Assembly (NCBI RefSeq): GCF_003711225.1
Contig: NZ_CP031030.1
Span: 124,001-188,000, forward strand
From: Runella sp. SP2
GTDB lineage: Bacteria > Bacteroidota > Bacteroidia > Cytophagales > Spirosomataceae
DNA: 64,000 bases
Direction of reading: 5' to 3'
Of the stretch, positions 1 through 64,000 are shown in pieces. The first letter of the stretch is position 1. Every line of letters begins with the position of its first letter. The notes under the pieces were generated by a model that did no database searches, was not told the origin of the DNA, and saw nothing but the letters and a program-made list of their open reading frames with translations. Position numbers and translations under genes: made by a program.

Positions 1-80
1 TGGTGGACGGTGCTACAGGTTCTGCTTTCTTACAAACATTTAAGAAATTGTTGGAAAACCCACTCGGAATGTTGGTTTAG
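1..80 (+). CDS. 3' end of an unidentified gene (partial)
   Basis: An open frame enters from the left edge (codons in phase with base 3) and ends at the TAG at 78-80. Only about 25 C-terminal residues are visible, ending in ENPLGMLV. That is too little to name a family. It lies 24 bases before hslV on the same strand, so the two may be co-transcribed. Confidence 0.5.
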   Translation, partial: VDGATGSAFLQTFKKLLENPLGMLV

Positions 81-104
81 CATTTTGACACTATTTTAAA
101 AAAT

Positions 105-647
105 ATGCAACCAATTCATGCCACTACGGTAGTGGGAATTATTCATAACGGCGAAGTCGTGGTAGGTGCCGATGGGCAAGCTACGATGGGCAATACTGTA
201 GCAAAAAGTAATGTTCGTAAAGTCAGAAGCCTAGCTGGAGGAAAAGTCATTGCGGGTTTTGCAGGTTCTACGGCCGATGCTTTTACGCTGATGGAGCGTT
301 TTGAAGAAAAGCTCAACGCGTACGGCGGAAATTTAAAACGCGCCGCCATCGAATTGGCGAAAGACTGGCGTACTGATCGTTTTTTACGCCGCTTGGAAGC
401 GATGATGATTGTCGCAGGGAAAGGTGAGTTACTTGTCATTTCAGGCACTGGCGATGTTTTAGAGCCTGACAATCAAGTAGCAGCGATTGGGTCTGGGTCT
501 ATGTTTGCGCAATCGGCGGCATTGGCACTCAAAAAACACGCACAGCACCTTTCGGCCGAAGAAATGGTACGTGAAAGTTTACACATCGCTGCCGACATTT
601 GTATTTATACCAACCATAATTTAGTCGTGGAAAAAGTCAACGACTAA
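105..647 (+). CDS. hslV: ATP-dependent protease subunit HslV (peptidase)
   Basis: Proteolytic subunit of the cytoplasmic HslUV (ClpQY) protease, a proteasome-like threonine peptidase that works with the HslU unfoldase. The 180-residue length is normal. The family signatures are clear: TTVVG near the N terminus, where a Thr becomes the nucleophile after removal of six residues, then [34 protein letters not shown] and a C-terminal DICIYTNH. The short N-terminal leader before TTVV means the protein needs processing to be active, unlike forms in which only Met precedes the Thr. No hslU lies in this window, so the partner must be encoded elsewhere. A strong hairpin terminator follows at 683-714. 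Confidence 0.97.
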
Positions 648-682
648 GCCAATGGAGTCATAGTAGCTTTTGTATTTACACA

Positions 683-714
683 AAGCGCCCCGTCATTGAG
701 TTGACGGGGCGCTT
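683..714 (+). terminator. Rho-independent-type terminator after hslV
   Basis: A perfect 13-bp GC-rich stem (AAGCGCCCCGTCA, 683-695, with TGACGGGGCGCTT, 702-714) closes a 6-base loop and is followed by a short T-containing run (GTCGTTTTC). It lies 35 bases after the hslV stop. Confidence 0.8.
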
Positions 715-880
715 GTCGTTTTCATGGCTTGTAAGTGAAAAGAAAATGGCTGTATGGCTGTTGGGTGATTCAAAAGTAGGGCGTTGTGGCGTGCAATACT
801 AAAAAAAGTGATAAACGCCCCTTTTCGCGGTTTGAAATACAAACTTTATGTGATTTAGTTTCACATGGACAAACTCCGCG

Positions 881-900
881 TTGGTCAGTCTAAAGACCAA
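881..900. repeat. Small inverted repeat before the LytS-type kinase
   Basis: TTGGTC (881-886) and GACCAA (895-900) are exact inverted copies separated by 8 bases. They lie between the two possible start codons of the downstream kinase (865 and 973). They could be a leader hairpin or an operator; the arms are short and chance is possible. Confidence 0.3.
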
Positions 901-972
901 ATTCGTCCAAAAAACCAACACCATAAGCATTACGTAACCGATATTTGCTTTAAAAAAGAATTTTACAGCAAA

Positions 973-2016
973 ATGAGCCAATGGCGTAAATACAAATACC
1001 ACATTTACTTTTGGACGTTTTGGGGGGCTTTGTTGCTGCTTCAAGATTCAATCAGTAATTACTTTCAGGGGCGATTTGAGCAAACCTTTACTTGGCAATA
1101 TTTCTACTGGTTTGTATTGCACATGGTGTTGGTCATGGGAGTTACCTATGGCTATGCGTATTTGCTTAAAATAGTCCCTTATTCTGGAAGTAAAACCAAA
1201 TGGCTGTTGAGTTCGTTGGCGTTACAACTATCGGTAACGGCTGTTTTTGCATTCTTCCGTACTTACGTGAACGAATTGCTTTTTGGAAGCCTTCAGGCTG
1301 AGTACACGAAAAGCTTTCTAGACTATTTTCCTTGGTTGCTGCGTACGTCGATGGTTTTCATGATTGTGGGGTTTGGGTATCGAATTTTAATGGATTATTT
1401 TGAAGAACAACAAAGGCGCCAGACGTTAGAAAAAATGGCGTTGGTAGCGGAATTAAGTTCGCTCAAGAATCAAATCAACCCTCACTTTTTGTACAATACC
1501 CTTAGCTACCTCCACGCCCAAGCAGAACCGCTTTCAGAGTCGCTAGGAGAGGCCATCTTGCTATTATCGGATATGATGCGATACAGCCTGCACGATACCG
1601 ATGAAACGGGCTTGGTGTCACTGGAAAAAGAAGTAAACCATATCAAGAATTTTATTACGATTCATCAACTTCGTTTTGGGAATAAACTTGCCGTCGAGTT
1701 TACGGTAGAAGGTAATTTAACAAGTAAACGCATATTGCCTTTGGTGCTGATTTCGTTTGTTGAAAATGCCTTTAAACACGGAAAAACCACCAAAGCTGAA
1801 GAACCTGTCCAGATTCAATTGCAAATAACTCCTGATTCTTCGTTGGTGTTTTCAGTAAAAAACCGAAAATCGGAAGGCCCTAAGGAACATTCAAGCGGGA
1901 TTGGGCTGAATAATGTTCGACGTAGGCTGGAATTGGTGTATCCCAATTCGCATCAATTAACTATCAACGATACTAAGCACTATTTTGAGGTTAACTTGGT
2001 CATAAATCACGTTTGA
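973..2016 (+). CDS. LytS/YehU-type sensor histidine kinase
   Basis: Membrane histidine kinase of the LytS/YehU class (His_kinase PF06580 plus HATPase). About four hydrophobic segments fill the first 140 residues. A short coiled linker leads to the phosphoacceptor motif NPHFLYN, and the C terminus carries ATP-binding motifs (VENAFKHG, SGIGLNNVRRRL). It is paired with the LytTR regulator that follows at once, so the likely partner is clear; the signal sensed is unknown. An ATG at 865 would add 36 hydrophilic residues. I prefer 973 because the protein then begins just before the first membrane segment, as family members usually do, but no ribosome-binding site decides it. Confidence 0.9.
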   Translation: MSQWRKYKYHIYFWTFWGALLLLQDSISNYFQGRFEQTFTWQYFYWFVLHMVLVMGVTYGYAYLLKIVPYSGSKTKWLLSSLALQLSVTAVFAFFRTYVNELLFGSLQAEYTKSFLDYFPWLLRTSMVFMIVGFGYRILMDYFEEQQRRQTLEKMALVAELSSLKNQINPHFLYNTLSYLHAQAEPLSESLGEAILLLSDMMRYSLHDTDETGLVSLEKEVNHIKNFITIHQLRFGNKLAVEFTVEGNLTSKRILPLVLISFVENAFKHGKTTKAEEPVQIQLQITPDSSLVFSVKNRKSEGPKEHSSGIGLNNVRRRLELVYPNSHQLTINDTKHYFEVNLVINHV

Positions 2017-2041
2017 CAATGAGTGAGAATCTGTACATTTG
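2012..2041 (+). promoter_or_regulatory. Bacteroidota-type promoter for the LytTR regulator
   Basis: TTTG (2012-2015) overlaps the stop codon of the kinase and is followed after 18 bases by a perfect TAnnTTTG box, TACATTTG (2034-2041). Transcription would begin near 2047, about 20 bases before the ATG at 2067. The regulator can therefore probably be transcribed on its own as well as from the kinase transcript. Confidence 0.6.
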
Positions 2042-2066
2042 TGGTTCGGACCAATCCCCAATTACG

Positions 2067-2816
2067 ATGTCAATTCGTTGCCTTGCCGTCGATGATGAGC
2101 AACATGCCTTGGATATAATTTCGCGATACGTCGAAAAGATTCCCAATTTAGAACTGGTCGCCGCTACTACCGATGCCATCGAAGCGTTTCAACTCGTTCA
2201 AAAAGAGACGATTGATTTGGTGTTTTTGGATGTTCACATGCCCGAAATTACGGGCATTCAGTTTCTAAAACTTCTCGGTGGACGAACCAAAGTGATTCTC
2301 TGTACGGCTTATCCTGAATATGCGCTCGAAGGCTATGATTTAGACATTGTTGATTATTTGCTAAAGCCAATGCGTTTTGAACGCTTTTTGAAAGCAATTC
2401 AGAAAGCACAAACGTTACTTGAAGCCGAAGAGCTTCCCAAAACAGTGGCAAAGTCAGAAGTATCATCGGTAGCGCTTCTCGACGATTACATATTTGTAAA
2501 GACCGAAACCAAAGGAAAATTGCTGAAAGTGGTTCTTTCCGAAATAAGATACGTAGAAGGGTTAGGAAATTACGTGTCTATTTTCACCGATGACAAACGA
2601 ATCGTTACGCTTCTTACCATCAAAGAACTCGAAGAACGTTTGCCCAAACCCTATTTTCTGCGGGTACACAAGTCGTACATTGTTGCTTTGGGCAAAATAC
2701 AGGGCATTGATGGTAATCAAATTATGGTTGCCGAAGGGCATATTCCATTGGGAGATACCTACCGCGAAGCCTTTTTTAATGGGCTTCAACAAAAAATAGT
2801 CGCTTCTAAAAAGTAG
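2067..2816 (+). CDS. LytTR-family response regulator
   Basis: Two-component response regulator with an N-terminal receiver domain and a C-terminal LytTR DNA-binding domain. The receiver shows the acidic pair in VDDEQ and the phosphoacceptor Asp in FLDVHMP. The LytTR part includes YVEGLGNYVSI and FLRVHKSYIV. The longest frame begins at 2013, but its first 18 residues overlap a promoter-like element (2012-2041), and the receiver fold begins right after the ATG at 2067, so that start is chosen. The gene follows the LytS-type kinase, its probable partner. LytTR proteins usually bind short direct repeats upstream of their targets; none was identified here. Confidence 0.93.
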   Translation: MSIRCLAVDDEQHALDIISRYVEKIPNLELVAATTDAIEAFQLVQKETIDLVFLDVHMPEITGIQFLKLLGGRTKVILCTAYPEYALEGYDLDIVDYLLKPMRFERFLKAIQKAQTLLEAEELPKTVAKSEVSSVALLDDYIFVKTETKGKLLKVVLSEIRYVEGLGNYVSIFTDDKRIVTLLTIKELEERLPKPYFLRVHKSYIVALGKIQGIDGNQIMVAEGHIPLGDTYREAFFNGLQQKIVASKK

Positions 2817-2848
2817 TTACTACCTTCGTTTTATTTTCAGTCTAAATT

Positions 2849-3409
2849 ATGAAATACTTGATTGTTGGCCTTGGAAATATAGGCCCAGAATATGCCTTGA
2901 CGCGGCATAATATTGGTTTTATGGTGCTCGACCGCCTAGCAGCCCAGCACGATTTTAAGTTTACCATGCAAAAATTAGCCTATACGGCTGAGTTTAAATA
3001 CAAAGGGCGTCAAATTTACTTCATTAAGCCCACTACCTACATGAACCTCAGTGGCAAGGCGCTGCGCTACTACATGGATGCCTTTAAGGTGCCTTTGGAA
3101 AACGTAATGGTGATTACGGACGAAATTCAATTGCCGCAGGGAAAAATAAGAATCAAACCCAAAGGTTCGAATGGAGGGCATAATGGCTTGCGCAACATTG
3201 AAGAATTGTTGGGCACGCAAGAATACGTCCGAATGCGCTTCGGAGTAGGAAGTGATTTCCCGCGCGGACAGCAGGTTAGGTATGTTTTGAGTAATTTTCC
3301 AGAAGATAGTTTTGAAGAACTACTTATTGATTTGGACCGTGCTGGCGACGCAGTACTCAGTTTTTGTACTTTAGGAATACAAAATACGATGAATAATTTC
3401 AATCAATGA
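2849..3409 (+). CDS. pth: Peptidyl-tRNA hydrolase
   Basis: Cytoplasmic enzyme that cleaves the ester bond of peptidyl-tRNAs released from stalled ribosomes and so recycles tRNA. At 186 residues it has normal bacterial Pth length. Conserved motifs are visible: the N-terminal GLGNIGPEY, the catalytic His in TRHNIGF, the substrate-binding TYMNLSG, the Asp in VITDEI, and GSNGGHNGL. It starts 32 bases after the LytTR gene. TACCTTCG at 2821-2828 resembles a -7 element but lacks a clear partner, so the gene may be read from the upstream transcript. Confidence 0.97.
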   Translation: MKYLIVGLGNIGPEYALTRHNIGFMVLDRLAAQHDFKFTMQKLAYTAEFKYKGRQIYFIKPTTYMNLSGKALRYYMDAFKVPLENVMVITDEIQLPQGKIRIKPKGSNGGHNGLRNIEELLGTQEYVRMRFGVGSDFPRGQQVRYVLSNFPEDSFEELLIDLDRAGDAVLSFCTLGIQNTMNNFNQ

Positions 3410-3422
3410 TTGTATTTTTTAA

Positions 3423-3489
3423 AGAATTTTATTTTTTTGTTAAAAAAAATTTTATCGACATTTTATTTTTTTAACCAAAATAAAATTCT
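3423..3489. terminator. Long AT-rich inverted repeat after pth
   Basis: AGAATTTTATTTT (3423-3435) and its exact inverse AAAATAAAATTCT (3477-3489) flank an imperfectly palindromic AT-rich middle. The whole stretch could fold into a long hairpin just after the pth stop. It may act as a weak terminator in either direction, although it has no GC-rich stem. Confidence 0.35.
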
Positions 3490-3582
3490 GACAAAAATCA
3501 TAAATCTTCCTTATACTGTTCCTAAAACCCTTGTTTATAGAAGTTTAGTCGAAAGATTATTTTAATTTGCGGAAAATGGAAA

Positions 3583-3613
3583 TTTGCAAATTAAAAATTT
3601 ATCCCGACCTTTG
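3583..3613 (+). promoter_or_regulatory. Probable promoter for the small secreted protein
   Basis: TTTG (3583-3586) is followed 19 bases later by GACCTTTG (3606-3613), which matches TAnnTTTG except for its first base. The inferred transcript starts around 3619, about 30 bases before the ATG at 3651. Confidence 0.4.
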
Positions 3614-3650
3614 TATCGTTCAATGAGCAAGAGCAAAATTGAACTTTATT

Positions 3651-4121
3651 ATGAAAGTAACGGTTAACTCAATTATATTTGCAATTGCACTCGGATTTGT
3701 ACTTTTAGCGACCGAGTCGAAAGCAAAAGAAAGTAGCAAAACAAACGCCAGCCCGAAGGTTACTTCACTGGTGAAAGCGCAACAAAAGGCATTCGAACAG
3801 TACATCAATGAACAGTACACGCCTTTCGTTGAGCAAGAAGATTGGAAAGTTTTTGTAGAAATTGTGACTTATTACAACAACTCGCCGTCTAAATTTTTGA
3901 ATGTGGATGCTGAAAAGCAAAAGCAGTTTAGAAACGCAGTTAGTCTAATGATTCATTCGCTGAGTACAAGCAATGAGGCAAATGCAAAAGACTGGTTGCA
4001 AAGTTTAAAAAAGACATCACATAACATCAATTTTCTCTGGAAGCTAGACTGGAACAGTCTTATGGAAAGCGAAGAGCTTGAAAATCAAGGGGAACCAATT
4101 AGCTCACTCAATGGTTTTTAA
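3651..4121 (+). CDS. Small secreted protein of unknown function
   Basis: I do not recognise this 156-residue protein. It opens with a typical export signal: a short basic start (MKV), a hydrophobic core and a probable cleavage after a SKA-like site. The mature part is polar, rich in Lys, Ser and Asn, and predicted mostly helical. A TTG four codons upstream (3639) extends the frame, but the ATG at 3651 puts the signal peptide in the usual position. It stands alone, with a weak promoter before it and a strong bidirectional hairpin after it, so it is probably monocistronic and works in the periplasm or outside. Confidence 0.7.
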   Translation: MKVTVNSIIFAIALGFVLLATESKAKESSKTNASPKVTSLVKAQQKAFEQYINEQYTPFVEQEDWKVFVEIVTYYNNSPSKFLNVDAEKQKQFRNAVSLMIHSLSTSNEANAKDWLQSLKKTSHNINFLWKLDWNSLMESEELENQGEPISSLNGF

Positions 4122-4199
4122 AGAAAAAGAGAAAAATTGATAGATAATAATATTAGTTTTTTCATGTAGAAAAGGTTAAGGGTTTAGGAATAGTCAGTA

Positions 4200-4229
4200 T
4201 AAAGCCCCGCTCACGATAGCGGGGCTTTA
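4200..4229. terminator. Bidirectional terminator between convergent genes
   Basis: A perfect 12-bp stem, TAAAGCCCCGCT (4200-4211) and AGCGGGGCTTTA (4218-4229), with a 6-base loop. The plus-strand secreted-protein gene ends 78 bases before it and the minus-strand DUF1501 gene ends at 4236, so it can serve both. Confidence 0.75.
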
Positions 4230-4235
4230 TCTTTT

Positions 4236-5708
4236 TTAGGCAATCACGTTTTTGATTACTTTTCCTGCTGTATCGGTCAGTCGGAAATTTCTTCCTTGAA
4301 ACTCGTAAGTGAGCTGTTCGTGGTCAAAACCAAGTTGGTGCAAAATCGTCGCTTGTAAATCATGAATGTGCGTTCGGTCTTTGATCCCAAAATACCCTAG
4401 CTCATCGCTTTCTCCCATACTAAATCCTCGCTTGACACCTCCTCCTGCCATCCAGCACGTAAACGCATCCGTATGGTGGTCGCGGCCTTTGAAAGGCATT
4501 TTTTTGCCGTTGCGGTTTTCTTGCATCGGCGTTCGGCCAAATTCCGTTCCCCATACCACCAACGTTTCGTCCAACATACCGCGTTGTTTCAAATCCAACA
4601 GTAAAGCCGTTATGGATTGGTCGATTTGATTGATTTTATCGCGTAAACCAAATTCCAACGATGTTCCTTTCCCGTCACCGTGGGTATCCCATCCCCAGTC
4701 GTATAACTGCACAAAACGAACGCCTTTTTCCACCAATTTACGCGCCAAAAGGCAGTTGTTAGCAAACGATGATTGCCCAGGCTGCGTACCGTAGAGTTGA
4801 TGAATGTAGGTAGGTTCTTTGCTAATATCCATGACCTCAGGCACCGATACCTGCATTTTGAAAGCCATTTCGTACTGAGCAATGCGGGCCAGCGTTTCGG
4901 GGTCTTTAAATTCCTCGTATTGTTGCTGATTGACTGCCGTGAGCGCATCAATGGCTTTTTTGCGTAAATCTCTATCCAAACCGTTGGGGTCGCTCAAAAA
5001 CAAAACGGGGTCGCCTTCTGAACGGCATTGAACTCCTTGGTAAACCGAAGGTAAAAAACCATTTCCCCAGACCGATTTGCCTGCATCGGGAGCTTTTCCG
5101 CCCGACGTAAGCACCACAAAACCTGGTAAATTGGCGTTTTCGGAACCTAAGCCGTACGTCACCCACGAGCCCATCGAAGGGCGGCCCAAGCGCGCACTGC
5201 CCGTGTGCATAAATAGCTGGGCAGGAGCGTGGTTAAACTGGTCGGTGTACATGGCTTTCAAAAACGAAATTTCATCGGCCATTTGGGGTAAATAGGTAAA
5301 ATAATCGGACATCCAAGCACCCGATTGGCCGTGTTGCTTAAACACTCCTACCGACCCAAGCATGTCGGGTACGCCACGGATGAACGCAAATTTTTTACCT
5401 TCCAAAAACGAAGGAGGGCAAGGTTTTCCGTCCAATTTGGCCAATTCGGGCTTATAGTCCCACAGCTCAAGTTGCGACGGAGAGCCGCACATGTGCAAGA
5501 AAATTACCGATTTAGCCTTAGCCGCAAAATGTGGAATTTTCACATCCAACGGATTCGTAACAAGCTGTTTTTTAGTACTTCCGTTGCCGCAGCTTCCAAA
5601 CATGGTTCCTAAGGCCATCATGCCTAGCCCCGACGTACATTGCTTGAGAAAATGCCGCCGAGTTTCCAACAGAGCGGATTCGAGTTGAAGTTCGTTGTGA
5701 AGTCTCAT
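4236..5708 (-). CDS. DUF1501 (sulfatase-fold) exported protein
   Basis: A 490-residue DUF1501 family protein, a group related to alkaline phosphatase/sulfatase folds and often paired with PSD1 proteins in Planctomycetes and Bacteroidota. A Tat-type motif (TRRHFLK, about residues 16-22) precedes a hydrophobic stretch ending in GSC, so it is probably exported folded and may be lipid-anchored. Family-like stretches include FLHMCGSPSQLELWDYKP near the start, DWGWDTHGD, WGTEFGRTP and GRDHH in the second half; these His/Asp-rich segments probably bind metal. The start lies only 3 bases after the PSD1 stop, so the two are tightly coupled. The substrate is unknown; processing of a complex glycan or sulfated sugar is an inference from context. 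Confidence 0.9.
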   Translation of the reverse strand: MRLHNELQLESALLETRRHFLKQCTSGLGMMALGTMFGSCGNGSTKKQLVTNPLDVKIPHFAAKAKSVIFLHMCGSPSQLELWDYKPELAKLDGKPCPPSFLEGKKFAFIRGVPDMLGSVGVFKQHGQSGAWMSDYFTYLPQMADEISFLKAMYTDQFNHAPAQLFMHTGSARLGRPSMGSWVTYGLGSENANLPGFVVLTSGGKAPDAGKSVWGNGFLPSVYQGVQCRSEGDPVLFLSDPNGLDRDLRKKAIDALTAVNQQQYEEFKDPETLARIAQYEMAFKMQVSVPEVMDISKEPTYIHQLYGTQPGQSSFANNCLLARKLVEKGVRFVQLYDWGWDTHGDGKGTSLEFGLRDKINQIDQSITALLLDLKQRGMLDETLVVWGTEFGRTPMQENRNGKKMPFKGRDHHTDAFTCWMAGGGVKRGFSMGESDELGYFGIKDRTHIHDLQATILHQLGFDHEQLTYEFQGRNFRLTDTAGKVIKNVIA

Positions 5709-5711
5709 AGG

Positions 5712-8462
5712 TTATTCCTTCGTTATAAACTCGTCCATATTCAACATAGTATTGGCCACAAATGCCAGAGCGGCAACTTCAGCCGTGCTGTTACACATCC
5801 AGTCTTCGCGTTTTTTGGGATTTTTTTGAAAACGGATTAACGCTTCTTGGTAGAGCTTTTCAAATACTTCTTGCTTCGGTTTTGGAAGTACATGACCCGT
5901 CATCCATTCGTATCCTTTTTGAAGCTGAGAAGCCACAGTTTTTCCACCTTCGTGTTGCATTCGACGTGCAAAGTGTTGGGCAATATCGACAAAAGCCGAA
6001 TCGTTGAGCGTGACCAATGCTTGCAATGGAGTGTTGGTGCGAATCCGCCGAGCCAAACACACATCGCGCGTGGAGCCGTCAAACGTAAGCATACTTGGAT
6101 ACGGACTTGAACGCCGAATATAGGTATAAATGGCGCGCCGATAGGCATCTTCTCCCACGCTTTGGTTCCATTTTGAACCGCTGTACACGACTTGCCAAAC
6201 TCCTTGTGGTTGGTAAGGCATAACGGGGCGGCCATACATTTTGTTGCTCAATAAATTGCTGACGACCAATGCTTGGTCGCGAACCTGCTCGCCCGTCAAT
6301 CGAACGCGAGGGCCACGTGCTAAATAACGATTGGCAGGGTCTTTCTCCAAAAGTTCATCCGTAACGTGCGAATCTTGACGGTAGGTGGCTGACAAAACAA
6401 TCTCCTTCAAAAGCGGCTTGATTTGCCATTTCATATCGTCCATAAAACGGTACGAAAGGTAGTCGAGCAACGCCTGATGCGTAGGGGCAAAGCCTTGCGA
6501 ACCCATGTCTTCGAGGGTTTCGACAAGCCCTGTTCCGAAGAGCTGTTCCCACACCCGATTAACCAGCGTTCGGGCCGTGAGCGGGTTTTCTTTGGCCGTA
6601 ATCCATTGGGCTAATCCAAGCCTATTTCGTGGGGCGTTTTTAGGAAATGGGTGTAATGAATGAGGAACATCAGGCTCGACAGCCGCAGTGGGAGAAAACA
6701 TACTTCCCCGCTCAAAAATTCGGGTGGTACGTTTCAAATCGACTGGATTTTCGAGCATGATAGGGACGTTTTCGGTGCGGGTGAGCAACAGTTCGTTGAA
6801 ATGCTTGAACTGCGTTTCGTAGCCTTCTTTTCCTTTTCCAGGAAAGTCATCTTCCAAAAACATGACCCAATTGACCAAACAAACATCCTGACTTTCAGAG
6901 GATAGCTTGGGGTTTCGGAAAATAAAATGCAGGTCTTTCCTTGTGCTAAATTTGGGAAGATTCACCCATTTTAGCAGCGTAAGGCCGTTCCAAAAATTAC
7001 GCCCTTGTGCTGTATCAAGCTTAACAACGGCCAATTTAGGGCCGTTGAGGCTATCGGTTCTAATTTCGATACTTCCACCCACTTGCGCCGTGACGTACGA
7101 AATCAACATCCGACTTTTGTTGATGGTTGGGGCGTTTTTCAAACGGCAGGTTCCTCCATTTTGCATTCCCATGTACGAACTTGGCTCGGAAGTTCCTTTT
7201 TGAAAACTATCAAAATTGTGCGCGTAAATACGAGGTTCAACGGTTCGTAAAAAATGAACAATTTCTTTCGACTTTGTTTCGGAAACGGAAGTTTTCACCC
7301 ATTGAGCGACTTCATCCAGCTTCTTTTGATCAGCTTCGTTGAAAAACCGTAAGTGAGCCGATTCATCCATGACATCCTCGTCGCGGGTATTGTTGAAGAA
7401 GGCCATGTACTTATAAAACTCTTCGTGCTTAAAAGGGTCATACGGATGGCTATGGCATTGGACACAGGCAAAGGTCGTGCTGTTGAAAGCCACCCAATTG
7501 GTACTTACGCGGTCGAGTACGGCAGCGACTCTAAACTCTTCGTCGTCGGTTCCTCCTTCGTCGTTATTGGTTGTGTTTCGGTGAAAACCAGTCGCAATGA
7601 GTTGATTTTCAGTGGGATTTTGAAGCAAGTCACCTGCCAATTGTTCGGTGATAAACTGGTCATAAGGCATGTTTTGATTAAATGCCTTAATGACCCAATC
7701 GCGGTAACGCCAAGCATTGCGAATATCGTCCTTTTCGTAACCTTTTGAATCGGCATAGCGCGCCAAATCGAGCCACATTGAAGCCCATTTTTCCCCAAAA
7801 GCGGGTGATTTTAACAAAGAGTCAACCACCGTTTCGTAGGCATTGGGGGCGGGGTTATTGAGAAAAGCTTTGTACTGTTGTTCGGTAGGTGTAAGTCCTG
7901 TTAAATCGAGCGTTACCCGACGTAAGAGCGTGGCCTTATCGGCTTCTTGGCTGTGCGATAATTGCTGTTCTTTTAATTTTTCGGTCACAAAGTGGTCAAT
8001 TTCATTGTTCGCCCACGATTTTTGCCAAAACTTCCACCATGAAGTACTTGGAACGGCAGGTTTTTCAACGGCTTGGTACGCCCAATGTTTTCCCCATTTT
8101 GCTCCTTGGTCAATCCATTTGGTCAGGGTCTCAATTTCGTCTTCGCTGAGAGGCTCGCCCTTTTTGGGCATAAATTTTTCAGGATCAGGGTGCGTCAAAC
8201 GAATGATAAATTCGGAGTGAGCAGCATCCCCTGGAATGATGGCAGGCTTGCCTGATTTGGTTTTTCCCAAGGCTTCTTCCTCAAACAAAAGGCTAAACCC
8301 GCCCGCTTTTTTTACTCCACCGTGGCAAGCCATGCACTTTTTGTTCAAAATCGGCTTGACTTGCGTATTAAAATCAACTTCACTTTCAGACATAGAATGA
8401 TAGCCGTATGCCAAAACGCAAACAGCTACTGCACCAACGAGTAGTTTGTTCAGAAAGGTCAT
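5712..8462 (-). CDS. PSD1-type cytochrome protein (DUF1549/DUF1553) with CBM6-like insert
   Basis: A 916-residue exported protein. An N-terminal hydrophobic signal or anchor (about 4-20) is followed by a haem c motif CMACH (43-47), a DUF1549 region (about 150-360) that contains a second CVQCH (333-337), and a DUF1553 region (about 620-900). This is the Planctomycete-type PSCyt1-PSCyt2-PSD1 order. Between the two DUFs, residues about 445-520 (GGSIEIRTDSLNGP, then DLHFIFR) look like a family 6 carbohydrate-binding module. Together with the adjacent DUF1501 and GH109-like genes this suggests oxidative or electron-transfer chemistry on a sugar in the periplasm. The real reaction of PSD1 proteins is not established. 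Confidence 0.92.
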   Translation of the reverse strand: MTFLNKLLVGAVAVCVLAYGYHSMSESEVDFNTQVKPILNKKCMACHGGVKKAGGFSLLFEEEALGKTKSGKPAIIPGDAAHSEFIIRLTHPDPEKFMPKKGEPLSEDEIETLTKWIDQGAKWGKHWAYQAVEKPAVPSTSWWKFWQKSWANNEIDHFVTEKLKEQQLSHSQEADKATLLRRVTLDLTGLTPTEQQYKAFLNNPAPNAYETVVDSLLKSPAFGEKWASMWLDLARYADSKGYEKDDIRNAWRYRDWVIKAFNQNMPYDQFITEQLAGDLLQNPTENQLIATGFHRNTTNNDEGGTDDEEFRVAAVLDRVSTNWVAFNSTTFACVQCHSHPYDPFKHEEFYKYMAFFNNTRDEDVMDESAHLRFFNEADQKKLDEVAQWVKTSVSETKSKEIVHFLRTVEPRIYAHNFDSFQKGTSEPSSYMGMQNGGTCRLKNAPTINKSRMLISYVTAQVGGSIEIRTDSLNGPKLAVVKLDTAQGRNFWNGLTLLKWVNLPKFSTRKDLHFIFRNPKLSSESQDVCLVNWVMFLEDDFPGKGKEGYETQFKHFNELLLTRTENVPIMLENPVDLKRTTRIFERGSMFSPTAAVEPDVPHSLHPFPKNAPRNRLGLAQWITAKENPLTARTLVNRVWEQLFGTGLVETLEDMGSQGFAPTHQALLDYLSYRFMDDMKWQIKPLLKEIVLSATYRQDSHVTDELLEKDPANRYLARGPRVRLTGEQVRDQALVVSNLLSNKMYGRPVMPYQPQGVWQVVYSGSKWNQSVGEDAYRRAIYTYIRRSSPYPSMLTFDGSTRDVCLARRIRTNTPLQALVTLNDSAFVDIAQHFARRMQHEGGKTVASQLQKGYEWMTGHVLPKPKQEVFEKLYQEALIRFQKNPKKREDWMCNSTAEVAALAFVANTMLNMDEFITKE

Positions 8463-8481
8463 GGGAATGGTGGTAATGTAG

Positions 8482-8510
8482 TCCTTCCAAGTTTCAAAAA
8501 CTTGGAAGGA
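8482..8510. repeat. Perfect 13-bp intercistronic hairpin
   Basis: TCCTTCCAAGTTT (8482-8494) and AAACTTGGAAGGA (8498-8510) are perfect inverted copies around a 3-base loop. The repeat sits in the 60-base gap between the GH109-like gene and the PSD1 gene, about 20 bases before the PSD1 start. On the transcribed minus strand no T run follows, so it does not look like a simple terminator. Roles in mRNA processing or translation control are possible. Confidence 0.65.
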
Positions 8511-8522
8511 GTAGGAGAGATA

Positions 8523-9926
8523 TTAAACGTTGGTCAAAATACCGAGTTTACGGTCTTCTTTCCAGCGTCCACGGGTGAAGTCGGGGAATTTAACAGGGGC
8601 ATTGCCACCTTGAATCGAAAGGGCAGAAAGCGGAGTTACCGCCGACCAAGAAGCGGCATCATAGACATCCATATCGAGGGCCGTACCACGGTTGAAGCAG
8701 TCAATCAAGCGGTAAATCAGTACGAAGTCCATGCCGCCGTGACCACCGTTACGCTCAATTTCTTCCTTCATTTTTGCCCAAATAGGGTGCTTGTATTGTT
8801 CGCGTAAGGCTTTGTATTCTTCGTCTTTAATAAAACCGTGCCCTTGTCCTTTTTTGGCAAAACGGCTCGGATAGCCCGTATGGAATGCCTTGGTTCCCGC
8901 CAGCATGTTGATACGGCTGTAAGGACGAGCCGTAACGACATCGTGCTGAACCAAAATCGTACGACCTAAGTGCGTCTTAATAAGTGTATTGTTCATATCG
9001 CCGTGCTTGAAACCTTTCCGACCGTGGAACTCATTGGAAGAGTCGGTCATCGTGCTCGAATCCTCGCTAAGGCTTGCCTCCAAACTACTCATAGATACTA
9101 AGTGATTGAAGCGGTCACCACGGTCGATGTTCATGTATTGCGACACAGGCCCCAGTCCGTGCATCGGGTAAAGGTTTCCGTCGCGGGTCAAATTGTGACG
9201 AATCCGCCACATGTTGTAGTATTCCGTTTTTGAGAAAAGCAACTCTCGCAAATCGTGGATGTAGCCACATTCGGCGTAAGTAATGGTACCAAAAACACCC
9301 TGTTCGGCCATGTTTAATACCCAAAGCTCTTCGTCGCCGTAGCAAACGTTTTCGAGCATCATGCAATTGCGTTGGGTTTGCTCGGCAGTATTTACCAGTT
9401 TCCAACAATCTTCCAATGTATAAGCAGCAGGAACTTCAGTGGCAGCGTGTTTTCCTTGTTGCATGGCATAAACGCACATGGGCACGTGGTCTTCCCAAGG
9501 AGTGGCAATGATAACAAGGTCGATATCGTCGCGGCGGCACATTTCTTTCCACGCGTCCACTTTGGAGTGATAGTAGGCTACATCGTTTACGCCTTTAGAT
9601 TCAAGCCATTGTTTGGTTCGGTTGGTGTAGCGTTCCTGAATGTCGCAAACGGCCACAATTTTGGCTTTGGCACCACAGGCATGAACCAGTTTTACGTGTC
9701 CCGAACCACGGTTACCAACACCAATAAAAGCCACCCGAACTTGGGGGATAGGAGCTGATTTTAAGCCAATTACCGACTTGCCAGCGGCTTTGGGAATGAC
9801 AGTAGTCTGAGCAATGGTTTCTTCTATTGAATTTGAGCGAGCATTAGACGCAAAAGGTAATCCTAAGGCAGAACCAATGGCTGCCGTAGCTTTTAGAAAT
9901 GAGCGGCGTTCCAAGAAATTTTTCAT
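8523..9926 (-). CDS. Gfo/Idh/MocA family oxidoreductase, GH109-like, Tat-exported
   Basis: A 467-residue NAD-binding protein of the Gfo/Idh/MocA superfamily, closest by motif to GH109 alpha-N-acetylgalactosaminidases, which cleave glycosides by an NAD-dependent redox mechanism. A Tat signal (ERRSFLK, residues 6-12, then a hydrophobic core ending ASNA) precedes the nucleotide-binding GVGNRG (69-74). GKHAATEVPA and NLYPMHGLGP match GH109-type patterns. Export by Tat fits a protein that folds around its cofactor before secretion. It is probably first in an operon with the PSD1 and DUF1501 genes. It could also be a plain sugar dehydrogenase; the exact substrate cannot be read from sequence. Confidence 0.88.
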   Translation of the reverse strand: MKNFLERRSFLKATAAIGSALGLPFASNARSNSIEETIAQTTVIPKAAGKSVIGLKSAPIPQVRVAFIGVGNRGSGHVKLVHACGAKAKIVAVCDIQERYTNRTKQWLESKGVNDVAYYHSKVDAWKEMCRRDDIDLVIIATPWEDHVPMCVYAMQQGKHAATEVPAAYTLEDCWKLVNTAEQTQRNCMMLENVCYGDEELWVLNMAEQGVFGTITYAECGYIHDLRELLFSKTEYYNMWRIRHNLTRDGNLYPMHGLGPVSQYMNIDRGDRFNHLVSMSSLEASLSEDSSTMTDSSNEFHGRKGFKHGDMNNTLIKTHLGRTILVQHDVVTARPYSRINMLAGTKAFHTGYPSRFAKKGQGHGFIKDEEYKALREQYKHPIWAKMKEEIERNGGHGGMDFVLIYRLIDCFNRGTALDMDVYDAASWSAVTPLSALSIQGGNAPVKFPDFTRGRWKEDRKLGILTNV

Positions 9927-9982
9927 GGAGTGGGAGGGATTGAAGGTTAGAAATATTGATGAAGCAAATTAATAAATAAATT

Positions 9983-10022
9983 TAAAAAATAAGCAATGAC
10001 TACCGAAGTAATCATTGCTTAT
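9983..10022 (-). terminator. UUCG-loop terminator of the GntP permease gene
   Basis: Read on the minus strand, an 11-bp stem (ATAAGCAATGA with TCATTGCTTAT), one T-G wobble and three further pairs (TAC/GTA) close a TTCG tetraloop, followed by TTTTTT. It lies 55 bases after the permease stop and has all parts of an intrinsic terminator. It also separates the permease from the GH109-like gene cluster. Confidence 0.85.
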
Positions 10023-10077
10023 AAATAGAATTTTATGTTCAAATAGTTGATTTTTAACCAGATGAGGTTTAGTAAAA

Positions 10078-11394
10078 CTAAACAAATTGGTTCAAAATAA
10101 GTACACCAATCAACCCCACTACCGAAACGATGGTTTCCATAATCGTCCAAGTTTGTAAAGTTTCTTTGATGGACAGGTTGAAATATTCTTTGAACAACCA
10201 AAAACCACCATCGTTTAGGTGAGAACAAATTAAGCTACCCGAACCGATGGCCAACACCATTAATTCGGGCTTAACTCCTTGGCTTTGAACCAAAGGTGCG
10301 ATAATTCCAACCGCAGTGAGGCCCGCTACCGTAGCCGAACCCACACAGATGCGAATCACGCCCGCAATCGCCCAACCTAACAAAAGAGGCGAAATTTGAA
10401 CACCTGCTAGCAGTTCACCTATGTACTTGCTCACTCCGCCATCGGTAAGGATTTGTTTAAATCCACCTGCTCCTGCTACAATTAAGAGAATGATTGAGAC
10501 GCTTTTGAAGGCTTCTTCCAGCGATTTCATCACGTGTTTGGTACTTCTGCCCCGACGGATTCCCAAGAAATAAATGGCCACAAGTACTGAAATGAGCATT
10601 GAAATAGATGGATCGCCCAAAAAAGCAAACGCCGTGTGTAGTACCGAATTTTCCTCAAATTGTCCTTTGAGCCAAGGCATCAATGTCAGTAAAAGCAAAG
10701 GCAAAAGCGCTACGACAAGGCTGATGCTCAGGCTAGGCATCTCCTCTTCGGTGAATTGGCGGGTGTTAAAAAGTGAAGCGTCGGGCTTAGGGTTGTATTT
10801 TTTTAAGGTTTTTCCAAAAATAGGCCCCGCAATAATGATGGCTGGAATTGCGACTAAAATCCCGTAAAAGAGCGTCTGCCCCACATCTGCTTTAAATTGA
10901 GTAGCAATGGCCGTAGGTGAGGGGTGAGGGGGCAAGTAACCGTGCGCTACCGAAAGGGCTGATAACATCGGAATAGCGACATACAACATGGGAAGTCGGG
11001 TGGAGGCAGTAATGGTAAAAATAAGGGGAATGACAATGACAAAACCTGCATTGTAAAACAAAGGCAAACCAATGATAAAACCAGCCAACGCAAGCCCCCA
11101 AGGCAGGTATTTCAGACCAAAAATATTCATGAGGGTGGTGGTAATCCGTTGGGCTGCCCCACTATCCGCGACGAGTTTGCCAAGCATTGAACCAAAACCA
11201 ATGATAATTACCAATGACCCGAGCGTTCCGCCGATGCCTTTTTCGAGCGACTGACTGATTTGACTTACGCTCATTCCACAGGCTAATCCTAGGCCAATAC
11301 TGACAATCACGAAGGAGATGAACGTATCAAGATGGAAATAGGCAACTAACAAAACAAGGGCTACAATCCCCAACAGGACATACAAAAGCAGCAT
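10078..11394 (-). CDS. GntP-family gluconate:H+ symporter
   Basis: Inner-membrane transporter of the GntP family, which imports gluconate and related sugar acids with protons. The 438 residues match family length and form about twelve hydrophobic segments. Typical stretches include VSIGLGLACGMSV, IIGFGSMLGKLV and the very conserved HGYLPPHPSPTAIA. The longest frame starts with TTG at 11439, but a -7 box at 11453-11460 would leave almost no leader there; the ATG at 11394 gives normal length and a normal leader. The neighbouring exported oxidoreductase cluster suggests that the substrate could be an oxidised sugar made outside, but a terminator separates the two units. Confidence 0.93.
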   Translation of the reverse strand: MLLLYVLLGIVALVLLVAYFHLDTFISFVIVSIGLGLACGMSVSQISQSLEKGIGGTLGSLVIIIGFGSMLGKLVADSGAAQRITTTLMNIFGLKYLPWGLALAGFIIGLPLFYNAGFVIVIPLIFTITASTRLPMLYVAIPMLSALSVAHGYLPPHPSPTAIATQFKADVGQTLFYGILVAIPAIIIAGPIFGKTLKKYNPKPDASLFNTRQFTEEEMPSLSISLVVALLPLLLLTLMPWLKGQFEENSVLHTAFAFLGDPSISMLISVLVAIYFLGIRRGRSTKHVMKSLEEAFKSVSIILLIVAGAGGFKQILTDGGVSKYIGELLAGVQISPLLLGWAIAGVIRICVGSATVAGLTAVGIIAPLVQSQGVKPELMVLAIGSGSLICSHLNDGGFWLFKEYFNLSIKETLQTWTIMETIVSVVGLIGVLILNQFV

Positions 11395-11452
11395 AGTAAG
11401 GAGGGTTTTAGGTATAAAATCGTATGAAACTGAGTACAATGTTAAAAATTTG

Positions 11453-11460
11453 CAAAGATA
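11453..11460 (-). promoter_or_regulatory. -7 promoter box of the GntP-type gene
   Basis: Minus-strand TATCTTTG is a perfect TAnnTTTG box. Transcription would begin near 11446, giving a leader of about 50 bases to the ATG at 11394. No TTTG at the expected upstream distance was seen. Confidence 0.5.
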
Positions 11461-11473
11461 GTTTTGTACAAAA

Positions 11474-12244
11474 TCAGGAAACGAAGAATTTTGACAAACT
11501 ATCTCTCAATTCATTGAAATAAGCAACGGATTTTAATAACCTACTCCCGTACCAACTGAACAATTCACCATCAACGAGCTTAATGTGGGCAGCGGGACAA
11601 ATTTCTTGAAATTCTAGTAAGTGTTTTTCTCGAAATGAATAAGGCTCTGAAGAAAGAAAAATAAGCTCAGGAGCGGCTTGTTGTAAGTCAGATTCGGAGA
11701 TTTCAGGATAACGTGCCAGGTCTCCAAATACGTTTAGAAAACCAGCTTTACCTAGCATCTCGTGGATAAACGTGCCGTTCGCGGCAACCATGTAGGGCTT
11801 TTTCCAAATAAAATATGCTACGCGTGGGCGATGTGACGGCGATTGGAGCGAGTCAAATTGGGTAGATAATTGTTGACAAATTGTGAAAGCTTCAGGCGCT
11901 TTGTGGGTAAGCTCCCCAACCTGCTGAATCATACTAAGCGAGTCTTCCAACGTGACGATGTCAGAAATCCAAACGGGAAAGTCTCGTTGTAAGGTTTCGA
12001 TGCCTTCTTTGTAATTCTCTTCTTTGTTCCCAATAATCAAATCAGGGTTCAGCACCTTGATTTTTTCAAAGTCAAAGTTTTTGGTTCCGCCGATTTTTGC
12101 GATGTTTTTTACTTTTTCGGCGGGATGGCAACAAAATTTTGTGACACCAACTACTTTATCCTCCAAACTCAGGTCAAAAAGAAGCTCAGTTTGCGACGGA
12201 ACAAGTGACACAATTCGCTGCGGAGCTATTGGCGAAGAACGCAT
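11474..12244 (-). CDS. BtuF-like helical-backbone binding protein without signal peptide
   Basis: A 256-residue protein of the helical-backbone substrate-binding superfamily (TroA/BtuF/FhuD-like; periplasmic-binding PF01497 type). Recognisable parts are RIVSLVPSQTELLFDL at the N terminus, VGVTKFC, KIGGTKNFDFEKI, LNPDLIIGN and, later, YFIWKKPYMV. Binding proteins of ABC importers for cobalamin or iron chelates look like this, but there is no signal peptide or lipobox: the domain begins almost at residue 8. No permease or ATPase genes are adjacent. It may be cytoplasmic, or part of a system encoded elsewhere. It begins 15 bases after the stop of the first Wzi gene and is probably read from that transcript. 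Confidence 0.82.
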   Translation of the reverse strand: MRSSPIAPQRIVSLVPSQTELLFDLSLEDKVVGVTKFCCHPAEKVKNIAKIGGTKNFDFEKIKVLNPDLIIGNKEENYKEGIETLQRDFPVWISDIVTLEDSLSMIQQVGELTHKAPEAFTICQQLSTQFDSLQSPSHRPRVAYFIWKKPYMVAANGTFIHEMLGKAGFLNVFGDLARYPEISESDLQQAAPELIFLSSEPYSFREKHLLEFQEICPAAHIKLVDGELFSWYGSRLLKSVAYFNELRDSLSKFFVS

Positions 12245-12259
12245 AAACGATGAAGTATC

Positions 12260-13762
12260 CTAGTTGGAAGTACGAAATTTACCTGTACCAAAGGTTTGTC
12301 TAAAACCTATTTTAAAACCTGTATTTTTGGTATAGAGGTCACCACGGTCAATGGCCGCCGATGCAACCCACTCTAAGCCCGAGAGCGCAGGAATTTGGCC
12401 TTTGAGCTGAAACAAAGCCGAAAGCTGCTTAGGAACGGTAGGATAGGGGTAAATATAAGTACCGTAATTGGCACTGTAAGAGATTTTGGATAAAAACTGA
12501 ATCGAGGGGCCGATATTGCCTTCAAAACCAAGATGATATACCAAAACACGGTTGTTGTTAGCCATGTCATTGGTATTTTGTTCTTCAGGGCGGTTGGTAT
12601 CTTCCTGATTGGTAATGAACGGAGTCCCAATAATTCGTCGTCGATACGACCACCCGTCGTAGTATTGTTGGTGGTTGAAGTACTCGTCTTTGCCGCGCTT
12701 TTTACCATTCGTCATCACAAACGTATCACCACCCTGACTACGGGTATTTAAGAACTCAAATACCACTTTTTTAAAGGAAATTCTACCTTTTTCTTGGCTA
12801 GGGTAAAGATTGGTGAGTACTATACCATTCAAACCATCTGCAATACTTGTGAGATAAAACAAAGAGCCATCTTCGTAGATATTTTGACGATATACCAAAA
12901 TATTTACCTTTTTCAAATCTAGTTCAAAGCCGACATCAACTGTGCCCAAATGGTTGCCCACGCGGTTAGTAGAGTCGAAAGCATTGCCTTTTCTAACCCC
13001 AATGTTGGGACCAATGGCAATTACTGCTAATAAATAATCGGTAAAACTGCTGGGTAGCGTTTTGTTTGTGACTGTTCCGATATCATCAAAAGTCTTTCCT
13101 CCCCATTGCACTTGGTGGTTAAATCCCCCATACAATTTGACGGAAGAACTTTGCCTTCCGATACGAACGTAAAGAGATTTTTGGTGTAAATAATAACCGT
13201 AAGCAAATTTGTTGGTTCCAAACCAGCTGTGAGCATAATTTCCTTTAAAAGCTAACCAAGGATTTATTTTTCCTACTGGTTGATAATCTGGTATTTCAAT
13301 TTGGATTTTGGGCATCGGAAAGGCATTCCCTGACCATATATAAGAGCCTGTTCCAAGTGTACTGTCTGCGATTCCAAATAGCTCTTTTTTACGACCAGCA
13401 TAAAAAAGTAAATTTTTATATTTTACACCCGCATACAGTTGGGGTAAAAATACGGTGGTGCTTCTACTATCTAGCAGATTTCCTACCACTTGAGTACCGC
13501 CTATGAGTTTCCATTTATTATTTTTTGCAGATAAGTTACTTTCAAAGTCGATTGCCCCACTTAGTGCAATAGCTGTTTTTTCTGGCACGACATCGTATTG
13601 ATTCGCTCGTAACCAAAAGGGCATTTGGGTGGCCGTATTGTAGTAAAAAGCACTGAAATCAGTTCTAAAAGAATGTTTTGCAGTACTATCTTGTGCGTCA
13701 GCCAAACCTGCACAACCCAAAATTAAAAAGCAACAAGACAGTAATACGAAAAGCTTTTTCAA
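12260..13762 (-). CDS. Wzi-type capsule assembly outer-membrane protein (copy 1)
   Basis: A 500-residue protein of the capsule assembly Wzi family (PF14052), outer-membrane beta-barrels that help hold or organise surface polysaccharide. It has a signal peptide (MKKLF then a hydrophobic core; possible cleavage after ADA, although ILGC also resembles a lipobox), then PFWLRANQYDVVP, SYIWSGNAFPMPKIQIEIP, YYLHQKSLYVRIGR and GGFNHQVQWGG, all shared with the other two copies here. The only usable start is a TTG at 13760-13762; no in-frame ATG lies just upstream. It has its own -7 box 56 bases before the start and follows a second Wzi gene, so the pair is partly co-transcribed. Confidence 0.9.
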   Translation of the reverse strand: MKKLFVLLSCCFLILGCAGLADAQDSTAKHSFRTDFSAFYYNTATQMPFWLRANQYDVVPEKTAIALSGAIDFESNLSAKNNKWKLIGGTQVVGNLLDSRSTTVFLPQLYAGVKYKNLLFYAGRKKELFGIADSTLGTGSYIWSGNAFPMPKIQIEIPDYQPVGKINPWLAFKGNYAHSWFGTNKFAYGYYLHQKSLYVRIGRQSSSVKLYGGFNHQVQWGGKTFDDIGTVTNKTLPSSFTDYLLAVIAIGPNIGVRKGNAFDSTNRVGNHLGTVDVGFELDLKKVNILVYRQNIYEDGSLFYLTSIADGLNGIVLTNLYPSQEKGRISFKKVVFEFLNTRSQGGDTFVMTNGKKRGKDEYFNHQQYYDGWSYRRRIIGTPFITNQEDTNRPEEQNTNDMANNNRVLVYHLGFEGNIGPSIQFLSKISYSANYGTYIYPYPTVPKQLSALFQLKGQIPALSGLEWVASAAIDRGDLYTKNTGFKIGFRQTFGTGKFRTSN

Positions 13763-13817
13763 GGGAAAAGAAGTAATTTCTGGACGAATAGAATACTTGT
13801 GAGAACAATGTAAAAAA

Positions 13818-13825
13818 CAAAGTTA
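13818..13825 (-). promoter_or_regulatory. -7 promoter box before Wzi copy 1
   Basis: Minus-strand TAACTTTG is a perfect TAnnTTTG match just after the stop of Wzi copy 2. The expected transcript start near 13811 gives a leader of about 49 bases. A TTCG about 19 bases upstream may be a degenerate -33 element. Confidence 0.45.
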
Positions 13826-15274
13826 TCAAAAAAATCCTCTTTTACGAAGCCCTAATTGGATTCCCATGGAAGGTTCGTAGAGTGTACCAGCGTCGATTGC
13901 AATAGATGTTGTCCAATCGATTCCTTGTAGCCAAGGTAGTTCCTTTTGGATTTGGAGAAGGCTAGAGAATTGTTGTCTAGCGGAAGAAAATGGATAATCA
14001 TACGTACCCAGGTTGTTGCTGAAAGAGGCTTTTACTAGCCACTTCCATTCATCAATCCAGCCGCTTGCTCCTAGGTGGAGCATTTGAATTCTGTTGTTGA
14101 GGGTTTGTGCATTTTTGATGGGAGGGAAAGAACTAATAATATCACTCTGTTTGGGTATAAAAGGCGTACCAATCATTTCACCTTTATAAGACCATCCTTC
14201 AGAATACACATAATGATTAAAATAATTGTCTCGTCCAAAAATTTGTTGTTGAAAATCAAAAACATTTCCCCCTTGACTGGTGGTGTTCATCCATTCAAAA
14301 TTTACTTTTTCGAGGGTAAATGTTTGCGCATAATTGGGCGTATTTCGATTGTTAAATGTGATACCTTGAAGTCCATCTTTGATATTTAAGAAGCTATATA
14401 AGGAGCCATCGTCGAATATATTTTGACGAAAAAAAGTCAAAGATTTGTTGTTAGCTAACTTCCAAACTAGCCCTAAATCAAGCGTCCCAAGGTGATTACC
14501 CACGCGGCTGTCTTGCCACGGTTTTCCCACTACGACGGCCCACCAAGCTTCTTTTGGAGGAAGTCCATTGGGCCAAATTTGATCTTCTCCTCCCCACTGG
14601 GCAAGGTGATTGAATCCTCCTATTAAATTGATTTTCCAGTTTGGGCGACCCATTTTGATGAACAGGGTCTTTTGGTGAAAATAGGCTTTTACCGCATTGG
14701 TTCGAGGGCCATAGGCAACTGCAAGGGTATCTAACCATCCGTGGGCAAAAGAGCCTTTGATGGAGAATAGCCCTCTAAAAAAAGGTAATTCGACGTAGTT
14801 GGGAACTGATAATTGAATTTTGGGGAAAGGTTGGGCATTGCCTGACCAACTATAAGAACCAGAAGAAAGAAGTGTATCGCCCAATAAGCCCATCGTTTCG
14901 AGCCGACGACCATAAAATAATTCAATAGGCCCGTATTTGATACCAGCAAAACTCTCAACAAGTTTAAATTTGTTTGAGTTTTGTTGGGCAATAAAAGCAC
15001 CGTCGAGGCCATATAAAAGCCGTATTTCGCGCCAGCTGTACTTTACAGAATCCCCTTTTGTATTACCAAGCGCAGCTCTTGCTATAAAAGAAGAAGCGTT
15101 TTTGGGAATAACGTTGTATTGATTGGCATAGTACCAAAATGGAATCGCTGGAGAATTTGTGCCATAGGCATTCACCGATAAATTATACTCGGACGTAGGC
15201 AAAAACTGTGCATAAGAAGTGATCGCACCAATTAAAAAATACACCAGAAGATTAATGGAATACCTATGTCTCAT
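13826..15274 (-). CDS. Wzi-type capsule assembly outer-membrane protein (copy 2)
   Basis: A 482-residue Wzi family protein with a hydrophobic export signal at the N terminus. It shares with copy 1 the order PFWYYANQYNVIP, SGSYSWSGNAQPFPKIQLSVP, YFHQKTLFIKMGRPNWK, GGFNHLAQWGG and VGNHLGTLDLGL, plus a C-terminal strand ending in LGLRKRG. The predicted structure is an outer-membrane beta-barrel acting in surface attachment or organisation of the exopolysaccharide. The gene begins 22 bases after the short priming glycosyltransferase and is probably in one transcript with it from the promoter at 16382-16413. It is clearly diverged from copies 1 and 3 rather than a recent duplicate. Confidence 0.9.
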   Translation of the reverse strand: MRHRYSINLLVYFLIGAITSYAQFLPTSEYNLSVNAYGTNSPAIPFWYYANQYNVIPKNASSFIARAALGNTKGDSVKYSWREIRLLYGLDGAFIAQQNSNKFKLVESFAGIKYGPIELFYGRRLETMGLLGDTLLSSGSYSWSGNAQPFPKIQLSVPNYVELPFFRGLFSIKGSFAHGWLDTLAVAYGPRTNAVKAYFHQKTLFIKMGRPNWKINLIGGFNHLAQWGGEDQIWPNGLPPKEAWWAVVVGKPWQDSRVGNHLGTLDLGLVWKLANNKSLTFFRQNIFDDGSLYSFLNIKDGLQGITFNNRNTPNYAQTFTLEKVNFEWMNTTSQGGNVFDFQQQIFGRDNYFNHYVYSEGWSYKGEMIGTPFIPKQSDIISSFPPIKNAQTLNNRIQMLHLGASGWIDEWKWLVKASFSNNLGTYDYPFSSARQQFSSLLQIQKELPWLQGIDWTTSIAIDAGTLYEPSMGIQLGLRKRGFF

Positions 15275-15296
15275 AGAGGCAGCCTCGCAAATTTAT

Positions 15297-16310
15297 CTAT
15301 CGTCCCAAACCAGCTAATACTACCCTAATGGTATGTAAAATTATTTTAAAATCAAATCCGAATGATTGATGTTTAATGTAATACATGTCATATCTGTGTT
15401 TCCACATGCCATCCTCTATAGATGCTCCGTAAGGGTATTTGACTTGTGCCCAGCCAGTTAGGCCTGGTTTAATGACGTGTCGAAATTCGTAATAAGGGAT
15501 AGCTGTTTTTAGCATTTCAATAAAAACAGCTCTTTCTGGCCGTGGGCCAATGAGAGACATTTCGCCTTTTAGTACATTAAATAACTGAGGAATCTCGTCA
15601 ATTCGTGTTTTTCTAATAAATGTCCCTACCTTGGTAGCTCTTGGATCGTTTTTTTGTGCCCATTGCGCACCACTTGCTTCGGCATTAGACCGCATTGAAC
15701 GAAATTTAATAACCTCAAATTCGATATTATAAAGCCCCACGCGTTTTTGACGATAGAATATCGACCCTTTTGATTCTAGTCGTATTGCAATAGCCGTTAG
15801 CAACATAATGGGTGATAGAAGTACTAAAAGTACAGAGGCGTATATGATGTCAAAAAATCGTTTCGTAGCAATTTTAGTACGATTTCTCAGCACAGAGAAT
15901 GCTTCCTTGTTAAGAAAGTAATCCCCGTTAAGAAGGCTGATTTCAGTATATTTATTTTTTGATTCCAGAAAATCCACCAAAGGCATCACATTAACACCAT
16001 ACTCTATATTTCTTAGTAAAAACTCTCTTTCAAGATCGTCAATGTATGCTGCATTGTAATAAGTAATAACACCTTGCCGCTTGAAGATTTGATCACACTG
16101 ATTGAATAAGGGAGTATAAGAATAGTTCTGTAATATGTCTGTTATGAGTGGAATACTAGATTCTGGACAAACAATATATAGTGGATTATGCACCAGTGCA
16201 GGCGAATGGGCGGGGGTAATCTCAACGTAAGAAGTAGGATATTTGGTAGAATCTTCCAATGGAGTTTCTTCAAAGGTGGTAGAAAAACTTTCAACTTCAG
16301 GCTCCTTCAT
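15297..16310 (-). CDS. Priming sugar-phosphate transferase, short form
   Basis: A 337-residue member of the bacterial sugar transferase family (PF02397), which moves a sugar-1-phosphate from a nucleotide sugar to undecaprenyl phosphate and so starts the repeat unit. The transferase region (about 147-337) begins with KRFFDIIYASVLLV, a single membrane segment, followed by KFRSM, TRIDEIPQLFNVLKGEMS, GPRPE and KPGLTGWAQV. The first 145 residues are soluble and unlike the four-helix domain of WcaJ-type enzymes. It is the second priming enzyme of this locus (see 18825-20195). A strong promoter lies 72 bases upstream and the gene probably leads an operon with the Wzi genes. Confidence 0.93.
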   Translation of the reverse strand: MKEPEVESFSTTFEETPLEDSTKYPTSYVEITPAHSPALVHNPLYIVCPESSIPLITDILQNYSYTPLFNQCDQIFKRQGVITYYNAAYIDDLEREFLLRNIEYGVNVMPLVDFLESKNKYTEISLLNGDYFLNKEAFSVLRNRTKIATKRFFDIIYASVLLVLLSPIMLLTAIAIRLESKGSIFYRQKRVGLYNIEFEVIKFRSMRSNAEASGAQWAQKNDPRATKVGTFIRKTRIDEIPQLFNVLKGEMSLIGPRPERAVFIEMLKTAIPYYEFRHVIKPGLTGWAQVKYPYGASIEDGMWKHRYDMYYIKHQSFGFDFKIILHTIRVVLAGLGR

Positions 16311-16381
16311 TTTGCATTTTTTTTAGAAAAACACCTTAAATTTCCATAATTACAAGTATTCTCTTGTTAATAGAAGAAGTC

Positions 16382-16413
16382 CAAAGATAAAGCCCATTTT
16401 TGTAAAAACCAAA
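16382..16413 (-). promoter_or_regulatory. Promoter of the priming transferase/Wzi operon
   Basis: On the minus strand, TTTG (16413-16410) is followed by a 20-base spacer and TATCTTTG (16389-16382), a complete Bacteroidota-type promoter. Transcription should start near 16376, about 66 bases before the ATG. Confidence 0.65.
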
Positions 16414-16485
16414 GAAGCTGGATACCGTTAAATAACTTTACCATGAGGGTTAAAAGAGGTGATTTGAAGAAAGTAGCCCAAAATC

Positions 16486-16516
16486 TTGTGGTAATCATAA
16501 AGGCCAATTACTTTTG
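16486..16516 (+). promoter_or_regulatory. Promoter of the RmlC-like gene
   Basis: TTG (16486-16488), a 20-base spacer and TACTTTTG (16509-16516), a perfect -7 box. The transcript should begin near 16522, 14 bases before the ATG at 16536. It diverges from the promoter at 16382-16413. Confidence 0.6.
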
Positions 16517-16535
16517 TAAAAAAGGTTGTTAATTC

Positions 16536-17108
16536 ATGAGTACCACCGCTATCGCAAAATCCACCCAAATTGCAGGGACACAATTACATGAAGTGAAATT
16601 GGTGTCGTTGAAAGAACATAAAGATGCCAGAGGTTCCTTTACTGAGATTTTTCAGGAACATTGGGGGACGGTTCTCAAGCCAGTACAGTGGAGTGTCGTA
16701 AAATCGGAAGCGAATGTGTTTCGTGGAATGCACTATCACCAACGCCACGATGAATATTTTTGTCTCATTGACGGGCATTGCGTGCTTGGCTTGCGGGATT
16801 TACGCGCAGGCTCTCCTACACAACATCAATCGGCACTTTTTGAACTTTTTGGTGATGATCCCGCTGCACTTATTTTCCCGAAAGGTCTGTTGCACGGCTG
16901 GTATTTTCACACACCTGCGCTTCATATTCAGTCAGTTTCGGAAGCCTATGTGGACTATGGAGGCGACGACAACTGGCGTTGTGCTTGGGATGATCCTGAG
17001 TTGGAATTGCCTTGGGGAATTGAAAACCCTATCCTGACAGATGCAGCCTCTAATGCCCCTTCTTTGCGTACGCTAGTCGCCGCTTTAGAGCGTAAAGGCT
17101 ATATGTAA
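16536..17108 (+). CDS. RmlC-like cupin (dTDP-4-keto-sugar 3,5-epimerase family)
   Basis: A 190-residue cupin of the dTDP-4-dehydrorhamnose 3,5-epimerase family. The catalytic-type motif FRGMHYH (His as general base) and the second cupin strand FPKGLLHGWYFHT are visible, as is SEAYVDYGGDD with the C-terminal WDDPELELPW that family members share. It would epimerise a 4-keto sugar nucleotide for the surface polysaccharide, but no RmlA, RmlB or RmlD lies in this window, so the substrate is uncertain and a 3- or 5-only epimerase or a related isomerase is possible. It is the only plus-strand gene between 4.2 and 33.8 kb, and its 3' end overlaps that of the convergent glycosyltransferase by 59 bases. 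Confidence 0.85.
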   Translation: MSTTAIAKSTQIAGTQLHEVKLVSLKEHKDARGSFTEIFQEHWGTVLKPVQWSVVKSEANVFRGMHYHQRHDEYFCLIDGHCVLGLRDLRAGSPTQHQSALFELFGDDPAALIFPKGLLHGWYFHTPALHIQSVSEAYVDYGGDDNWRCAWDDPELELPWGIENPILTDAASNAPSLRTLVAALERKGYM

Positions 17109-17910
17109 GCTTAGTTTTGATAAAAGGAATTAATTCAGCAAAGGTCTTGCCTTTAATCCGAATCCAATCATTTTGCAGGGCTGCACGCTCATCAAGTAAC
17201 GACTGAAGTACGTTTTTGCGCATAACATGGAGAAACGCAGAGTCGCTAAGTTTTGATTCCCAGTCTTTTAATTCTTCTACGCGCTTTTCGGTCGGAATTC
17301 CTGGATACGTTGCTCCTCGCTTAAAATACAAAACGGTCGCTTCACTCCCAAAACACGGAGAGTAGTGAGGGTGTTCCATAAACTGCGCCCACATATAGTC
17401 ATCCGTAAAAACATCGGGAGGGGTAGTACGCCAGCCGTAGGGTAGGTTCCTGTAAAATTCGTAGGTATGTGCAACCGCCGAAAAGACAAAATGTTGCCTC
17501 GCATTTGAATAGCCATACCGAATGTCTCCATTTTGGAAAAGTCGGAAATAGTTGGAAGAAACAAAGTTTCCTTTTTCAAATAACTCTAGCAATGTCTCTA
17601 AGTGGTTTGGAAGCCACAAATCGCGGTCCAGAAGATAAGCTACATACTTTCCTTGTGCATATTGTGTCAGTACTTGATGTCGATTGGGTTCACCTCTACG
17701 AAGGTGTTTTGGGAAATCAAAAAACTTGATTCGGGCATCTTGTTTAACAAGCGATTGAATCACTTCCCTCGTAAATTCATTCACCCCGTCACCAATGATA
17801 AGTAACTCAAAATCAGTAATGGTTTGTTTTAAAACGCTACTCACCGAGTAAGGAAGTAGCAACCCACGGTCGTTTGTGGTAGGAAGTAAAATCGAAAATC
17901 GAGGAGACAT
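17050..17910 (-). CDS. Family 2 glycosyltransferase
   Basis: A 286-residue GT2 (GT-A fold) enzyme that probably adds one sugar to the lipid-linked repeat unit at the cytoplasmic membrane face. The N terminus has the typical FSILLPTTNDRGLLLPYSVSSVL, then DFELLIIGDG. GKYVAYLLDRDLWLP holds the DxD-like metal site (as DRD). FTDDYMW later may carry the catalytic base. The ATG at 17910 is used; the longer frame begins with a TTG. It follows the Gfo/Idh gene with a gap of 14 bases and is probably last in that operon. Its last 59 bases overlap the end of the convergent RmlC-like gene, and no terminator is visible between them. Confidence 0.88.
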   Translation of the reverse strand: MSPRFSILLPTTNDRGLLLPYSVSSVLKQTITDFELLIIGDGVNEFTREVIQSLVKQDARIKFFDFPKHLRRGEPNRHQVLTQYAQGKYVAYLLDRDLWLPNHLETLLELFEKGNFVSSNYFRLFQNGDIRYGYSNARQHFVFSAVAHTYEFYRNLPYGWRTTPPDVFTDDYMWAQFMEHPHYSPCFGSEATVLYFKRGATYPGIPTEKRVEELKDWESKLSDSAFLHVMRKNVLQSLLDERAALQNDWIRIKGKTFAELIPFIKTKLTYSLYALKRRLAYAKKGH

Positions 17911-17924
17911 GTTGCCCGAAAAGT

Positions 17925-18824
17925 TTAACAAGTTGTGGCACCTAATGTGTAAAGTGCGGTAAGAACTTCAATGGTCGTGATTCCTTCCTGAAAAGTAGAA
18001 ATGGGAGGCGTACCACCGCGTAAATATGCTAAAAATGCTTCTAATTCCTTTCGTAAAGGTGGAGTGGTTTCAAAAAAACGCTTTTCGCTATTACTTGGTG
18101 TAGGGTAACTACTTTGGTCACCGTAGAAAATTTCGATATAATCTACTTTTTCGTCAGCCAAAATGGCAATCCCTTTGGTACCGTGCAGCCGAATTTCACG
18201 ACGTTTATCGGCAAAGCGGTTTGAAACCTCTATTTGAACAAAAGGCGAATGACCTAGAAGGGCGGTCATACCACGGGCATTAGTTCCGTGCCATTCAATG
18301 ACCGCAGAGCGCGGTGCTGGAATGTATCCAAGTATTTCAAGCGCAATGGTCAAATCGTGGGGAGCTAAGTTCCAAATACTATCGGTGTCAGTGCGGGGAC
18401 TTGTCCAGTTACACCGATGTGTGTAAAGGGCTGTAATATCGCCAAGTTCTTTATTACGAGCTAGTTGCCCCAAAAGTAGCACCCCTGCATGGTAGCGCCA
18501 AATGTGCATCATAAACAGGGGATAATTTTCAAACTTTTTAAGAGCGATGGCGTCTTCGAGTGAGGTAACGAGTGGCTTTTCAATAAAAACGGGTATGCCC
18601 CATGGAACAATTTGTTCTAAAATGGAGCGGTGAGTGACGGATGGAGAGGCCAAAACAATGCCATCAACTGTTTGTAAATCGGTTAGTGAATCAACAAAAA
18701 AATGGGGGTAATCTTTTTTTGCATCAGGATTGGGGTCGAAGATTTTTATGTCAACCGCTAGGTTAATTAATTCTCGGATGATGTTTTTGCCCCAAATACC
18801 AGCCCCAATGAGTCCTATTGTCAT
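17925..18824 (-). CDS. Gfo/Idh/MocA family oxidoreductase (cytoplasmic)
   Basis: A 299-residue NAD(P)-dependent dehydrogenase. The Rossmann motif GLIGAGIWGKNII is at the very start and FIEKPL is the family signature with the catalytic-type Lys. There is no signal peptide, unlike the GH109-like relative at 8523. In polysaccharide loci such enzymes usually oxidise a nucleotide sugar, for instance at C3 before amination, or reduce a keto group. No matching aminotransferase or acetyltransferase gene is next to it, so the product is not predictable. It begins at the base after the stop of the long priming transferase, with no gap, so the two are tightly coupled. Confidence 0.87.
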   Translation of the reverse strand: MTIGLIGAGIWGKNIIRELINLAVDIKIFDPNPDAKKDYPHFFVDSLTDLQTVDGIVLASPSVTHRSILEQIVPWGIPVFIEKPLVTSLEDAIALKKFENYPLFMMHIWRYHAGVLLLGQLARNKELGDITALYTHRCNWTSPRTDTDSIWNLAPHDLTIALEILGYIPAPRSAVIEWHGTNARGMTALLGHSPFVQIEVSNRFADKRREIRLHGTKGIAILADEKVDYIEIFYGDQSSYPTPSNSEKRFFETTPPLRKELEAFLAYLRGGTPPISTFQEGITTIEVLTALYTLGATTC

Positions 18825-20195
18825 TTATTTTCCTTGTTTTTTAATCATGATGACCATTGTTTTCATGATTAACCACATATCAAAGAAGAATGAAATTTTA
18901 TTGAGATAAAGTAAGTCATAGCGAAGTCGCTGTTTAATTTCTGTTGGCGAACCCGCATAACCAAACTTAACTTGACCAATAGAGGTTATCCCTGGTTTGA
19001 CGGATAAAATGAGTTTAAAATCATCGGGCGATTCGTCCATTAATGTTTTGACGTCGTAATCAGCCAATGGACGTGGGCCCACAACTGACATGTCACCTCT
19101 AAGCACATTGTAAAATTGAGGTAGTTCATCTAACCGTGTTTTTCTTAAAAAACGTCCCCAAGGTGTTATTCGTTTATCAAGCGTCCCTTCAGAATGTCCA
19201 AGTCGAGCCCCAACGTACATGCTACGAAATTTATAAATTTTGAATTTTTTACCCCATTGTCCAGTTCTGTCTTGGGAAAAAATGATTGGGCCTCTAGACG
19301 TTATTTTGGTAATTAAACCAAGTAGAATAAAAATAGGGGAACCCAATAGCAAAATAGAGCTTGAAAAAATAACATCGAAAAGTCGTTTGCTTATGTACTC
19401 TTTGGAGTAGTCTAAGAACTCCGATGATAGTGAGATAACGGGAGTAATTCCGTGAAACTCAAGTGAAGGGGCCTGGCTAAAGAAGAATGCAAAATCAACA
19501 ACGAGTTTGACTTTGTAGGAGGCATTGTTGGATTGTTCAATGATATTTTTTAACAGGGGATGCCCTACACGTGGGATACAGCAATAAACGGTATCAATTT
19601 GATTTGTATCTAAAATTTGATTTAGCACTTCGTATTGGCCTCTAATTACTTTCTTGTTTTGGGGGGTAATTTCATCAAAATACCCATAAAATTTATAGCC
19701 AAACTCAGGGTGTTGGTCGTAAAAGCGCTTAATTCTTTGTGATGTATCATTATAACCAACGATGACATAATTTAGGGTATTGTTGCCGTTGGCACGATAA
19801 ATTTTAAGTAGAACCACTGCCGCAGTTCGCCAAACGCAGCCAAAAAACCAGAAAAATAAAAAAGTGTAGAACAGCTGAAGCCTAGGTAGATGAAAGTCTT
19901 GAAGAAGCATCCATATAAAAATTCCAAATGCTGAGAATAGCAAGACAGACATCAAATGCCGATAAATAAGTGTAAAAACGTGAAATTTGAGGCGGGTGTG
20001 TCTGTAAGGACGCAACAAGCCCACAACCAATCCCCAAGAAAGACTTAACAGAAAAAACAAAAAGAGATTTTGCTGGTATTGGTTTGAAAAGGAGGAGTTT
20101 ACCAGAATAAGCCCCATTTCAAATGAGAAACTCAACGTGATGAGATCGAAAAGAAACTGAAAAGGGCGAAGAAAGAAAGGTAAACTATGTCTCAT
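18825..20195 (-). CDS. Undecaprenyl-phosphate sugar phosphotransferase, WcaJ-type
   Basis: A 456-residue polyisoprenyl-phosphate hexose-1-phosphate transferase with the full architecture: about four N-terminal membrane segments (residues 10-110), a soluble nucleotide-binding-like middle (YVIVGYNDTSQRI), a fifth membrane segment (KRLFDVIFSSSILL), and the catalytic C terminus with YKFRSMYVG, TRLDELPQFYNVLRGDMS, GPRPL and KPGITSIGQV. It transfers the first sugar phosphate, often glucose, to undecaprenyl phosphate. The promoter at 20256-20287 and a 12-bp inverted repeat immediately precede it, so it is probably separately controlled from the large glycosyltransferase operon that ends at 20324. 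Confidence 0.94.
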   Translation of the reverse strand: MRHSLPFFLRPFQFLFDLITLSFSFEMGLILVNSSFSNQYQQNLFLFFLLSLSWGLVVGLLRPYRHTRLKFHVFTLIYRHLMSVLLFSAFGIFIWMLLQDFHLPRLQLFYTFLFFWFFGCVWRTAAVVLLKIYRANGNNTLNYVIVGYNDTSQRIKRFYDQHPEFGYKFYGYFDEITPQNKKVIRGQYEVLNQILDTNQIDTVYCCIPRVGHPLLKNIIEQSNNASYKVKLVVDFAFFFSQAPSLEFHGITPVISLSSEFLDYSKEYISKRLFDVIFSSSILLLGSPIFILLGLITKITSRGPIIFSQDRTGQWGKKFKIYKFRSMYVGARLGHSEGTLDKRITPWGRFLRKTRLDELPQFYNVLRGDMSVVGPRPLADYDVKTLMDESPDDFKLILSVKPGITSIGQVKFGYAGSPTEIKQRLRYDLLYLNKISFFFDMWLIMKTMVIMIKKQGK

Positions 20196-20216
20196 CCGAG
20201 TTCAACGAAAGGATTA

Positions 20217-20255
20217 TGCAAGTTAATAAGCTATACATTGGACTATTAACTTGCA
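20217..20255. promoter_or_regulatory. Perfect 12-bp inverted repeat at a transcription start (candidate operator)
   Basis: TGCAAGTTAATA (20217-20228) and TATTAACTTGCA (20244-20255) are exact inverted copies with a 15-base centre. The right arm adjoins the -7 box (20256-20263) and should span the transcript start near 20250. The position and symmetry suit a dimeric repressor or activator site, although a leader hairpin is also possible. Confidence 0.55.
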
Positions 20256-20287
20256 CAAAAGTAACGTATTCCGTTTGCCTACACAAA
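20256..20287 (-). promoter_or_regulatory. Promoter of the WcaJ-type transferase operon
   Basis: Minus strand: TTTG (20287-20284), a 20-base spacer, and a perfect TACTTTTG box (20263-20256). Transcription would start near 20250, about 55 bases before the ATG. Confidence 0.65.
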
Positions 20288-20323
20288 CCTTTTTTTAATT
20301 CGGGAATAGACAAATTTAGAGGT

Positions 20324-21295
20324 TTAAGCAAGAACTGTTGAGTTTACTTGAGAACTAATCCAATTGTAGGTCAGTTCCATACCTTGGCGTAATGTTAGAG
20401 AGGGTTTCCAGCCTAGCTTGTCAAAAATAAGTGCATTGTCTGAATTCCTACCTCGCACTCCTTGTGGACCAGGAATGTTTATAATTTCAAGTGTTTTTCC
20501 TGAAATATCAATCACCATTCTAGCGAAATCATTAATAGAAATCATTTCCTCAGAACCTATATTCACTGGGCCTGAAAAATCAGATTCAACCAATGCTCTA
20601 ATCGCATCGATGCAATCATTTATGTACAAGAAAGAACGTGTTTGAATGCCATCACCCCAAACTTCAATTGAAGTACCATCTATCGCTTCTGCGACTTTTC
20701 TACACATAGCAGCAGGTGCTTTTTCTTTTCCTCCTTGCCAAGTTCCTTGCGGGCCGAAAATGTTATGAAACCTTGCTATTTTGACATCAATGCTCCTATT
20801 TCTTTGGTAGGCAAGGTATAAACGTTCGCTAAATAGTTTTTCCCAGCCGTATTCACTATCAGGTGCTGCTGGATAAGCAGAATCTTCTGAACATTTAGGA
20901 TTATTGGGGTCAAGTTGGTTATATTCAGGATACATACAAGCGGATGAAGAGTAAAAAATTTTTTTTACTCCTGCGTTTGCACTGGCTTCTAAGACATTAA
21001 GATTACATAATGCTGAATTGTGCATCACTGATGCATCGTTAAACCCTGTAAAAATATAACCAGCACCACCCATATCGGCAGCTAGTTGATAAACTTCATC
21101 AAATCCGCCTTCTAGTGCATTTATTGCTATACTAGGAAGTGTCAAGTCGCCGATAATAAACTCATCGGCATGGTTATTGCCGAATTCGTTATATTTGATA
21201 TCAACACCTTTAACCCAATAACCTTCTGATTTTAATCTATTTACCAGGTGTCCACCGATGAAGCCACCCGCACCACACACTAAAGCTTTTTTCAT
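20324..21295 (-). CDS. GDP-mannose 3,5-epimerase
   Basis: A 323-residue extended short-chain dehydrogenase that matches GDP-mannose 3,5-epimerase (GME), which converts GDP-D-mannose to GDP-L-galactose and GDP-L-gulose. Beyond the GAGGFIGGHL cofactor motif, it has LAADMGGAGYI, SSSACMYPE, GTWQGGKEKAPAAMCRK and GVRGRNSDN, nearly as in the plant enzyme. The plant catalytic residues Cys145, Tyr174, Lys178 and Lys217 map to Cys120, Tyr149, Lys153 and Lys192 with one constant offset. GDP-mannose synthesis genes are not in the window. It is last in the minus-strand operon and its start overlaps the upstream gene by 4 bases. Confidence 0.93.
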   Translation of the reverse strand: MKKALVCGAGGFIGGHLVNRLKSEGYWVKGVDIKYNEFGNNHADEFIIGDLTLPSIAINALEGGFDEVYQLAADMGGAGYIFTGFNDASVMHNSALCNLNVLEASANAGVKKIFYSSSACMYPEYNQLDPNNPKCSEDSAYPAAPDSEYGWEKLFSERLYLAYQRNRSIDVKIARFHNIFGPQGTWQGGKEKAPAAMCRKVAEAIDGTSIEVWGDGIQTRSFLYINDCIDAIRALVESDFSGPVNIGSEEMISINDFARMVIDISGKTLEIINIPGPQGVRGRNSDNALIFDKLGWKPSLTLRQGMELTYNWISSQVNSTVLA

Positions 21296-22032
21296 GCGAC
21301 TTTGTTTGATTTGTATTTCAAAATAAGATAAATCAATTTGAATGCTTTCAAATATCTAGGTATGTAAAGCTTTGGTTGAGTCATGCAACGAAAAAGCCAT
21401 CCCAAATATATGTAATCAGCCCATGGCGGTATTGAAACCTGTCGCCCAGTCTTGAATGCAAGAGCTGCCCCAGTACAAACTATCGCTGGACGATAAGATA
21501 GTGATTCTTTTAAATAATATCCAAGTTTTTCTTGAGTACCACCCCCTATATTAATAAGAATCCACTGTGGCTTACGCATTTCAACTTTTTTTAGCAAATG
21601 CTCATCCTTTACGGTTTCATTATAATAAGGGGCAGTATATAAGTCATTTGAATCTATTTTGAAACCTCTATGATTTAAATACCTAAGGTTGATTTCTCCA
21701 TCATAATCAGACGGGTTTACTAACATTAGACGTGATTTATCTGCAAAAGTAAATGATTCTAAAAAAAAATTTATGAATTCAAGCCCCGAAATCTTTCGTA
21801 TCCTTTGAGTGCTGATGAAATTCCAAATGAGAACCATGTATCCACTATCTGGGATAATTATATCAGATTTGAGAAGGGCATGATAATAATTTGAATCATC
21901 TCCAATAGTTACGAGGGCTGGAGCTGCCGGAACGGTTAATAGGCCACCATGCGTACTCAAGGCATTATAAACATCGCTCACGTTACCGTTGAAAAATGGA
22001 ATACCTAGTATAGGGGTTACAGATTGGTCCAT
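21292..22032 (-). CDS. WecG/TagA/CpsF family glycosyltransferase (GT26)
   Basis: A 246-residue GT26 family enzyme, membrane-associated on the cytoplasmic face, which adds a sugar such as an N-acetylmannosamine-type residue to a lipid-linked acceptor. The family pattern is visible: VPAAPALVTIGDD near the N terminus, IIIPDSGYMVLIW with the conserved Asp, ISGLEFINFFLES, and INIGGGTQEKLGYYL, followed by ICVCTG-like VCTGAALAF and a basic, hydrophobic C terminus that probably touches the membrane. It overlaps the GME gene by four bases (ATGA). Its base composition is still fairly balanced compared with the very AT-rich genes upstream. Confidence 0.9.
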   Translation of the reverse strand: MDQSVTPILGIPFFNGNVSDVYNALSTHGGLLTVPAAPALVTIGDDSNYYHALLKSDIIIPDSGYMVLIWNFISTQRIRKISGLEFINFFLESFTFADKSRLMLVNPSDYDGEINLRYLNHRGFKIDSNDLYTAPYYNETVKDEHLLKKVEMRKPQWILINIGGGTQEKLGYYLKESLSYRPAIVCTGAALAFKTGRQVSIPPWADYIYLGWLFRCMTQPKLYIPRYLKAFKLIYLILKYKSNKVA

Positions 22033-22036
22033 TTTG

Positions 22037-22780
22037 TTACTTTTCTTTTACAAATAAAAGGTCTAGCTGAGATAAAACCCCATCTTTATCCTTCAAGAAC
22101 CCAATTGGAGCTAAAAGTTTAAAATTCTTACTTTTAAGTAAAGAATTAATTTCTTCAAATAAAGGTTCATTATCATACATAGGAATAAACGATGTTTCAA
22201 GAAGGATATAATCAACTTGATTTAAAAATACCTCAGCTCCATGTAACACTTCTTTCTCAAACCCTTGAACATCTAATTTTAAGAGTAATGGCGAGCTTGT
22301 AGGGTTGAGTTCAAGGGTGTCAAGTTTATGGCACACAACTTCAACAGATTTGTATTTCCTTGTAGTAGGACTGCTATTTATTTGATAGTCACTTACCTTT
22401 AAAGCAGAGCTTGCGTGGGTGTGCTCATTTTGGAAAAAAGCTAACTTTTCATCGCGACTTCCTAAGGCATAATTATATGTTTTCATATTGCTGATTTTAC
22501 TGCAATTCTTAACAAGTTTGTTATAACAGACAGAAGTTGGTTCAAAGCTGTGAATGTTTGAACTTGGGAAAAAATGGTGAAAAGAATAACTAAATTGCCC
22601 AATGTTAGCACCTACATCGACAAGAGTTTTAATATCTGGAGCTAACTTTTTTAAAGCAACATTAATATTAAACGAAGAAATCGAAGCGCTAGGATGGAGC
22701 AAGTAAAGAAGTCCACCTTCTTTGTGAAAAAGAATTGGAATTATACTTAGTAGTTGGTGAATTTTACTTATTATTTTCAT
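22037..22780 (-). CDS. FkbM-family methyltransferase
   Basis: A 247-residue S-adenosylmethionine-dependent methyltransferase of the FkbM type. The cofactor motif is LVDVGANIGQFSYSF; SFEPTSVCYNKL and the late LLKLDVQGFEKEVLHGA are characteristic of the family. Such enzymes usually O-methylate a sugar hydroxyl of an exported glycan. The ATG at 22780 is chosen because the longer frame starts with TTG at 22804; even so, its 5' end overlaps the stop of the preceding GT2 gene by 17 bases, which suggests translational coupling. A second FkbM protein is at 33878. The acceptor sugar is unknown. Confidence 0.88.
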   Translation of the reverse strand: MKIISKIHQLLSIIPILFHKEGGLLYLLHPSASISSFNINVALKKLAPDIKTLVDVGANIGQFSYSFHHFFPSSNIHSFEPTSVCYNKLVKNCSKISNMKTYNYALGSRDEKLAFFQNEHTHASSALKVSDYQINSSPTTRKYKSVEVVCHKLDTLELNPTSSPLLLKLDVQGFEKEVLHGAEVFLNQVDYILLETSFIPMYDNEPLFEEINSLLKSKNFKLLAPIGFLKDKDGVLSQLDLLFVKEK

Positions 22781-23606
22781 TGAATTGAATAAAAATTGAA
22801 TCAATTGTCACTCTGAACCAAAAACATTGTAAAAAATGATAAATAAATCCTACTTTGCCATCTAAAAAACCTAGCATAAAAACATACCTGTAAAGAAATA
22901 AGAAAAAAGCTCGCCAAAGGACTGGAAATTTATAATACAGATTGTTTTTCAAGAACCTTTTTCTTTCAATGTCATTTCCTAAAATTGACTCCTTAACATT
23001 GCCTTGAGTATTTTGATTAGATATGATATCTTCTGCTTCTTTATTAGCCCAACGTAGGTGTTTTAAGATAAAATCATTTACATTTGAACCATTATTGTCA
23101 ATAACATCGGCACCCAGAGGGACTTTATTAATTTTACCTTCAACAACAAAATGCTGGTCATAGGATTTATTCTCACAAAAACCTTTCTCTTTTTTAAAGA
23201 GCCGTAAATGAGAATTTGGGTACATTCCTCCTCGTTTAATCCATTTATTTAAAAAATAAACTCTTCTGCTAAAAATAAATCCATCAAATTTTTCCATTTG
23301 AGTAGGAAAAACATGCTGAAGCCAATGAATAAGTTCAGGAGTTAGAAATTCTCCCGCATCAATATGTAATACCCATTCATGGTTAAAAGGGCAATTTTCT
23401 TGAGCCCAATTTCTCTGTTGTGAATAGTTAACGAATTTATTCTGAACTGATTTTATTGGATACTTTTCTAAAATTTTAATAGTGTTATCTGTTGAAAATG
23501 AGTCGACTACGAAAACATCATTGGAGACTTTCAATATTTTATTGAGACAGGACTCAATATTATCTTCTTCATTGAATGTTAAAATAATTACAGAAAATTG
23601 AGACAT
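22764..23606 (-). CDS. Family 2 glycosyltransferase
   Basis: A 280-residue GT2 enzyme with the motif FSVIILTFNEEDNIESCL at the N terminus and the acidic VVDSFSTDNT. The metal site reads HIDAGEFL, with an Asp-x-Gly in place of the usual DxD, a form also seen in KdtX/WaaE-like transferases, which the later YSQQRNWA and GGMYPN-like stretch also recall. A hydrophobic C terminus (about residues 225-270) probably anchors it. It would add a single sugar to the repeat unit. It sits 15 bases after the GT4 gene upstream and is strongly AT-rich like its neighbours. Confidence 0.9.
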   Translation of the reverse strand: MSQFSVIILTFNEEDNIESCLNKILKVSNDVFVVDSFSTDNTIKILEKYPIKSVQNKFVNYSQQRNWAQENCPFNHEWVLHIDAGEFLTPELIHWLQHVFPTQMEKFDGFIFSRRVYFLNKWIKRGGMYPNSHLRLFKKEKGFCENKSYDQHFVVEGKINKVPLGADVIDNNGSNVNDFILKHLRWANKEAEDIISNQNTQGNVKESILGNDIERKRFLKNNLYYKFPVLWRAFFLFLYRYVFMLGFLDGKVGFIYHFLQCFWFRVTIDSIFIQFNENNK

Positions 23607-23621
23607 TTTTTGCTGTGTTAG

Positions 23622-24749
23622 TTAATTGTATATTTTCTTATAAACATTCTCCCAAATGTGAATATTATTGTCAACATCTAATTCATTGAAGAGTAACTTT
23701 TTGCAATTTTGTTTTAAATGCTCATATTTTTCTGAATCTAATGATATTATCTGGTCAATAATAGAAGCCAATGATTCAGGTGTATTATCGACCCAAAAAC
23801 CCGCCTCATATTTATGAAGATTCTCCCATGGGGTGTAGATAGAAGTTACAACTGGCGTTTCGCAAGCTAAGGCTTCTGCAACTACAATACCAAAATTTTC
23901 CGAAAAAGATGGTAAAAACATAAACTTTGCTTTTGATAGAATATTTACTTTTTCAATACCAGTGATGTGTCCTAAAAAAAGCACTTTACTGGTAAGATTT
24001 AAATCATTAACAAGTGAAAAAATGTATTGGCCATAATTATTAGAAAAGTCTCCCGCTATTTGTAGAGTATAGCTAGATTTTAAAAAAAGCTTAGATAGCG
24101 AAAGTGATTTAATTAAGTTTTCAATACCTTTTTTAGGATGAAATCTACCAATATAGATAAAAAAGTCTTCTTTAGAATTGGAAACAGTAGTATCAATTGA
24201 GATAAAGTTTGTTATATTGAAAATATTTTTTGAGTTTTTTAGCCTCTTTCTGAGAAAAACCTCTTCTTCATTACATGTTACGTGAAAAAAAGTTTTTTTT
24301 ACAAAAAAATTTAAAATAAATAAAGAAATTTTTTTCAATTTTTTTCTTTTTATAAATTCTACATCATCTAATGATCCATGCGTCGACCATATAATTTCTT
24401 TGTTAAATAAAAGTGCAATAAAAAAACAAATAATTGAAGGGGGATAAAAAATTGAAGATAAGTGTATTATGTCGTAATTATTTATTTTAGAAATAAATGA
24501 TATTATGAGCCTAAATGCAATCTTGTGCTGTTTAGTCGTGTTATAAATTACTGGACCGTAGTCAGTCTCAATCCATTTATTCAATTCAATTTTTCCATTT
24601 TCAATTCCATAATTTGTTGTAACTGTTCCTGTCTCAATATTTTTTGACTTATTTAACCCTTTTAATAACCAATATAAAGAAATACTCACACCTCCTGACT
24701 CATCAGGAAATAATGCACCCACAGGAAAGAGAACTTTAATTTTTGACAT
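23622..24749 (-). CDS. Family 4 glycosyltransferase
   Basis: A 375-residue GT-B enzyme of the GT4 family, active at the cytoplasmic membrane face in building the repeat unit. The N-terminal acceptor half contains PDESGGVSISLYWLL and HLSSIFYPP. The donor half begins near FFIYIGRFHPKKGIENLI, and PSFSENFGIVVAEALACETPVV holds the conserved E-x7-E pair. A NDP-sugar with retention of configuration is expected for the family; the sugar is not predictable. The gap to the upstream GT4 gene is 5 bases. It is very AT-rich, with runs of A and T through much of its N-terminal half. Confidence 0.9.
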   Translation of the reverse strand: MSKIKVLFPVGALFPDESGGVSISLYWLLKGLNKSKNIETGTVTTNYGIENGKIELNKWIETDYGPVIYNTTKQHKIAFRLIISFISKINNYDIIHLSSIFYPPSIICFFIALLFNKEIIWSTHGSLDDVEFIKRKKLKKISLFILNFFVKKTFFHVTCNEEEVFLRKRLKNSKNIFNITNFISIDTTVSNSKEDFFIYIGRFHPKKGIENLIKSLSLSKLFLKSSYTLQIAGDFSNNYGQYIFSLVNDLNLTSKVLFLGHITGIEKVNILSKAKFMFLPSFSENFGIVVAEALACETPVVTSIYTPWENLHKYEAGFWVDNTPESLASIIDQIISLDSEKYEHLKQNCKKLLFNELDVDNNIHIWENVYKKIYN

Positions 24750-24754
24750 AAAAA

Positions 24755-25762
24755 TTAGTTATTTGCGTGAATTATCGATTCATAAAATTCTAAATATTTA
24801 TTTGAAATTTTATCAACAAGAAAGTTTTGAATATTTTTTTTCCCTTCTTCAATTAAGTATTTGCGTAAATTTGGATTTGATATAAGATTTTTAAAGCCAT
24901 TCTCAATTTCATCTATATTATGTGGGTCAACGTAAAAAGCGCCGTCTCCTCCTACTTCCATATGAGGATTCATACGACTACTAATTACTACTCTACCAAC
25001 CGATTGAGCTTCAATAATAGGTAAGCCAAAGCCTTCGTATGTAGTTATGAAGGATACAATATCACATAAGTTATATTGTTCAACCATCTCTTCTTCAGAA
25101 ATATTGCTCAAGCACCTGTAATTGATTTTTAATTGTTCTAAAGTTTTTTTTTCATCATGAGTGATATTTCCTACAATAATTAATAGGCAGTTTGTGCGTT
25201 TTAATGAATGAAATAGATTATTTAAATTTTTATTTGGTGTAGTGCCTACGTGTAGAATACGAGGACAGAAAGAGTTGAAATTATTATCATTATATAGGTA
25301 ACTTTCATCTAATGGATTATAAATTACTCTAATTTTTTGAGAACTACATTGTGTTATTTCAACTAGCTCTTTTTTTGTTTTTTCTGAAATTACAGTAATA
25401 TATTTTAAATGATTTACAGGAAGTTTAAACCATAAATACTTTACAATGATTTTTTTTAAACCCTTTTGTTGATGATATTTTATACAGTCATGAATAGTAA
25501 GTACAGTTTTTGATGGAGGAAAAAGTATAGAAACATAATGTATAACGCCAGTGATATGGAAAATATCGTACTTATTCCTATTTTTAAAGTAAATGAAAAT
25601 GAAATGGATTAAATTTATTAGTACATGAAAAGGCTTGTCATATTTAGAATAAGCTTTTTTAGTATTGATATACGCGTAGTCTTTCAAACGATTTTCAACT
25701 AAGGAAAAGACTTTTTCAATGCTATAAGTGCTTGATTTTCTAGTTAAGTATAGAATTTTCAT
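24755..25762 (-). CDS. Family 4 glycosyltransferase
   Basis: A 335-residue GT4 family enzyme, somewhat short at the N terminus compared with the 370-400 residues usual for the family. Visible features are LYLTRKSSTYSIEKVF at the start, TVISEKTKKELVE before the hinge, RILHVGTTPNKNLNNL opening the donor domain, and TTYEGFGLPIIEAQSVGRVVIS with the E-x7-E site. It overlaps the polymerase gene upstream by 4 bases (25759-25762), so translation is probably coupled. It adds one sugar during repeat-unit assembly. The gene is extremely AT-rich. Confidence 0.9.
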   Translation of the reverse strand: MKILYLTRKSSTYSIEKVFSLVENRLKDYAYINTKKAYSKYDKPFHVLINLIHFIFIYFKNRNKYDIFHITGVIHYVSILFPPSKTVLTIHDCIKYHQQKGLKKIIVKYLWFKLPVNHLKYITVISEKTKKELVEITQCSSQKIRVIYNPLDESYLYNDNNFNSFCPRILHVGTTPNKNLNNLFHSLKRTNCLLIIVGNITHDEKKTLEQLKINYRCLSNISEEEMVEQYNLCDIVSFITTYEGFGLPIIEAQSVGRVVISSRMNPHMEVGGDGAFYVDPHNIDEIENGFKNLISNPNLRKYLIEEGKKNIQNFLVDKISNKYLEFYESIIHANN

Positions 25763-27339
25763 TTTTTTGCTAAAGAAATAAGTTTTAATATAATATAGAA
25801 TAAAATAGGCTTTTCAATAAGCATTCTGAAAATTCCTAGCAAACTTGATATTGATTCAGAGCCTGTTGCGGCACTTGTAAAACAGAATAATAATGGAAAA
25901 AAGGATACAAAAGCGATTGGAGAGAAATGAATCGTGCCATTTTGGTGAATATTTGTAATTGCAAGTGAGTCTATGGCAGGGAATATTAAAAAGAAGACAA
26001 AACTTAAGATAATTAAATAATACCATCCAAAAATCGCAAATGAAGATCCTATCAGAGACCCAGTTCGGAACGTTCCAATTGAATTTATATCGCCTGTTTG
26101 AATATAAAATAAAAAATCTCCTGATGATCCAGATGTGACTTCGTTTTTATCAACACTTATATTTAATACCTTAATAATTGGGTATGGTAATAAACTAATT
26201 ATTTTGTGTAATTCTATCTGACGAAACTTTGCCTTTTCATCAATTGATAATTCATTAATAATTACTAAAGAATTATCTGCAAATTTTAAATTACATAATC
26301 TAGCTAAGAAAGGATTGTCCACATAATGTTCATCCCAAAGACTCAAACTACTTTCTTGTAATTCTTTTAGACTCTCTAGTATTTCTTTAGGATTTTCAAT
26401 CGCTCTGTATTGAAATACAGTTTCATTTATAAGTTCTATTGGAGAAATATCATTTCGTACATTTCTAGCCATAACAAATGCAATAGATAACTTTGTAATA
26501 GGATTAATAAGGAAAAATACACACAACACACAAACAAAAAATCGTAAAAAAAACGTTTTTGATAATGATAGTTTTACAAAACCATACCCAAAATTGAATA
26601 AATAAGAAATAAAAATAGATGCAATTCCTAAAAAAACAAATGAACGACCATTGAGTAAAACACCGACTAATAGGATTGTAATAAAATAGTAAAATAATAA
26701 TAGATAATGGTTTTTGTTTTCCTTTAAATTAAATAATCCTGGGTTAAGTAATATGAATGGTAAAAAAATAAAATAGTTTATACCTTGAAGTAACTTTAAG
26801 AACTCATTATCTTCATTTCCTGTTTTGAAAAATATTGTTGAGAGTTGAGATAACAAAACGAGGAACACAAAAAATGTCAATTTAAGTCCACTAATATTAG
26901 AAAAAATATTACAAAATATGAAATACCTCTTCCAAATATTAGATAGCTTAAAGTATTGATTTGTTTCAATATAAATGATGTGACTAGTTATTAAAAAGCA
27001 TAGCAATAAAGATGTATGGATTAGTGTTTGTAGTGGCAAAATTAGATTATTAATTATTGATTTTCCTTCTGAATTTGTAGCTAAAGGTGGAAGTATAAAA
27101 TAATATAACACATAACCTAAAATGCTTAATGATGATATAGGGTGTTTAAGTATGATATTTTTTTGAAATAAATACGTAATACTTATTATACTTATGACCA
27201 AAGCTGTTACATTGTAAATTATATTTAAGTTTGATGAGTCGATGTATATTTGACAAAAAAAAGATATTACTATAGCTATTACAAAGAAAAATCTTGTAAT
27301 AGCTAAGTTGTGATTTGCAATGGGAAGATTTAGATTCAT
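25759..27339 (-). CDS. Wzy-like polysaccharide polymerase (multi-membrane)
   Basis: A 526-residue inner-membrane protein with about eleven to twelve hydrophobic segments and one large periplasmic loop (about residues 290-410, containing MARNVRNDISPIELI and SSGDFLFYIQTGD). This topology, and its place among Wzx, glycosyltransferase and export genes, point to an O-antigen/exopolysaccharide repeat-unit polymerase that joins flipped lipid-linked units in the periplasm. Wzy proteins share almost no sequence, so the call rests on topology and context. Arginines in the large loop (VRND, RTGSLIGS) are the sort of residues such enzymes use. It could also be a ligase-type protein, but no other polymerase candidate is in the operon. 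Confidence 0.72.
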   Translation of the reverse strand: MNLNLPIANHNLAITRFFFVIAIVISFFCQIYIDSSNLNIIYNVTALVISIISITYLFQKNIILKHPISSLSILGYVLYYFILPPLATNSEGKSIINNLILPLQTLIHTSLLLCFLITSHIIYIETNQYFKLSNIWKRYFIFCNIFSNISGLKLTFFVFLVLLSQLSTIFFKTGNEDNEFLKLLQGINYFIFLPFILLNPGLFNLKENKNHYLLLFYYFITILLVGVLLNGRSFVFLGIASIFISYLFNFGYGFVKLSLSKTFFLRFFVCVLCVFFLINPITKLSIAFVMARNVRNDISPIELINETVFQYRAIENPKEILESLKELQESSLSLWDEHYVDNPFLARLCNLKFADNSLVIINELSIDEKAKFRQIELHKIISLLPYPIIKVLNISVDKNEVTSGSSGDFLFYIQTGDINSIGTFRTGSLIGSSFAIFGWYYLIILSFVFFLIFPAIDSLAITNIHQNGTIHFSPIAFVSFFPLLFCFTSAATGSESISSLLGIFRMLIEKPILFYIILKLISLAKK

Positions 27340-27363
27340 TTAGCTCAATTTTAAGCTTTTTAT

Positions 27364-27900
27364 TTATTTTTTAAGTTTAATTATTATATTTTCTCCAGGG
27401 AATAGTCTACTTAAAAAACTTCCTTCGTAAAAATCTAAAATAGTTATTCTATTACCAAATATTAATTCAACGCCATAATTGAAAAAAAATAAAATACCCT
27501 TTTGAAAAGTAAGTTTTCGGCTTACGATCTCGCTAAAGGCAAAGTCATAATAGTAATTACGCCCCATAAATGAATCTTTTGTAAAAAAATCAAATGTTCT
27601 GATAGAAAATAACCTTTTATGTGTAGGGTCAATGTAATTATTTTTTGATGTAAAATGAGGAACACGAATAGTGATTATTCCACCTTTTTTTAAGATACGA
27701 TGAAGCTCCTTTAATACAGGAGGATATTCAATGTGTTCTAAAATATCTTGGCATAAAATCTCATCTATACTTTCATTTTCAAAAGGCAATGGTAATAAGT
27801 TTATGTCATGGATTACATCAACACCATCTAATTGAGCAATATCCATATTTATCCATCCTGGACGTATATCAGTGCCACAACCTACATTTAGTTTTTTCAT
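27364..27900 (-). CDS. Small class I SAM-dependent methyltransferase
   Basis: A 178-residue methyltransferase of the Methyltransf_11 type. The cofactor pocket is shown by KKLNVGCGTDIRPGWINMD at the extreme N terminus, an acidic turn in VDVIHDIN, and ILCQDILEHIEYPPVLKELHRILKKGG, which is the usual motif order. It lacks a separate substrate domain, as is common for glycan-modifying methyltransferases in these loci. It lies between the flippase and polymerase genes with gaps of 30 and 24 bases, so it is part of the operon. It probably methylates a sugar or a glycan end; a chain-capping role is possible but not shown. Confidence 0.87.
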   Translation of the reverse strand: MKKLNVGCGTDIRPGWINMDIAQLDGVDVIHDINLLPLPFENESIDEILCQDILEHIEYPPVLKELHRILKKGGIITIRVPHFTSKNNYIDPTHKRLFSIRTFDFFTKDSFMGRNYYYDFAFSEIVSRKLTFQKGILFFFNYGVELIFGNRITILDFYEGSFLSRLFPGENIIIKLKK

Positions 27901-27930
27901 TTAGTGTTCTTGTTATGTGAATACATTATT

Positions 27931-29241
27931 TTAGCCTAAGCCATTGATTATCTTTCCATTAACAACCTTCCATGCTTCGTTGAATGTAACTACTAACATG
28001 AGGAAATCGACAATACAAAGAAAAAGAACAGGATATATTAGTCCATTTTTACTAGTAACGTAAATTGCCCACATTGCACAAAGTGCAAATATAGTATAAT
28101 AGATACTCATTACCCGGTTTTCGTTTGTGGCATTAAGTACAGTATAAGCACAGTTACTCAATGTGCTAAAAAAAATTGAAACAAGCATTACTACATATAT
28201 TGAGTTATCGACTACTACTTTGTTACTTGTCCATATTGAGATAATCCAATTCCCGAGTAGGTAGTAGGTTGCAATAAAGACTGTAGTAATTGTTAATGTA
28301 AAAATAAACATTTTAATAAATAGATGCCTAGCCTGTTCTGCTTTATTTTGAGCAATTATTTTTGTAAATTCTGGTAAGTAGGCACTGTAAAAAGCGTTAA
28401 TAATGGATTTAATTGAGTTTATAAATGTTCTTATTGTATTAAATGTTACTAATGTAGCTGGACCAAGACTTTTTCCTATTAAAAAACTTGTACCTTGTAT
28501 AACGAGCCCTTGACCTATTAATGCTACCATATAAAAAAAGGATGTAGGAAGTAGGTAGTATATTTCACTTATAGGGTTATTAAAACCAAATTTATACCAA
28601 GAATATTTTTTCTGAAGGTCAATAATAATAACGATTAAAAATAATATTTTCAAAATAAAGGATGACAAAGCAACTGTAAATATATTTCCTCCCAAAATCA
28701 CATTAACTAGAATGATTATTGCATCAAATAATTGGAGCAGGGTTATGAAATTTTGAGACTTATCAAATCTACCCTCAGACCTGTAAATTCCTACTGCAAG
28801 TCCAACTAGGAACATCACAAATGTCGCTGAGATAAGTATCAATAAGCTTATTTCGATTTGTTGTTCAGAATTTATTTTAGTCCCCATTATTTTACTCCAA
28901 TTTAGATAAATACAACTAATTGAAAATAAAAGAAGACCAATGCTTGCTAGAAATAATAAAGCCTTATTTGCACTTTTATAAAGTGCTAGTGCTTCACTTC
29001 TTTTATCATTAGCTGTTAGTGCACAAATTGCAGTTGTTGCAGTTACATTTAACCCTAAATCACTTGCAGATAAATAAGCAGGGAGTGTCGAAATTAATAA
29101 CCATTCACCATAGTATTCCTTACCCCATAAGTTGATAAAAAGTGGTATTAATAAAACTTGGGCGAAAATGGTTGTAAAACGATTAATAAGTCCTGAAAAA
29201 AAATTTCTCAACCATACTATATCTATATTAGTTATTTTCAT
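27931..29241 (-). CDS. Wzx-like flippase (MOP superfamily)
   Basis: A 436-residue membrane protein with about twelve hydrophobic helices, of the polysaccharide transporter branch of the MOP superfamily. The N-terminal part contains SGLINRFTTIFAQVLLIPLFI and LWGKEYYGEWLLIST, with SDLGLNVTATTAI, typical of Wzx/RfbX proteins. It would flip undecaprenyl-diphosphate-linked repeat units to the periplasmic side for the polymerase encoded two genes downstream. It sits 6 bases after a methyltransferase gene and is AT-rich. A MATE-like drug exporter is less likely given the surroundings. Confidence 0.88.
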   Translation of the reverse strand: MKITNIDIVWLRNFFSGLINRFTTIFAQVLLIPLFINLWGKEYYGEWLLISTLPAYLSASDLGLNVTATTAICALTANDKRSEALALYKSANKALLFLASIGLLLFSISCIYLNWSKIMGTKINSEQQIEISLLILISATFVMFLVGLAVGIYRSEGRFDKSQNFITLLQLFDAIIILVNVILGGNIFTVALSSFILKILFLIVIIIDLQKKYSWYKFGFNNPISEIYYLLPTSFFYMVALIGQGLVIQGTSFLIGKSLGPATLVTFNTIRTFINSIKSIINAFYSAYLPEFTKIIAQNKAEQARHLFIKMFIFTLTITTVFIATYYLLGNWIISIWTSNKVVVDNSIYVVMLVSIFFSTLSNCAYTVLNATNENRVMSIYYTIFALCAMWAIYVTSKNGLIYPVLFLCIVDFLMLVVTFNEAWKVVNGKIINGLG

Positions 29242-29247
29242 ATGATT

Positions 29248-29973
29248 CTATTCTGCATTCAATTTTTTTAGCCCCCAAAGTGCAATATGAGATGCTGATT
29301 GGTATAGGTTACTGGTTGAACTATTAGTTGTATTTAATAAATGAATATATGGGCAAACTTTGCGTATTTGTTTTAGATTATTAAAAATTGAATAAGAATA
29401 GTATAACCCATCTCCTTCTGAAATTTCATACATTTTACCAGATGTAATCAAATATCTATATATATTCCAAAGTCCCAAAAAGTTTATTATTTGTTTAATT
29501 GATCGGCTTATGAGTGAACCATTTCCAAAATTGTTACAATCGGATATAAAAATTCCTTTTTTAGAAACTCTTAGCATTTCGGCAACTACAATTTCGGGCT
29601 TTGGAACATGATGTAATATGCCAAATTCGCAGACTAAATCAAATTCTTGATTTTTAAAGGGTAAAGAATTGCCATCTCCATCAATAAGTTGCTCACTTTT
29701 AATCCCTTTTTTATGACCTATGCTTCTTAAAGCTTCTACGGGTTCAATTCCAACAATTTTGAGTTTTGGATGTTGCTCTTGAAGGAAAGCAATAGTTCTG
29801 CCAGTACCAGCACCCACGTCTAAAATAGATTTTATATCATAAAGTGTTATCAATGATGACATAAATGCTAACGCGAAGTTATGTTCGTTTAATTCAGTGC
29901 TAACATGAATGGTATCATAATTTTTTGCAGTACTTTTGTAGTACTCTTTTTGTATATCAATTGCTTTTTTCAT
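29248..29973 (-). CDS. Class I SAM-dependent methyltransferase
   Basis: A 241-residue methyltransferase. The S-adenosylmethionine motif SILDVGAGTGRTIAFL is clear, followed by IVGIEPVEALR and FGILHHVPKPEIVVAEMLRVSKKG. The C-terminal 80 residues carry a hydrophobic-aromatic segment that may bind the acceptor. It is the second of two such enzymes flanking the flippase gene and probably acts on the lipid-linked sugar on the cytoplasmic side. The gap to the GT4 gene upstream is 41 bases. The reaction acceptor cannot be named. Confidence 0.88.
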   Translation of the reverse strand: MKKAIDIQKEYYKSTAKNYDTIHVSTELNEHNFALAFMSSLITLYDIKSILDVGAGTGRTIAFLQEQHPKLKIVGIEPVEALRSIGHKKGIKSEQLIDGDGNSLPFKNQEFDLVCEFGILHHVPKPEIVVAEMLRVSKKGIFISDCNNFGNGSLISRSIKQIINFLGLWNIYRYLITSGKMYEISEGDGLYYSYSIFNNLKQIRKVCPYIHLLNTTNSSTSNLYQSASHIALWGLKKLNAE

Positions 29974-30014
29974 GCTAAAAAAGTGTTGTGAAATATGCCT
30001 TTTAATGAAAGAAC

Positions 30015-31184
30015 TTAATTATCCAATAATGTTTTTATAAAGTTGGTGTATCTATCTCCATAAAGTGTCCATTCTAATTTATTGAATGCTGTTTGAGCTG
30101 CTTGTTTTTGCATATATTCAAGTTTATTTTTATCATAAAAGAGCGCTTCTATATGAAATTTAATAATATCTGAATCCCTAATTGGAATTATAAAACCTGA
30201 AAGTTGATCTTCAATAACATCTTCACCACCAGTATTTTTGCTTGCAATTACTGGTAACCCACAAGCTAACATCTGTGGTATGACTCTTGATAATCCTTCT
30301 TCAATTGAAGGTTGTATTCCTACATCACATTTAGAGATGTAAGAAGGGAGAAGGTTATGTTCAATAAATCCAAAGTGAATCCAGTTTTTTTTCTTATGTT
30401 TTTCAAAAATAGGTCTCAATTCATCGGATAATCCACCAATGAACCATACTTCGAAATCATCATCTGGAATATTTAATTTATTTAGTGCTTCGAACATATA
30501 AATAAGTCCTTTTCGAACTCCCATATGTCCTAAGTATAAAATGCGAAATTTATCGTCAAATTTTTTAGCAATATTTATATTATTAAAAAGGTTACTTACT
30601 CCATATGGGTTGTAAAAAAGTTTATTTTCGGGTACTCCATAATCAATAAATGAATTCTTTACAAATAACGAAGGTACCGATATAAAATCGGCTTCTTGAT
30701 ATTCTTGAAGCTCTTTCTCGATAACTCTTACATTAATTTTGTAATCTATACCGAGTTGTTTTTTATATTCTTGATTTAAGATTTTATTTTGGTATAAAAT
30801 ATGAGATGAACCACGCTCTAAAATTACTGTTTTTTTTTGTTTTTTTATTTTTTTTATTGTATGCAACGACATGCCACTCCAACCAATAAAAATTTGAAAG
30901 TTTTTGTTGGTTTTGCTTAGGACTTGAGAAACATACATATCAAATAGTTCATTAAATTCATATTCAAACTTCGGTGCTAATTTAAGCCCAATGGCAATAG
31001 GTAGAAGTGTTTTTATCTTTTCTACAGGAATATTTTCATTATCTTTACGATGATGAAATGAACTAAAAACTCGATTTTTTTGTGAATGAAAACTAGTATA
31101 AAGAGATGTTAAAAGTTCATTCTTTGCTAACTGTTCAGCTAAATCATATGAATGAAATTTCGTAGTGCATGACACAATAACCAT
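30015..31184 (-). CDS. Family 4 glycosyltransferase
   Basis: A 389-residue GT4 enzyme with normal length for the family. The acceptor half has VIVSCTTKFHSYDLAEQL and WSGMSLHTIKK; the donor half starts with FRILYLGHMGVRKGLIYM, and PSIEEGLSRVIPQMLACGLPVI is the nucleotide-sugar site, although the first Glu of the usual E-x7-E is replaced by a less typical EEGLSR pattern. It would contribute a retaining sugar transfer to the repeat unit. It begins 5 bases after the CgeB-like gene and shares its AT-rich composition. Confidence 0.9.
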   Translation of the reverse strand: MVIVSCTTKFHSYDLAEQLAKNELLTSLYTSFHSQKNRVFSSFHHRKDNENIPVEKIKTLLPIAIGLKLAPKFEYEFNELFDMYVSQVLSKTNKNFQIFIGWSGMSLHTIKKIKKQKKTVILERGSSHILYQNKILNQEYKKQLGIDYKINVRVIEKELQEYQEADFISVPSLFVKNSFIDYGVPENKLFYNPYGVSNLFNNINIAKKFDDKFRILYLGHMGVRKGLIYMFEALNKLNIPDDDFEVWFIGGLSDELRPIFEKHKKKNWIHFGFIEHNLLPSYISKCDVGIQPSIEEGLSRVIPQMLACGLPVIASKNTGGEDVIEDQLSGFIIPIRDSDIIKFHIEALFYDKNKLEYMQKQAAQTAFNKLEWTLYGDRYTNFIKTLLDN

Positions 31185-31189
31185 AGTAG

Positions 31190-32239
31190 TTAAGATACGT
31201 TAATTTTTAAATGTGTAAGTACTAGTTTACATAAGTCTTCATTCCCAGTTTTAAGTTTTCTAACTTTCTTCATACCTGCCTCTCTAATTTTTTCTCTAAG
31301 TACTGAATCTTTAATTAGGGTGTGATAAATTTGACTACATTCATCTATGTCTTTCCAGAAAACTGCTTCTTCCATTTCCTTGTACATTGATAGGTGGTCA
31401 CTTGTCCGTTCGGCACACAAGAGGCCACCCGCATATGGAACTTCTAATGAACGTTGCGTGTGGTTATCCCGGTTTCCTTTGGATAATAAGCCAAGTACTA
31501 ATTTTGCACCTTGAATTGCAGCAACATAATCCCTACCCTGTAATGCACCCCCACGAAAATAAGGCGTCAACTCTCTCCAATATGGCGATTTTGGCCATCG
31601 GTCTCCCCAAACACTTACATTGACGCCCTTTTTAGCAAGGTCTAAAATAAATCGATCGCGCCCTTCATCTTTAATCCAAGTGCCAATAAACGCGATGTCA
31701 GATTTGAATTTTTGAGGTATATCAGAGTAGTTTTCAAAAGGTGCATGGGCTACTTCGTCATAGGAACGCCATACTTGAATAACGTTTTTTAGTCCTTTTT
31801 TCTTTACCAAGTCTTCGTAGGTACTATCTCTAACAACTACACAAACATCATACTCAGGCAGTGCTTTTAAAAGTAATTTAAATCTATTGCTATCACGCCT
31901 TCCTGTGGGGTCATCGTTGTTATACAATACTACTGGAACTTTAAGTGATTTTAGAATAGTTAGTGCTTTTGGACCTATTAACTCACCACTATCAACCCAT
32001 ACTAAGTTAATTGATGGAAGCTTTGTTAATTGTAATTTCAACCAATTCTCAATGTTTTTTTGAAAAAATAAATATCCTGTGTAATAGTGAATACGCCCCC
32101 ACAATGGATTTGAAAATACAGACTGAAAAACATTAAAGGGGTCTATAGGAATTACATTCGCACCTATTCTTTCTAAAGCTTGAGATCTATGAAACGAGGT
32201 CATAGCTGGTCTTAGATCTCCAATGTATAAAATGTTCAT
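31190..32239 (-). CDS. CgeB-like glycosyltransferase
   Basis: A 349-residue GT-B protein of the CgeB/Glyco_trans_1_2 group. Features are MNILYIGDLRPAMTSFHRSQAL at the start, LYNNDDPTGRRDS, SDIAFIGTWIKDEGRDRF at the start of the donor domain, and VPYAGGLLCAERTSDHLSMY with the motif typical of the group. Its members glycosylate spore coats or surface glycans; here it should add a sugar to the exopolysaccharide repeat. It overlaps the third Wzi gene by 4 bases, so it is co-translated. Its composition is less AT-rich than that of the genes downstream. Confidence 0.88.
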   Translation of the reverse strand: MNILYIGDLRPAMTSFHRSQALERIGANVIPIDPFNVFQSVFSNPLWGRIHYYTGYLFFQKNIENWLKLQLTKLPSINLVWVDSGELIGPKALTILKSLKVPVVLYNNDDPTGRRDSNRFKLLLKALPEYDVCVVVRDSTYEDLVKKKGLKNVIQVWRSYDEVAHAPFENYSDIPQKFKSDIAFIGTWIKDEGRDRFILDLAKKGVNVSVWGDRWPKSPYWRELTPYFRGGALQGRDYVAAIQGAKLVLGLLSKGNRDNHTQRSLEVPYAGGLLCAERTSDHLSMYKEMEEAVFWKDIDECSQIYHTLIKDSVLREKIREAGMKKVRKLKTGNEDLCKLVLTHLKINVS

Positions 32240-33726
32240 TTACTTATATATTTTCTAAAACTAAAACTAGCTCCAAATGTATTGGGTAAAAGTTCACCAT
32301 CATCAAAAGATAAAGCCATCTTTAGAACTATATCTTTATGTTTTTGTGGCTGGTTTTGAAATTCTAGTAAACTTGAAAATTGGTTGACGTTTTTTTCATA
32401 ACTGCCATCATTCCTAAGGTTAAAATAATGACGACTAGGAGAAACTCTAAATAAAATTGTATTTTTCTTTCCAAAAGATACTTGACTACTTACATGTAGT
32501 GCGGTGACACTATTGCTATTAATTTTCATATACCCCCCTTCTTCATAACTTCCTCTGAGATTAACCCATTCGGGACGGGTATCATTTCGATATGTAATAA
32601 ATGGTGTTCCAATAATATGATTTCGATATGTCCAGCCGTCCATATATTGAGAGTTATTGAAATAGTCGTTTCCATGATAGGTATTTATTATTGAGTTATA
32701 AAATAAACCCTGATCTAAGGTAGTAAGGTATTCAATAATAAAGTTCGTTACAGCCAATTTTGAAGTTTTGGGCGATTTGTTTCTCCAACTGATTCCGTAA
32801 AGCCCATCCGGAAAATTACCAAAAACTCCAGGCATATTTTCGATTGGATGTTGATAATAGGCTAACCACGTACTTCTTAAATTTTGATATTCAAATAAAG
32901 CCTCTAGAGTCCCTAAATGATTCCCAACTCGATTTTCAGTATCAAAGGAGGACAATCCAGTAGATTGGGGAAATTTTTGAGCTGAAATGACATATAAAAA
33001 ATCTTTAAGTGAATGAGGTAAGTCCCCATTTGGTGCAACTCTGCCACTCCCTATCAAAATAGCGCTATTGCCGCCCCATTGCGCAAAATGAGATATGCCA
33101 GTATAGAGATGTATTGAAGAACGAGGTTTGCCAAACTTCAAATAAAAACTTTTCTGATGCAAATAATAATTTTGAGCCCATGTTTCATGGCCAAACCATC
33201 CGTGACCTATTTGTGCATGAATTGATAAAAAACCATTTGTAAAATGGAGAGGTAAAAAACCATTTGTACTTAATTGAATTTTAGGAATTGGGAGGGCATT
33301 CCCTGAGTAAATATAGAACCCAGAACTCATAGAACTATCGCCAAGACCAATAATTTCTCTAAAACGACCTACCCGAAATACTAGACCTTTGTATTCCGCA
33401 TCGATGTGTAAGTTAGGGATATAAATTGATGAATTTTTGTTTTGAACAACACTTGTACTTATTTGCCCAATCCATCTTATCTTACCATTTCGTATCCAAT
33501 TCGCTTCAAGATTAACAAAACCCAAAGGAGAATCTGAGGGAACAGTTCCGTTTTTGTTGACACGCAGCCAGAATGGTGTTTGTGTTTGGGGTGTAATAAT
33601 TCCCCCCATCTCTACAAATGCGCTGGCGGAATGCTTTTTCGTAGTGTCATTGTGAAACAATGCCTTTGAAAAACCGATATTTGCTAGTGAGCAAGTAAAT
33701 AATAAAAGATATATATAGCGAAACAT
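32236..33726 (-). CDS. Wzi-type capsule assembly outer-membrane protein (copy 3)
   Basis: A 496-residue Wzi family protein. The signal peptide MFRYIYLLLFTCSLANI begins at the ATG at 33726; the longer frame begins with a TTG at 33810 and would lie upstream of a promoter box. Shared Wzi stretches are PFWLRVNKNGTVPSD, SGFYIYSGNALPIPKIQLS, YYLHQKSFYLKFGKPR, HFAQWGG and RVGNHLGTLEAL. It is the first gene of the 13-gene glycosyltransferase operon. That position suggests it was matched to the polysaccharide made by the operon, while copies 1 and 2 may serve another or all polymers. Confidence 0.9.
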   Translation of the reverse strand: MFRYIYLLLFTCSLANIGFSKALFHNDTTKKHSASAFVEMGGIITPQTQTPFWLRVNKNGTVPSDSPLGFVNLEANWIRNGKIRWIGQISTSVVQNKNSSIYIPNLHIDAEYKGLVFRVGRFREIIGLGDSSMSSGFYIYSGNALPIPKIQLSTNGFLPLHFTNGFLSIHAQIGHGWFGHETWAQNYYLHQKSFYLKFGKPRSSIHLYTGISHFAQWGGNSAILIGSGRVAPNGDLPHSLKDFLYVISAQKFPQSTGLSSFDTENRVGNHLGTLEALFEYQNLRSTWLAYYQHPIENMPGVFGNFPDGLYGISWRNKSPKTSKLAVTNFIIEYLTTLDQGLFYNSIINTYHGNDYFNNSQYMDGWTYRNHIIGTPFITYRNDTRPEWVNLRGSYEEGGYMKINSNSVTALHVSSQVSFGKKNTILFRVSPSRHYFNLRNDGSYEKNVNQFSSLLEFQNQPQKHKDIVLKMALSFDDGELLPNTFGASFSFRKYISK

Positions 33727-33759
33727 GTAAACAAAATTAAGGACAATAAAGTCGCTAAC

Positions 33760-33767
33760 CAAAAATA
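33760..33767 (-). promoter_or_regulatory. -7 promoter box of the glycosyltransferase operon
   Basis: Minus-strand TATTTTTG is a perfect TAnnTTTG match. Transcription near 33754 would give a 28-base leader before the ATG at 33726. No clear -33 element is seen. The operon from here to 20324 has gaps of at most 41 bases. Confidence 0.55.
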
Positions 33768-33783
33768 GGGACGAATATTTACA

Positions 33784-33791
33784 TAACTTTG
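33784..33791 (+). promoter_or_regulatory. -7 promoter box of the FkbM gene
   Basis: TAACTTTG on the plus strand is a perfect TAnnTTTG match, 16 bases from the divergent -7 box at 33760-33767. It would give a leader of about 80 bases to the ATG at 33878. Confidence 0.45.
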
Positions 33792-33877
33792 CCGTGTTAA
33801 AGCTTAGCAATTGGTAGCTGATGTAGGTATGTAAAGTTCCAATGCTGAGTAAATAAAATTATTAAAAACAGTTAGAA

Positions 33878-34747
33878 ATGATACGTTTTTTGGTGGGAAT
33901 ATTACAACATCCCCTAGGTGGAATTGAAGGTATTATGCGCTTTGTGCGCTGGCAAGTTGGGCAGGTGCTGGTACCATATCCAGTTATCTACAACTTTACA
34001 GAGCACTCCAAGGTATTATTGAAAAAGTCTATGACAGGTATGACTTATAATTACTATTGTAAGCTACAGGAGTTTAATGACATGCTTTTTGTTCTACATT
34101 TTTTAAGAGAAAACGATTTGTTTGTTGATATTGGTGCAAATGTGGGGAGTTACACACTTTTGGCATCTAAGGAGGTTGGAGCAAGAAGTGTTTCTTATGA
34201 GCCAATTGAAAGTACTTGGCAGATACTGGAATTTAATGTAAAACTAAATAAAATTGAGCATCTTGCCACAATCAAAAAAATCTGTGTAGGCTCAACAGTT
34301 GGTCACGTCAAGTTTACTAAGAATCTTGACACGATGAATCATGTATCAATAAATGAAAATGAGGAAAATACTGTTGAAGTTCCTATTGATACCCTTGATA
34401 ACCAGCTAGAAAATGAGAACCCAATATTAATAAAAATTGATACAGAAGGGTATGAAAAAGAGGTACTTAAAGGAGCTCAGTCTACTCTTAAAAAAAGCAC
34501 ACTACAAGCCATAATTGTAGAGATAAATGGGTCTGATAAAAAGTATAATTCATCTAGCAATGAGGTAGTTGAGCATTTGAGGAAAGCGGGATTTAGACCA
34601 GTAGCATATAGTCCAATCGAACGAAAACTAACTCTAGTAGAAAATCTTACTACAAATGGGAACACTATTTTTATCAAAAATATAGAATTGATTCAAGAAA
34701 GAGTTCGTACAGCGAATGTGTTTTCTGTTGGAGAAAGACGTTTCTAG
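33878..34747 (+). CDS. FkbM-family methyltransferase
   Basis: A 289-residue S-adenosylmethionine-dependent methyltransferase of the FkbM family, with LFVDIGANVGSYTLLA as cofactor motif, SYEPIESTWQILEFNV as motif II, and ILIKIDTEGYEKEVLKGA near the end. The N-terminal 80 residues, including YPVIYNFTEHSKVLL, resemble acceptor-binding parts of longer FkbM proteins. It is transcribed away from the large operon by a facing promoter and ends 15 bases before the convergent GT4 gene. It probably adds an O-methyl group to the surface glycan and could be controlled apart from the main operon. Confidence 0.88.
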   Translation: MIRFLVGILQHPLGGIEGIMRFVRWQVGQVLVPYPVIYNFTEHSKVLLKKSMTGMTYNYYCKLQEFNDMLFVLHFLRENDLFVDIGANVGSYTLLASKEVGARSVSYEPIESTWQILEFNVKLNKIEHLATIKKICVGSTVGHVKFTKNLDTMNHVSINENEENTVEVPIDTLDNQLENENPILIKIDTEGYEKEVLKGAQSTLKKSTLQAIIVEINGSDKKYNSSSNEVVEHLRKAGFRPVAYSPIERKLTLVENLTTNGNTIFIKNIELIQERVRTANVFSVGERRF

Positions 34748-34762
34748 GTTGAAAAGTTGTGG

Positions 34763-35947
34763 CTATCTTAGGTTGTTTAACAAATTTTGAGCACTCTCTT
34801 CTATACTATATTTTTGAATTAGGTTAGTTCCCCACTCTAAGTTGTGATTAAACTCTGAAAGTATTTCTAAACACTGAGCTAGCTGTTCGTCTTGACTCTC
34901 GTTGAAAATTTGAACCCTTGGCCAATCGCTAAAATTAGCACAACAACCAACGGCATTAGAAATAGCTATGCTACATCCTGCTTGTATAGCTTCATTGACA
35001 ACTAAGCCCCAAGTTTCCCCCATCCTTTTTGAGGGAAGAACTAAAATGTCCATCAAAAGGTAATGACTGCCAATTTGTGATTGATTAACAAATCCTGCAA
35101 ACGTTGTGTTTATGCCCCAATCCTCGTATGCTTTTTTAGCTTCATTTTCTAATTGAGCACTCAGTGGTCCATTACCGACAAAATATAAATGAAGCCGTTC
35201 ACGAATATGGGGACTAATATGCTTTAATGATTTATAAATCAACAAAGGGTCTTTCTTTTCAATAAACTTTCCTGAGAAACCTATTACAATTTGAGTATTT
35301 AATAAATGATGTTCAGCACGACCCTGTGCTCGTATTTGTTCTTTTTCTAAAGTTGTAAATTGCGAATATCGATTGACTGTACAATATAAGGCAGGTGATA
35401 ATAATTTAGACGATACTCCATGAGACAAATAATGTTCCTTATTCAGGTTGCCTATATAAAAAAAACGGTTGATACCTTTATATGCAATTGTGTAGGCTAA
35501 ATATCTGAGATACGATTTGGTTTTGGTTCTGGTAAAAGCATAGTCTTGTGTTTCTGTGCGTAGCCAAATTGGAATACCCTTTAGAAGAGCATAAATTAAA
35601 GCCGCCCATTCATAGCGATAGTTAAGACCAGTTAGTAAAATAGCATCAGGCGATATTTCGTCAATAATACCCTTGACGCCTTTCTCAGTTAAAGAGCCCC
35701 AGCCATTTAGAGGATTACCTTTTTCACTATTTAAAATAGTATAAGGATACCCATCTAATAATGGCTCATCCCAAGAGAAAGTTAATCCAAAGTCTTTGTC
35801 TTCATGTCCTTTGACTGAGCAATCCGAAGCATAAGCAACATGAATACTACCAGGTGCAAGTTGGTGCATTTTTCTCCAAAGTGGAGCCCTGTACTGTACA
35901 GGGTGGGTATCAAAAATGAGTAATTTTTGGTTGACTTTCGAAAACAT
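34763..35947 (-). CDS. Family 4 glycosyltransferase
   Basis: A GT4 enzyme of 394 residues from the ATG at 35947. This start is chosen because LLIFDTHPVQYRAPLWRKM, the usual N-terminal strand, follows at once; an ATG at 36034 would add 29 residues. The donor half shows VIGFSGKFIEKKDPLLIY and PSKRMGETWGLVVNEAIQAG with the E-x7-E type site. The N-terminal half (YPYTILNSEKG) is like transferases found in exopolysaccharide clusters. It is a lone minus-strand gene between two plus-strand genes, so it must have its own promoter, which I could not identify with confidence. Confidence 0.87.
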   Translation of the reverse strand: MFSKVNQKLLIFDTHPVQYRAPLWRKMHQLAPGSIHVAYASDCSVKGHEDKDFGLTFSWDEPLLDGYPYTILNSEKGNPLNGWGSLTEKGVKGIIDEISPDAILLTGLNYRYEWAALIYALLKGIPIWLRTETQDYAFTRTKTKSYLRYLAYTIAYKGINRFFYIGNLNKEHYLSHGVSSKLLSPALYCTVNRYSQFTTLEKEQIRAQGRAEHHLLNTQIVIGFSGKFIEKKDPLLIYKSLKHISPHIRERLHLYFVGNGPLSAQLENEAKKAYEDWGINTTFAGFVNQSQIGSHYLLMDILVLPSKRMGETWGLVVNEAIQAGCSIAISNAVGCCANFSDWPRVQIFNESQDEQLAQCLEILSEFNHNLEWGTNLIQKYSIEESAQNLLNNLR

Positions 35948-36118
35948 TTTGTAATCAGTAAGGGAGCAAAATAAATTTTTTACTTCATTATGGAAGATAA
36001 AAGCAAACAAAAGGTAAAGACGAAGGTATAGCATGTTTATAATATCTCCAAAAGGGCACTAATGATAGAAGTAAAGAGGGTAATTAAAATGCAACCGATG
36101 AATAGAACAAAGGGAATG

Positions 36119-36148
36119 ATTGTATTCCTAGCTAAGTATATATATTTG
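36119..36148 (+). promoter_or_regulatory. Promoter of the thioredoxin-fold gene
   Basis: ATTG (36119-36122), an 18-base spacer and TATATTTG (36141-36148), a perfect -7 box. Transcription should start near 36154, about 40 bases before the ATG at 36195. Confidence 0.6.
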
Positions 36149-36194
36149 TACAAGGAAACATATGTTTAAACAAACCAATTATCTCTGACGACAG

Positions 36195-37442
36195 ATGAAA
36201 AAGAATAAAAGTTATCTTTGGCGTAAAATCACATTGTGTTTTTTGATGTTGGCTACCACGGTGCAAGGCCAAGGTATTCAGTTTTTTAATGGTTCATATC
36301 AAGGAGCTGTGGAAGCAGCAAGGAGAGCTAATAAAATATTGTTTGTTGAGGTTTACCTAAATGGGTGTCCTCATTGTGCAGCTCTGGCTCCAATCCTTGA
36401 AGAAAAAAAAGTTGGTGACTTTTTTAATTACCAGTTTGTAAACTTTAAACTGGAAGCAAACTCAGAAGACTCAAAAATCCTACAACAGCAAAAAGGGTTG
36501 ACATACGTTGAGTTTCCGTTGTTCTTTTTCTTCGATCCAAGAACAGGACAGTTAGTACATATGGCATTCCCAGGAGAAAGACCCAATAAAAATGAGGCTA
36601 TCGAAGAAGTACTGAAACATGGAAAAAATGCTTTAGACACAACAGAGAGAACGTTAGCCTACAGTAGCAGGTTTTCAAAAGGAGATAGAGGTTTGGCGTT
36701 TTTAATTAACTACGCAAAGTATGTCAAGAGCATGAAAGATATGGATCGTTTGGGGACGATTAACACCGAGATTGCTAAAGTAATGACTAAACCATCTGAT
36801 TTAGAGAGTAAATTGGGATTTTATGTTCTTCAACGTTTGATAGAAGACTACAAAAACCCAATGGCAGTTTACTTTTTTAACAATATTAATAAATACAAGG
36901 CAAAGTACCCCGCGAAAGAGGTTAATGATACTGGAGAGCTAATATTGTATTATACATTATATGGTAAGCGTGCTGCTCAGATGGATGTTAGCGAAATTGT
37001 TAAAATACGTCAAAATATGGTTAAACTGGGAGTAGCCCCTGCTGTTGCGAGTACCCGTACAATATTAAAGGAAATAGAGGCGTATTTTCGAGTAAAGCAG
37101 ACAGATAAAGCTACTGCTCGTTTGAACGAACACAAAAAAATGTCCTCTATGGGATTAGCTGACTATGCTTACTTAGTAAAGTATTTTAATGAACATGCGA
37201 CTGATAACACGTATGTATCGTCGTTAGTTACATGGGTAGATGCAGGCGTTAAAGCGGCAAAACCAGAAGAGAAAAAGTCGCAGCAAGTGGCAGATTTATA
37301 CTTACAGCGCTCCAAGGCTTTCCAGCGAATTGGGAAAAAAATAGAGGCAAAAAAGGATGCTCAAATGGCACTTTCTGTTGCCCAGGCGGCCAAGCTTGAT
37401 ACTAAGCCTTTCGTCGATGAACTAACGAAACTGAGCCGTTAG
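36195..37442 (+). CDS. Exported thioredoxin-fold protein with helical-repeat C terminus
   Basis: A 415-residue exported protein. A signal peptide (residues 1-25, ending VQGQ) is followed by a thioredoxin-like domain (about 28-140) with the active-site pair CPHC (58-61) in YLNGCPHCAALAPIL and a cis-Pro candidate in YVEFPLFFFF. The remaining 270 residues are predicted helical, with TPR-like stretches (LYLQRSKAFQRIGKKIEAKKDA). It should act in the periplasm on disulfides, as an oxidase, isomerase or reductase. It is the gene directly before the cysteine-rich T9SS repeat protein, which makes that protein a possible client. No DsbB or DsbD partner is in the window. Confidence 0.85.
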   Translation: MKKNKSYLWRKITLCFLMLATTVQGQGIQFFNGSYQGAVEAARRANKILFVEVYLNGCPHCAALAPILEEKKVGDFFNYQFVNFKLEANSEDSKILQQQKGLTYVEFPLFFFFDPRTGQLVHMAFPGERPNKNEAIEEVLKHGKNALDTTERTLAYSSRFSKGDRGLAFLINYAKYVKSMKDMDRLGTINTEIAKVMTKPSDLESKLGFYVLQRLIEDYKNPMAVYFFNNINKYKAKYPAKEVNDTGELILYYTLYGKRAAQMDVSEIVKIRQNMVKLGVAPAVASTRTILKEIEAYFRVKQTDKATARLNEHKKMSSMGLADYAYLVKYFNEHATDNTYVSSLVTWVDAGVKAAKPEEKKSQQVADLYLQRSKAFQRIGKKIEAKKDAQMALSVAQAAKLDTKPFVDELTKLSR

Positions 37443-37477
37443 AAACTTCCTATGTCGTGTTGTAAGTTGATTTTGTT

Positions 37478-37513
37478 AAAAAAAACTTAAAAAAATAGAA
37501 TGTAAGTTTTTTT
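37478..37513 (+). terminator. Possible AT-rich terminator after the thioredoxin-fold gene
   Basis: An 11-bp stem of AAAAAAACTTA (ending 37489) and TAAGTTTTTTT (37503-37513) with a 13-base loop ends in a T run. All pairs but one are A-T, so it is weak. Its right arm touches the TTTG of the following promoter. Confidence 0.35.
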
Positions 37514-37540
37514 GTTTTGGTGAGACTTCTCGTATTTTTG
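37511..37540 (+). promoter_or_regulatory. Promoter and long leader of the giant repeat protein
   Basis: TTTG (37511-37514), an 18-base spacer and a perfect TATTTTTG box (37533-37540). Transcription would begin near 37546, leaving a leader of about 257 bases to the ATG at 37803. This 360-base gene-free stretch (37443-37802) also holds a 17-codon open frame starting at 37612 and two short stem candidates (CTTAC/GTAAG near 37670 and CTTGCC/GGTAAG near 37685-37710); no known riboswitch was recognised. Confidence 0.6.
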
Positions 37541-37802
37541 TGAGTCTTATGTATGAAAGGTGAAGTTAAATCCAAATAGGGTTACTGCCTGAATTTACTG
37601 AACCTTAAACTATGTTGCATTTATTTAAAACAATACGACCAAGAAACAAAGGAACCCCTAACTGAACTTACTGACATGTAAGCTCTTGCCAGTGGGAGTG
37701 CTCGGTAAGGCTCTAATTAAACATTATCATCCCTCCCCATTGGATGTTAATAGAAAAATTCACAAAGTGCTTTTTGTGGGGAAAAGCAATAAACAAATCC
37801 AA

Positions 37803-40800
37803 ATGAAACCAATCAAAACTTTACTTTCGTTTTGTGTTGTGCTGATGGTGGCGATGGGTGCATGGGGGCAAGTTACAAGTATTACTGCTCCTGCAATACC
37901 CGCTGGACAGCAATGCGTTGGCGCCACCATCGTACCTCCAAGTAGCCCAACAATAGTTGCTAGTGGATGTGCTGGTGAAGCTGTCTTCTTGCAACTATTT
38001 GAAGCAGACGGTACCGAGCTTGCAGTAGGATCCGCTGGGAGTGTCCCAGGAGGAGCTGCTGGTTCGGTTGTTATCCCAGCCGCTGCCTTAGGCAAAACCG
38101 TCTATTATCGCTATGTTACCAAAGGAACAACTGCAGGTTGTGCTTTTAATGGTACAGCCACTCCTTTGAACAACAACACTGTTGTTGCAACTCCTACGAA
38201 GCCAACGATTGTGGCTCCGATTCCGTCGATTTGTCACTTGGAAACACAAAAGACCTTGGCAGAATTTGGAGCTCCAAATGTGTATGCAAATTGTACGTCA
38301 GGAACATTGACTGTTGCTTACATCACAGGAACTTCTCCTTGGAATACAGCAGGAGACTATACCATTGGCTATAAGTGCGTTTCTGGAGTATGTGAGTCTC
38401 CAATCGAAACTACAACGTTTACGGTTAAAAATCCGTTGAATGCTCCAATTTTTGTTAAGAATATTCCTAGCATTTGTCCAGGGGAAGACCAGTTGACTGT
38501 TGAAGAAGTTGAAGCAGGCGGATTTGCGTCATGCGCAGCTGATCCTGGTTCTGTATTGAAAGTAATCAGTGGCCCACTTAGCAACACTACTTCAGGTGCA
38601 GTACAATTTATCTGCGAAAGAGATGGTTGCAAATCAGGTGTGTATAGCCATTCATATACGATCTATTCAGCGACAGCTGCACCAACAGGTGTGACTATCA
38701 ATGGAGGTTCATCTGTGACTGCATGTGCATCTGCAATACCAGCTTCGTTAGTTTTTGGTGGAGATTGTGCGGGTAACAATTACAAGATTTGGAATGTTAC
38801 GACCAATACATTGGTATCAGCAGCATACACAAGTGGTTCAATAAGTCCTATACCAACATCTGGTACTACTGTATATCGTGTAACGTGTACAGACGCTACT
38901 TGCGAAAGTACAGGTGTAGAAGTAACTTACACAGTAAGCCCAGCGATTGCGAAACCAGAACTTGCTGCTGCAATTCCATCCATTTGTCATTTGGAAACAC
39001 AATTGACAGAAGCACAATTAGAAGCGCCAGGTGTTTATGCAAGTTGCGCCCCAGGTACAACACTTAACTTGGTAAGTGTATCAGGAACAGCTCCATGGAA
39101 CACAGCAGGAACCTACACTGCGATGTGGCGTTGTGAAACGAGTGCTACTTGTTACTCGGAACTGACTCAAACAACGTTTACGGTTAAAAATCCGTTGAAT
39201 GCTCCAATTTTTGTTAAAAACATTCCTAGTATTTGTCCAGGAAAAGACCAGTTGACTGTTGAGCAAGTAGAGGCTGGTGGATTTGCGTCATGCGCAGCTG
39301 ATCCAGGTTCTGTATTGAAAGTGATCAATGGCCCGCTTAGCAACACTACTTCAGGTGCAGTACAATTTATCTGCGAAAGAGATGGTTGTAAATCAGCTGT
39401 ATATAGTCACTCATATACGATTTATTCAGCAACGGCAGCGCCAACAGGTGTATCTATCACAGGTAGCCGCGCGGGAGCAACAGGCAATGGAACAACAGCG
39501 GTTACCGTGTGTTCTTCGCCTGCTACAGCAGCAACACTCGCTTTCGCAGGTGATTGTGCAGGTAATAACTTCAAGATTTGGAATGTTACAGATAATGTAT
39601 TGGTAACAGCGTCTTATTCTGGACCAATTACAGCTCCTACAAAAACTACTGAGTACAAAGTAAGTTGTACAGATGCTACTTGTGAAAGCACAGGTGTAAC
39701 AGTAACTTACACAGTAAGCCCAGCTATTGCGAAACCAGTACTTGCCGCTGCTATTCCATCTATCTGTCATTTGGAAACACAAAAGACGGAAGCAGAATTG
39801 GAAGCTCCAGGTGTTTACGCAAGTTGTGAGCCTGGTTTTACACTTAATTTAGTAAGTGTATCAGGAACAGCTCCATGGAACACAGCAGGAACATACACTG
39901 CCATGTGGCGTTGTGAATCAAGTGCTGATTGTTACTCAGAATTGACGCAAACAACGTTCATTGTTAAAAACCCGTTAAGTTTGCCAATTTTTGTTAAGAA
40001 CATTCCTAGCATTTGTCCAGGCGAGAAGCAGTTAACTGTTGAAGAAGTTGAAGCAGGTGGGTTTGCATCATGCGCAGCTGATCCAGGTGCTGTTTTGAAA
40101 GTGATTAATGGACCACTTAGCAACACTACTTCAGGTTCGGTACAATTTATCTGTGAAAGAGATGGTTGCAAATCAGGTGTATATAGCCATTCATATACAA
40201 TCTACTCAGCGACAGCAGCACCAACAGGTGTGAATATTAATGGAGGTTCATCTGTTACTGCATGTGCATCTTCATTGCCAGCTTCGCTTACTTTTGGTGG
40301 AGACTGCGCTGGTAACAATTACAAGATTTGGAATGTTACAGATAATGTATTAGTAACAGCGTCTTATTCTGGACCGATTCCAGTACCTTCTAAAACGACC
40401 GTATATCGTGTGACGTGTACAGATGCTACTTGCGAAAGCACAGGAGTAGAAGTAACGTTTACATTGGGTTCTGGTGTTGCCAAACCAACACTTGTGAAAG
40501 CTATTCCTTCAATTTGCCATTTGGGTACTCAGTTGACTGAGGCGCAATTGGAAGCAGCAGGTGTTTATGCAAGTTGCGAAGCTGGTGCAACTCTTAATTT
40601 AGTAAGTGTATCAGGAACAGCTCCTTGGAACACCGCGGGAACATACACTGCAATGTGGCGTTGTGAAGTAAGTGCTACTTGCTACTCAGAATTGACGCAA
40701 ACAACATTTATTGTAAATTCACCGATGGCTACGCCTACGCTTTCAGCTTCGGCAACAACAATTTGTGCTGGTGAAACTGTTACATTTACAGTTGGTCATA

Positions 40801-42893
40801 CTTGCCCATCAACAGCTACTTTGGAGCTTTATAAGAACGATACTATCTTAGTTGCTTCTAAGGCTGCGGGTACGTCACCTGCAACGATTGGATATGCAGC
40901 TACTACAGGTACATATAAAGTGAAGTGTATGTTCGATAAGTGCTATAGTGCGGCAAGTTCAGGTGTTACTGTTACAGCAAATGCTTTGCCTGCAGCTCCT
41001 ACATTTACGGGTGCTACTCCATTGCAACCAAGTGCAGTTTGTGCAAATACTAGTGTAGGTGGTGTATTATTAAATACATTAACTTGTGCAGTAAATACAC
41101 AGGTACTTGTATGGTATGATAAAGATAATCTTGTTGTACCTCAGCCAAATACTCAACCAGCTGCTACAACAACTTGGACTGTCTCGTGCCGTAACACAGT
41201 AGGTAATACGTGTGAAGGCCCTCGTACTACGGTAGTTTTCACAGTTAATCCTCAAGGTAGTACTCCAACTGGAGTATCTTTGACTGCAGAAGGTACTACG
41301 GTTAATGTCGGCCAAGATAAAGTTATTTGTAGCACAACTGGTGCCGCAATTACCTTTACTGGTTGCCCATCGGGTGAAACTATGCTTGTAAGTGTAGATG
41401 GAAATGTTTATTCTGCAACTATACCATCAGTGGTTACAGATGGTATTAAACACAACTATCGCGTTCGTTGCCAAGCTGGTTCAGGCGCTTCAGCTTGTGA
41501 TGGACCTGAGTCAGGTGTTATGAGTTTAACAGCATATCCAGTATTGACTACAGCTCCAACTGCAAATGTTGTTCCTGCTGTTGTATGTAGTGCATCTGCT
41601 CCAGTTGCATTCGGTGGAAGCTCAAGCTGTGGTGCTTTGGCAACTGTATGGTTCGATGCAACGACAAATACTCAGTTGCTTTCATTGCCATCAATGACTC
41701 CAACTACTCCTGGTACATATTCTTACTATGCTAAGTGTGTGAATGGTGGTGGATGTATGAGCCCAGCGAGTGCGACTACGTCGTTGACAGTGGTTGGTAA
41801 TTCAATGGCTCCAACGATCACTTCAATAGGTGGAACAGAAGTATGTACTGGTGTAAACGTAACACTTACTACTAACTGCCCAGCAGGCTCTGTTGTTAAG
41901 TGGAGTACAGGTGATACTGGTAATGCGTTGCCATTGGTATCGGCTGTGCCACAAGTACGTGCCGTAACTGCGAAGTGTGCAATCACTGTAGGAAGTACAA
42001 CTTGTGAGTCTCCAGTAAGTGCTACTACTACAGTAGTTTGGAAAACATTCGATATTACAATTATCAATATCGGTTCTCCACTTTCAGGGGTTAAGCCTGG
42101 CTCAAACGTACCAAAATCTGCTTGGGCAGCTAACTTTGTAACTGTTGATGCAGGTCCATCATTGCAAAGCAGCTCACAAGGTAATCCTTCAGTATTCTTC
42201 ACTGAGAATCCTAACAAAGGAGCGGATCGTTTCTGGACTGTACACGTTGAGTCATGTGCTTTGGGAACAACAGGTGCTATTTCTTACGATATGTTAGTGA
42301 CACCAGAAGCTGGTGTACCATACTCGTACAACACTGTTGAAAACAATGCACCATACTTGATGTATGCTAACCGTGATGGTTTCACAGAATTGTATGCGCA
42401 CAACCACGGAGCGTATGGCTTTACAAGTGAGCCTAAGTACACTCAAGGCTTGCCAAAAGGTTTGTACAAATTGAGCATCCGTTACTGGAGCGAAAAAGGT
42501 ATGGGGCTTTACCCAGCCGTACGTACAGCTCAAGGTACACAATTGGCATACCAAGAGTACTGGTTCCGTATCCAATCACAAAATGGTATCGGTTCAGGTG
42601 CAGCTCGTGAGGGCGTAACTGAAAATACTGAAGCTCCATTCGTGACAATGGGTCAAAACCCAGTAACTCGTACGTTGTCATTGACAATCAACGGTGCTAA
42701 AGGTCAAGATGTGAAGTTGAACTTGGTTGACGCCTCTGGCCGTTCTATCAAAGTTTCTTCAGTAACTCCTGAAACTAACACTCACCGTGAAGAAATCGAC
42801 ATGACTAGCCAAAATACTGGTATGTACTTCATCCAAGTTAGCACTCCTTCTAAGCGTGCATCTTTGAAAGTATTGAAAGTATCTCAAGACTAA
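37803..42893 (+). CDS. Giant cysteine-rich repeat protein with T9SS sorting tail
   Basis: A 1,696-residue secreted surface protein I cannot assign to a named family. The signal peptide (MKPIKTLLSF, cleavage near AWGQ) begins at the ATG at 37803; the longer frame starts with TTG. Residues about 133-973 form 3.3 tandem units of 250-260 residues, each made of three blocks marked by IPSICHLET, NIPSICPG and DCAGNNYKIWNVT, with paired cysteines in each. About five more Ig-like cysteine-containing domains follow, then a region of about 200 residues (GLYKLSIRYWSEKGMGLY) and a type A T9SS tail with QNPVTRTLSL, LVDASGR and GMYFIQV. It is probably exported by T9SS and anchored to the cell surface, as an adhesin or coat component. 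It lies beside the polysaccharide export genes. Confidence 0.85.
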   Translation: MKPIKTLLSFCVVLMVAMGAWGQVTSITAPAIPAGQQCVGATIVPPSSPTIVASGCAGEAVFLQLFEADGTELAVGSAGSVPGGAAGSVVIPAAALGKTVYYRYVTKGTTAGCAFNGTATPLNNNTVVATPTKPTIVAPIPSICHLETQKTLAEFGAPNVYANCTSGTLTVAYITGTSPWNTAGDYTIGYKCVSGVCESPIETTTFTVKNPLNAPIFVKNIPSICPGEDQLTVEEVEAGGFASCAADPGSVLKVISGPLSNTTSGAVQFICERDGCKSGVYSHSYTIYSATAAPTGVTINGGSSVTACASAIPASLVFGGDCAGNNYKIWNVTTNTLVSAAYTSGSISPIPTSGTTVYRVTCTDATCESTGVEVTYTVSPAIAKPELAAAIPSICHLETQLTEAQLEAPGVYASCAPGTTLNLVSVSGTAPWNTAGTYTAMWRCETSATCYSELTQTTFTVKNPLNAPIFVKNIPSICPGKDQLTVEQVEAGGFASCAADPGSVLKVINGPLSNTTSGAVQFICERDGCKSAVYSHSYTIYSATAAPTGVSITGSRAGATGNGTTAVTVCSSPATAATLAFAGDCAGNNFKIWNVTDNVLVTASYSGPITAPTKTTEYKVSCTDATCESTGVTVTYTVSPAIAKPVLAAAIPSICHLETQKTEAELEAPGVYASCEPGFTLNLVSVSGTAPWNTAGTYTAMWRCESSADCYSELTQTTFIVKNPLSLPIFVKNIPSICPGEKQLTVEEVEAGGFASCAADPGAVLKVINGPLSNTTSGSVQFICERDGCKSGVYSHSYTIYSATAAPTGVNINGGSSVTACASSLPASLTFGGDCAGNNYKIWNVTDNVLVTASYSGPIPVPSKTTVYRVTCTDATCESTGVEVTFTLGSGVAKPTLVKAIPSICHLGTQLTEAQLEAAGVYASCEAGATLNLVSVSGTAPWNTAGTYTAMWRCEVSATCYSELTQTTFIVNSPMATPTLSASATTICAGETVTFTVGHTCPSTATLELYKNDTILVASKAAGTSPATIGYAATTGTYKVKCMFDKCYSAASSGVTVTANALPAAPTFTGATPLQPSAVCANTSVGGVLLNTLTCAVNTQVLVWYDKDNLVVPQPNTQPAATTTWTVSCRNTVGNTCEGPRTTVVFTVNPQGSTPTGVSLTAEGTTVNVGQDKVICSTTGAAITFTGCPSGETMLVSVDGNVYSATIPSVVTDGIKHNYRVRCQAGSGASACDGPESGVMSLTAYPVLTTAPTANVVPAVVCSASAPVAFGGSSSCGALATVWFDATTNTQLLSLPSMTPTTPGTYSYYAKCVNGGGCMSPASATTSLTVVGNSMAPTITSIGGTEVCTGVNVTLTTNCPAGSVVKWSTGDTGNALPLVSAVPQVRAVTAKCAITVGSTTCESPVSATTTVVWKTFDITIINIGSPLSGVKPGSNVPKSAWAANFVTVDAGPSLQSSSQGNPSVFFTENPNKGADRFWTVHVESCALGTTGAISYDMLVTPEAGVPYSYNTVENNAPYLMYANRDGFTELYAHNHGAYGFTSEPKYTQGLPKGLYKLSIRYWSEKGMGLYPAVRTAQGTQLAYQEYWFRIQSQNGIGSGAAREGVTENTEAPFVTMGQNPVTRTLSLTINGAKGQDVKLNLVDASGRSIKVSSVTPETNTHREEIDMTSQNTGMYFIQVSTPSKRASLKVLKVSQD
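38199..38951 (+). repeat. Coding tandem repeat, unit 1 (753 bp)
   Basis: First full A-B-C unit of the giant protein, residues about 133-383, starting at the KPT codons before IPSICHLET. Its A block is the most diverged copy; its B and C blocks are close to those of units 2 and 3 at base level. Confidence 0.8.
38952..39731 (+). repeat. Coding tandem repeat, unit 2 (780 bp)
   Basis: Second A-B-C unit, residues about 384-643. Its C block carries an insertion of about ten residues (around SRAGATGNGTTAV) that units 1 and 3 lack, which explains its greater length. Confidence 0.8.
39732..40481 (+). repeat. Coding tandem repeat, unit 3 (750 bp)
   Basis: Third A-B-C unit, residues about 644-893. The A and B blocks match unit 2 over long base-level stretches with scattered, mostly third-position changes. 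The B block replaces NPLNAP with NPLSLP. Confidence 0.8.
40482..40721 (+). repeat. Coding tandem repeat, partial unit 4 (A block only)
   Basis: Only the A block (residues about 894-973, IPSICHLGT to TFIV) is present before the repeat pattern gives way to unrelated Ig-like domains. The right end is approximate. Confidence 0.7.
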
Positions 42894-42916
42894 TCGTCGA
42901 GACGATTCATACGAAC

Positions 42917-42949
42917 GAAAGCCCCGCAACTTGCGGGGCTTTCTGTTTT
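42917..42949 (+). terminator. Terminator after the giant repeat protein
   Basis: A perfect 11-bp stem, GAAAGCCCCGC (42917-42927) with GCGGGGCTTTC (42933-42943), a 5-base loop and TGTTTTT after it. It lies 24 bases after the stop codon. Confidence 0.85.
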
Positions 42950-42955
42950 TAGTAC

Positions 42956-42986
42956 TTGTAAACTATCCGAAACCCCACTACCTTTG
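42956..42986 (+). promoter_or_regulatory. Promoter of the polysaccharide export genes
   Basis: TTG (42956-42958), a 20-base spacer and a perfect TACCTTTG box (42979-42986). The transcript should start near 42992, which leaves 42 bases to the ATG at 43034 but only 9 to the GTG at 43001. Confidence 0.6.
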
Positions 42987-43033
42987 TAGGGGCGTTTTTA
43001 GTGAAACGCCAGTTAATAAACCTATTGAAATTC

Positions 43034-45337
43034 ATGCGTTTTAGAAAGTATTGTTGGGTATCCCTTCTGTTTTTAATATGTCATTTCGCGTATTCACAAG
43101 CATTGCCAGCTGCGGACGAAGTGACCGATGCACAATTAGAAGAATTTATCAAAGTGGCCCAAAGCAAGGGCTTATCACAAGCTGAACTAGAAGCAGGGGC
43201 ATTGGCAAGAGGCTATAGTGAAGCGGATATTGCAAAAATTCGGGCTAGAATTAACACCCTAAAAGTAAAAACGGAAAGTTCTACTCCTACGAATGTGAAT
43301 AATACCGTTCGTCAGCAACAGGGGCAGGTTTCAGAAAAAACACCAACTCCCGTAGGCAATGACCAAGAAGTTGGGAAAAAGAAGGATGTATTTGGGGCGC
43401 AACTATTCTCTAATAAGTCGTTGTCGTTTGAGCCAAATTTGCGATTACCAACTCCTAAAGATTATATTTTAGGTCCAGATGATGAACTTCGAATAGACAT
43501 CACTGGATATGCATATCAGCATTACGATGCAAGGGTCTCGCCTGAAGGGACGATTAAAATAGAAAGCTTGAGTCCTTTGTCTGTGAATGGTTTGTCAATA
43601 GAACAAGCAAAGAGTAAAATTATTGAACGTTTAAAAATCCTCTACGCAGGACTTAGAAATGGAACGTTGAATGTAGATGTGACTTTGGGAAATGTGAGAA
43701 GTATAAAAGTAACTGTCATTGGTGAGGCCACTAATCCTGGAACATTCACGGTTTCTTCATTAGCGACGGCGTTCCACGCACTTTATTTATGCAGCGGCCC
43801 TAATGGGAATGGCTCAATGCGGGAAATACAAGTACTTAGGAGCAACAAGGTCATTCAAAAGATTGATTTATACGAGTTTTTGATGAAAGGTACACTATCA
43901 GAGAATATCAATTTGAGAGATCAGGACGTCATTTTGATACCGATAGCAGCTAAAAAGGCAGAGATTGAAGGGGAAGTAAAAAGAAGTGGGACGTTTGAGT
44001 TGAAGACCAATGAGAATTTTGGGGAGCTATTACGTTATGCTGGAGGTTATACCGAGCAATCGTACCAAGCGTCGGTGAATGTATATCGTAACACGCCCAA
44101 AGAAAGACAATTGATAACATTTGACCCAATCGCTCAAAGCCAATTTAGCCTTCAAAATGGAGATAAATTGGTGGTTGGGACGATTTTAAACCGCTTTGAA
44201 AATAAAGTAGAAGTCGTCGGTGCTGTTTTTCGTCCAGGGGAATTTGCTTTAAGTGATGAAATCAAGACGGTAAAACAACTGATTAAAAAAGCGGAAGGAT
44301 TGCGGGAAGACGCCTTCCGTAACAGGGCGGTATTGAAAAGAAAACGTGAAAATTTGGACCCTGAATTGATTCAAATTAATTTGGATCAATTGTTTAAAAA
44401 TGAAGGGGAGGATATTCTACTCAAACGAGAAGATGTGTTGGTCATCAAGTCGATTTCGGAAACTCGTCAAGTACAAACTGTAGGAATTCAAGGTGCCGTA
44501 AATAGTGGAGGTGTGTTTGATTTTGCAGAGAAAATGACCTTGCAAGATTTGATATTGCTGGCGGGAGGTTTTACGGATGGAGCTACTGGAAAAGGGATTG
44601 AGTTGTCGCGTCGTTTGTATAATGATGAAACCAAAAGTGAAACAGTGGAAGTAACTAAATATGATATTTCTAAGGAGTTAAGCGAAGTTTCTACCATTGT
44701 GCTAAAGCCCTATGATGAGGTAATCGTGCGGAGTTTACCTAATTATTTACCTCAACAATTGGTGAGTATAAAGGGACAAGTGCTTTATCCAAGCACCTAT
44801 GTAATTGCAAACCGTGAAGAACGAATTAGCAATCTAATTGAACGTGCTGGAGGCTTTCGCGAAGAAGCCTATCTACCAGGCATTCAATTCACAAGAAATG
44901 GTCGCTTAATTGCAATGGATATTACCCAAATTTTGAAGAACCCAAAGCACTCTAATAACCTTTTGCTGTTGCCAGGGGATGAGCTTATAGTTCCTAAAAT
45001 ACCAGAAACTGTCACAATCAATGGTCAGGTATTTAACCCAAATGTGGTGGCATTTAACCCTAAGTTTAGCTTTAAAAGTTACATTACCCAAGCAGGAGGA
45101 TTTACAGATAGTGCTCACACAGCGAAAGTATACGCGGTTTATTCTAATGGGTTGACTTCTCGCACTAAGAAATTTCTGGGAATGAAATTTTATCCAAAGG
45201 TGGAACGTGGAATGCAGGTGTATGTACCTACGCGTCCCAAGAAAAATCGTCTAAATTCAGCAGAACGGCTATCCTTATTTACAGGTTTAACGTCGGCAAC
45301 TGTCTTGATTATCACTTTAATTAGAACACTAAACTAG
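43034..45337 (+). CDS. SLBB-domain polysaccharide export protein (Wza-like)
   Basis: A 767-residue exported protein that should form the outer-membrane or periplasmic channel for exopolysaccharide. It has a signal peptide (MRFRKYCWV through FAYSQ), a helical segment, then a polysaccharide export domain (LPTPKDYILGPDDELRIDITG) and about five SLBB repeats (for example VTVIGEATNPGTFTVSS, VEVVGAVFRPGEFALSD, VSIKGQVLYPSTYVI, VTINGQVFNPNVVAF). A single hydrophobic helix (LFTGLTSATVLIITLI) is at the C terminus, unlike E. coli Wza, which is much shorter. The ATG at 43034 is preferred over a GTG at 43001 on promoter spacing. It is co-transcribed with the Wzz-like gene 10 bases downstream. Confidence 0.93.
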   Translation: MRFRKYCWVSLLFLICHFAYSQALPAADEVTDAQLEEFIKVAQSKGLSQAELEAGALARGYSEADIAKIRARINTLKVKTESSTPTNVNNTVRQQQGQVSEKTPTPVGNDQEVGKKKDVFGAQLFSNKSLSFEPNLRLPTPKDYILGPDDELRIDITGYAYQHYDARVSPEGTIKIESLSPLSVNGLSIEQAKSKIIERLKILYAGLRNGTLNVDVTLGNVRSIKVTVIGEATNPGTFTVSSLATAFHALYLCSGPNGNGSMREIQVLRSNKVIQKIDLYEFLMKGTLSENINLRDQDVILIPIAAKKAEIEGEVKRSGTFELKTNENFGELLRYAGGYTEQSYQASVNVYRNTPKERQLITFDPIAQSQFSLQNGDKLVVGTILNRFENKVEVVGAVFRPGEFALSDEIKTVKQLIKKAEGLREDAFRNRAVLKRKRENLDPELIQINLDQLFKNEGEDILLKREDVLVIKSISETRQVQTVGIQGAVNSGGVFDFAEKMTLQDLILLAGGFTDGATGKGIELSRRLYNDETKSETVEVTKYDISKELSEVSTIVLKPYDEVIVRSLPNYLPQQLVSIKGQVLYPSTYVIANREERISNLIERAGGFREEAYLPGIQFTRNGRLIAMDITQILKNPKHSNNLLLLPGDELIVPKIPETVTINGQVFNPNVVAFNPKFSFKSYITQAGGFTDSAHTAKVYAVYSNGLTSRTKKFLGMKFYPKVERGMQVYVPTRPKKNRLNSAERLSLFTGLTSATVLIITLIRTLN

Positions 45338-45347
45338 TACTTGATTG

Positions 45348-46394
45348 ATGAAAGAAGAGGGTTATTTAGATGAACATGAGCCAAAAGCCTTTATAAATTT
45401 GGGAAAGCTATGGGCTGTTATTTGGAAAGAAAAATGGATTATAATGTTATTGGGGCTTTTAGCTACCTTTTGTGGAGGGTACTATGCATTTTCGATTCAA
45501 GAGGAGTTTGAATCTCAAGGCAAAATTCTTCCTGAAATACCACCATCAGCTTCAGGTTCGCTAGGAAGTCTTGCAGGAGCTTTAGGCCTGAGTGGGATTG
45601 ATTTAAAAAATGCTACAGAAGCAATTCGCCCAGATTTATACCCAGAAGTGCTTAAAAGTACGACCTTTTATTTGGACTTGATGAAACAACCCGTGGTAAC
45701 TCGAACAAATCAAAAATTGACATTCGAGGAGTTCTATCACCGAGTAGTGGAAGAAAATGAGGAAATAGATACGACTTTATTAAAAAAGTTCAATGTAGAG
45801 GCCAAAGGATTTTATGTATTGAATCGCATAAACGAGAATCGTATCAAAGATTTGAGGAAGCGAATATTTAGTACGTATGATCGTAAAGCAGGGGTAATAA
45901 GTATCAGCGTCAAGTTACCTGATCCTGTAGTTGCGGCAACCGTAGCTAAATTTTCAATGGACTATTTGACAGAGTATGTAATTAATTACCGTACTCAAAA
46001 AAATAGGAGAGAGGTGGACTTCTTGGCAGAACGTTTGGAAATAGCAAGGGGTAAGTACTATTCAAATCAAGCAAAAAAAGCACAGTATAGTGACCAATTT
46101 CAGGCCAACACCATCAGGTTACAAGCTGCCGATGTTAGGCGAGAGCGAATTCAGGCAGAATACAATACGTCATCCAACTTTTATAATTCATTGTTGACAA
46201 AATACGAAGAGGCGAAAATTAAGCTTCATCAAGAAACTCCAGTTATTAAAGTACTGGAACCGCCTACAGCACCAACGCGTAAATCTGAGCCCCGTAGAAG
46301 CGTAATTGTAGCGATATCAGGCTTGATAGGTGGTTTTTTTGGGGTATTAATAGCATTAATCCGAAAGAAAAACTACAAGCAAGTATTCAATTGA
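45348..46394 (+). CDS. Wzz/GumC-like chain-length determinant without kinase domain
   Basis: A 348-residue inner-membrane polysaccharide co-polymerase. A membrane helix near residues 32-50 (IIMLLGLLATFCGGYYA) and another near 318-340 (SVIVAISGLIGGFFGVLIALI) flank a periplasmic coiled region (about 210-290) typical of Wzz proteins; the Pro-rich PPTAPTRKSEPRR precedes the second helix as usual. There is no C-terminal tyrosine-kinase domain and no separate kinase or phosphatase gene follows, so control of chain length by phosphorylation is not encoded here. The ATG at 45348 is chosen over a TTG one codon earlier. The gene ends just before a strong hairpin. Confidence 0.9.
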   Translation: MKEEGYLDEHEPKAFINLGKLWAVIWKEKWIIMLLGLLATFCGGYYAFSIQEEFESQGKILPEIPPSASGSLGSLAGALGLSGIDLKNATEAIRPDLYPEVLKSTTFYLDLMKQPVVTRTNQKLTFEEFYHRVVEENEEIDTTLLKKFNVEAKGFYVLNRINENRIKDLRKRIFSTYDRKAGVISISVKLPDPVVAATVAKFSMDYLTEYVINYRTQKNRREVDFLAERLEIARGKYYSNQAKKAQYSDQFQANTIRLQAADVRRERIQAEYNTSSNFYNSLLTKYEEAKIKLHQETPVIKVLEPPTAPTRKSEPRRSVIVAISGLIGGFFGVLIALIRKKNYKQVFN

Positions 46395-46412
46395 AAATAA
46401 AAGTAAGTTACC

Positions 46413-46450
46413 AAACGGGGTATTTTCATCAAAATGAAAGTACCCCGTTT
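46413..46450. terminator. Bidirectional terminator between export and SGNH genes
   Basis: A 17-bp stem (46413-46429 with 46434-46450, one T-G wobble) closes the 4-base loop CAAA. The outer part is AAACGGGGTA/TACCCCGTTT. It follows the plus-strand Wzz-like gene by 18 bases and overlaps the last codons of the convergent SGNH gene. Confidence 0.8.
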
Positions 46451-47442
46451 ACTTTTTCCAACCAAATCGCCCGCCCTGTACAACTCCAGTGGGTGTCACT
46501 TAGGCTGTAAACGGTGGTTGGTTGCTGAGAATACGGAGTCCAAACATCAATAAAGGGAGTTTGAAGAAGAGAATCACGTTGCACGCGCTCAGTGAGGTGG
46601 TTGTAAGGTCCCAAGGTGGGTGAGACAATGCTTGTCTTATTGGGAATAATAGAAAGATATACTTCATCAAAACCAAGCGATTTGTAATACTCTCGGGTCT
46701 TATTAACTTGTTGAATGAGCGTTTTTAGCTCAGTATCAGGTAAAAGCTTGAAAGAAGATGTAATACGGCTAGAGTCGGTGTCCCAAACAAAAAGTAATTG
46801 CGTTTTATCAGAAGAAAGGGCTACTTGGTCGTTGTGCCTCCCAAACCACTGTAGGTTTAAGTAGGCTTTCCATTCTTTCAAAGTCAGAAAAAAATCGCCA
46901 GAAAAAAGAAAGCTAGTCAAAGATTCTTCGCTTTCCTTTAAGGTTTCTTCAAAACTCTGATATACTCCCGCCACCCAATTTTCAAATGAAAATCCGCTTA
47001 CTTTTGGTTGTTTGGGGCCAAAGGTAAAATTACGTACTTCGGTCGCGAAGTGCTCTCGAAAATGCCGTTCTACCGTTTGTAGAACCAGAATATTTCGCCG
47101 TGAAGTATCAAGTTGAATTGTTTCGGTTTCGTTCCAGTGGATACGGGTGTAAGCTCCAACGTTGAAATCTTGCTGTCCAACGCGCTGGTGTTCCGTAAAA
47201 CTATCGCCAATGATGTATAAAGCAGTTGAATCAGTTGGGGAGTCGAAGCGTGGTGTGTTGCTACAAGGTAGCTGTTTTTCTTTGAATTGGGGTAAATTGG
47301 ACAAACGATACAAATCCCCATAACGGTAAGAATCTTTCGTTAAACCCCATTCAAAAGCCGTTTTACGAAACGTAGGGACGCATCCGACTACCCAAAGCAG
47401 TGCCCCAACAAATAGGAGTAGATATTTTAAAAAAATCTTCAT
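46429..47442 (-). CDS. AlgX/AlgJ-like SGNH protein (putative O-acetyltransferase)
   Basis: A 337-residue exported protein of the SGNH-hydrolase fold. The nucleophile motif is IIGDSFTE (Ser81), and the C-terminal DTHWSCTG (Asp316, His318) is the D-x-H-W pattern of alginate O-acetyltransferases AlgX and AlgJ. An N-terminal hydrophobic helix ending WVVGC may be an anchor or a lipobox. It could attach acetyl groups to the periplasmic polysaccharide, which fits the acyltransferase-3 gene 4 kb upstream. The ATG at 47442 is used because the longer frame begins with TTG and would overlap the upstream gene by 22 bases. No MBOAT acetyl carrier gene is in the window. Confidence 0.78.
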   Translation of the reverse strand: MKIFLKYLLLFVGALLWVVGCVPTFRKTAFEWGLTKDSYRYGDLYRLSNLPQFKEKQLPCSNTPRFDSPTDSTALYIIGDSFTEHQRVGQQDFNVGAYTRIHWNETETIQLDTSRRNILVLQTVERHFREHFATEVRNFTFGPKQPKVSGFSFENWVAGVYQSFEETLKESEESLTSFLFSGDFFLTLKEWKAYLNLQWFGRHNDQVALSSDKTQLLFVWDTDSSRITSSFKLLPDTELKTLIQQVNKTREYYKSLGFDEVYLSIIPNKTSIVSPTLGPYNHLTERVQRDSLLQTPFIDVWTPYSQQPTTVYSLSDTHWSCTGRAIWLEKVNGVLSF

Positions 47443-47453
47443 GAATTCGGTAA

Positions 47454-50180
47454 CTATCGTAGTTTGAGCGACCAAACTTGTATTTTCTTGTTCGCGAAGC
47501 CGTAAATTAATAGCTTGTTGTAACCTTCGACAAGGTTAATGCGAACCGGGTACTCACTTGGGAAAGGTTTGTCGCCAATCTGATACCCTTTGAGGTCATA
47601 AAGGGTGGTGTAATTCCCTGACTTTACACTCAAAAACTTTACTTCAGAACCGAGATAATGGTATTGAACTTGGTTTTTGGCGGCTATAAGCCCCTTTGCT
47701 GAAAAGAGTTCGTTCCCTTTTTTATCCAACACGGCAAATTGTGTTTCTGATTCACGGAAAAGTAGCCAGTCACGATTGTTAGGGGCTGCTTTGGCACGGA
47801 AAAACGAAGTTGGGTCGGTGCGGAAAAGCTGACGTCGATCGATGGTCTTTCCTGTAAGTGTATTTTCAATAAATTCGCCATATTTGGTTACACCGATGAG
47901 CTGTGTTGAATTGTTTTCAGGCAGAAAAACACCAAAAAATGGTCCTGATAAATTGGTTTTAAAGTCGATTTTGTAGGGCTCTGGAATGACGCCCGACTCG
48001 TTGATGAGGCCAATCTGCCCCGTGCTTTGAGTGAATAAAAAATGACGTTTGCTTTGGTATTCGACTTCCTGAATGGGAAGTAGCAAATCAGCAAAAGGGC
48101 GAGACGTGTTGAGCAAAATCGGAGGCTGTGTAGGGCTATTCCACAGATATAAAAACCCGTAGGTATCAATAACCAAAAAACGAAAACTACCCTCAATTCC
48201 ACTTTCAAGTTGTTGGAGGCTTCTAATTTTTCGTCCCAATGGTAGCCGAATCGAAGGAATGGTCATGTACCGCTGTTGGTCGTCTTCGTCAACTACATTG
48301 AGGCTTTTTTCGGTAGCAAAAACGTATTGAAGGCGGCCTACACTCAAAAAATCAACCGAATAAATATCGCTTACGATGGGGGCATCTAGTTTTGCAATTT
48401 TCCGTTTTTTCTCTTCGGCAAGTGGGTTCAGTAATTCGTTGCTTGCAGTTGCGATGATTACCTTTTCCATTCCATTGGGATAATTACGGACGGTAAAAAT
48501 CCCCCCCGAAGGAGCTTCTGGGATTTCAAGTTCTTGCTGTAGGAATACTTTATTCAAAATTTTAGCACTAGATGCCTTACTAAGACGCCCAAAAGTAAGG
48601 GAAGAATAAGCCCGTGATTTTTTGTAAGCACTTTGAAAAACAAGCTGGTCAAAGGGCAATTGTTCGGTAATGTCATAATTGAGGGCTTTAAAAAGATAAT
48701 TCATAAAGCCACTACCCATGTATTCTTTGCTTTTACGCGGATTGATGACAAAAGTAAAGTTGGAAGCCCGAAAGGTTTTGTCAAAAAAAGCATTATAAAC
48801 AGCCGAATTTGCCCAAGTACGTTGGTATTCGAGGTCAATGAGGTAGTCCTTGAGTACTTGTGAATCGTTGGCATAGACGACAAAGTTTTTGTGAAAAGCC
48901 ACATAACATTTTGGGAAACCTTTAAAAAGCCCTCCGAATAGTACCGCAGGAAGTTCATTCCAATCGATTCTATATACTTTTCCTCCTTGAAAAGGCTCGA
49001 TGGGCAACCCTTTATTTTTGTTTAAAAGAATAGCTAAACGCCGAATAAATGGCTCTAAAGAGGCACTAGGACTTATTTGTTGCAGAATTACTTGGCCTTT
49101 GGTGAGGACGTTGTTGGGCTCTAGTTGACAAAGAATAAGCTCTTTGTGAGAAAAACGATAAAATGAGTCAATGCGGCTGGCACTAATCAATGATTGGAGT
49201 GCGGACCGAGATTGGTTGATAGAATCTGCAGAAAGGCTTTGAAGTTGTCCCCGTAACTTTCGTGTAAACAGACCTGCATCATCAAACCCAAGGCGGTACA
49301 TGATGGCCGTATTGTTGGGGATAAAAAAGGTATTTTTAAACGGGCTCGCTTTTTGGTCGTTGAGAGCATCAAGGTAGCCTTCTACTTTTATTTTTTTTCC
49401 TTTTGAGGTGAGGGTCGTGTTTTTACTTGAAAAGATGGGGTCGAGGTGTAGGCTCTCAATACTAGGTAGAAAAGAAAGAAAATAGAGCAGACCAGCATCC
49501 GATTTAGTGGAGACGTCGCGCCGCAAAACATCAGAGAGGAGCGTGTTGTCAAGAAAAATACTTAATTCACTGGCATCGTCTTTAATCGTTTCAAAGCGGC
49601 TTGGTCGGGTGGTGCGTAATGGACTTGTTGCGTAGCGAATCCAATCTTCGAGCACGTCGCCAGAAATACAGGATACGATAAAGTTATTAAAACGCGTATA
49701 GGCAAAAATTGGGTCAGATGTTGGAGTTGTAACGTCGTAGATTTTTTGACCACTGTGTAAGTGGGACGTAACCCGCACTTTGGAAGATGTGGGGGTTTCC
49801 AGCCAATTGTAAGACTGGAAAGCATCCAGAGGGAGAAAAACCAAATAGACAAATCGACCGCTTGATGTTTTTTGAAGAACGTAGGTGATTCCGCGGTTTT
49901 TGAGCAATTTATCGGCTTTGGTGCTATCGTCGCTCAAAAGGCGAAAGTGGTCGATTTGATTGGCTGCAAGGTTAAGAAGAGGTACTTCGCGCATTTCGAT
50001 GCCACCTTTCTGGACTTTAAAGGTAGTGTCTTGAATTCGTTGGCTTTGCAGGACTAAAAATGCGTTTTCGGGTAAAAGTTTCCAGACGGTTGCCGAATAC
50101 ATTTGCCAACGCTGAAAACCCCACCAGCCTGCTAATAAAATCACCAATGAAATGGCAACTATGATGCCTCTTCTATTCAT
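47454..50180 (-). CDS. Large membrane-anchored periplasmic protein of unknown function
   Basis: I do not recognise this 908-residue protein. A short basic start and one hydrophobic helix (MNRRGIIVAISLVILLAGWW) place the rest in the periplasm. The first about 500 residues contain alternating polar and beta-like stretches somewhat like DUF3352-type proteins; the last about 350 have repeated short beta motifs (for instance RLQYVFATEKSLNVV, IGLINESGVI, LIGVTKYGEFI, FAVLDKKGNELFS, TTYDLKGYQI-like LYDLKGYQI), so a beta-propeller fold is plausible. The SGNH gene follows after 11 bases and is probably co-translated, which ties it to glycan modification by context only. Confidence 0.75.
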   Translation of the reverse strand: MNRRGIIVAISLVILLAGWWGFQRWQMYSATVWKLLPENAFLVLQSQRIQDTTFKVQKGGIEMREVPLLNLAANQIDHFRLLSDDSTKADKLLKNRGITYVLQKTSSGRFVYLVFLPLDAFQSYNWLETPTSSKVRVTSHLHSGQKIYDVTTPTSDPIFAYTRFNNFIVSCISGDVLEDWIRYATSPLRTTRPSRFETIKDDASELSIFLDNTLLSDVLRRDVSTKSDAGLLYFLSFLPSIESLHLDPIFSSKNTTLTSKGKKIKVEGYLDALNDQKASPFKNTFFIPNNTAIMYRLGFDDAGLFTRKLRGQLQSLSADSINQSRSALQSLISASRIDSFYRFSHKELILCQLEPNNVLTKGQVILQQISPSASLEPFIRRLAILLNKNKGLPIEPFQGGKVYRIDWNELPAVLFGGLFKGFPKCYVAFHKNFVVYANDSQVLKDYLIDLEYQRTWANSAVYNAFFDKTFRASNFTFVINPRKSKEYMGSGFMNYLFKALNYDITEQLPFDQLVFQSAYKKSRAYSSLTFGRLSKASSAKILNKVFLQQELEIPEAPSGGIFTVRNYPNGMEKVIIATASNELLNPLAEEKKRKIAKLDAPIVSDIYSVDFLSVGRLQYVFATEKSLNVVDEDDQQRYMTIPSIRLPLGRKIRSLQQLESGIEGSFRFLVIDTYGFLYLWNSPTQPPILLNTSRPFADLLLPIQEVEYQSKRHFLFTQSTGQIGLINESGVIPEPYKIDFKTNLSGPFFGVFLPENNSTQLIGVTKYGEFIENTLTGKTIDRRQLFRTDPTSFFRAKAAPNNRDWLLFRESETQFAVLDKKGNELFSAKGLIAAKNQVQYHYLGSEVKFLSVKSGNYTTLYDLKGYQIGDKPFPSEYPVRINLVEGYNKLLIYGFANKKIQVWSLKLR

Positions 50181-50318
50181 GGAAGTTTACGGTACTGTAC
50201 CATCTTTCATCCGAGTGCTATTATCGACGATTTCAGCACCCGAATGACACAGATTCGACACGGTTTGATATTTTAGGAATCCCCAATTCTTTCAAACGGG
50301 AAACAAAAAAACTTTAAA

Positions 50319-50331
50319 CAGCGTAACGCTG
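50319..50331 (-). terminator. Weak terminator candidate after the DPM1-like gene
   Basis: On the minus strand CAGCG-TTA-CGCTG is followed by TTTAAAGTTTTTTT. The 5-bp stem is short, but the T run and its place about 40 bases after the stop at 50370 suit a terminator. The rest of 50181-50369 shows no gene or clear promoter. Confidence 0.35.
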
Positions 50332-50369
50332 ATAAACAGCAAACTTCAAAACCCCAAATAGCAAACAAC

Positions 50370-51116
50370 TCAAGAAGCTTTGATAGCTCGTACTTTGCTG
50401 TTGAGGTCCAAACGGAAGTTCAACAACTCCTTAAAGCTTTGAATACAAACTTTGATTAGTTTCCAACGCAAGATAGAAACTGTTCCAGTCAAACGCTCTT
50501 TGTGAGTAATTGGTATATCAAATGTTTTTTCTCCCGCTTTTTTAGCCATTACTGCCAAGAAAATGTTAGGCGCAAATGGTTCTGGATTGGGGAGTTGGGC
50601 TAAAAGTTTTTTTAGATAACTTCCTTTGATAAGACGGAATGGAATATTGGCATCGTTGATGAAAGTTCCGTAAGCAAAGAAAATCGTGTATTTTAAAATA
50701 CGGGTAATGACCAAACGAGCAGGGGCGTCGAAGCGAACTTGGCGATAGCCCATGATAAAATTAGATTCGTTGCGTTTTGCCCACAGTTTAGTTACATCTT
50801 CTGTGACAAATTGGTCGTCGCTGTCGGTTTGGAATACCCATTCAGAATTAAGTTCAACTGCCTTACGGTAACCGTTTACTGCCGCATTGCCGTGCCCGCC
50901 GTTGGGTTGGTGTACAACGTAAAGGTTGTCAATGGCTGGAGCGATACGGTCAAGAATTTGCTTTGTACCATCTTTTGAGCCATCATTGATAACAATGAGT
51001 TTGGTCTCTTTGCCTGGGAAGGTATTTTTGAGGAAGGAAGTCCACATAGTTACTACCTGCTCAATACACTCTTCTTCATTATAAGCAGGCATCACAATTG
51101 AGAAATAAAGGCTCAT
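50370..51116 (-). CDS. DPM1-like family 2 glycosyltransferase
   Basis: A 248-residue GT2 enzyme resembling polyprenyl-phosphate-mannose/glucose synthases, with SLYFSIVMPAYNEEECIEQVV, KLIVINDGSKDGTKQIL and the metal site FQTDSDDQFV. It lacks the two C-terminal membrane helices of GtrB/ArnC-type proteins and may instead be a soluble synthase. It would load a sugar on undecaprenyl phosphate for use in the periplasm. The ATG at 51116 is chosen; the longer frame starts with GTG. A -7-like box lies about 70 bases upstream, so it may have its own transcript after the acyltransferase gene. Confidence 0.88.
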   Translation of the reverse strand: MSLYFSIVMPAYNEEECIEQVVTMWTSFLKNTFPGKETKLIVINDGSKDGTKQILDRIAPAIDNLYVVHQPNGGHGNAAVNGYRKAVELNSEWVFQTDSDDQFVTEDVTKLWAKRNESNFIMGYRQVRFDAPARLVITRILKYTIFFAYGTFINDANIPFRLIKGSYLKKLLAQLPNPEPFAPNIFLAVMAKKAGEKTFDIPITHKERLTGTVSILRWKLIKVCIQSFKELLNFRLDLNSKVRAIKAS

Positions 51117-51188
51117 TATTGCTTGGGGGATTTGTATGTTAAGACGCACAAGGGTGCGAACGGAACGATTCTATGGTTAAAAATTTCC

Positions 51189-51196
51189 CAAAACTA
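51189..51196 (-). promoter_or_regulatory. -7 promoter box before the DPM1-like gene
   Basis: Minus-strand TAGTTTTG fits TAnnTTTG exactly. A start near 51183 gives a 67-base leader. No TTTG partner at the normal distance was found. Confidence 0.4.
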
Positions 51197-51257
51197 CTCA
51201 AAAAAAGGCGATTGGCCTATCTTTCCTCGTTAAGGATTTATTTTATGGTAGGTTCTG

Positions 51258-52379
51258 TTAAGGAGCGTATTTGTCTTTGAGGTTGTTGATAGGTTTTTCA
51301 ATAAGAAACCACGAAACGGAGGCAACGATGGTAGTGAGTACAAAGAGTATGACAAACTGAACAAAGTGCATGTTTCCGAAGTCGGGGAAGGTACGGCTTA
51401 GTTTGTTAAATAACCGAACCGTAGGATGAAAGTCGGGTGAATGGTAATGATTATACACAAAATTATGATATACATAAAGTCCGTAGCTAATCTTCCCAAG
51501 GTAATTGCTGACAGGGTGCTCTAAAAACCATTTAAACCACCCTTTGTACCCAATAATGCCACCTCCAATTAGAAATGTAAAGAAAATGGAGGCAAAAAAT
51601 CGCTCCCAAATGGCAATGTATAGGTTTTGGTCTTGGGTTACACCTGCCAAGGTTTGTTGGCGTGATAACACAAAAATGCCCGCAAGTGCCAAAAAGCTGA
51701 TTCCTAAATACCAGCGATTGCTGAATGTTTTTTGAAAAAATGGGCGGTGATAGAGCTGGGCGTAGGCCATTAGTGCTCCCACTCCAAAGGCATCCAAAGC
51801 CGTTGGCATAGTTACGTAAGAAACGTACCAAGGCTCATTTGTTTGCCAAAAGTAAGCTCGTAAAAGAACACTAAAGACAATGAGAATACTAAAAAATGAA
51901 ACCACGTAGCGACGGGGAATGAAGAAAATAAGCAGCGGGAAAAAGATGTAAAACTGTTCTTCTACGGCCAATGACCAAAAATGGTCAGTAACGCCTAACC
52001 ACGTTTTTTTGAGAACAATGTAAATGTTAGAAGCATACAAAAATTGCCAGCCTTCTTTCCCACGAACGGAGGGGTCGTGGAGCAACCAAAGGACAATCAG
52101 CGACAGGTAATAGATGGGGAAAATCCGAATGGTTCGACGGATGTAAAATTTCTTTAAATATGCACCCAAACCGCCTTCTGTGCCGTACGTTTTATCTTTG
52201 CTACTGAGCAAAATCCGAGCGATGAGAAAACCGCTCAAAACAAAAAAGAGGTTTACGCCTAATTTCCCAAACGGGAGCGAGTGAGGTTCGGGCATCCAGT
52301 GGTCCCACAAAACGAGGGCAACTGCTATAAAACGCAATCCGTCGAGTTGGACGAGGTAGTTATCTTGATGTTTTACCAA
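51258..52379 (-). CDS. Acyltransferase-3 family membrane protein
   Basis: A 373-residue inner-membrane acyltransferase (OafA/NodX type, PF01757) with about ten hydrophobic helices, which O-acylates sugars of surface glycans. The family start QLDGLRFIAVALVLWDHW and the block GVNLFFVLSGFLIAR with RRTIRIFPIYYLSL are clear, and FWSLAVEEQFYIFFPLL carries the second conserved block. The start codon appears to be TTG (52377-52379): a stop codon lies three codons upstream in frame, and no other start is near. The 7-base overlap with the stop of the upstream gene would permit translational coupling. Confidence 0.9.
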   Translation of the reverse strand: MVKHQDNYLVQLDGLRFIAVALVLWDHWMPEPHSLPFGKLGVNLFFVLSGFLIARILLSSKDKTYGTEGGLGAYLKKFYIRRTIRIFPIYYLSLIVLWLLHDPSVRGKEGWQFLYASNIYIVLKKTWLGVTDHFWSLAVEEQFYIFFPLLIFFIPRRYVVSFFSILIVFSVLLRAYFWQTNEPWYVSYVTMPTALDAFGVGALMAYAQLYHRPFFQKTFSNRWYLGISFLALAGIFVLSRQQTLAGVTQDQNLYIAIWERFFASIFFTFLIGGGIIGYKGWFKWFLEHPVSNYLGKISYGLYVYHNFVYNHYHSPDFHPTVRLFNKLSRTFPDFGNMHFVQFVILFVLTTIVASVSWFLIEKPINNLKDKYAP

Positions 52380-53992
52380 TTTGTCTTAATGTTTTGTTGT
52401 TGAGCTGGTTGGAACGTCGCGACACTGCATTTTGCATCTTCAAAATAAAGCTTTCCTTGTCGGTCAAAATGCAACCAACGTACTTTATACGTACCAGGTT
52501 TTATATCTGACGATGGGGGAGGTACAATGGCTTTTGAGCCTTTGATGAAGTAGCGTTTGTAATTAAAGATATTTCTAAATGAATGTTTACGGGCTTGCCA
52601 AGTCGGAAATACATACTGATGTTGGGCATTGGAAAGTACGATATAGAGGCCGCCATCGCGAAGGTCGTAGAGACGATATTCGGGTTGAATCAATTCAAAA
52701 GAATTATTTTTGACCAAACACGCCTGACCCGTAAACACCGAATCTTTGGGAATGGAAATATTCTCCAAAAACAACGAAGGAGCTCGATAAATAGCACTAG
52801 AGGTGATGCCATCATTACGCCAGTTGAAACAGCTGGTGACGTTGTATTTTCGTAATTGAATCGTGTCGTACAGGTGGTAATGCTGATTGCAAGCAAAAAG
52901 ATAAGCCGCCCCAACAACAAATGTCATCGTCATCACTTCGCGGAAGCGAGGGTGTGCCAAGCGCGTTAGATAAGCGACATTAAAGCTTAGTAGTAAGGCA
53001 GAATATAATTTATATCGACTGGTAAGCATGATTTCTGCCCCAAGTCCAGCCCGTGAATACACTACAATAAGTGCCGTTCCCAAAGCAAAAAGAACACCGC
53101 CCACGTAAAAATAGTCAAAAGAGTCGAGCTCAAAATTCCGTTTCCAGTAGCTGCGTAAAATATAAAGCAACATACTAAAACTTACAAAAATCGTAAGTGC
53201 ACCAAACCAGACAGGCATTTGGGTGGGAAAGTTGCCAAAGGGTAAACTTTCGGTCAATGAACCACAAAAAAGCAAGTAGCCACGAATAAATTCTTTGATA
53301 CTCCCTGTTGCGCTTAGGTCGGTAGGAGGGCGTTGGTAGTCCCAAAAATAAAGCAAAATACAAAAGGTGCTGAAAGCCAGCCAAATGAGTGATATTTTCC
53401 AGCGTTTTTGGAGCAAAAGAATACCTAAAGCAAGTGGCATCACAAACAGGCCATTTCCGCTGGTAAAGAGACCCATAAAAGCCGTGGGAAGCGCCCACCA
53501 CCAGTAGGCATCGGCACGGCTGAGTTTCCAAAAGGTAAGCATGGCCCACGCAACAACCCAAATATTTTGTACCGCTGCCATTCCCCAAAACGCATTTTCC
53601 CAAAACGCCAACGAAAACCAAAACGTAGCAATGGGAAGGGCATACCAAACCGCGCCTTGAAGGGGTTTGAAAAAGCGCGTAAGCAACCACCAAATTAAGA
53701 GTAAGGCGAGGTTGCCAAAAAACATCAAATGTTCATAATTGATGTGTCCGAAGATTTTATAATCAATGACCGTAACAAGGCGAGTCAATGCAATACGGTG
53801 CTCGTTGTGCTGGCGATAGAGTTCGTAAAGTTTGCCCCCAACACTTTCGGCTTTTTCAAAATTAAGTACCGTCGCTTTGAGCGCATGGTCGTCCCATTTG
53901 GGAATATTGATGGCATAACGATGCCAAAGCTGATAGTAAGCAAATATCAGCGCCATTGTAACCACTAAAGAAGCGATGGCTCGTTTGTTCAT
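52373..53992 (-). CDS. Multi-membrane GT-C-like protein (paralog A)
   Basis: A 539-residue inner-membrane protein with about ten to twelve hydrophobic helices over the first 390 residues and a C-terminal periplasmic domain of about 150. Motifs include WDDH (33-36), EHR (64-66) with R71, SGNG (177-180) and LLLQKRWK. An acidic pair in the first periplasmic loop is the usual mark of GT-C glycosyltransferases that use polyprenyl-phosphate sugars. The protein at 55046 has the same marks at almost the same places. I do not recognise a named family, so the call rests on topology, the acidic loop and context. It lies 9 bases after the transketolase C-terminal gene. Confidence 0.72.
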   Translation of the reverse strand: MNKRAIASLVVTMALIFAYYQLWHRYAINIPKWDDHALKATVLNFEKAESVGGKLYELYRQHNEHRIALTRLVTVIDYKIFGHINYEHLMFFGNLALLLIWWLLTRFFKPLQGAVWYALPIATFWFSLAFWENAFWGMAAVQNIWVVAWAMLTFWKLSRADAYWWWALPTAFMGLFTSGNGLFVMPLALGILLLQKRWKISLIWLAFSTFCILLYFWDYQRPPTDLSATGSIKEFIRGYLLFCGSLTESLPFGNFPTQMPVWFGALTIFVSFSMLLYILRSYWKRNFELDSFDYFYVGGVLFALGTALIVVYSRAGLGAEIMLTSRYKLYSALLLSFNVAYLTRLAHPRFREVMTMTFVVGAAYLFACNQHYHLYDTIQLRKYNVTSCFNWRNDGITSSAIYRAPSLFLENISIPKDSVFTGQACLVKNNSFELIQPEYRLYDLRDGGLYIVLSNAQHQYVFPTWQARKHSFRNIFNYKRYFIKGSKAIVPPPSSDIKPGTYKVRWLHFDRQGKLYFEDAKCSVATFQPAQQQNIKTNW

Positions 53993-54001
53993 AAAACCCG
54001 T

Positions 54002-54925
54002 TTAGCGACTTAATGAGTGACTAAAGGAGTGAAGCGTGCGAACAATGTTGGCAGAATCCAAACCCGATTGTGCCTGATGGTAACTTTGGCTGCCATAGAG
54101 TCCGTCGGGGTATCCTTGGGCTGAGAGTGATTTAAAATTACGTGGATGTACGCCAGCTTCCAACAATTTTACTGAAAGCTGCTGCGCAAGCCCACCAATG
54201 CTTACGTGTTCCTCAACGACCAAAATGGTATCGACTTGACGTAATTCTTCGATGGTAGAGGGAGAAAGCTCAAGAGGAAGTGTAAGCGCTGTATAAATGT
54301 TACACTCATCGGCTAACTCAGTTTGCGGGAGTGCCTTCAGGACATTGGAAACAATCGGACCTAACGCAACGATTGCCGTAGTAGATTGGGTACTTTGGTG
54401 GATTTTTTTTAGGGAACCTGACAGCACAGAACCTTCAGGCGTAAGGCCACCTACGCCAAGCCGTAAATAGGCGGGACGTTTTTCTTCTAATATTGTCGTC
54501 AATGAAAATTCAACTTCATCGCTAAAAGCAGGAATCCACGTTTTTACATTTTGAAGACTACTCAAACAAGCCAAATCTTCGATGGCATGGTGAGTGCTTC
54601 CCATGATGCCGTAGCCGTAGCCACCGCCGTTACCTACCAGAAAAACGGGAAGGTTGTGCAGGCAAGCGTCGTTGCGGAATTGTTCCAAACAGCGATAGAC
54701 CACGAAAGGAGCAATGCTGTAACAAAAAACTTTGTAGCCGCGATAGGCCATTCCTGCTGCTACTCCGACCATGTTTTGTTCGGCTACCCCCGCGTTGATG
54801 AAGCGTTTTCCTAGTTTTTCTTGGAGGTTTTCGAGGGCATTGTAGCCCAAATCACCTGTTATAAACACGACCGATTCATCGGCAAGGGCCAATTTTTCAA
54901 TAGCGGCTGAAAATTCTTTACGCAT
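54002..54925 (-). CDS. Transketolase, C-terminal subunit
   Basis: A 307-residue protein that covers the pyrimidine-binding and C-terminal domains of transketolase. FITGDLGYN, FINAGVAEQNMVGVAAGMA (with the catalytic Glu) and GSTHHAIEDLACLS are characteristic, and the C terminus ends with VVEEHVSIGGLAQQL. It needs an N-terminal TPP-binding partner, and the likely one is encoded at 59739-60557, 4.8 kb upstream in the same direction. In polysaccharide loci such split transketolase-like pairs may transfer two-carbon units to build unusual sugars; the substrate is unknown. The 120 bases upstream (54926-55045) hold no clear promoter. Confidence 0.92.
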   Translation of the reverse strand: MRKEFSAAIEKLALADESVVFITGDLGYNALENLQEKLGKRFINAGVAEQNMVGVAAGMAYRGYKVFCYSIAPFVVYRCLEQFRNDACLHNLPVFLVGNGGGYGYGIMGSTHHAIEDLACLSSLQNVKTWIPAFSDEVEFSLTTILEEKRPAYLRLGVGGLTPEGSVLSGSLKKIHQSTQSTTAIVALGPIVSNVLKALPQTELADECNIYTALTLPLELSPSTIEELRQVDTILVVEEHVSIGGLAQQLSVKLLEAGVHPRNFKSLSAQGYPDGLYGSQSYHQAQSGLDSANIVRTLHSFSHSLSR

Positions 54926-55045
54926 GATGTATAGCTATTTTTCCCGTGAAAGAACACAGGAATCTCAGAAAACTTACCACAAAATAAGCGAAATTCGGAA
55001 GGTTACCCAAATACGCAGAAGTGAATTCGTGGGGAATGTATTACT

Positions 55046-56725
55046 TTATTGCTCAAAGTACGAAGCTTGCCAGTGATAAGAAAGCTCATTTTGAGCATTT
55101 ATCTGGGCGTAGCCTATTTGGTATTTACCTTTGGGAAAATGCGCGTAGGTAATAAAGGTGTTAAAATTCCCGTAATAGTACGGATTACCCATCAGCACCA
55201 AACGAAAACTTCGATGGTCATAATGCGATGCTTCCAAGTATATTTTGTTGGTAGATAGGTTCTTAAATACAAAATAATAATCGTTTTGATGGCCGATGGA
55301 TGACAAATCGCTGGCAAAGCCTCTGAGATGAAGTTCTTTCGCTTGTGGGTCTAATTTGATTTCTAAACTTTGGGTTGAATCAGAGACGGGTAAGGCTTTG
55401 AAAGCTGACGTAGGGACTTCGTAAGTCTTGACTTTTTTTGCTTCATTTAGTACCAATTTTGAAGCACCTTCCCAATAGGCAGTATCTCGGTAGATAAACC
55501 ATTCGTTATTTTGTTGCCAGTTGAACTGACCAGCAGTGAAGTTGCGTTTGTAAAAATCAAAAATGTTGTAAAAACAAAAATAGGAAAGAACCGCAAAGAA
55601 AAGTGTCATAGAAGTAACTACAAGAAAGCTTTGTCGCTTAGATTGCAGCCACGGAATAAGATACATGTACGAAACGACCAGCACCACAACCGAATGAACC
55701 CGATAACGATTGATGTGCATAAGAATGTCGTCACGATGCACCCGAGCGGTGGTTAATAATAAGCCAGTGAGGATAATAAATGTTAAAACTCCCACAATGA
55801 AAATCCGATAACGACTAAGTGTTTTATCCGTATCGGGTGATTTTTGGAGAAAGCTGACAAATACTTTGTAAAGCAAAAATAGATAAAGACAAGTAATCAA
55901 AATCCCAGCTACAATAGACCAATAATCATCGGAAGCGAGGTTTTTAGGCCATTGTTCGCTCCAGTTGAGCGCCGAACCTGTAAATACAAAAAAGTTAATG
56001 ACTACATATAGTGGATGTTCGAGAAGATGTGAAAGTGGGTTGTTGCGGGTTTGGTAATGAACGTAATCCGAAAAATACATCGCCATTACAAGCCCAATTG
56101 CACCCATCCAAAAAGCGGTGTCTTTCCATCTTTTTTGCAAACAAAGAAGCAGGAGTCCTACCCCCCAAATGAGCATTCCGTTGCCAAAGGTATAAGTACA
56201 AAGAAGGGCGCTACCGATAGCTAACCAAAAATTGACAGGCTTAGAGGTAGAAAGCCAGTGAATGGTGAGAATGGCAAAAAACGCCACTGAATTGTAGGCC
56301 AACGTAGCCGCAGGCCATAACACACCATCGAACGAATAAGACGGTTGAAACACAATGAGGGCAGCAGGAAGCAGGAAATGGACAGGTAGGTTGGCCCGAC
56401 GTAATTGTCGGTAAACAATGTAAAGTATCCCTACCAAAGAAAGATTTCCAATGAGGATAATGAGATAAAAAGAAACGCTACCCGTAAGTAAATACTGACC
56501 CAATACCACAAAACGCGTATAAAACAGCCTGTGTTCAACAAACTGAGCCGTTAGCAGGCTCCATTTGTCGTAGAGTGTGTGAGCATTGGTAAGGTAGTTC
56601 GTCAAGAAGTGGAGAATCAAATCAAAGTCATCTCCTTGAGGAAGATCCACGGCGAAATACCCAATAAAAATGCCAAAAACAGAGATAATGGCTATCAATG
56701 ATAGCCACACGTAAAGAGGTTTCAT
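55046..56725 (-). CDS. Multi-membrane GT-C-like protein (paralog B)
   Basis: A 559-residue inner-membrane protein with the same plan as the protein at 52373: an acidic pair in the first loop (GDDFD, Asp32-Asp33), VEHR (63-66) with R71, FGNG (180-183) followed by LQKRWK, about ten more hydrophobic helices, and a C-terminal periplasmic domain of about 160 residues. The likely role is transfer of a sugar from polyprenyl phosphate in the periplasm, but the family is not recognised. It sits 1 base after the stop of the epimerase-GT2 fusion, so that enzyme could supply its lipid-linked donor. Confidence 0.72.
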   Translation of the reverse strand: MKPLYVWLSLIAIISVFGIFIGYFAVDLPQGDDFDLILHFLTNYLTNAHTLYDKWSLLTAQFVEHRLFYTRFVVLGQYLLTGSVSFYLIILIGNLSLVGILYIVYRQLRRANLPVHFLLPAALIVFQPSYSFDGVLWPAATLAYNSVAFFAILTIHWLSTSKPVNFWLAIGSALLCTYTFGNGMLIWGVGLLLLCLQKRWKDTAFWMGAIGLVMAMYFSDYVHYQTRNNPLSHLLEHPLYVVINFFVFTGSALNWSEQWPKNLASDDYWSIVAGILITCLYLFLLYKVFVSFLQKSPDTDKTLSRYRIFIVGVLTFIILTGLLLTTARVHRDDILMHINRYRVHSVVVLVVSYMYLIPWLQSKRQSFLVVTSMTLFFAVLSYFCFYNIFDFYKRNFTAGQFNWQQNNEWFIYRDTAYWEGASKLVLNEAKKVKTYEVPTSAFKALPVSDSTQSLEIKLDPQAKELHLRGFASDLSSIGHQNDYYFVFKNLSTNKIYLEASHYDHRSFRLVLMGNPYYYGNFNTFITYAHFPKGKYQIGYAQINAQNELSYHWQASYFEQ

Positions 56726-56726
56726 A

Positions 56727-58730
56727 TTACTTCTTTCGCTGTTTCACTAATGTCATTATCTCCTCAGAAGTACGGAACGTCTTAGACCCTTTTTGAATTT
56801 TGGTACGAATAAATTTAGGCCGCTTCTTCGTTTCTTCAAAAATCTTGCTGATGTATTCTCCTAAAAATGAGATTCCTAAGAGCGTCAATCCTCCGAAAAG
56901 TACAATCAAAATAATGACCGTTGTGAACCCTTGAGGGGTGTCGGGGGCAAAGAAATATTTGGCTAAAATCTGATAGAAAATCCCAAGAATAGACAAGCCC
57001 GTGAGCATAAAACCAGCGTAACTCATGAGTTCGAGTGGAGCGAAGCTAAAGGAAAAAATCGCTTTCTTAGCCCACCAAATGTTTTTCCGCCAGTTGTTGG
57101 TACTTACCCCAAACATTCGCTCAGGACGAACGTAGTCAACGCCCGTTTGTTTGAACCCAACCCATGCCCGTAAGCCGCGTAAAAACTGTTCGGTTTCAGG
57201 TAATGCGACGAGTTCTTTGACAACCTTGCGGTCAATCATCGAGAAGTCGCCTGCATCGCGTGGGATAGGAACGTAGCTTAGGTTTTGGAATACTTTGTAA
57301 AACGTTTTATAGAAAAAATGAATATGGGGTTTCATTTCCCGCTGCACGCGCACGCCATAAACGACATCGAAGCCTGTGCTCCATTTTTCATAAAACTGAG
57401 GGATAATCTCAGGCGGGTCTTGTAAATCACCGTCCATCAACACCACCGCGTCGCCCGTGGAGATTTCCATGCCGCTCAAAAAGGCAGATTGCGACCCAAA
57501 ATTACGCGAGTGAGTAATTCCAATCACGTTAGGGTCACGTTGACAAATGGCATTAATAACTTCCTCTTGGTTATCGGGTGAAGCATCGTTGACAAAGATA
57601 ATTTCGTAACGAACCTTCATTTCATTGAACGTCTTCACCAATCGGTCGTACATAAACGGAATCGCTTGGGCATCTTTGTAACACGCAATGATAGCCGTAA
57701 TGACGGGGTTTAGCTTAGGGTTTTGGAAAGCAGGAAGTACATTTTCTTCATAGTTACTTGCCACTTGCCAGTCGCGGTACTTGGTCAACCCTTCGCTGAG
57801 TGGCGTGTGTGCTTTCCAGCCCAAATCGCGCTCGGCGGCGGTAGGGTCGCCGTACCATTCGGCCAAGTCCCAGCCACGGTTGGGCATACTTCCCCAAACG
57901 GGCGCGTCGGTCAGTTGAAAGGCCGTGCGTGTCGTATCGACCAATTCGCGCATGGTCGTTTTTTGACCCGTCCCGATGTTGTACGAATTTCCTGAAATCG
58001 ACGAATTGACTTTCAACGCGGCGTCAATAAAAGCCTCAACGCAATCGTCCACATAGACAAAATCGCGGCTAATATCGGGCGAAACGAGCGGAGGGTATTT
58101 ATCTTTACGTGCTTCCTCAATCAAGCGTGGAATTAAGCGATCAGGCTCTTCCCAGGCACCATAAATGGAATAAAGGCGTAAATTAAGTGCTTTTCGTTGG
58201 TGAACCTTTGCATAAAACTCAATAAGATAAGCAGCCGAAACTTTTGAAACAGCATAATGACTATTGGGTTTTACGGGGTCAGTTTCTTTGGGTGCCGAGC
58301 AGTTGAAACCATACTCAGAACTACTCCCTGCGTGGATATAAACGGTTTCATCGGTACATTTTTCGAGAATATTTACCGTTCCGATGACGTTGGTCTCATA
58401 AATGAGATTGACGTTTTTTTGTTTACTGTAAGCTCCGTACGCAGCAAGGTTGAAAATGGTACGCGGCTTGTATTTGTCAAAAATCTCTTCTACCGAATGG
58501 TCAGATAAAATATCGCAGTGAACGATGTTTTCAAACGGCACATTCAAAAGCTTTAAGCGCCAAGCTTTGGTGGCATCGTGAGTGAGTGCATACACATCTT
58601 GACGCACGCTATAAATGTCTTTGAACAAGTTGGCTCCGATGAAACCACTCGCCCCAAATACAAAAATGGGGCCTTTGAGCTGTTGTATTTTGTCTTTGTA
58701 CACCAAAACGGTATTAGTTTGTCTGCTCAT
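56727..58730 (-). CDS. Fusion of NAD-dependent epimerase/dehydratase and polyprenyl-phosphate sugar synthase
   Basis: A 667-residue bifunctional protein. Residues about 15-325 form an extended short-chain dehydrogenase with FGASGFIGANLF, SSSEYGF and the catalytic YAVSK. Residues about 335-667 form a GT2 domain (VITAIIACYKDAQAI, IIFVNDASPDN, LMDGDLQDPPEII) with two C-terminal membrane helices (about 565-635), as in GtrB/ArnC-type polyprenyl-phosphate sugar synthases. One chain thus seems to make a nucleotide sugar and then load it on undecaprenyl phosphate. The frame is continuous with no sign of error at the joint. Its start overlaps the HepT gene by 17 bases and its stop lies next to a GT-C-like gene. 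Confidence 0.9.
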   Translation of the reverse strand: MSRQTNTVLVYKDKIQQLKGPIFVFGASGFIGANLFKDIYSVRQDVYALTHDATKAWRLKLLNVPFENIVHCDILSDHSVEEIFDKYKPRTIFNLAAYGAYSKQKNVNLIYETNVIGTVNILEKCTDETVYIHAGSSSEYGFNCSAPKETDPVKPNSHYAVSKVSAAYLIEFYAKVHQRKALNLRLYSIYGAWEEPDRLIPRLIEEARKDKYPPLVSPDISRDFVYVDDCVEAFIDAALKVNSSISGNSYNIGTGQKTTMRELVDTTRTAFQLTDAPVWGSMPNRGWDLAEWYGDPTAAERDLGWKAHTPLSEGLTKYRDWQVASNYEENVLPAFQNPKLNPVITAIIACYKDAQAIPFMYDRLVKTFNEMKVRYEIIFVNDASPDNQEEVINAICQRDPNVIGITHSRNFGSQSAFLSGMEISTGDAVVLMDGDLQDPPEIIPQFYEKWSTGFDVVYGVRVQREMKPHIHFFYKTFYKVFQNLSYVPIPRDAGDFSMIDRKVVKELVALPETEQFLRGLRAWVGFKQTGVDYVRPERMFGVSTNNWRKNIWWAKKAIFSFSFAPLELMSYAGFMLTGLSILGIFYQILAKYFFAPDTPQGFTTVIILIVLFGGLTLLGISFLGEYISKIFEETKKRPKFIRTKIQKGSKTFRTSEEIMTLVKQRKK

Positions 58731-59070
58731 TGTTTAATTCAACTCTCAATACTTCCTCAATTTCAATCAAAAGCGAAATAGAAGTGTATTTGGAAGCGTT
58801 CCATACCAAATCTAAATCAACATTTAGATAATCGTGGATTAATCTATCCCTAAAACCAGCCATTTGTTTCCATTTAATTGAAGGGTATTTTTCCCTCAAT
58901 TCCATAGAAACGCGCTTGGTAGCTTCTCCCATTACTTCAAACTGCCTAATGCAAGCATCTTGTATCATGCGTTGCTGCATAAACTGTTCAAGACTGACTT
59001 CTTCTGTGTATTCAATGATTGTTAGAAGACATCCTTGAATGTGTTCAAGATAGAGTAAATCACTTTTCAT
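58714..59070 (-). CDS. hepT: HepT-like HEPN toxin
   Basis: A 118-residue HEPN-domain protein (DUF86, HepT type). The RNase motif R-x4-H-x-Y is present as RDRLIHDY (Arg74, His79, Tyr81). In characterised pairs HepT is a toxin RNase and MntA inactivates it by adding AMP groups to a tyrosine. The ATG at 59070 is used because the longer frame starts with TTG. It overlaps the mntA stop by 11 bases, the usual coupled order, and its own stop overlaps the start of the epimerase-GT2 fusion, so the pair sits inside the glycan operon. Confidence 0.9.
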   Translation of the reverse strand: MKSDLLYLEHIQGCLLTIIEYTEEVSLEQFMQQRMIQDACIRQFEVMGEATKRVSMELREKYPSIKWKQMAGFRDRLIHDYLNVDLDLVWNASKYTSISLLIEIEEVLRVELNNEQTN

Positions 59071-59356
59071 AAATGAATACAATATCTTGGTTTATATTTT
59101 TTTGAACGCGTTGGTTTGACGACTTTAAAGCATTTTCAGTTACTAAATCCACTTTTGTGTTTAAAAGAACTTCTAAGTCATCCCAAATTTCCATGAATTG
59201 AAACAAGTCAATAGGTGTTCCTAGGTTTATTAGTAAGTCTAAATCGCTATTATTTGTATTTTCACCACGAGCCACAGAACCAAATACCCCAATTTTAGTC
59301 GGTTTATAGGGCATTAAGTAATTGATGATTGCAGTATTTTGTTCTTGGGTCGTCAT
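59060..59356 (-). CDS. mntA: MntA-like nucleotidyltransferase antitoxin
   Basis: A 98-residue minimal nucleotidyltransferase. The motif GSVARGENTNNSDLD (Gly26-Ser27 and Asp38, Asp40) is the GS-x10-DxD signature of MNT antitoxins, which AMPylate their HepT partner. Length is typical. It overlaps the hepT gene by 11 bases. It follows the coiled-coil gene with a gap of 14 bases. No separate promoter was recognised, so it may depend on the glycan operon's transcript. Confidence 0.92.
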   Translation of the reverse strand: MTTQEQNTAIINYLMPYKPTKIGVFGSVARGENTNNSDLDLLINLGTPIDLFQFMEIWDDLEVLLNTKVDLVTENALKSSNQRVQKNINQDIVFIYEK

Positions 59357-59370
59357 GTCAGCTATAATGT

Positions 59371-59742
59371 CTAATTGCGATTTTGAAGAATCGTAATAAT
59401 CGTGTCTAGCTTGGTTTCTACGTTTTCGAGCCTGTTTTCTACGTTTTCGAGTCTATTCTCTACATTGTCAAAGCGCTTTTCTAGGGTTTCAAAACGGGCT
59501 GTAAGTTCGGCTAACTGGACTTCAAACTCACTTTGTTTGCGCAGTAGGAACTGAATATCATCGCTATTTTGCTGGATTCCTCTTAGGCATAGCTTAACGG
59601 CTTCTTCGAGGCGTTTTATTTGTAAAGACAATCGCTCAAGTTTGGCCGAATGTTCTTCTAAAATCGCCGTATGTTCGTCTTGCTTGATGGCAAATTCGGC
59701 AATCAAAAGTTCTAATTGGTCAAGGCGTTCACGTTCAGTCAT
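59371..59742 (-). CDS. Coiled-coil protein with tandem heptads
   Basis: A 123-residue protein that is almost entirely helical coiled coil, starting MTERERLDQLELLI. Near its C terminus the 7-residue unit NVENRLE is repeated about three times, encoded by near-identical 21-base units. No signal peptide or membrane helix is seen, so it is likely cytoplasmic. Proteins of this kind often sit next to PIN, HEPN or Uma2-like genes in Bacteroidota, but no function is known to me. Its start overlaps the transketolase N-terminal gene by 4 bases. Confidence 0.7.
   Translation of the reverse strand: MTERERLDQLELLIAEFAIKQDEHTAILEEHSAKLERLSLQIKRLEEAVKLCLRGIQQNSDDIQFLLRKQSEFEVQLAELTARFETLEKRFDNVENRLENVENRLENVETKLDTIITILQNRN
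59415..59477 (-). repeat. Three tandem 21-bp units in the coiled-coil gene
   Basis: Units at 59415-59435, 59436-59456 and 59457-59477. The first two differ at 3 of 21 bases; the third is more diverged. Each encodes one or one and a part of a heptad, so copy changes keep the reading frame. Confidence 0.75.
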
Positions 59743-60557
59743 GACAATAAATAGGTTTGTTGTACGTCTGAGACGGCCGTAGCGTACAAATCGTCACTCA
59801 TCGGCAAGTAGTGCCATTCCATGCGGTTTTCCATGTACGAAACCCCTTTACCTTTAATGGTATGCGCAATAATTACTTTTGGTATCCCATTTTTGCGGGT
59901 TTGAAGCGCCGCGATTTGTTCGATTAGTTCGGCAGGATTATGGCCGTTGACTTCGACTACGTCAAAACCAATCGCGCGCCATTTGACGGCATCGGCCGAA
60001 TCGCCCAAAATTTCGTTGGTATAACCAAAGCCTTGAAGACCGTTGCGATCAATCAGTACAATTAAGTTATCTAATCCTTTTTGGATGGCATAATGCGCTG
60101 CTTCCCAAGTGGTTCCTTCGTTGGTTTCTCCATCCGACATCAAAACGAAGGAGATTCCATCATTTTCAGAAAGTTTGTTGGCTTGTGCAATGCCTGTGGC
60201 AATAGGAAGCCCGTGACCTAGTGAACCTGTGGCAAACGGAATGCCTGCATGTTTGTTAGGGGCAGGGTGGGCTGGAAGGGTAGTGCCGTCTTGATAAAAC
60301 GTGTCTAAGATTTCGTCCGAAATTTCACCCAAATGATTCAGCGTCACGTACAAAGCCGCTGCCGCGTGGCCTTTGGACAAAATAAAAGAATCTTGCGGAC
60401 GCTTGTGATGAACCAACGACCCAATGAGCAAGTCAATACAACTCAACGAGCACCCGATATGGCCCGCATTGGCTTTTTTGTATAGACCCAACACCTTCAA
60501 ACGAAGTTCGCCGCTGAGTTTTAAATAATCTGTTGCGAGAGCTTGTGTTTCGACCAT
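59739..60557 (-). CDS. Transketolase, N-terminal (TPP-binding) subunit
   Basis: A 272-residue protein that covers the diphosphate-binding domain of transketolase. Family marks are KANAGHIGCSLSCIDLL, ILSKGHAAAALY, TGSLGHGLPIATGIA, and the metal/TPP motif SDGETNEGTTWEAA ending in LIDRN. The usual GDGE is SDGE here. The complementary C-terminal subunit is at 54002-54925. Split transketolases are common, but the two genes are normally adjacent. The start overlaps the stop of the GT39-like gene by one base. Confidence 0.92.
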   Translation of the reverse strand: MVETQALATDYLKLSGELRLKVLGLYKKANAGHIGCSLSCIDLLIGSLVHHKRPQDSFILSKGHAAAALYVTLNHLGEISDEILDTFYQDGTTLPAHPAPNKHAGIPFATGSLGHGLPIATGIAQANKLSENDGISFVLMSDGETNEGTTWEAAHYAIQKGLDNLIVLIDRNGLQGFGYTNEILGDSADAVKWRAIGFDVVEVNGHNPAELIEQIAALQTRKNGIPKVIIAHTIKGKGVSYMENRMEWHYLPMSDDLYATAVSDVQQTYLLS

Positions 60558-62335
60558 TAGTATCGTTTTCCTTTCAAGTCAATGAGTTCAATTAGCTGCC
60601 CGTCAGCTTTCTTCAATCGTATCTTATTCACGTTGACGGTATCCAACTTTTGCACAAAGATACGGTCTTTTGGTAGATACAGGTTAAAATATTGCGCATC
60701 GACCACCGAATATGGCAAATAAGTGCGGTCCATTGGGTTATCAAAATGCGCCATGGGAGCCGGCAAAAATACCGTATCTCCCTTCTGATAAAGCACTTTC
60801 GCTTTTTGCGCGGCGGCATAGTGAGGGTTGGGCTCGCGAGGAGTGTTTCGGTAGTTGTATTTTATTGAACGGTCGGCGTAAATTGTTTGAAGTGTTTGTA
60901 TCACAAAATACAATTGAATACCCAAAATGGCAGAGACAACCCACTTAATCGTCGTTTTTGACTCCCACAATTGCCACAAAACAATACTCGCTAAAATAGT
61001 CACGTAAGGAAACGAAAAACCCGAATAGCGCTGCATCAGGCCATAGGTATGACCGCTTCGGACGGCATTAAAAATCAAAAATGCGGTAGGGATAATGCCA
61101 ATAATAACCAAAAACCAAAGGTAGCTTTTGGCGAAATTTTTTGTTCGCAAAATCAACGTTTGAACAGCCAAATAGGTCATAAACAAAGCCATCGATAGCG
61201 ACCAAAAACCCAACGTATAGTCTTGGTATAAAGCTGCACTTGCGGCAAGAATGACCACTGAGGCAATGACCAACCATTGAGCAAACGGGTGTTTTTTCTG
61301 CGAAAAATGATAAGTAACCATCAGCAATACACCGATGAGCGTTGCTAATATCATGTTTTTTTTGCCTGCCAGATGCTCCGTCAATCCATTCGTAAACACC
61401 CATAAATCGCTAAACATGGGGATACTTTTCTGGACTACATTTCCAAAAGTAGCAGGAAGAATAATGCCGTATGGATTATTATACGGTCGGTTGAGCGCAC
61501 ATTCTAAATACACTTTGGTCTGGTGATTGAGGCTAAAAAGCGTGTTTTGCCCGCCACCATAAATAAACCACCACGCTAAAGTTGCAACGGCAAAAGCACC
61601 CGAAAAACTGAATGCAATCCAGCTCTTGAGTTTACGGACGCAGCAAAGCACGTACAAACCATGAGCAAGTAATACCGACGCCACTAGAAAATGGGAATAC
61701 AATCCCAGAAAGGCTGTGATTGCGTAACCAGCATACCATTTTAACGAAGGCTTGTTGGTGTTGTCAGCTTCCAAGGCACGGAGAAATAAGTAGGAAGCCA
61801 ATAACGTAAGAAAAAACGTGAGGGAATAATTGCGCGCTTGCTGGCTGTAAGCCACAAAAAAAGGCTCAATGGCCGCCAAAGCAGCAGCGGTGAAGGCCAA
61901 ACGCTCTGATTGAAAAAAGCGGCTGGTGAAAATAAACAATAGCCAGACTGTCAGGACGCTAAACAGGACGGACATCATTCGGGCTGAGAAATCCGAAATC
62001 CCGAAAACCTTCATCCAATGATGGAGCAGAAAATAATAAAACGGACTATTGCCAATGTCGCTGCGCGTCATGGCTTCGTAGTAGTCGGGAATTTTCTTTT
62101 CGTGCCAAAACTCTTCGTTGGTAAAGACCAATTTCCCTTTGTCAAAAACATCTTTTTGATTGGCTCCGTCAAGCACAATCCCTTGACTCACCACCATCGT
62201 TGATTTTTCATCGAAAAAAATACCGTGGGCATCGAGGTGATAAAGCCGTAAGCCAAGCGCCACTACAAGAATGACAAGAAGCAAAAAAGGGCTATAACTA
62301 CTAGAAGAGGTAGAATGTCGTTGATAGAATGTCAT
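60557..62335 (-). CDS. GT39/ArnT-like membrane glycosyltransferase
   Basis: A 592-residue inner-membrane enzyme of the dolichyl-phosphate-mannose-protein mannosyltransferase/ArnT type (PMT_2). About eleven hydrophobic helices, the first near LLLVILVVALGLRLYHL, and the loop motif FFDEKST with the catalytic-type Asp-Glu pair are visible, followed by SPFYYFLLHHWMKVFG and SVLFSVLTVW, as in the family. It would transfer a sugar from polyprenyl phosphate to a glycan or protein in the periplasm. The ATG at 62335 is chosen over a TTG at 62356, which lies on the promoter box. It probably leads the minus-strand operon that runs to about 51 kb. Confidence 0.88.
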   Translation of the reverse strand: MTFYQRHSTSSSSYSPFLLLVILVVALGLRLYHLDAHGIFFDEKSTMVVSQGIVLDGANQKDVFDKGKLVFTNEEFWHEKKIPDYYEAMTRSDIGNSPFYYFLLHHWMKVFGISDFSARMMSVLFSVLTVWLLFIFTSRFFQSERLAFTAAALAAIEPFFVAYSQQARNYSLTFFLTLLASYLFLRALEADNTNKPSLKWYAGYAITAFLGLYSHFLVASVLLAHGLYVLCCVRKLKSWIAFSFSGAFAVATLAWWFIYGGGQNTLFSLNHQTKVYLECALNRPYNNPYGIILPATFGNVVQKSIPMFSDLWVFTNGLTEHLAGKKNMILATLIGVLLMVTYHFSQKKHPFAQWLVIASVVILAASAALYQDYTLGFWSLSMALFMTYLAVQTLILRTKNFAKSYLWFLVIIGIIPTAFLIFNAVRSGHTYGLMQRYSGFSFPYVTILASIVLWQLWESKTTIKWVVSAILGIQLYFVIQTLQTIYADRSIKYNYRNTPREPNPHYAAAQKAKVLYQKGDTVFLPAPMAHFDNPMDRTYLPYSVVDAQYFNLYLPKDRIFVQKLDTVNVNKIRLKKADGQLIELIDLKGKRY

Positions 62336-62353
62336 AGTTGATAAATAGGCGCA

Positions 62354-62361
62354 CAAATTTA
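62354..62361 (-). promoter_or_regulatory. -7 promoter box of the second glycan operon
   Basis: Minus-strand TAAATTTG is a perfect TAnnTTTG match. It would start transcription near 62348, 13 bases before the ATG at 62335. No clear -33 element. Confidence 0.5.
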
Positions 62362-62441
62362 CTGAAAAAGATTTGGAACGAATGCTTTTGAGTTATTTAC
62401 TTTGCATTTAAAAGTACTTTTAATTTAAAAAAACAAAAGCC

Positions 62442-63857
62442 ATGAAAAATCCAATTATACACTGGTGGATTGCCGTCGCGTTTTTTTCCTATTTATATTA
62501 CAACCAAGAGCAAGGCTACAATACTGTCGTTTTTACAGTAATATTAACAGCACTGGTTTTACAAACACGCCCTACTCTGAAGACTCAAACAAACTGGTGG
62601 AAAAGTGCTGCGTTACAGTTGTTGGCCGCCGTTGGAGTAGCTTGGCACGGGCTTGGTTGGGGAAGTTTTTTGTACGTAATTTCTTTTTTTGTCTTTGTGG
62701 GCTTTACAATGGCTCCGCAAAGTACGGTCTTTGGTGCTTGGCTCAATGGGATTTTGAGCTCAATGGTGGTGGAGTTAGTTGGCTCTTTTGCTTCAATCAA
62801 GGCCGAAATAAAGGAGCTTTTTGCTCCGCTTCGACAGCATTATGGCCGAATAAAGCCTTCTATTTATCTTATGCCATTGTTGATAACAATCGGTTTTTAT
62901 GGATTATACTGTTGGGCAAATCCCGCTTTTTGGGTTGATTTTTCGTGGGCAGCCTTTGAGATAGACTTTTGGTTGGTCGGGTTTGTACTGATGGGGTTGA
63001 TTGGACTTTGTCCTCTTTTCTTTTTTGGAAGTGGCAAGTTGCCATTCACCGAATCGGTTTATCAAGAGAAAGTAGTACGGACAAAAAGCTCCAATCACCG
63101 TGCAGGAATCATTGCCCTAAAATACGAAAACCGACAGGGAGTTATCTTGTTTTTTATGCTCAATTTGCTCATTGTGATTTTTCTCCTCTTCAATGTGGCG
63201 CAGTTATTGCTTCCAAGTTTGCAGCAAGTCAAAGGGTTTTCGCAACAAGTTCACGAAGGTTTTAATGCCTTATTGGTGAGTATTGTGTCAGCGATGGCCC
63301 TGATTGTCTATTACTTTCGGGCTAACCAAAATTTTTATGCTCAAAATCGGCGTTTGTTGCAGTTGGCTTTTGTTTGGATTGTCCTCAACGCCGCCCTTGG
63401 GCTTTTTACTTGTTATAAAAACAGTTTGTATGTGGTGGCTTTTGGGTTAACTTTCAAGCGAATCGGTGTATATTTTGCCCTTGTAATGACCTTTGGCGGG
63501 CTGGTATTGACTTTCATTAAAATTAAATGGACAAAATCGACCGCCTATTTGGTTCGGCAAACAATGTGGGTGGTTTATCTAACAATTACCTTTTACTGCT
63601 TGTTTGACTGGAGTCGCATAATTACGTGGTACAATCTTACGTATGCGCAGGAACTTGACATGGACTATATTCAAACACTTGGGCCTACAAGATTGCCGTT
63701 GTTACAAGCCAAAGTTTTAGAAAATGATATTCGATTAGCACACTATAAACACCAAATACAGTCCGAAATTCAGACCCGCAAACAGGTACGGTGGGTCTTT
63801 GCTGATTGGCAATCGCGCAATTGGGACGACGAATGGCTCAGAAAAACATTGAAATAA
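62442..63857 (+). CDS. DUF4173-type membrane protein
   Basis: A 471-residue inner-membrane protein with about eleven hydrophobic helices that resembles the DUF4173/DUF4153 group. Characteristic-looking parts are the central RAGIIALKYENRQGVILFFMLNLLI-type segment (seen here as HRAGIIALKY), VHEGFNALLVSIV, YFRANQNFYAQN and a C-terminal soluble tail rich in charged residues that ends WDDEWLRKTLK. Its function is unknown. It is divergent from the GT39-like gene and separated from it by 106 bases. TTACTTTG around 62398 is a near match to a -7 box. Confidence 0.8.
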   Translation: MKNPIIHWWIAVAFFSYLYYNQEQGYNTVVFTVILTALVLQTRPTLKTQTNWWKSAALQLLAAVGVAWHGLGWGSFLYVISFFVFVGFTMAPQSTVFGAWLNGILSSMVVELVGSFASIKAEIKELFAPLRQHYGRIKPSIYLMPLLITIGFYGLYCWANPAFWVDFSWAAFEIDFWLVGFVLMGLIGLCPLFFFGSGKLPFTESVYQEKVVRTKSSNHRAGIIALKYENRQGVILFFMLNLLIVIFLLFNVAQLLLPSLQQVKGFSQQVHEGFNALLVSIVSAMALIVYYFRANQNFYAQNRRLLQLAFVWIVLNAALGLFTCYKNSLYVVAFGLTFKRIGVYFALVMTFGGLVLTFIKIKWTKSTAYLVRQTMWVVYLTITFYCLFDWSRIITWYNLTYAQELDMDYIQTLGPTRLPLLQAKVLENDIRLAHYKHQIQSEIQTRKQVRWVFADWQSRNWDDEWLRKTLK

Positions 63858-63953
63858 TGTTAGTCTTCCTTTGATAAATTACAGTATTTGGATAAGTGTT
63901 ACTGCTTTTCCATATTTGACAAAAATTTTAAAAACCCAATCGTTTCTATCAGT

Positions 63954-64000
63954 ATGAGTTTTCAAATCAAAGAACAACCCACTGTTTATGACGTCTGTAT
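63954..64000 (+). CDS. 5' end of an unidentified gene (partial)
   Basis: An ATG at 63954 opens a frame (MSFQIKEQPTVYDVC) that runs off the right edge. Only 15 codons are visible, so no family can be named and the frame itself is not certain. The 96 bases before it contain no perfect promoter box. Confidence 0.35.
   Translation, partial: MSFQIKEQPTVYDVC

Follow-up and report, generated by a model that had tools for sequence, protein, structure and literature searches.

Several described systems share parts of the locus analysed here. GhpA, the grappling hook protein of Aureispira sp. CCB-QB1 (PDB 9flp, 9fly, 9flu and others), is a very long protein of tandem Ig-like domains, and T9SS type A proteins with Ig_7 (CHU_C-associated) repeats combine a signal peptide, tandem Ig-like domains and a type A tail. 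In P. gingivalis, T9SS cargo is linked to anionic lipopolysaccharide. Capsule and exopolysaccharide loci bring together matches to Poly_export/SLBB, Wzz/GNVR and Wzi with a variable, glycosyltransferase-rich island. Processing of T9SS cargo by the PorU sortase in P. gingivalis has been described (PMC4804311). Among thioredoxin-fold proteins, AGR2 is described as a PDI that is crucial for the mucin MUC2 (PMC8551217).

The locus of Runella sp. SP2 lies in a 64,000-nucleotide stretch of DNA (the window), in which four plus-strand genes encode an exported thioredoxin-fold protein (trx), a giant cysteine-rich protein, a polysaccharide exporter and a chain-length determinant. The features of the locus are as follows.

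20170..41817, no strand: hypervariable polysaccharide island of ~21 kb (comparison with R. limosa)
32236..33810, minus: Wzi-like capsule assembly porin within the island (Pfam match)
36195..37442, plus: exported thioredoxin-fold protein (trx), 415 aa, with signal peptide, Trx_7 domain and predicted TPR-like solenoid (ORF, Pfam, model)
37474..37540, plus: conserved A/T-rich element and promoter-like sequence 5' of the giant (five-genome alignment)
37541..37802, plus: conserved 5' leader of the giant gene (five giant-carrying genomes)
37803..42893, plus: giant type A T9SS protein, 1,696 aa, predicted at the surface (ORF, Pfam, TIGR04183)
42039..42614, plus: 192-aa C-terminal domain (CTD) of the giant, residues 1413-1604 (common to at least 40 paralogues)
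42654..42890, plus: T9SS type A sorting tail of the giant, residues about 1618-1696 (Pfam, TIGR04183)
42917..42943, plus: intrinsic-terminator-like hairpin of 12 bp, 3' of the giant gene (hairpin search)
43001..45337, plus: SLBB/Poly_export outer-membrane polysaccharide exporter (Wza-like), GTG start (Pfam)
45345..46394, plus: Wzz-like chain-length determinant with GNVR domain (Pfam)

The order trx, giant, SLBB and Wzz, reported in the preliminary description, was borne out, with all four ORFs open at the coordinates first given. The third product scored above the Pfam cut-offs for Poly_export (PF02563, 47.7 versus 28 bits) and PF22461 (146.6 versus 27 bits), and SLBB_2 and SLBB also passed, which places it with the Wza-like export proteins. 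The fourth matched both Wzz (PF02706, 47.1 versus 25.5 bits) and GNVR (PF13807, 38 versus 27.7 bits), as chain-length determinants do; a search for a kinase domain in this protein gave no match. While these genes and the island recall capsule and exopolysaccharide loci, the Runella locus differs from them in having a T9SS giant and a thioredoxin gene at the island edge. Three Wzi-like porin genes were seen in the window (12260-13762, 13826-15274 and 32236-33810), of which those at 13826 and 32236 were confirmed by Pfam and the one at 12260 was judged by eye. Downstream, window positions 46429-50180 encode proteins of ~350 and 908 aa, both without a Pfam match; the 908-aa protein was found in 13 of 13 Runella genomes searched, at 70-100% identity. 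No tandem DNA repeats were reported at the locus.

Reading of the trx product confirmed the CPHC motif at residues 58-61 noted earlier. The protein scored just over the Pfam cut-off for Thioredoxin_7 (PF13899, 28.5 versus 27 bits), and C58, C61 and Pro108 are conserved in at least 85% of 41 family members, with P108 as the probable cis-Pro; the score, the CxxC motif and the conserved Pro at this position together assign it to Thioredoxin_7. Its best PDB sequence relative was 2kuc, a putative disulphide isomerase (3.6e-12), followed by PDIs and AGR2. These share the thioredoxin fold with the Runella protein, which differs from 2kuc and AGR2 by its CPHC motif and by a TPR-like helical solenoid at residues about 165-415, after the Trx_7 domain, in a predicted model of high confidence towards the C-terminus and low confidence in the Trx part (alignment of four rows). 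Membership of the DsbA family was rejected, as there was no DSBA among the Pfam matches up to E 1 and the CPHC motif alone is in common. The AGR2-MUC2 couple likewise sets a PDI beside a giant secreted protein, but AGR2 is a human ER protein and the parallel is a functional analogy only. The source genome has one full-length trx of the CPHC type. Elsewhere it encodes an apparent VKOR-Trx fusion, a 571-aa ORF (G000:C1:4716466-4716849, stretch L222) with peptidase C39-like, VKOR and thioredoxin-like (PYCGPC) parts, where the family match covers the VKOR part only and the other parts were assigned by appearance.

The giant has a signal peptide, the CTD and a type A sorting tail, and the T9SS tail claimed for it stands, with both Por_Secre_tail (PF18962, 30.1 versus 27 bits) and TIGR04183 (33.2 versus 23 bits) above cut-off, as expected of type A cargo. 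From these signals it would be exported by the T9SS and held at the cell surface. A TTG at 37686 would give a longer ORF, but at the ATG at 37803 the start region is conserved in five genomes and is followed by the signal peptide. Literature on Runella and type IX secretion consisted, by title, of taxonomy or species descriptions.

The predicted structure of the giant's Ig-like domains is one of tandem Ig folds. Of the solved structures, that of GhpA comes closest to the giant, both by sequence profile (5.3e-05) and by Foldseek (1.6e-22), and VIA-align of the giant with 9flu gave Z 10.4 and an rmsd of 9.8 over 307 aligned residues. GhpA has 5,898 aa against 1,696 aa in the giant, identity in the fold alignments is 14-20%, and unrelated tandem-Ig receptors (LILRB, KIR) match the giant as high as GhpA in VIA-align. 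The likeness of the giant to GhpA extends only to the tandem-Ig fold and a weak sequence relation, and no sign of hooks, oligomers or predation was seen. A viral structure library returned only generic tandem-Ig matches to the giant. Compared with the Ig_7 T9SS proteins, the window giant has repeats of its own that fall short of Ig_7 (PF19081) in Pfam, an orphan CTD, and a link to trx and the polysaccharide island. A giant related to it over its whole length, at the same locus in a pond MAG, has 19 Ig_7 matches.

The high cysteine content described for the giant amounts to 65 Cys in 1,696 aa (3.8%), which direct reading resolved into 15 complete four-Cys Ig-like modules and an N-terminal module with three Cys. 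A profile of these domains collected 349 copies, most in Runella giants and a few in a protein of the Runella genome G009, and 348 were long enough for scoring. All four Cys columns (C1 to C4) were filled in 269 domains. C2 and C3 were kept together in 289 and absent together in 59, with no sole loss of C2 or of C3 among the 348. C1 and C4 alone were present in 58 domains from 12 proteins, which are not independent as many are tandem copies within one protein (a Fisher p-value, which takes no account of this, is set aside), and C4 alone in one; C1 was absent in 11 and C4 in 9, these 20 single losses coming partly from truncated profile matches. The co-loss indicates an intradomain C2-C3 disulfide, at a spacing of about 34 residues that we take to be the usual Ig B-F position, and suggests, with less strict support, that C1 and C4 probably form a second disulfide nested around it. 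Sequential pairing (C1-C2 and C3-C4) is disfavoured because C2 and C3 are lost jointly while C1 and C4 stay. As to the question, raised at the outset, of whether the cysteines pair within a repeat block, the co-loss pattern fits disulfides inside each domain. Nested pairing is the kind of problem with which isomerases of the Dsb and PDI systems help, and the giant may pose the same problem.

The CTD recurs in at least 40 further ORFs of the source genome, nearly all of ~1,200-4,200 aa as read and some cut at stretch ends, so that the total of at least 41, counted in the stretches examined and including the window giant, is a lower bound. The paralogues lie on G000:C1 at about 0.39, 0.63, 0.75, 0.86, 1.24, 1.99, 2.79, 3.00, 3.33-3.99, 4.40, 7.13 and 7.41 Mb, with many crowded between 3.33 and 3.99 Mb. 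On a small contig (L155, G000:C3, about 44265-50000), close to where another giant ends, ORFs that look type III CRISPR-like (Cas10/Cmr-like) by eye were seen. Cysteine makes up 0.7-3.4% of the 40 paralogues read, and the window giant is therefore the most Cys-rich among them. A scan of the genome collection confined the CTD to Runella, where it is limited to one subclade (5 of 13 genomes), and among 395 sampled Bacteroidota it occurred in one, the source genome itself. The giant family is a lineage-specific expansion. By sequence the CTD had no match in Pfam or PDB and is an orphan domain; since its fold is poorly predicted in parts (pLDDT about 44-54 at model residues 700-750), we make no claim on that fold.

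An alignment of the five giant-carrying genomes revealed a promoter-like sequence 5' of the giant, TTTTG ... TATTTTTG, which resembles the Bacteroidota -33/-7 promoter, and a leader of 215-271 nt (~260 nt in the window) with a hairpin at about 37680-37714 and the core GGGAGTGCTCG from 37694. Both elements, which the preliminary description had missed, show blocks of conservation among the five genomes, despite trx identities of only 54-66%. A covariance model of the leader found one copy in each of these genomes and none in 69 others; covariation drawn from five sequences is too thin as proof of structure. In a search of the window against Rfam nothing reached the gathering score, and the best E in the leader region was 2.2, far below the cut-off of the family concerned, so that no known RNA family was matched. 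The terminator-like hairpin 3' of the giant has similar counterparts at that position in R. limosa, R. defluvii and the pond MAG. With this hairpin between giant and SLBB, and the promoter-like element and leader between trx and giant, a simple four-gene operon is probably to be rejected.

The preliminary description had proposed a search of other Bacteroidota for the pair of trx and giant. A trx orthologue stands directly before one CTD giant in all five genomes that have the giant family; in HJF.20 the contig with trx breaks off within the giant gene, and the C-terminus of a giant is found on a second contig, next to an SLBB orthologue, the two contigs probably representing one locus. The pairing is established in one Runella branch only and not as a unit that recurs across Bacteroidota, and since the five trx fall into a single clade, their adjacency to a giant amounts to roughly one event. 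An orthologue of SLBB, at 76-100% identity, is present in four of the five giant-carrying genomes and in none of the eight other Runella, which have SLBB paralogues only, of up to 45% identity. In five of these eight (G002, G003, G010, G011 and G012) a CPHC-type trx lies near rsmH/ftsI, in genomes lacking the CTD giant family, and the trx matches of G005 and G006 are of a shorter CxHC type. In G009 (L082 1-14367), a trx of the same type overlaps tail to tail with a gene for a 1,710-aa Cys-rich Ig_7 giant that lacks the CTD, and a protein of 2,180 aa made of SprB-like repeats is encoded near that pair. In three Runella that lack the giant family and were read through, the cluster adjoining this right flank is another one of SLBB-Wzz and sugar genes, and it contains no giant and no trx. 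Almost every genome of the bacterial family has a member of the trx family, usually at a locus where no such giant is present, and in related genera the CPHC type is found beside unrelated genes; these locations at rsmH/ftsI or beside unrelated genes imply another, older role. A leftover trx was sought at rsmH/ftsL/ftsI of the giant clade and none was found in the stretches read (L137, L138, L139, L153 and L154, with one contig ending nearby). The gene has thus made an apparent relocation between rsmH/ftsI and the giant locus.

The variable surroundings of the pair were delimited by comparing the source genome (G000) with the sister species R. limosa DSM 17973 and R. defluvii DSM 17976. Outside about 20.2-41.8 kb of the window the flanks are 86-93% identical to both, and inside most of the DNA is unalignable or about 64% identical. 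Against R. limosa the left edge falls at about 20.2 kb and the right edge at about 41.8 kb, within the giant gene; against R. defluvii the conserved flanks start at about 21.95 and 41.24 kb. The right edge lies in the last third of the giant gene, with the CTD and the DNA downstream conserved (save for SLBB-Wzz, which R. defluvii lacks), and the giant body, trx, the Wzi-like porin and the glycosyltransferases on the divergent side. The island is a glycosyltransferase-rich variable polysaccharide locus whose G+C content is low in part (27-35%). In R. limosa, R. defluvii and HJF.20 the immediate left neighbour of trx is a relative of the Wzi-like porin. At the R. defluvii locus (L074 7271-12022) the SLBB and Wzz genes are absent and a 250-aa ORF is found instead, and the giant gene contains a run of N in the assembly.

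The divergence extends to Trx. Among G000, R. limosa and R. defluvii, FtsI is 98% identical and Trx only 54-59%, and the three Trx are as distant from one another as from that of G007, even though the FtsI of G007 is 79-80% identical. In the clade with trx at rsmH/ftsI, by comparison, Trx tracks FtsI (84-96% for 91-99%). The five island trx form one clade in the Trx tree, inside which the sister species are not grouped together. From this divergence and the tree, trx behaves as an island allele, a behaviour that co-evolution with the giant body and hitch-hiking alone would explain equally well.

In the preliminary description trx was cast as a dedicated factor for the giant. Adjacency in five of five genomes, the cysteine co-loss and the joint variation in the island speak for such a tie, and the position of trx beside a Cys-rich giant at the island edge suggests that the two probably work together. 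The word dedicated goes too far: the trx family sits mostly at loci without a giant, so that trx is not intrinsically dedicated to it, and no CPHC-type trx adjoins the at least 40 paralogous giants. The reading we put forward, with about an even chance of being right, is that trx encodes a periplasmic Trx-TPR disulfide oxidase/isomerase whose main client would be the island's cysteine-locked Ig-rod giant. Also in favour of it are the Cys share of the window giant, above that of every paralogue read, the disulfide isomerases among the best PDB relatives of Trx, the VKOR-Trx fusion as a possible reoxidant and the trx beside an Ig_7 giant in G009. As the functional link is drawn from location and co-variation, it leaves room for trx having entered the island as a general thioredoxin of the periplasm and travelling along with no special relation to the giant. 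We consider this somewhat unlikely. Nearly the whole bacterial family carries members of the trx family at other loci, island genes diverge generally, including the Wzi-like and glycosyltransferase genes, and the adjacency of a single clade may reflect a single event; moreover, co-divergence is expected of any gene in an exchanged island, which counts against a special link. Yet in five of five island alleles trx has stayed beside the giant's leader, although the rest of the island mostly differs in its genes, conservation of the kind seen at rsmH/ftsI would be expected if Trx served the conserved proteome, and the same-type trx of G009 also adjoins an Ig_7 giant.

The client range of Trx could also be wider than one giant. 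If the single full-length CPHC-type trx of the genome served all 41 or more Cys-containing giants, its site beside one of them would mark the starting place of the family. Every giant read contains Cys, most with the same Ig-like domains, and the trx-linked giant is present in all five genomes, two of which have only three CTD matches each, so that the pairing may predate the expansion. That one Trx is shared in this way is nevertheless decidedly unlikely, given that the CTDs of several other giants have near-identical counterparts in the sister species, yet Trx differs by ~40%. The closeness of the Wzi-like, trx and SLBB-Wzz genes at the right end of the island might instead mean that Trx helps to assemble the polysaccharide machinery, with its Wzi-like porin and Wza-like SLBB protein, rather than the giant. 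This we regard as highly improbable, as SLBB has 3 Cys and Wzz none (R. limosa, pond MAG), the Wzi-like protein has 1 Cys (three genomes), and R. defluvii has kept trx and giant at a locus without SLBB-Wzz.

Under the preferred reading of Trx as a disulfide enzyme with the giant as its main client, the island would encode a polysaccharide pathway with a giant surface rod at its right edge, the rod consisting of tandem Ig-like domains each locked by C2-C3 and probably C1-C4 disulfides. The Trx-TPR protein would act on the giant in the periplasm, ahead of T9SS export, binding its client through the TPR-like solenoid and helping the Ig-like domains to reach nested pairing, and the VKOR-Trx fusion could reoxidise it. 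Once anchored at the surface, the giant may function together with the polysaccharide. A Trx found across the bacterial family would have become linked to the giant in the Runella lineage and would now diversify with it in an exchanged island. A broader version of this scheme, which we think unlikely, would make the locus a surface serotype cassette, in which sugar-synthesis genes, the giant's Cys-locked body and an allele-matched disulfide isomerase are swapped in one recombining island, the giant's conserved C-terminal part serving as the exchange edge and the RNA leader providing control.

The T9SS Ig-rod protein, the Trx-fold disulfide protein and the capsule-type locus are each of a known kind; their combination is new and is found in one lineage. 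The locus points to a big lineage-specific family of giants, with at least 41 copies in one genome and an orphan CTD, and to a leader that is conserved but matches no Rfam family. If the proposed relation of Trx and giant is true, Runella would provide a bacterial disulfide isomerase whose variation goes along with that of a single giant client and of the capsule type, in a system open to allele swaps between two laboratory strains of closely related species.
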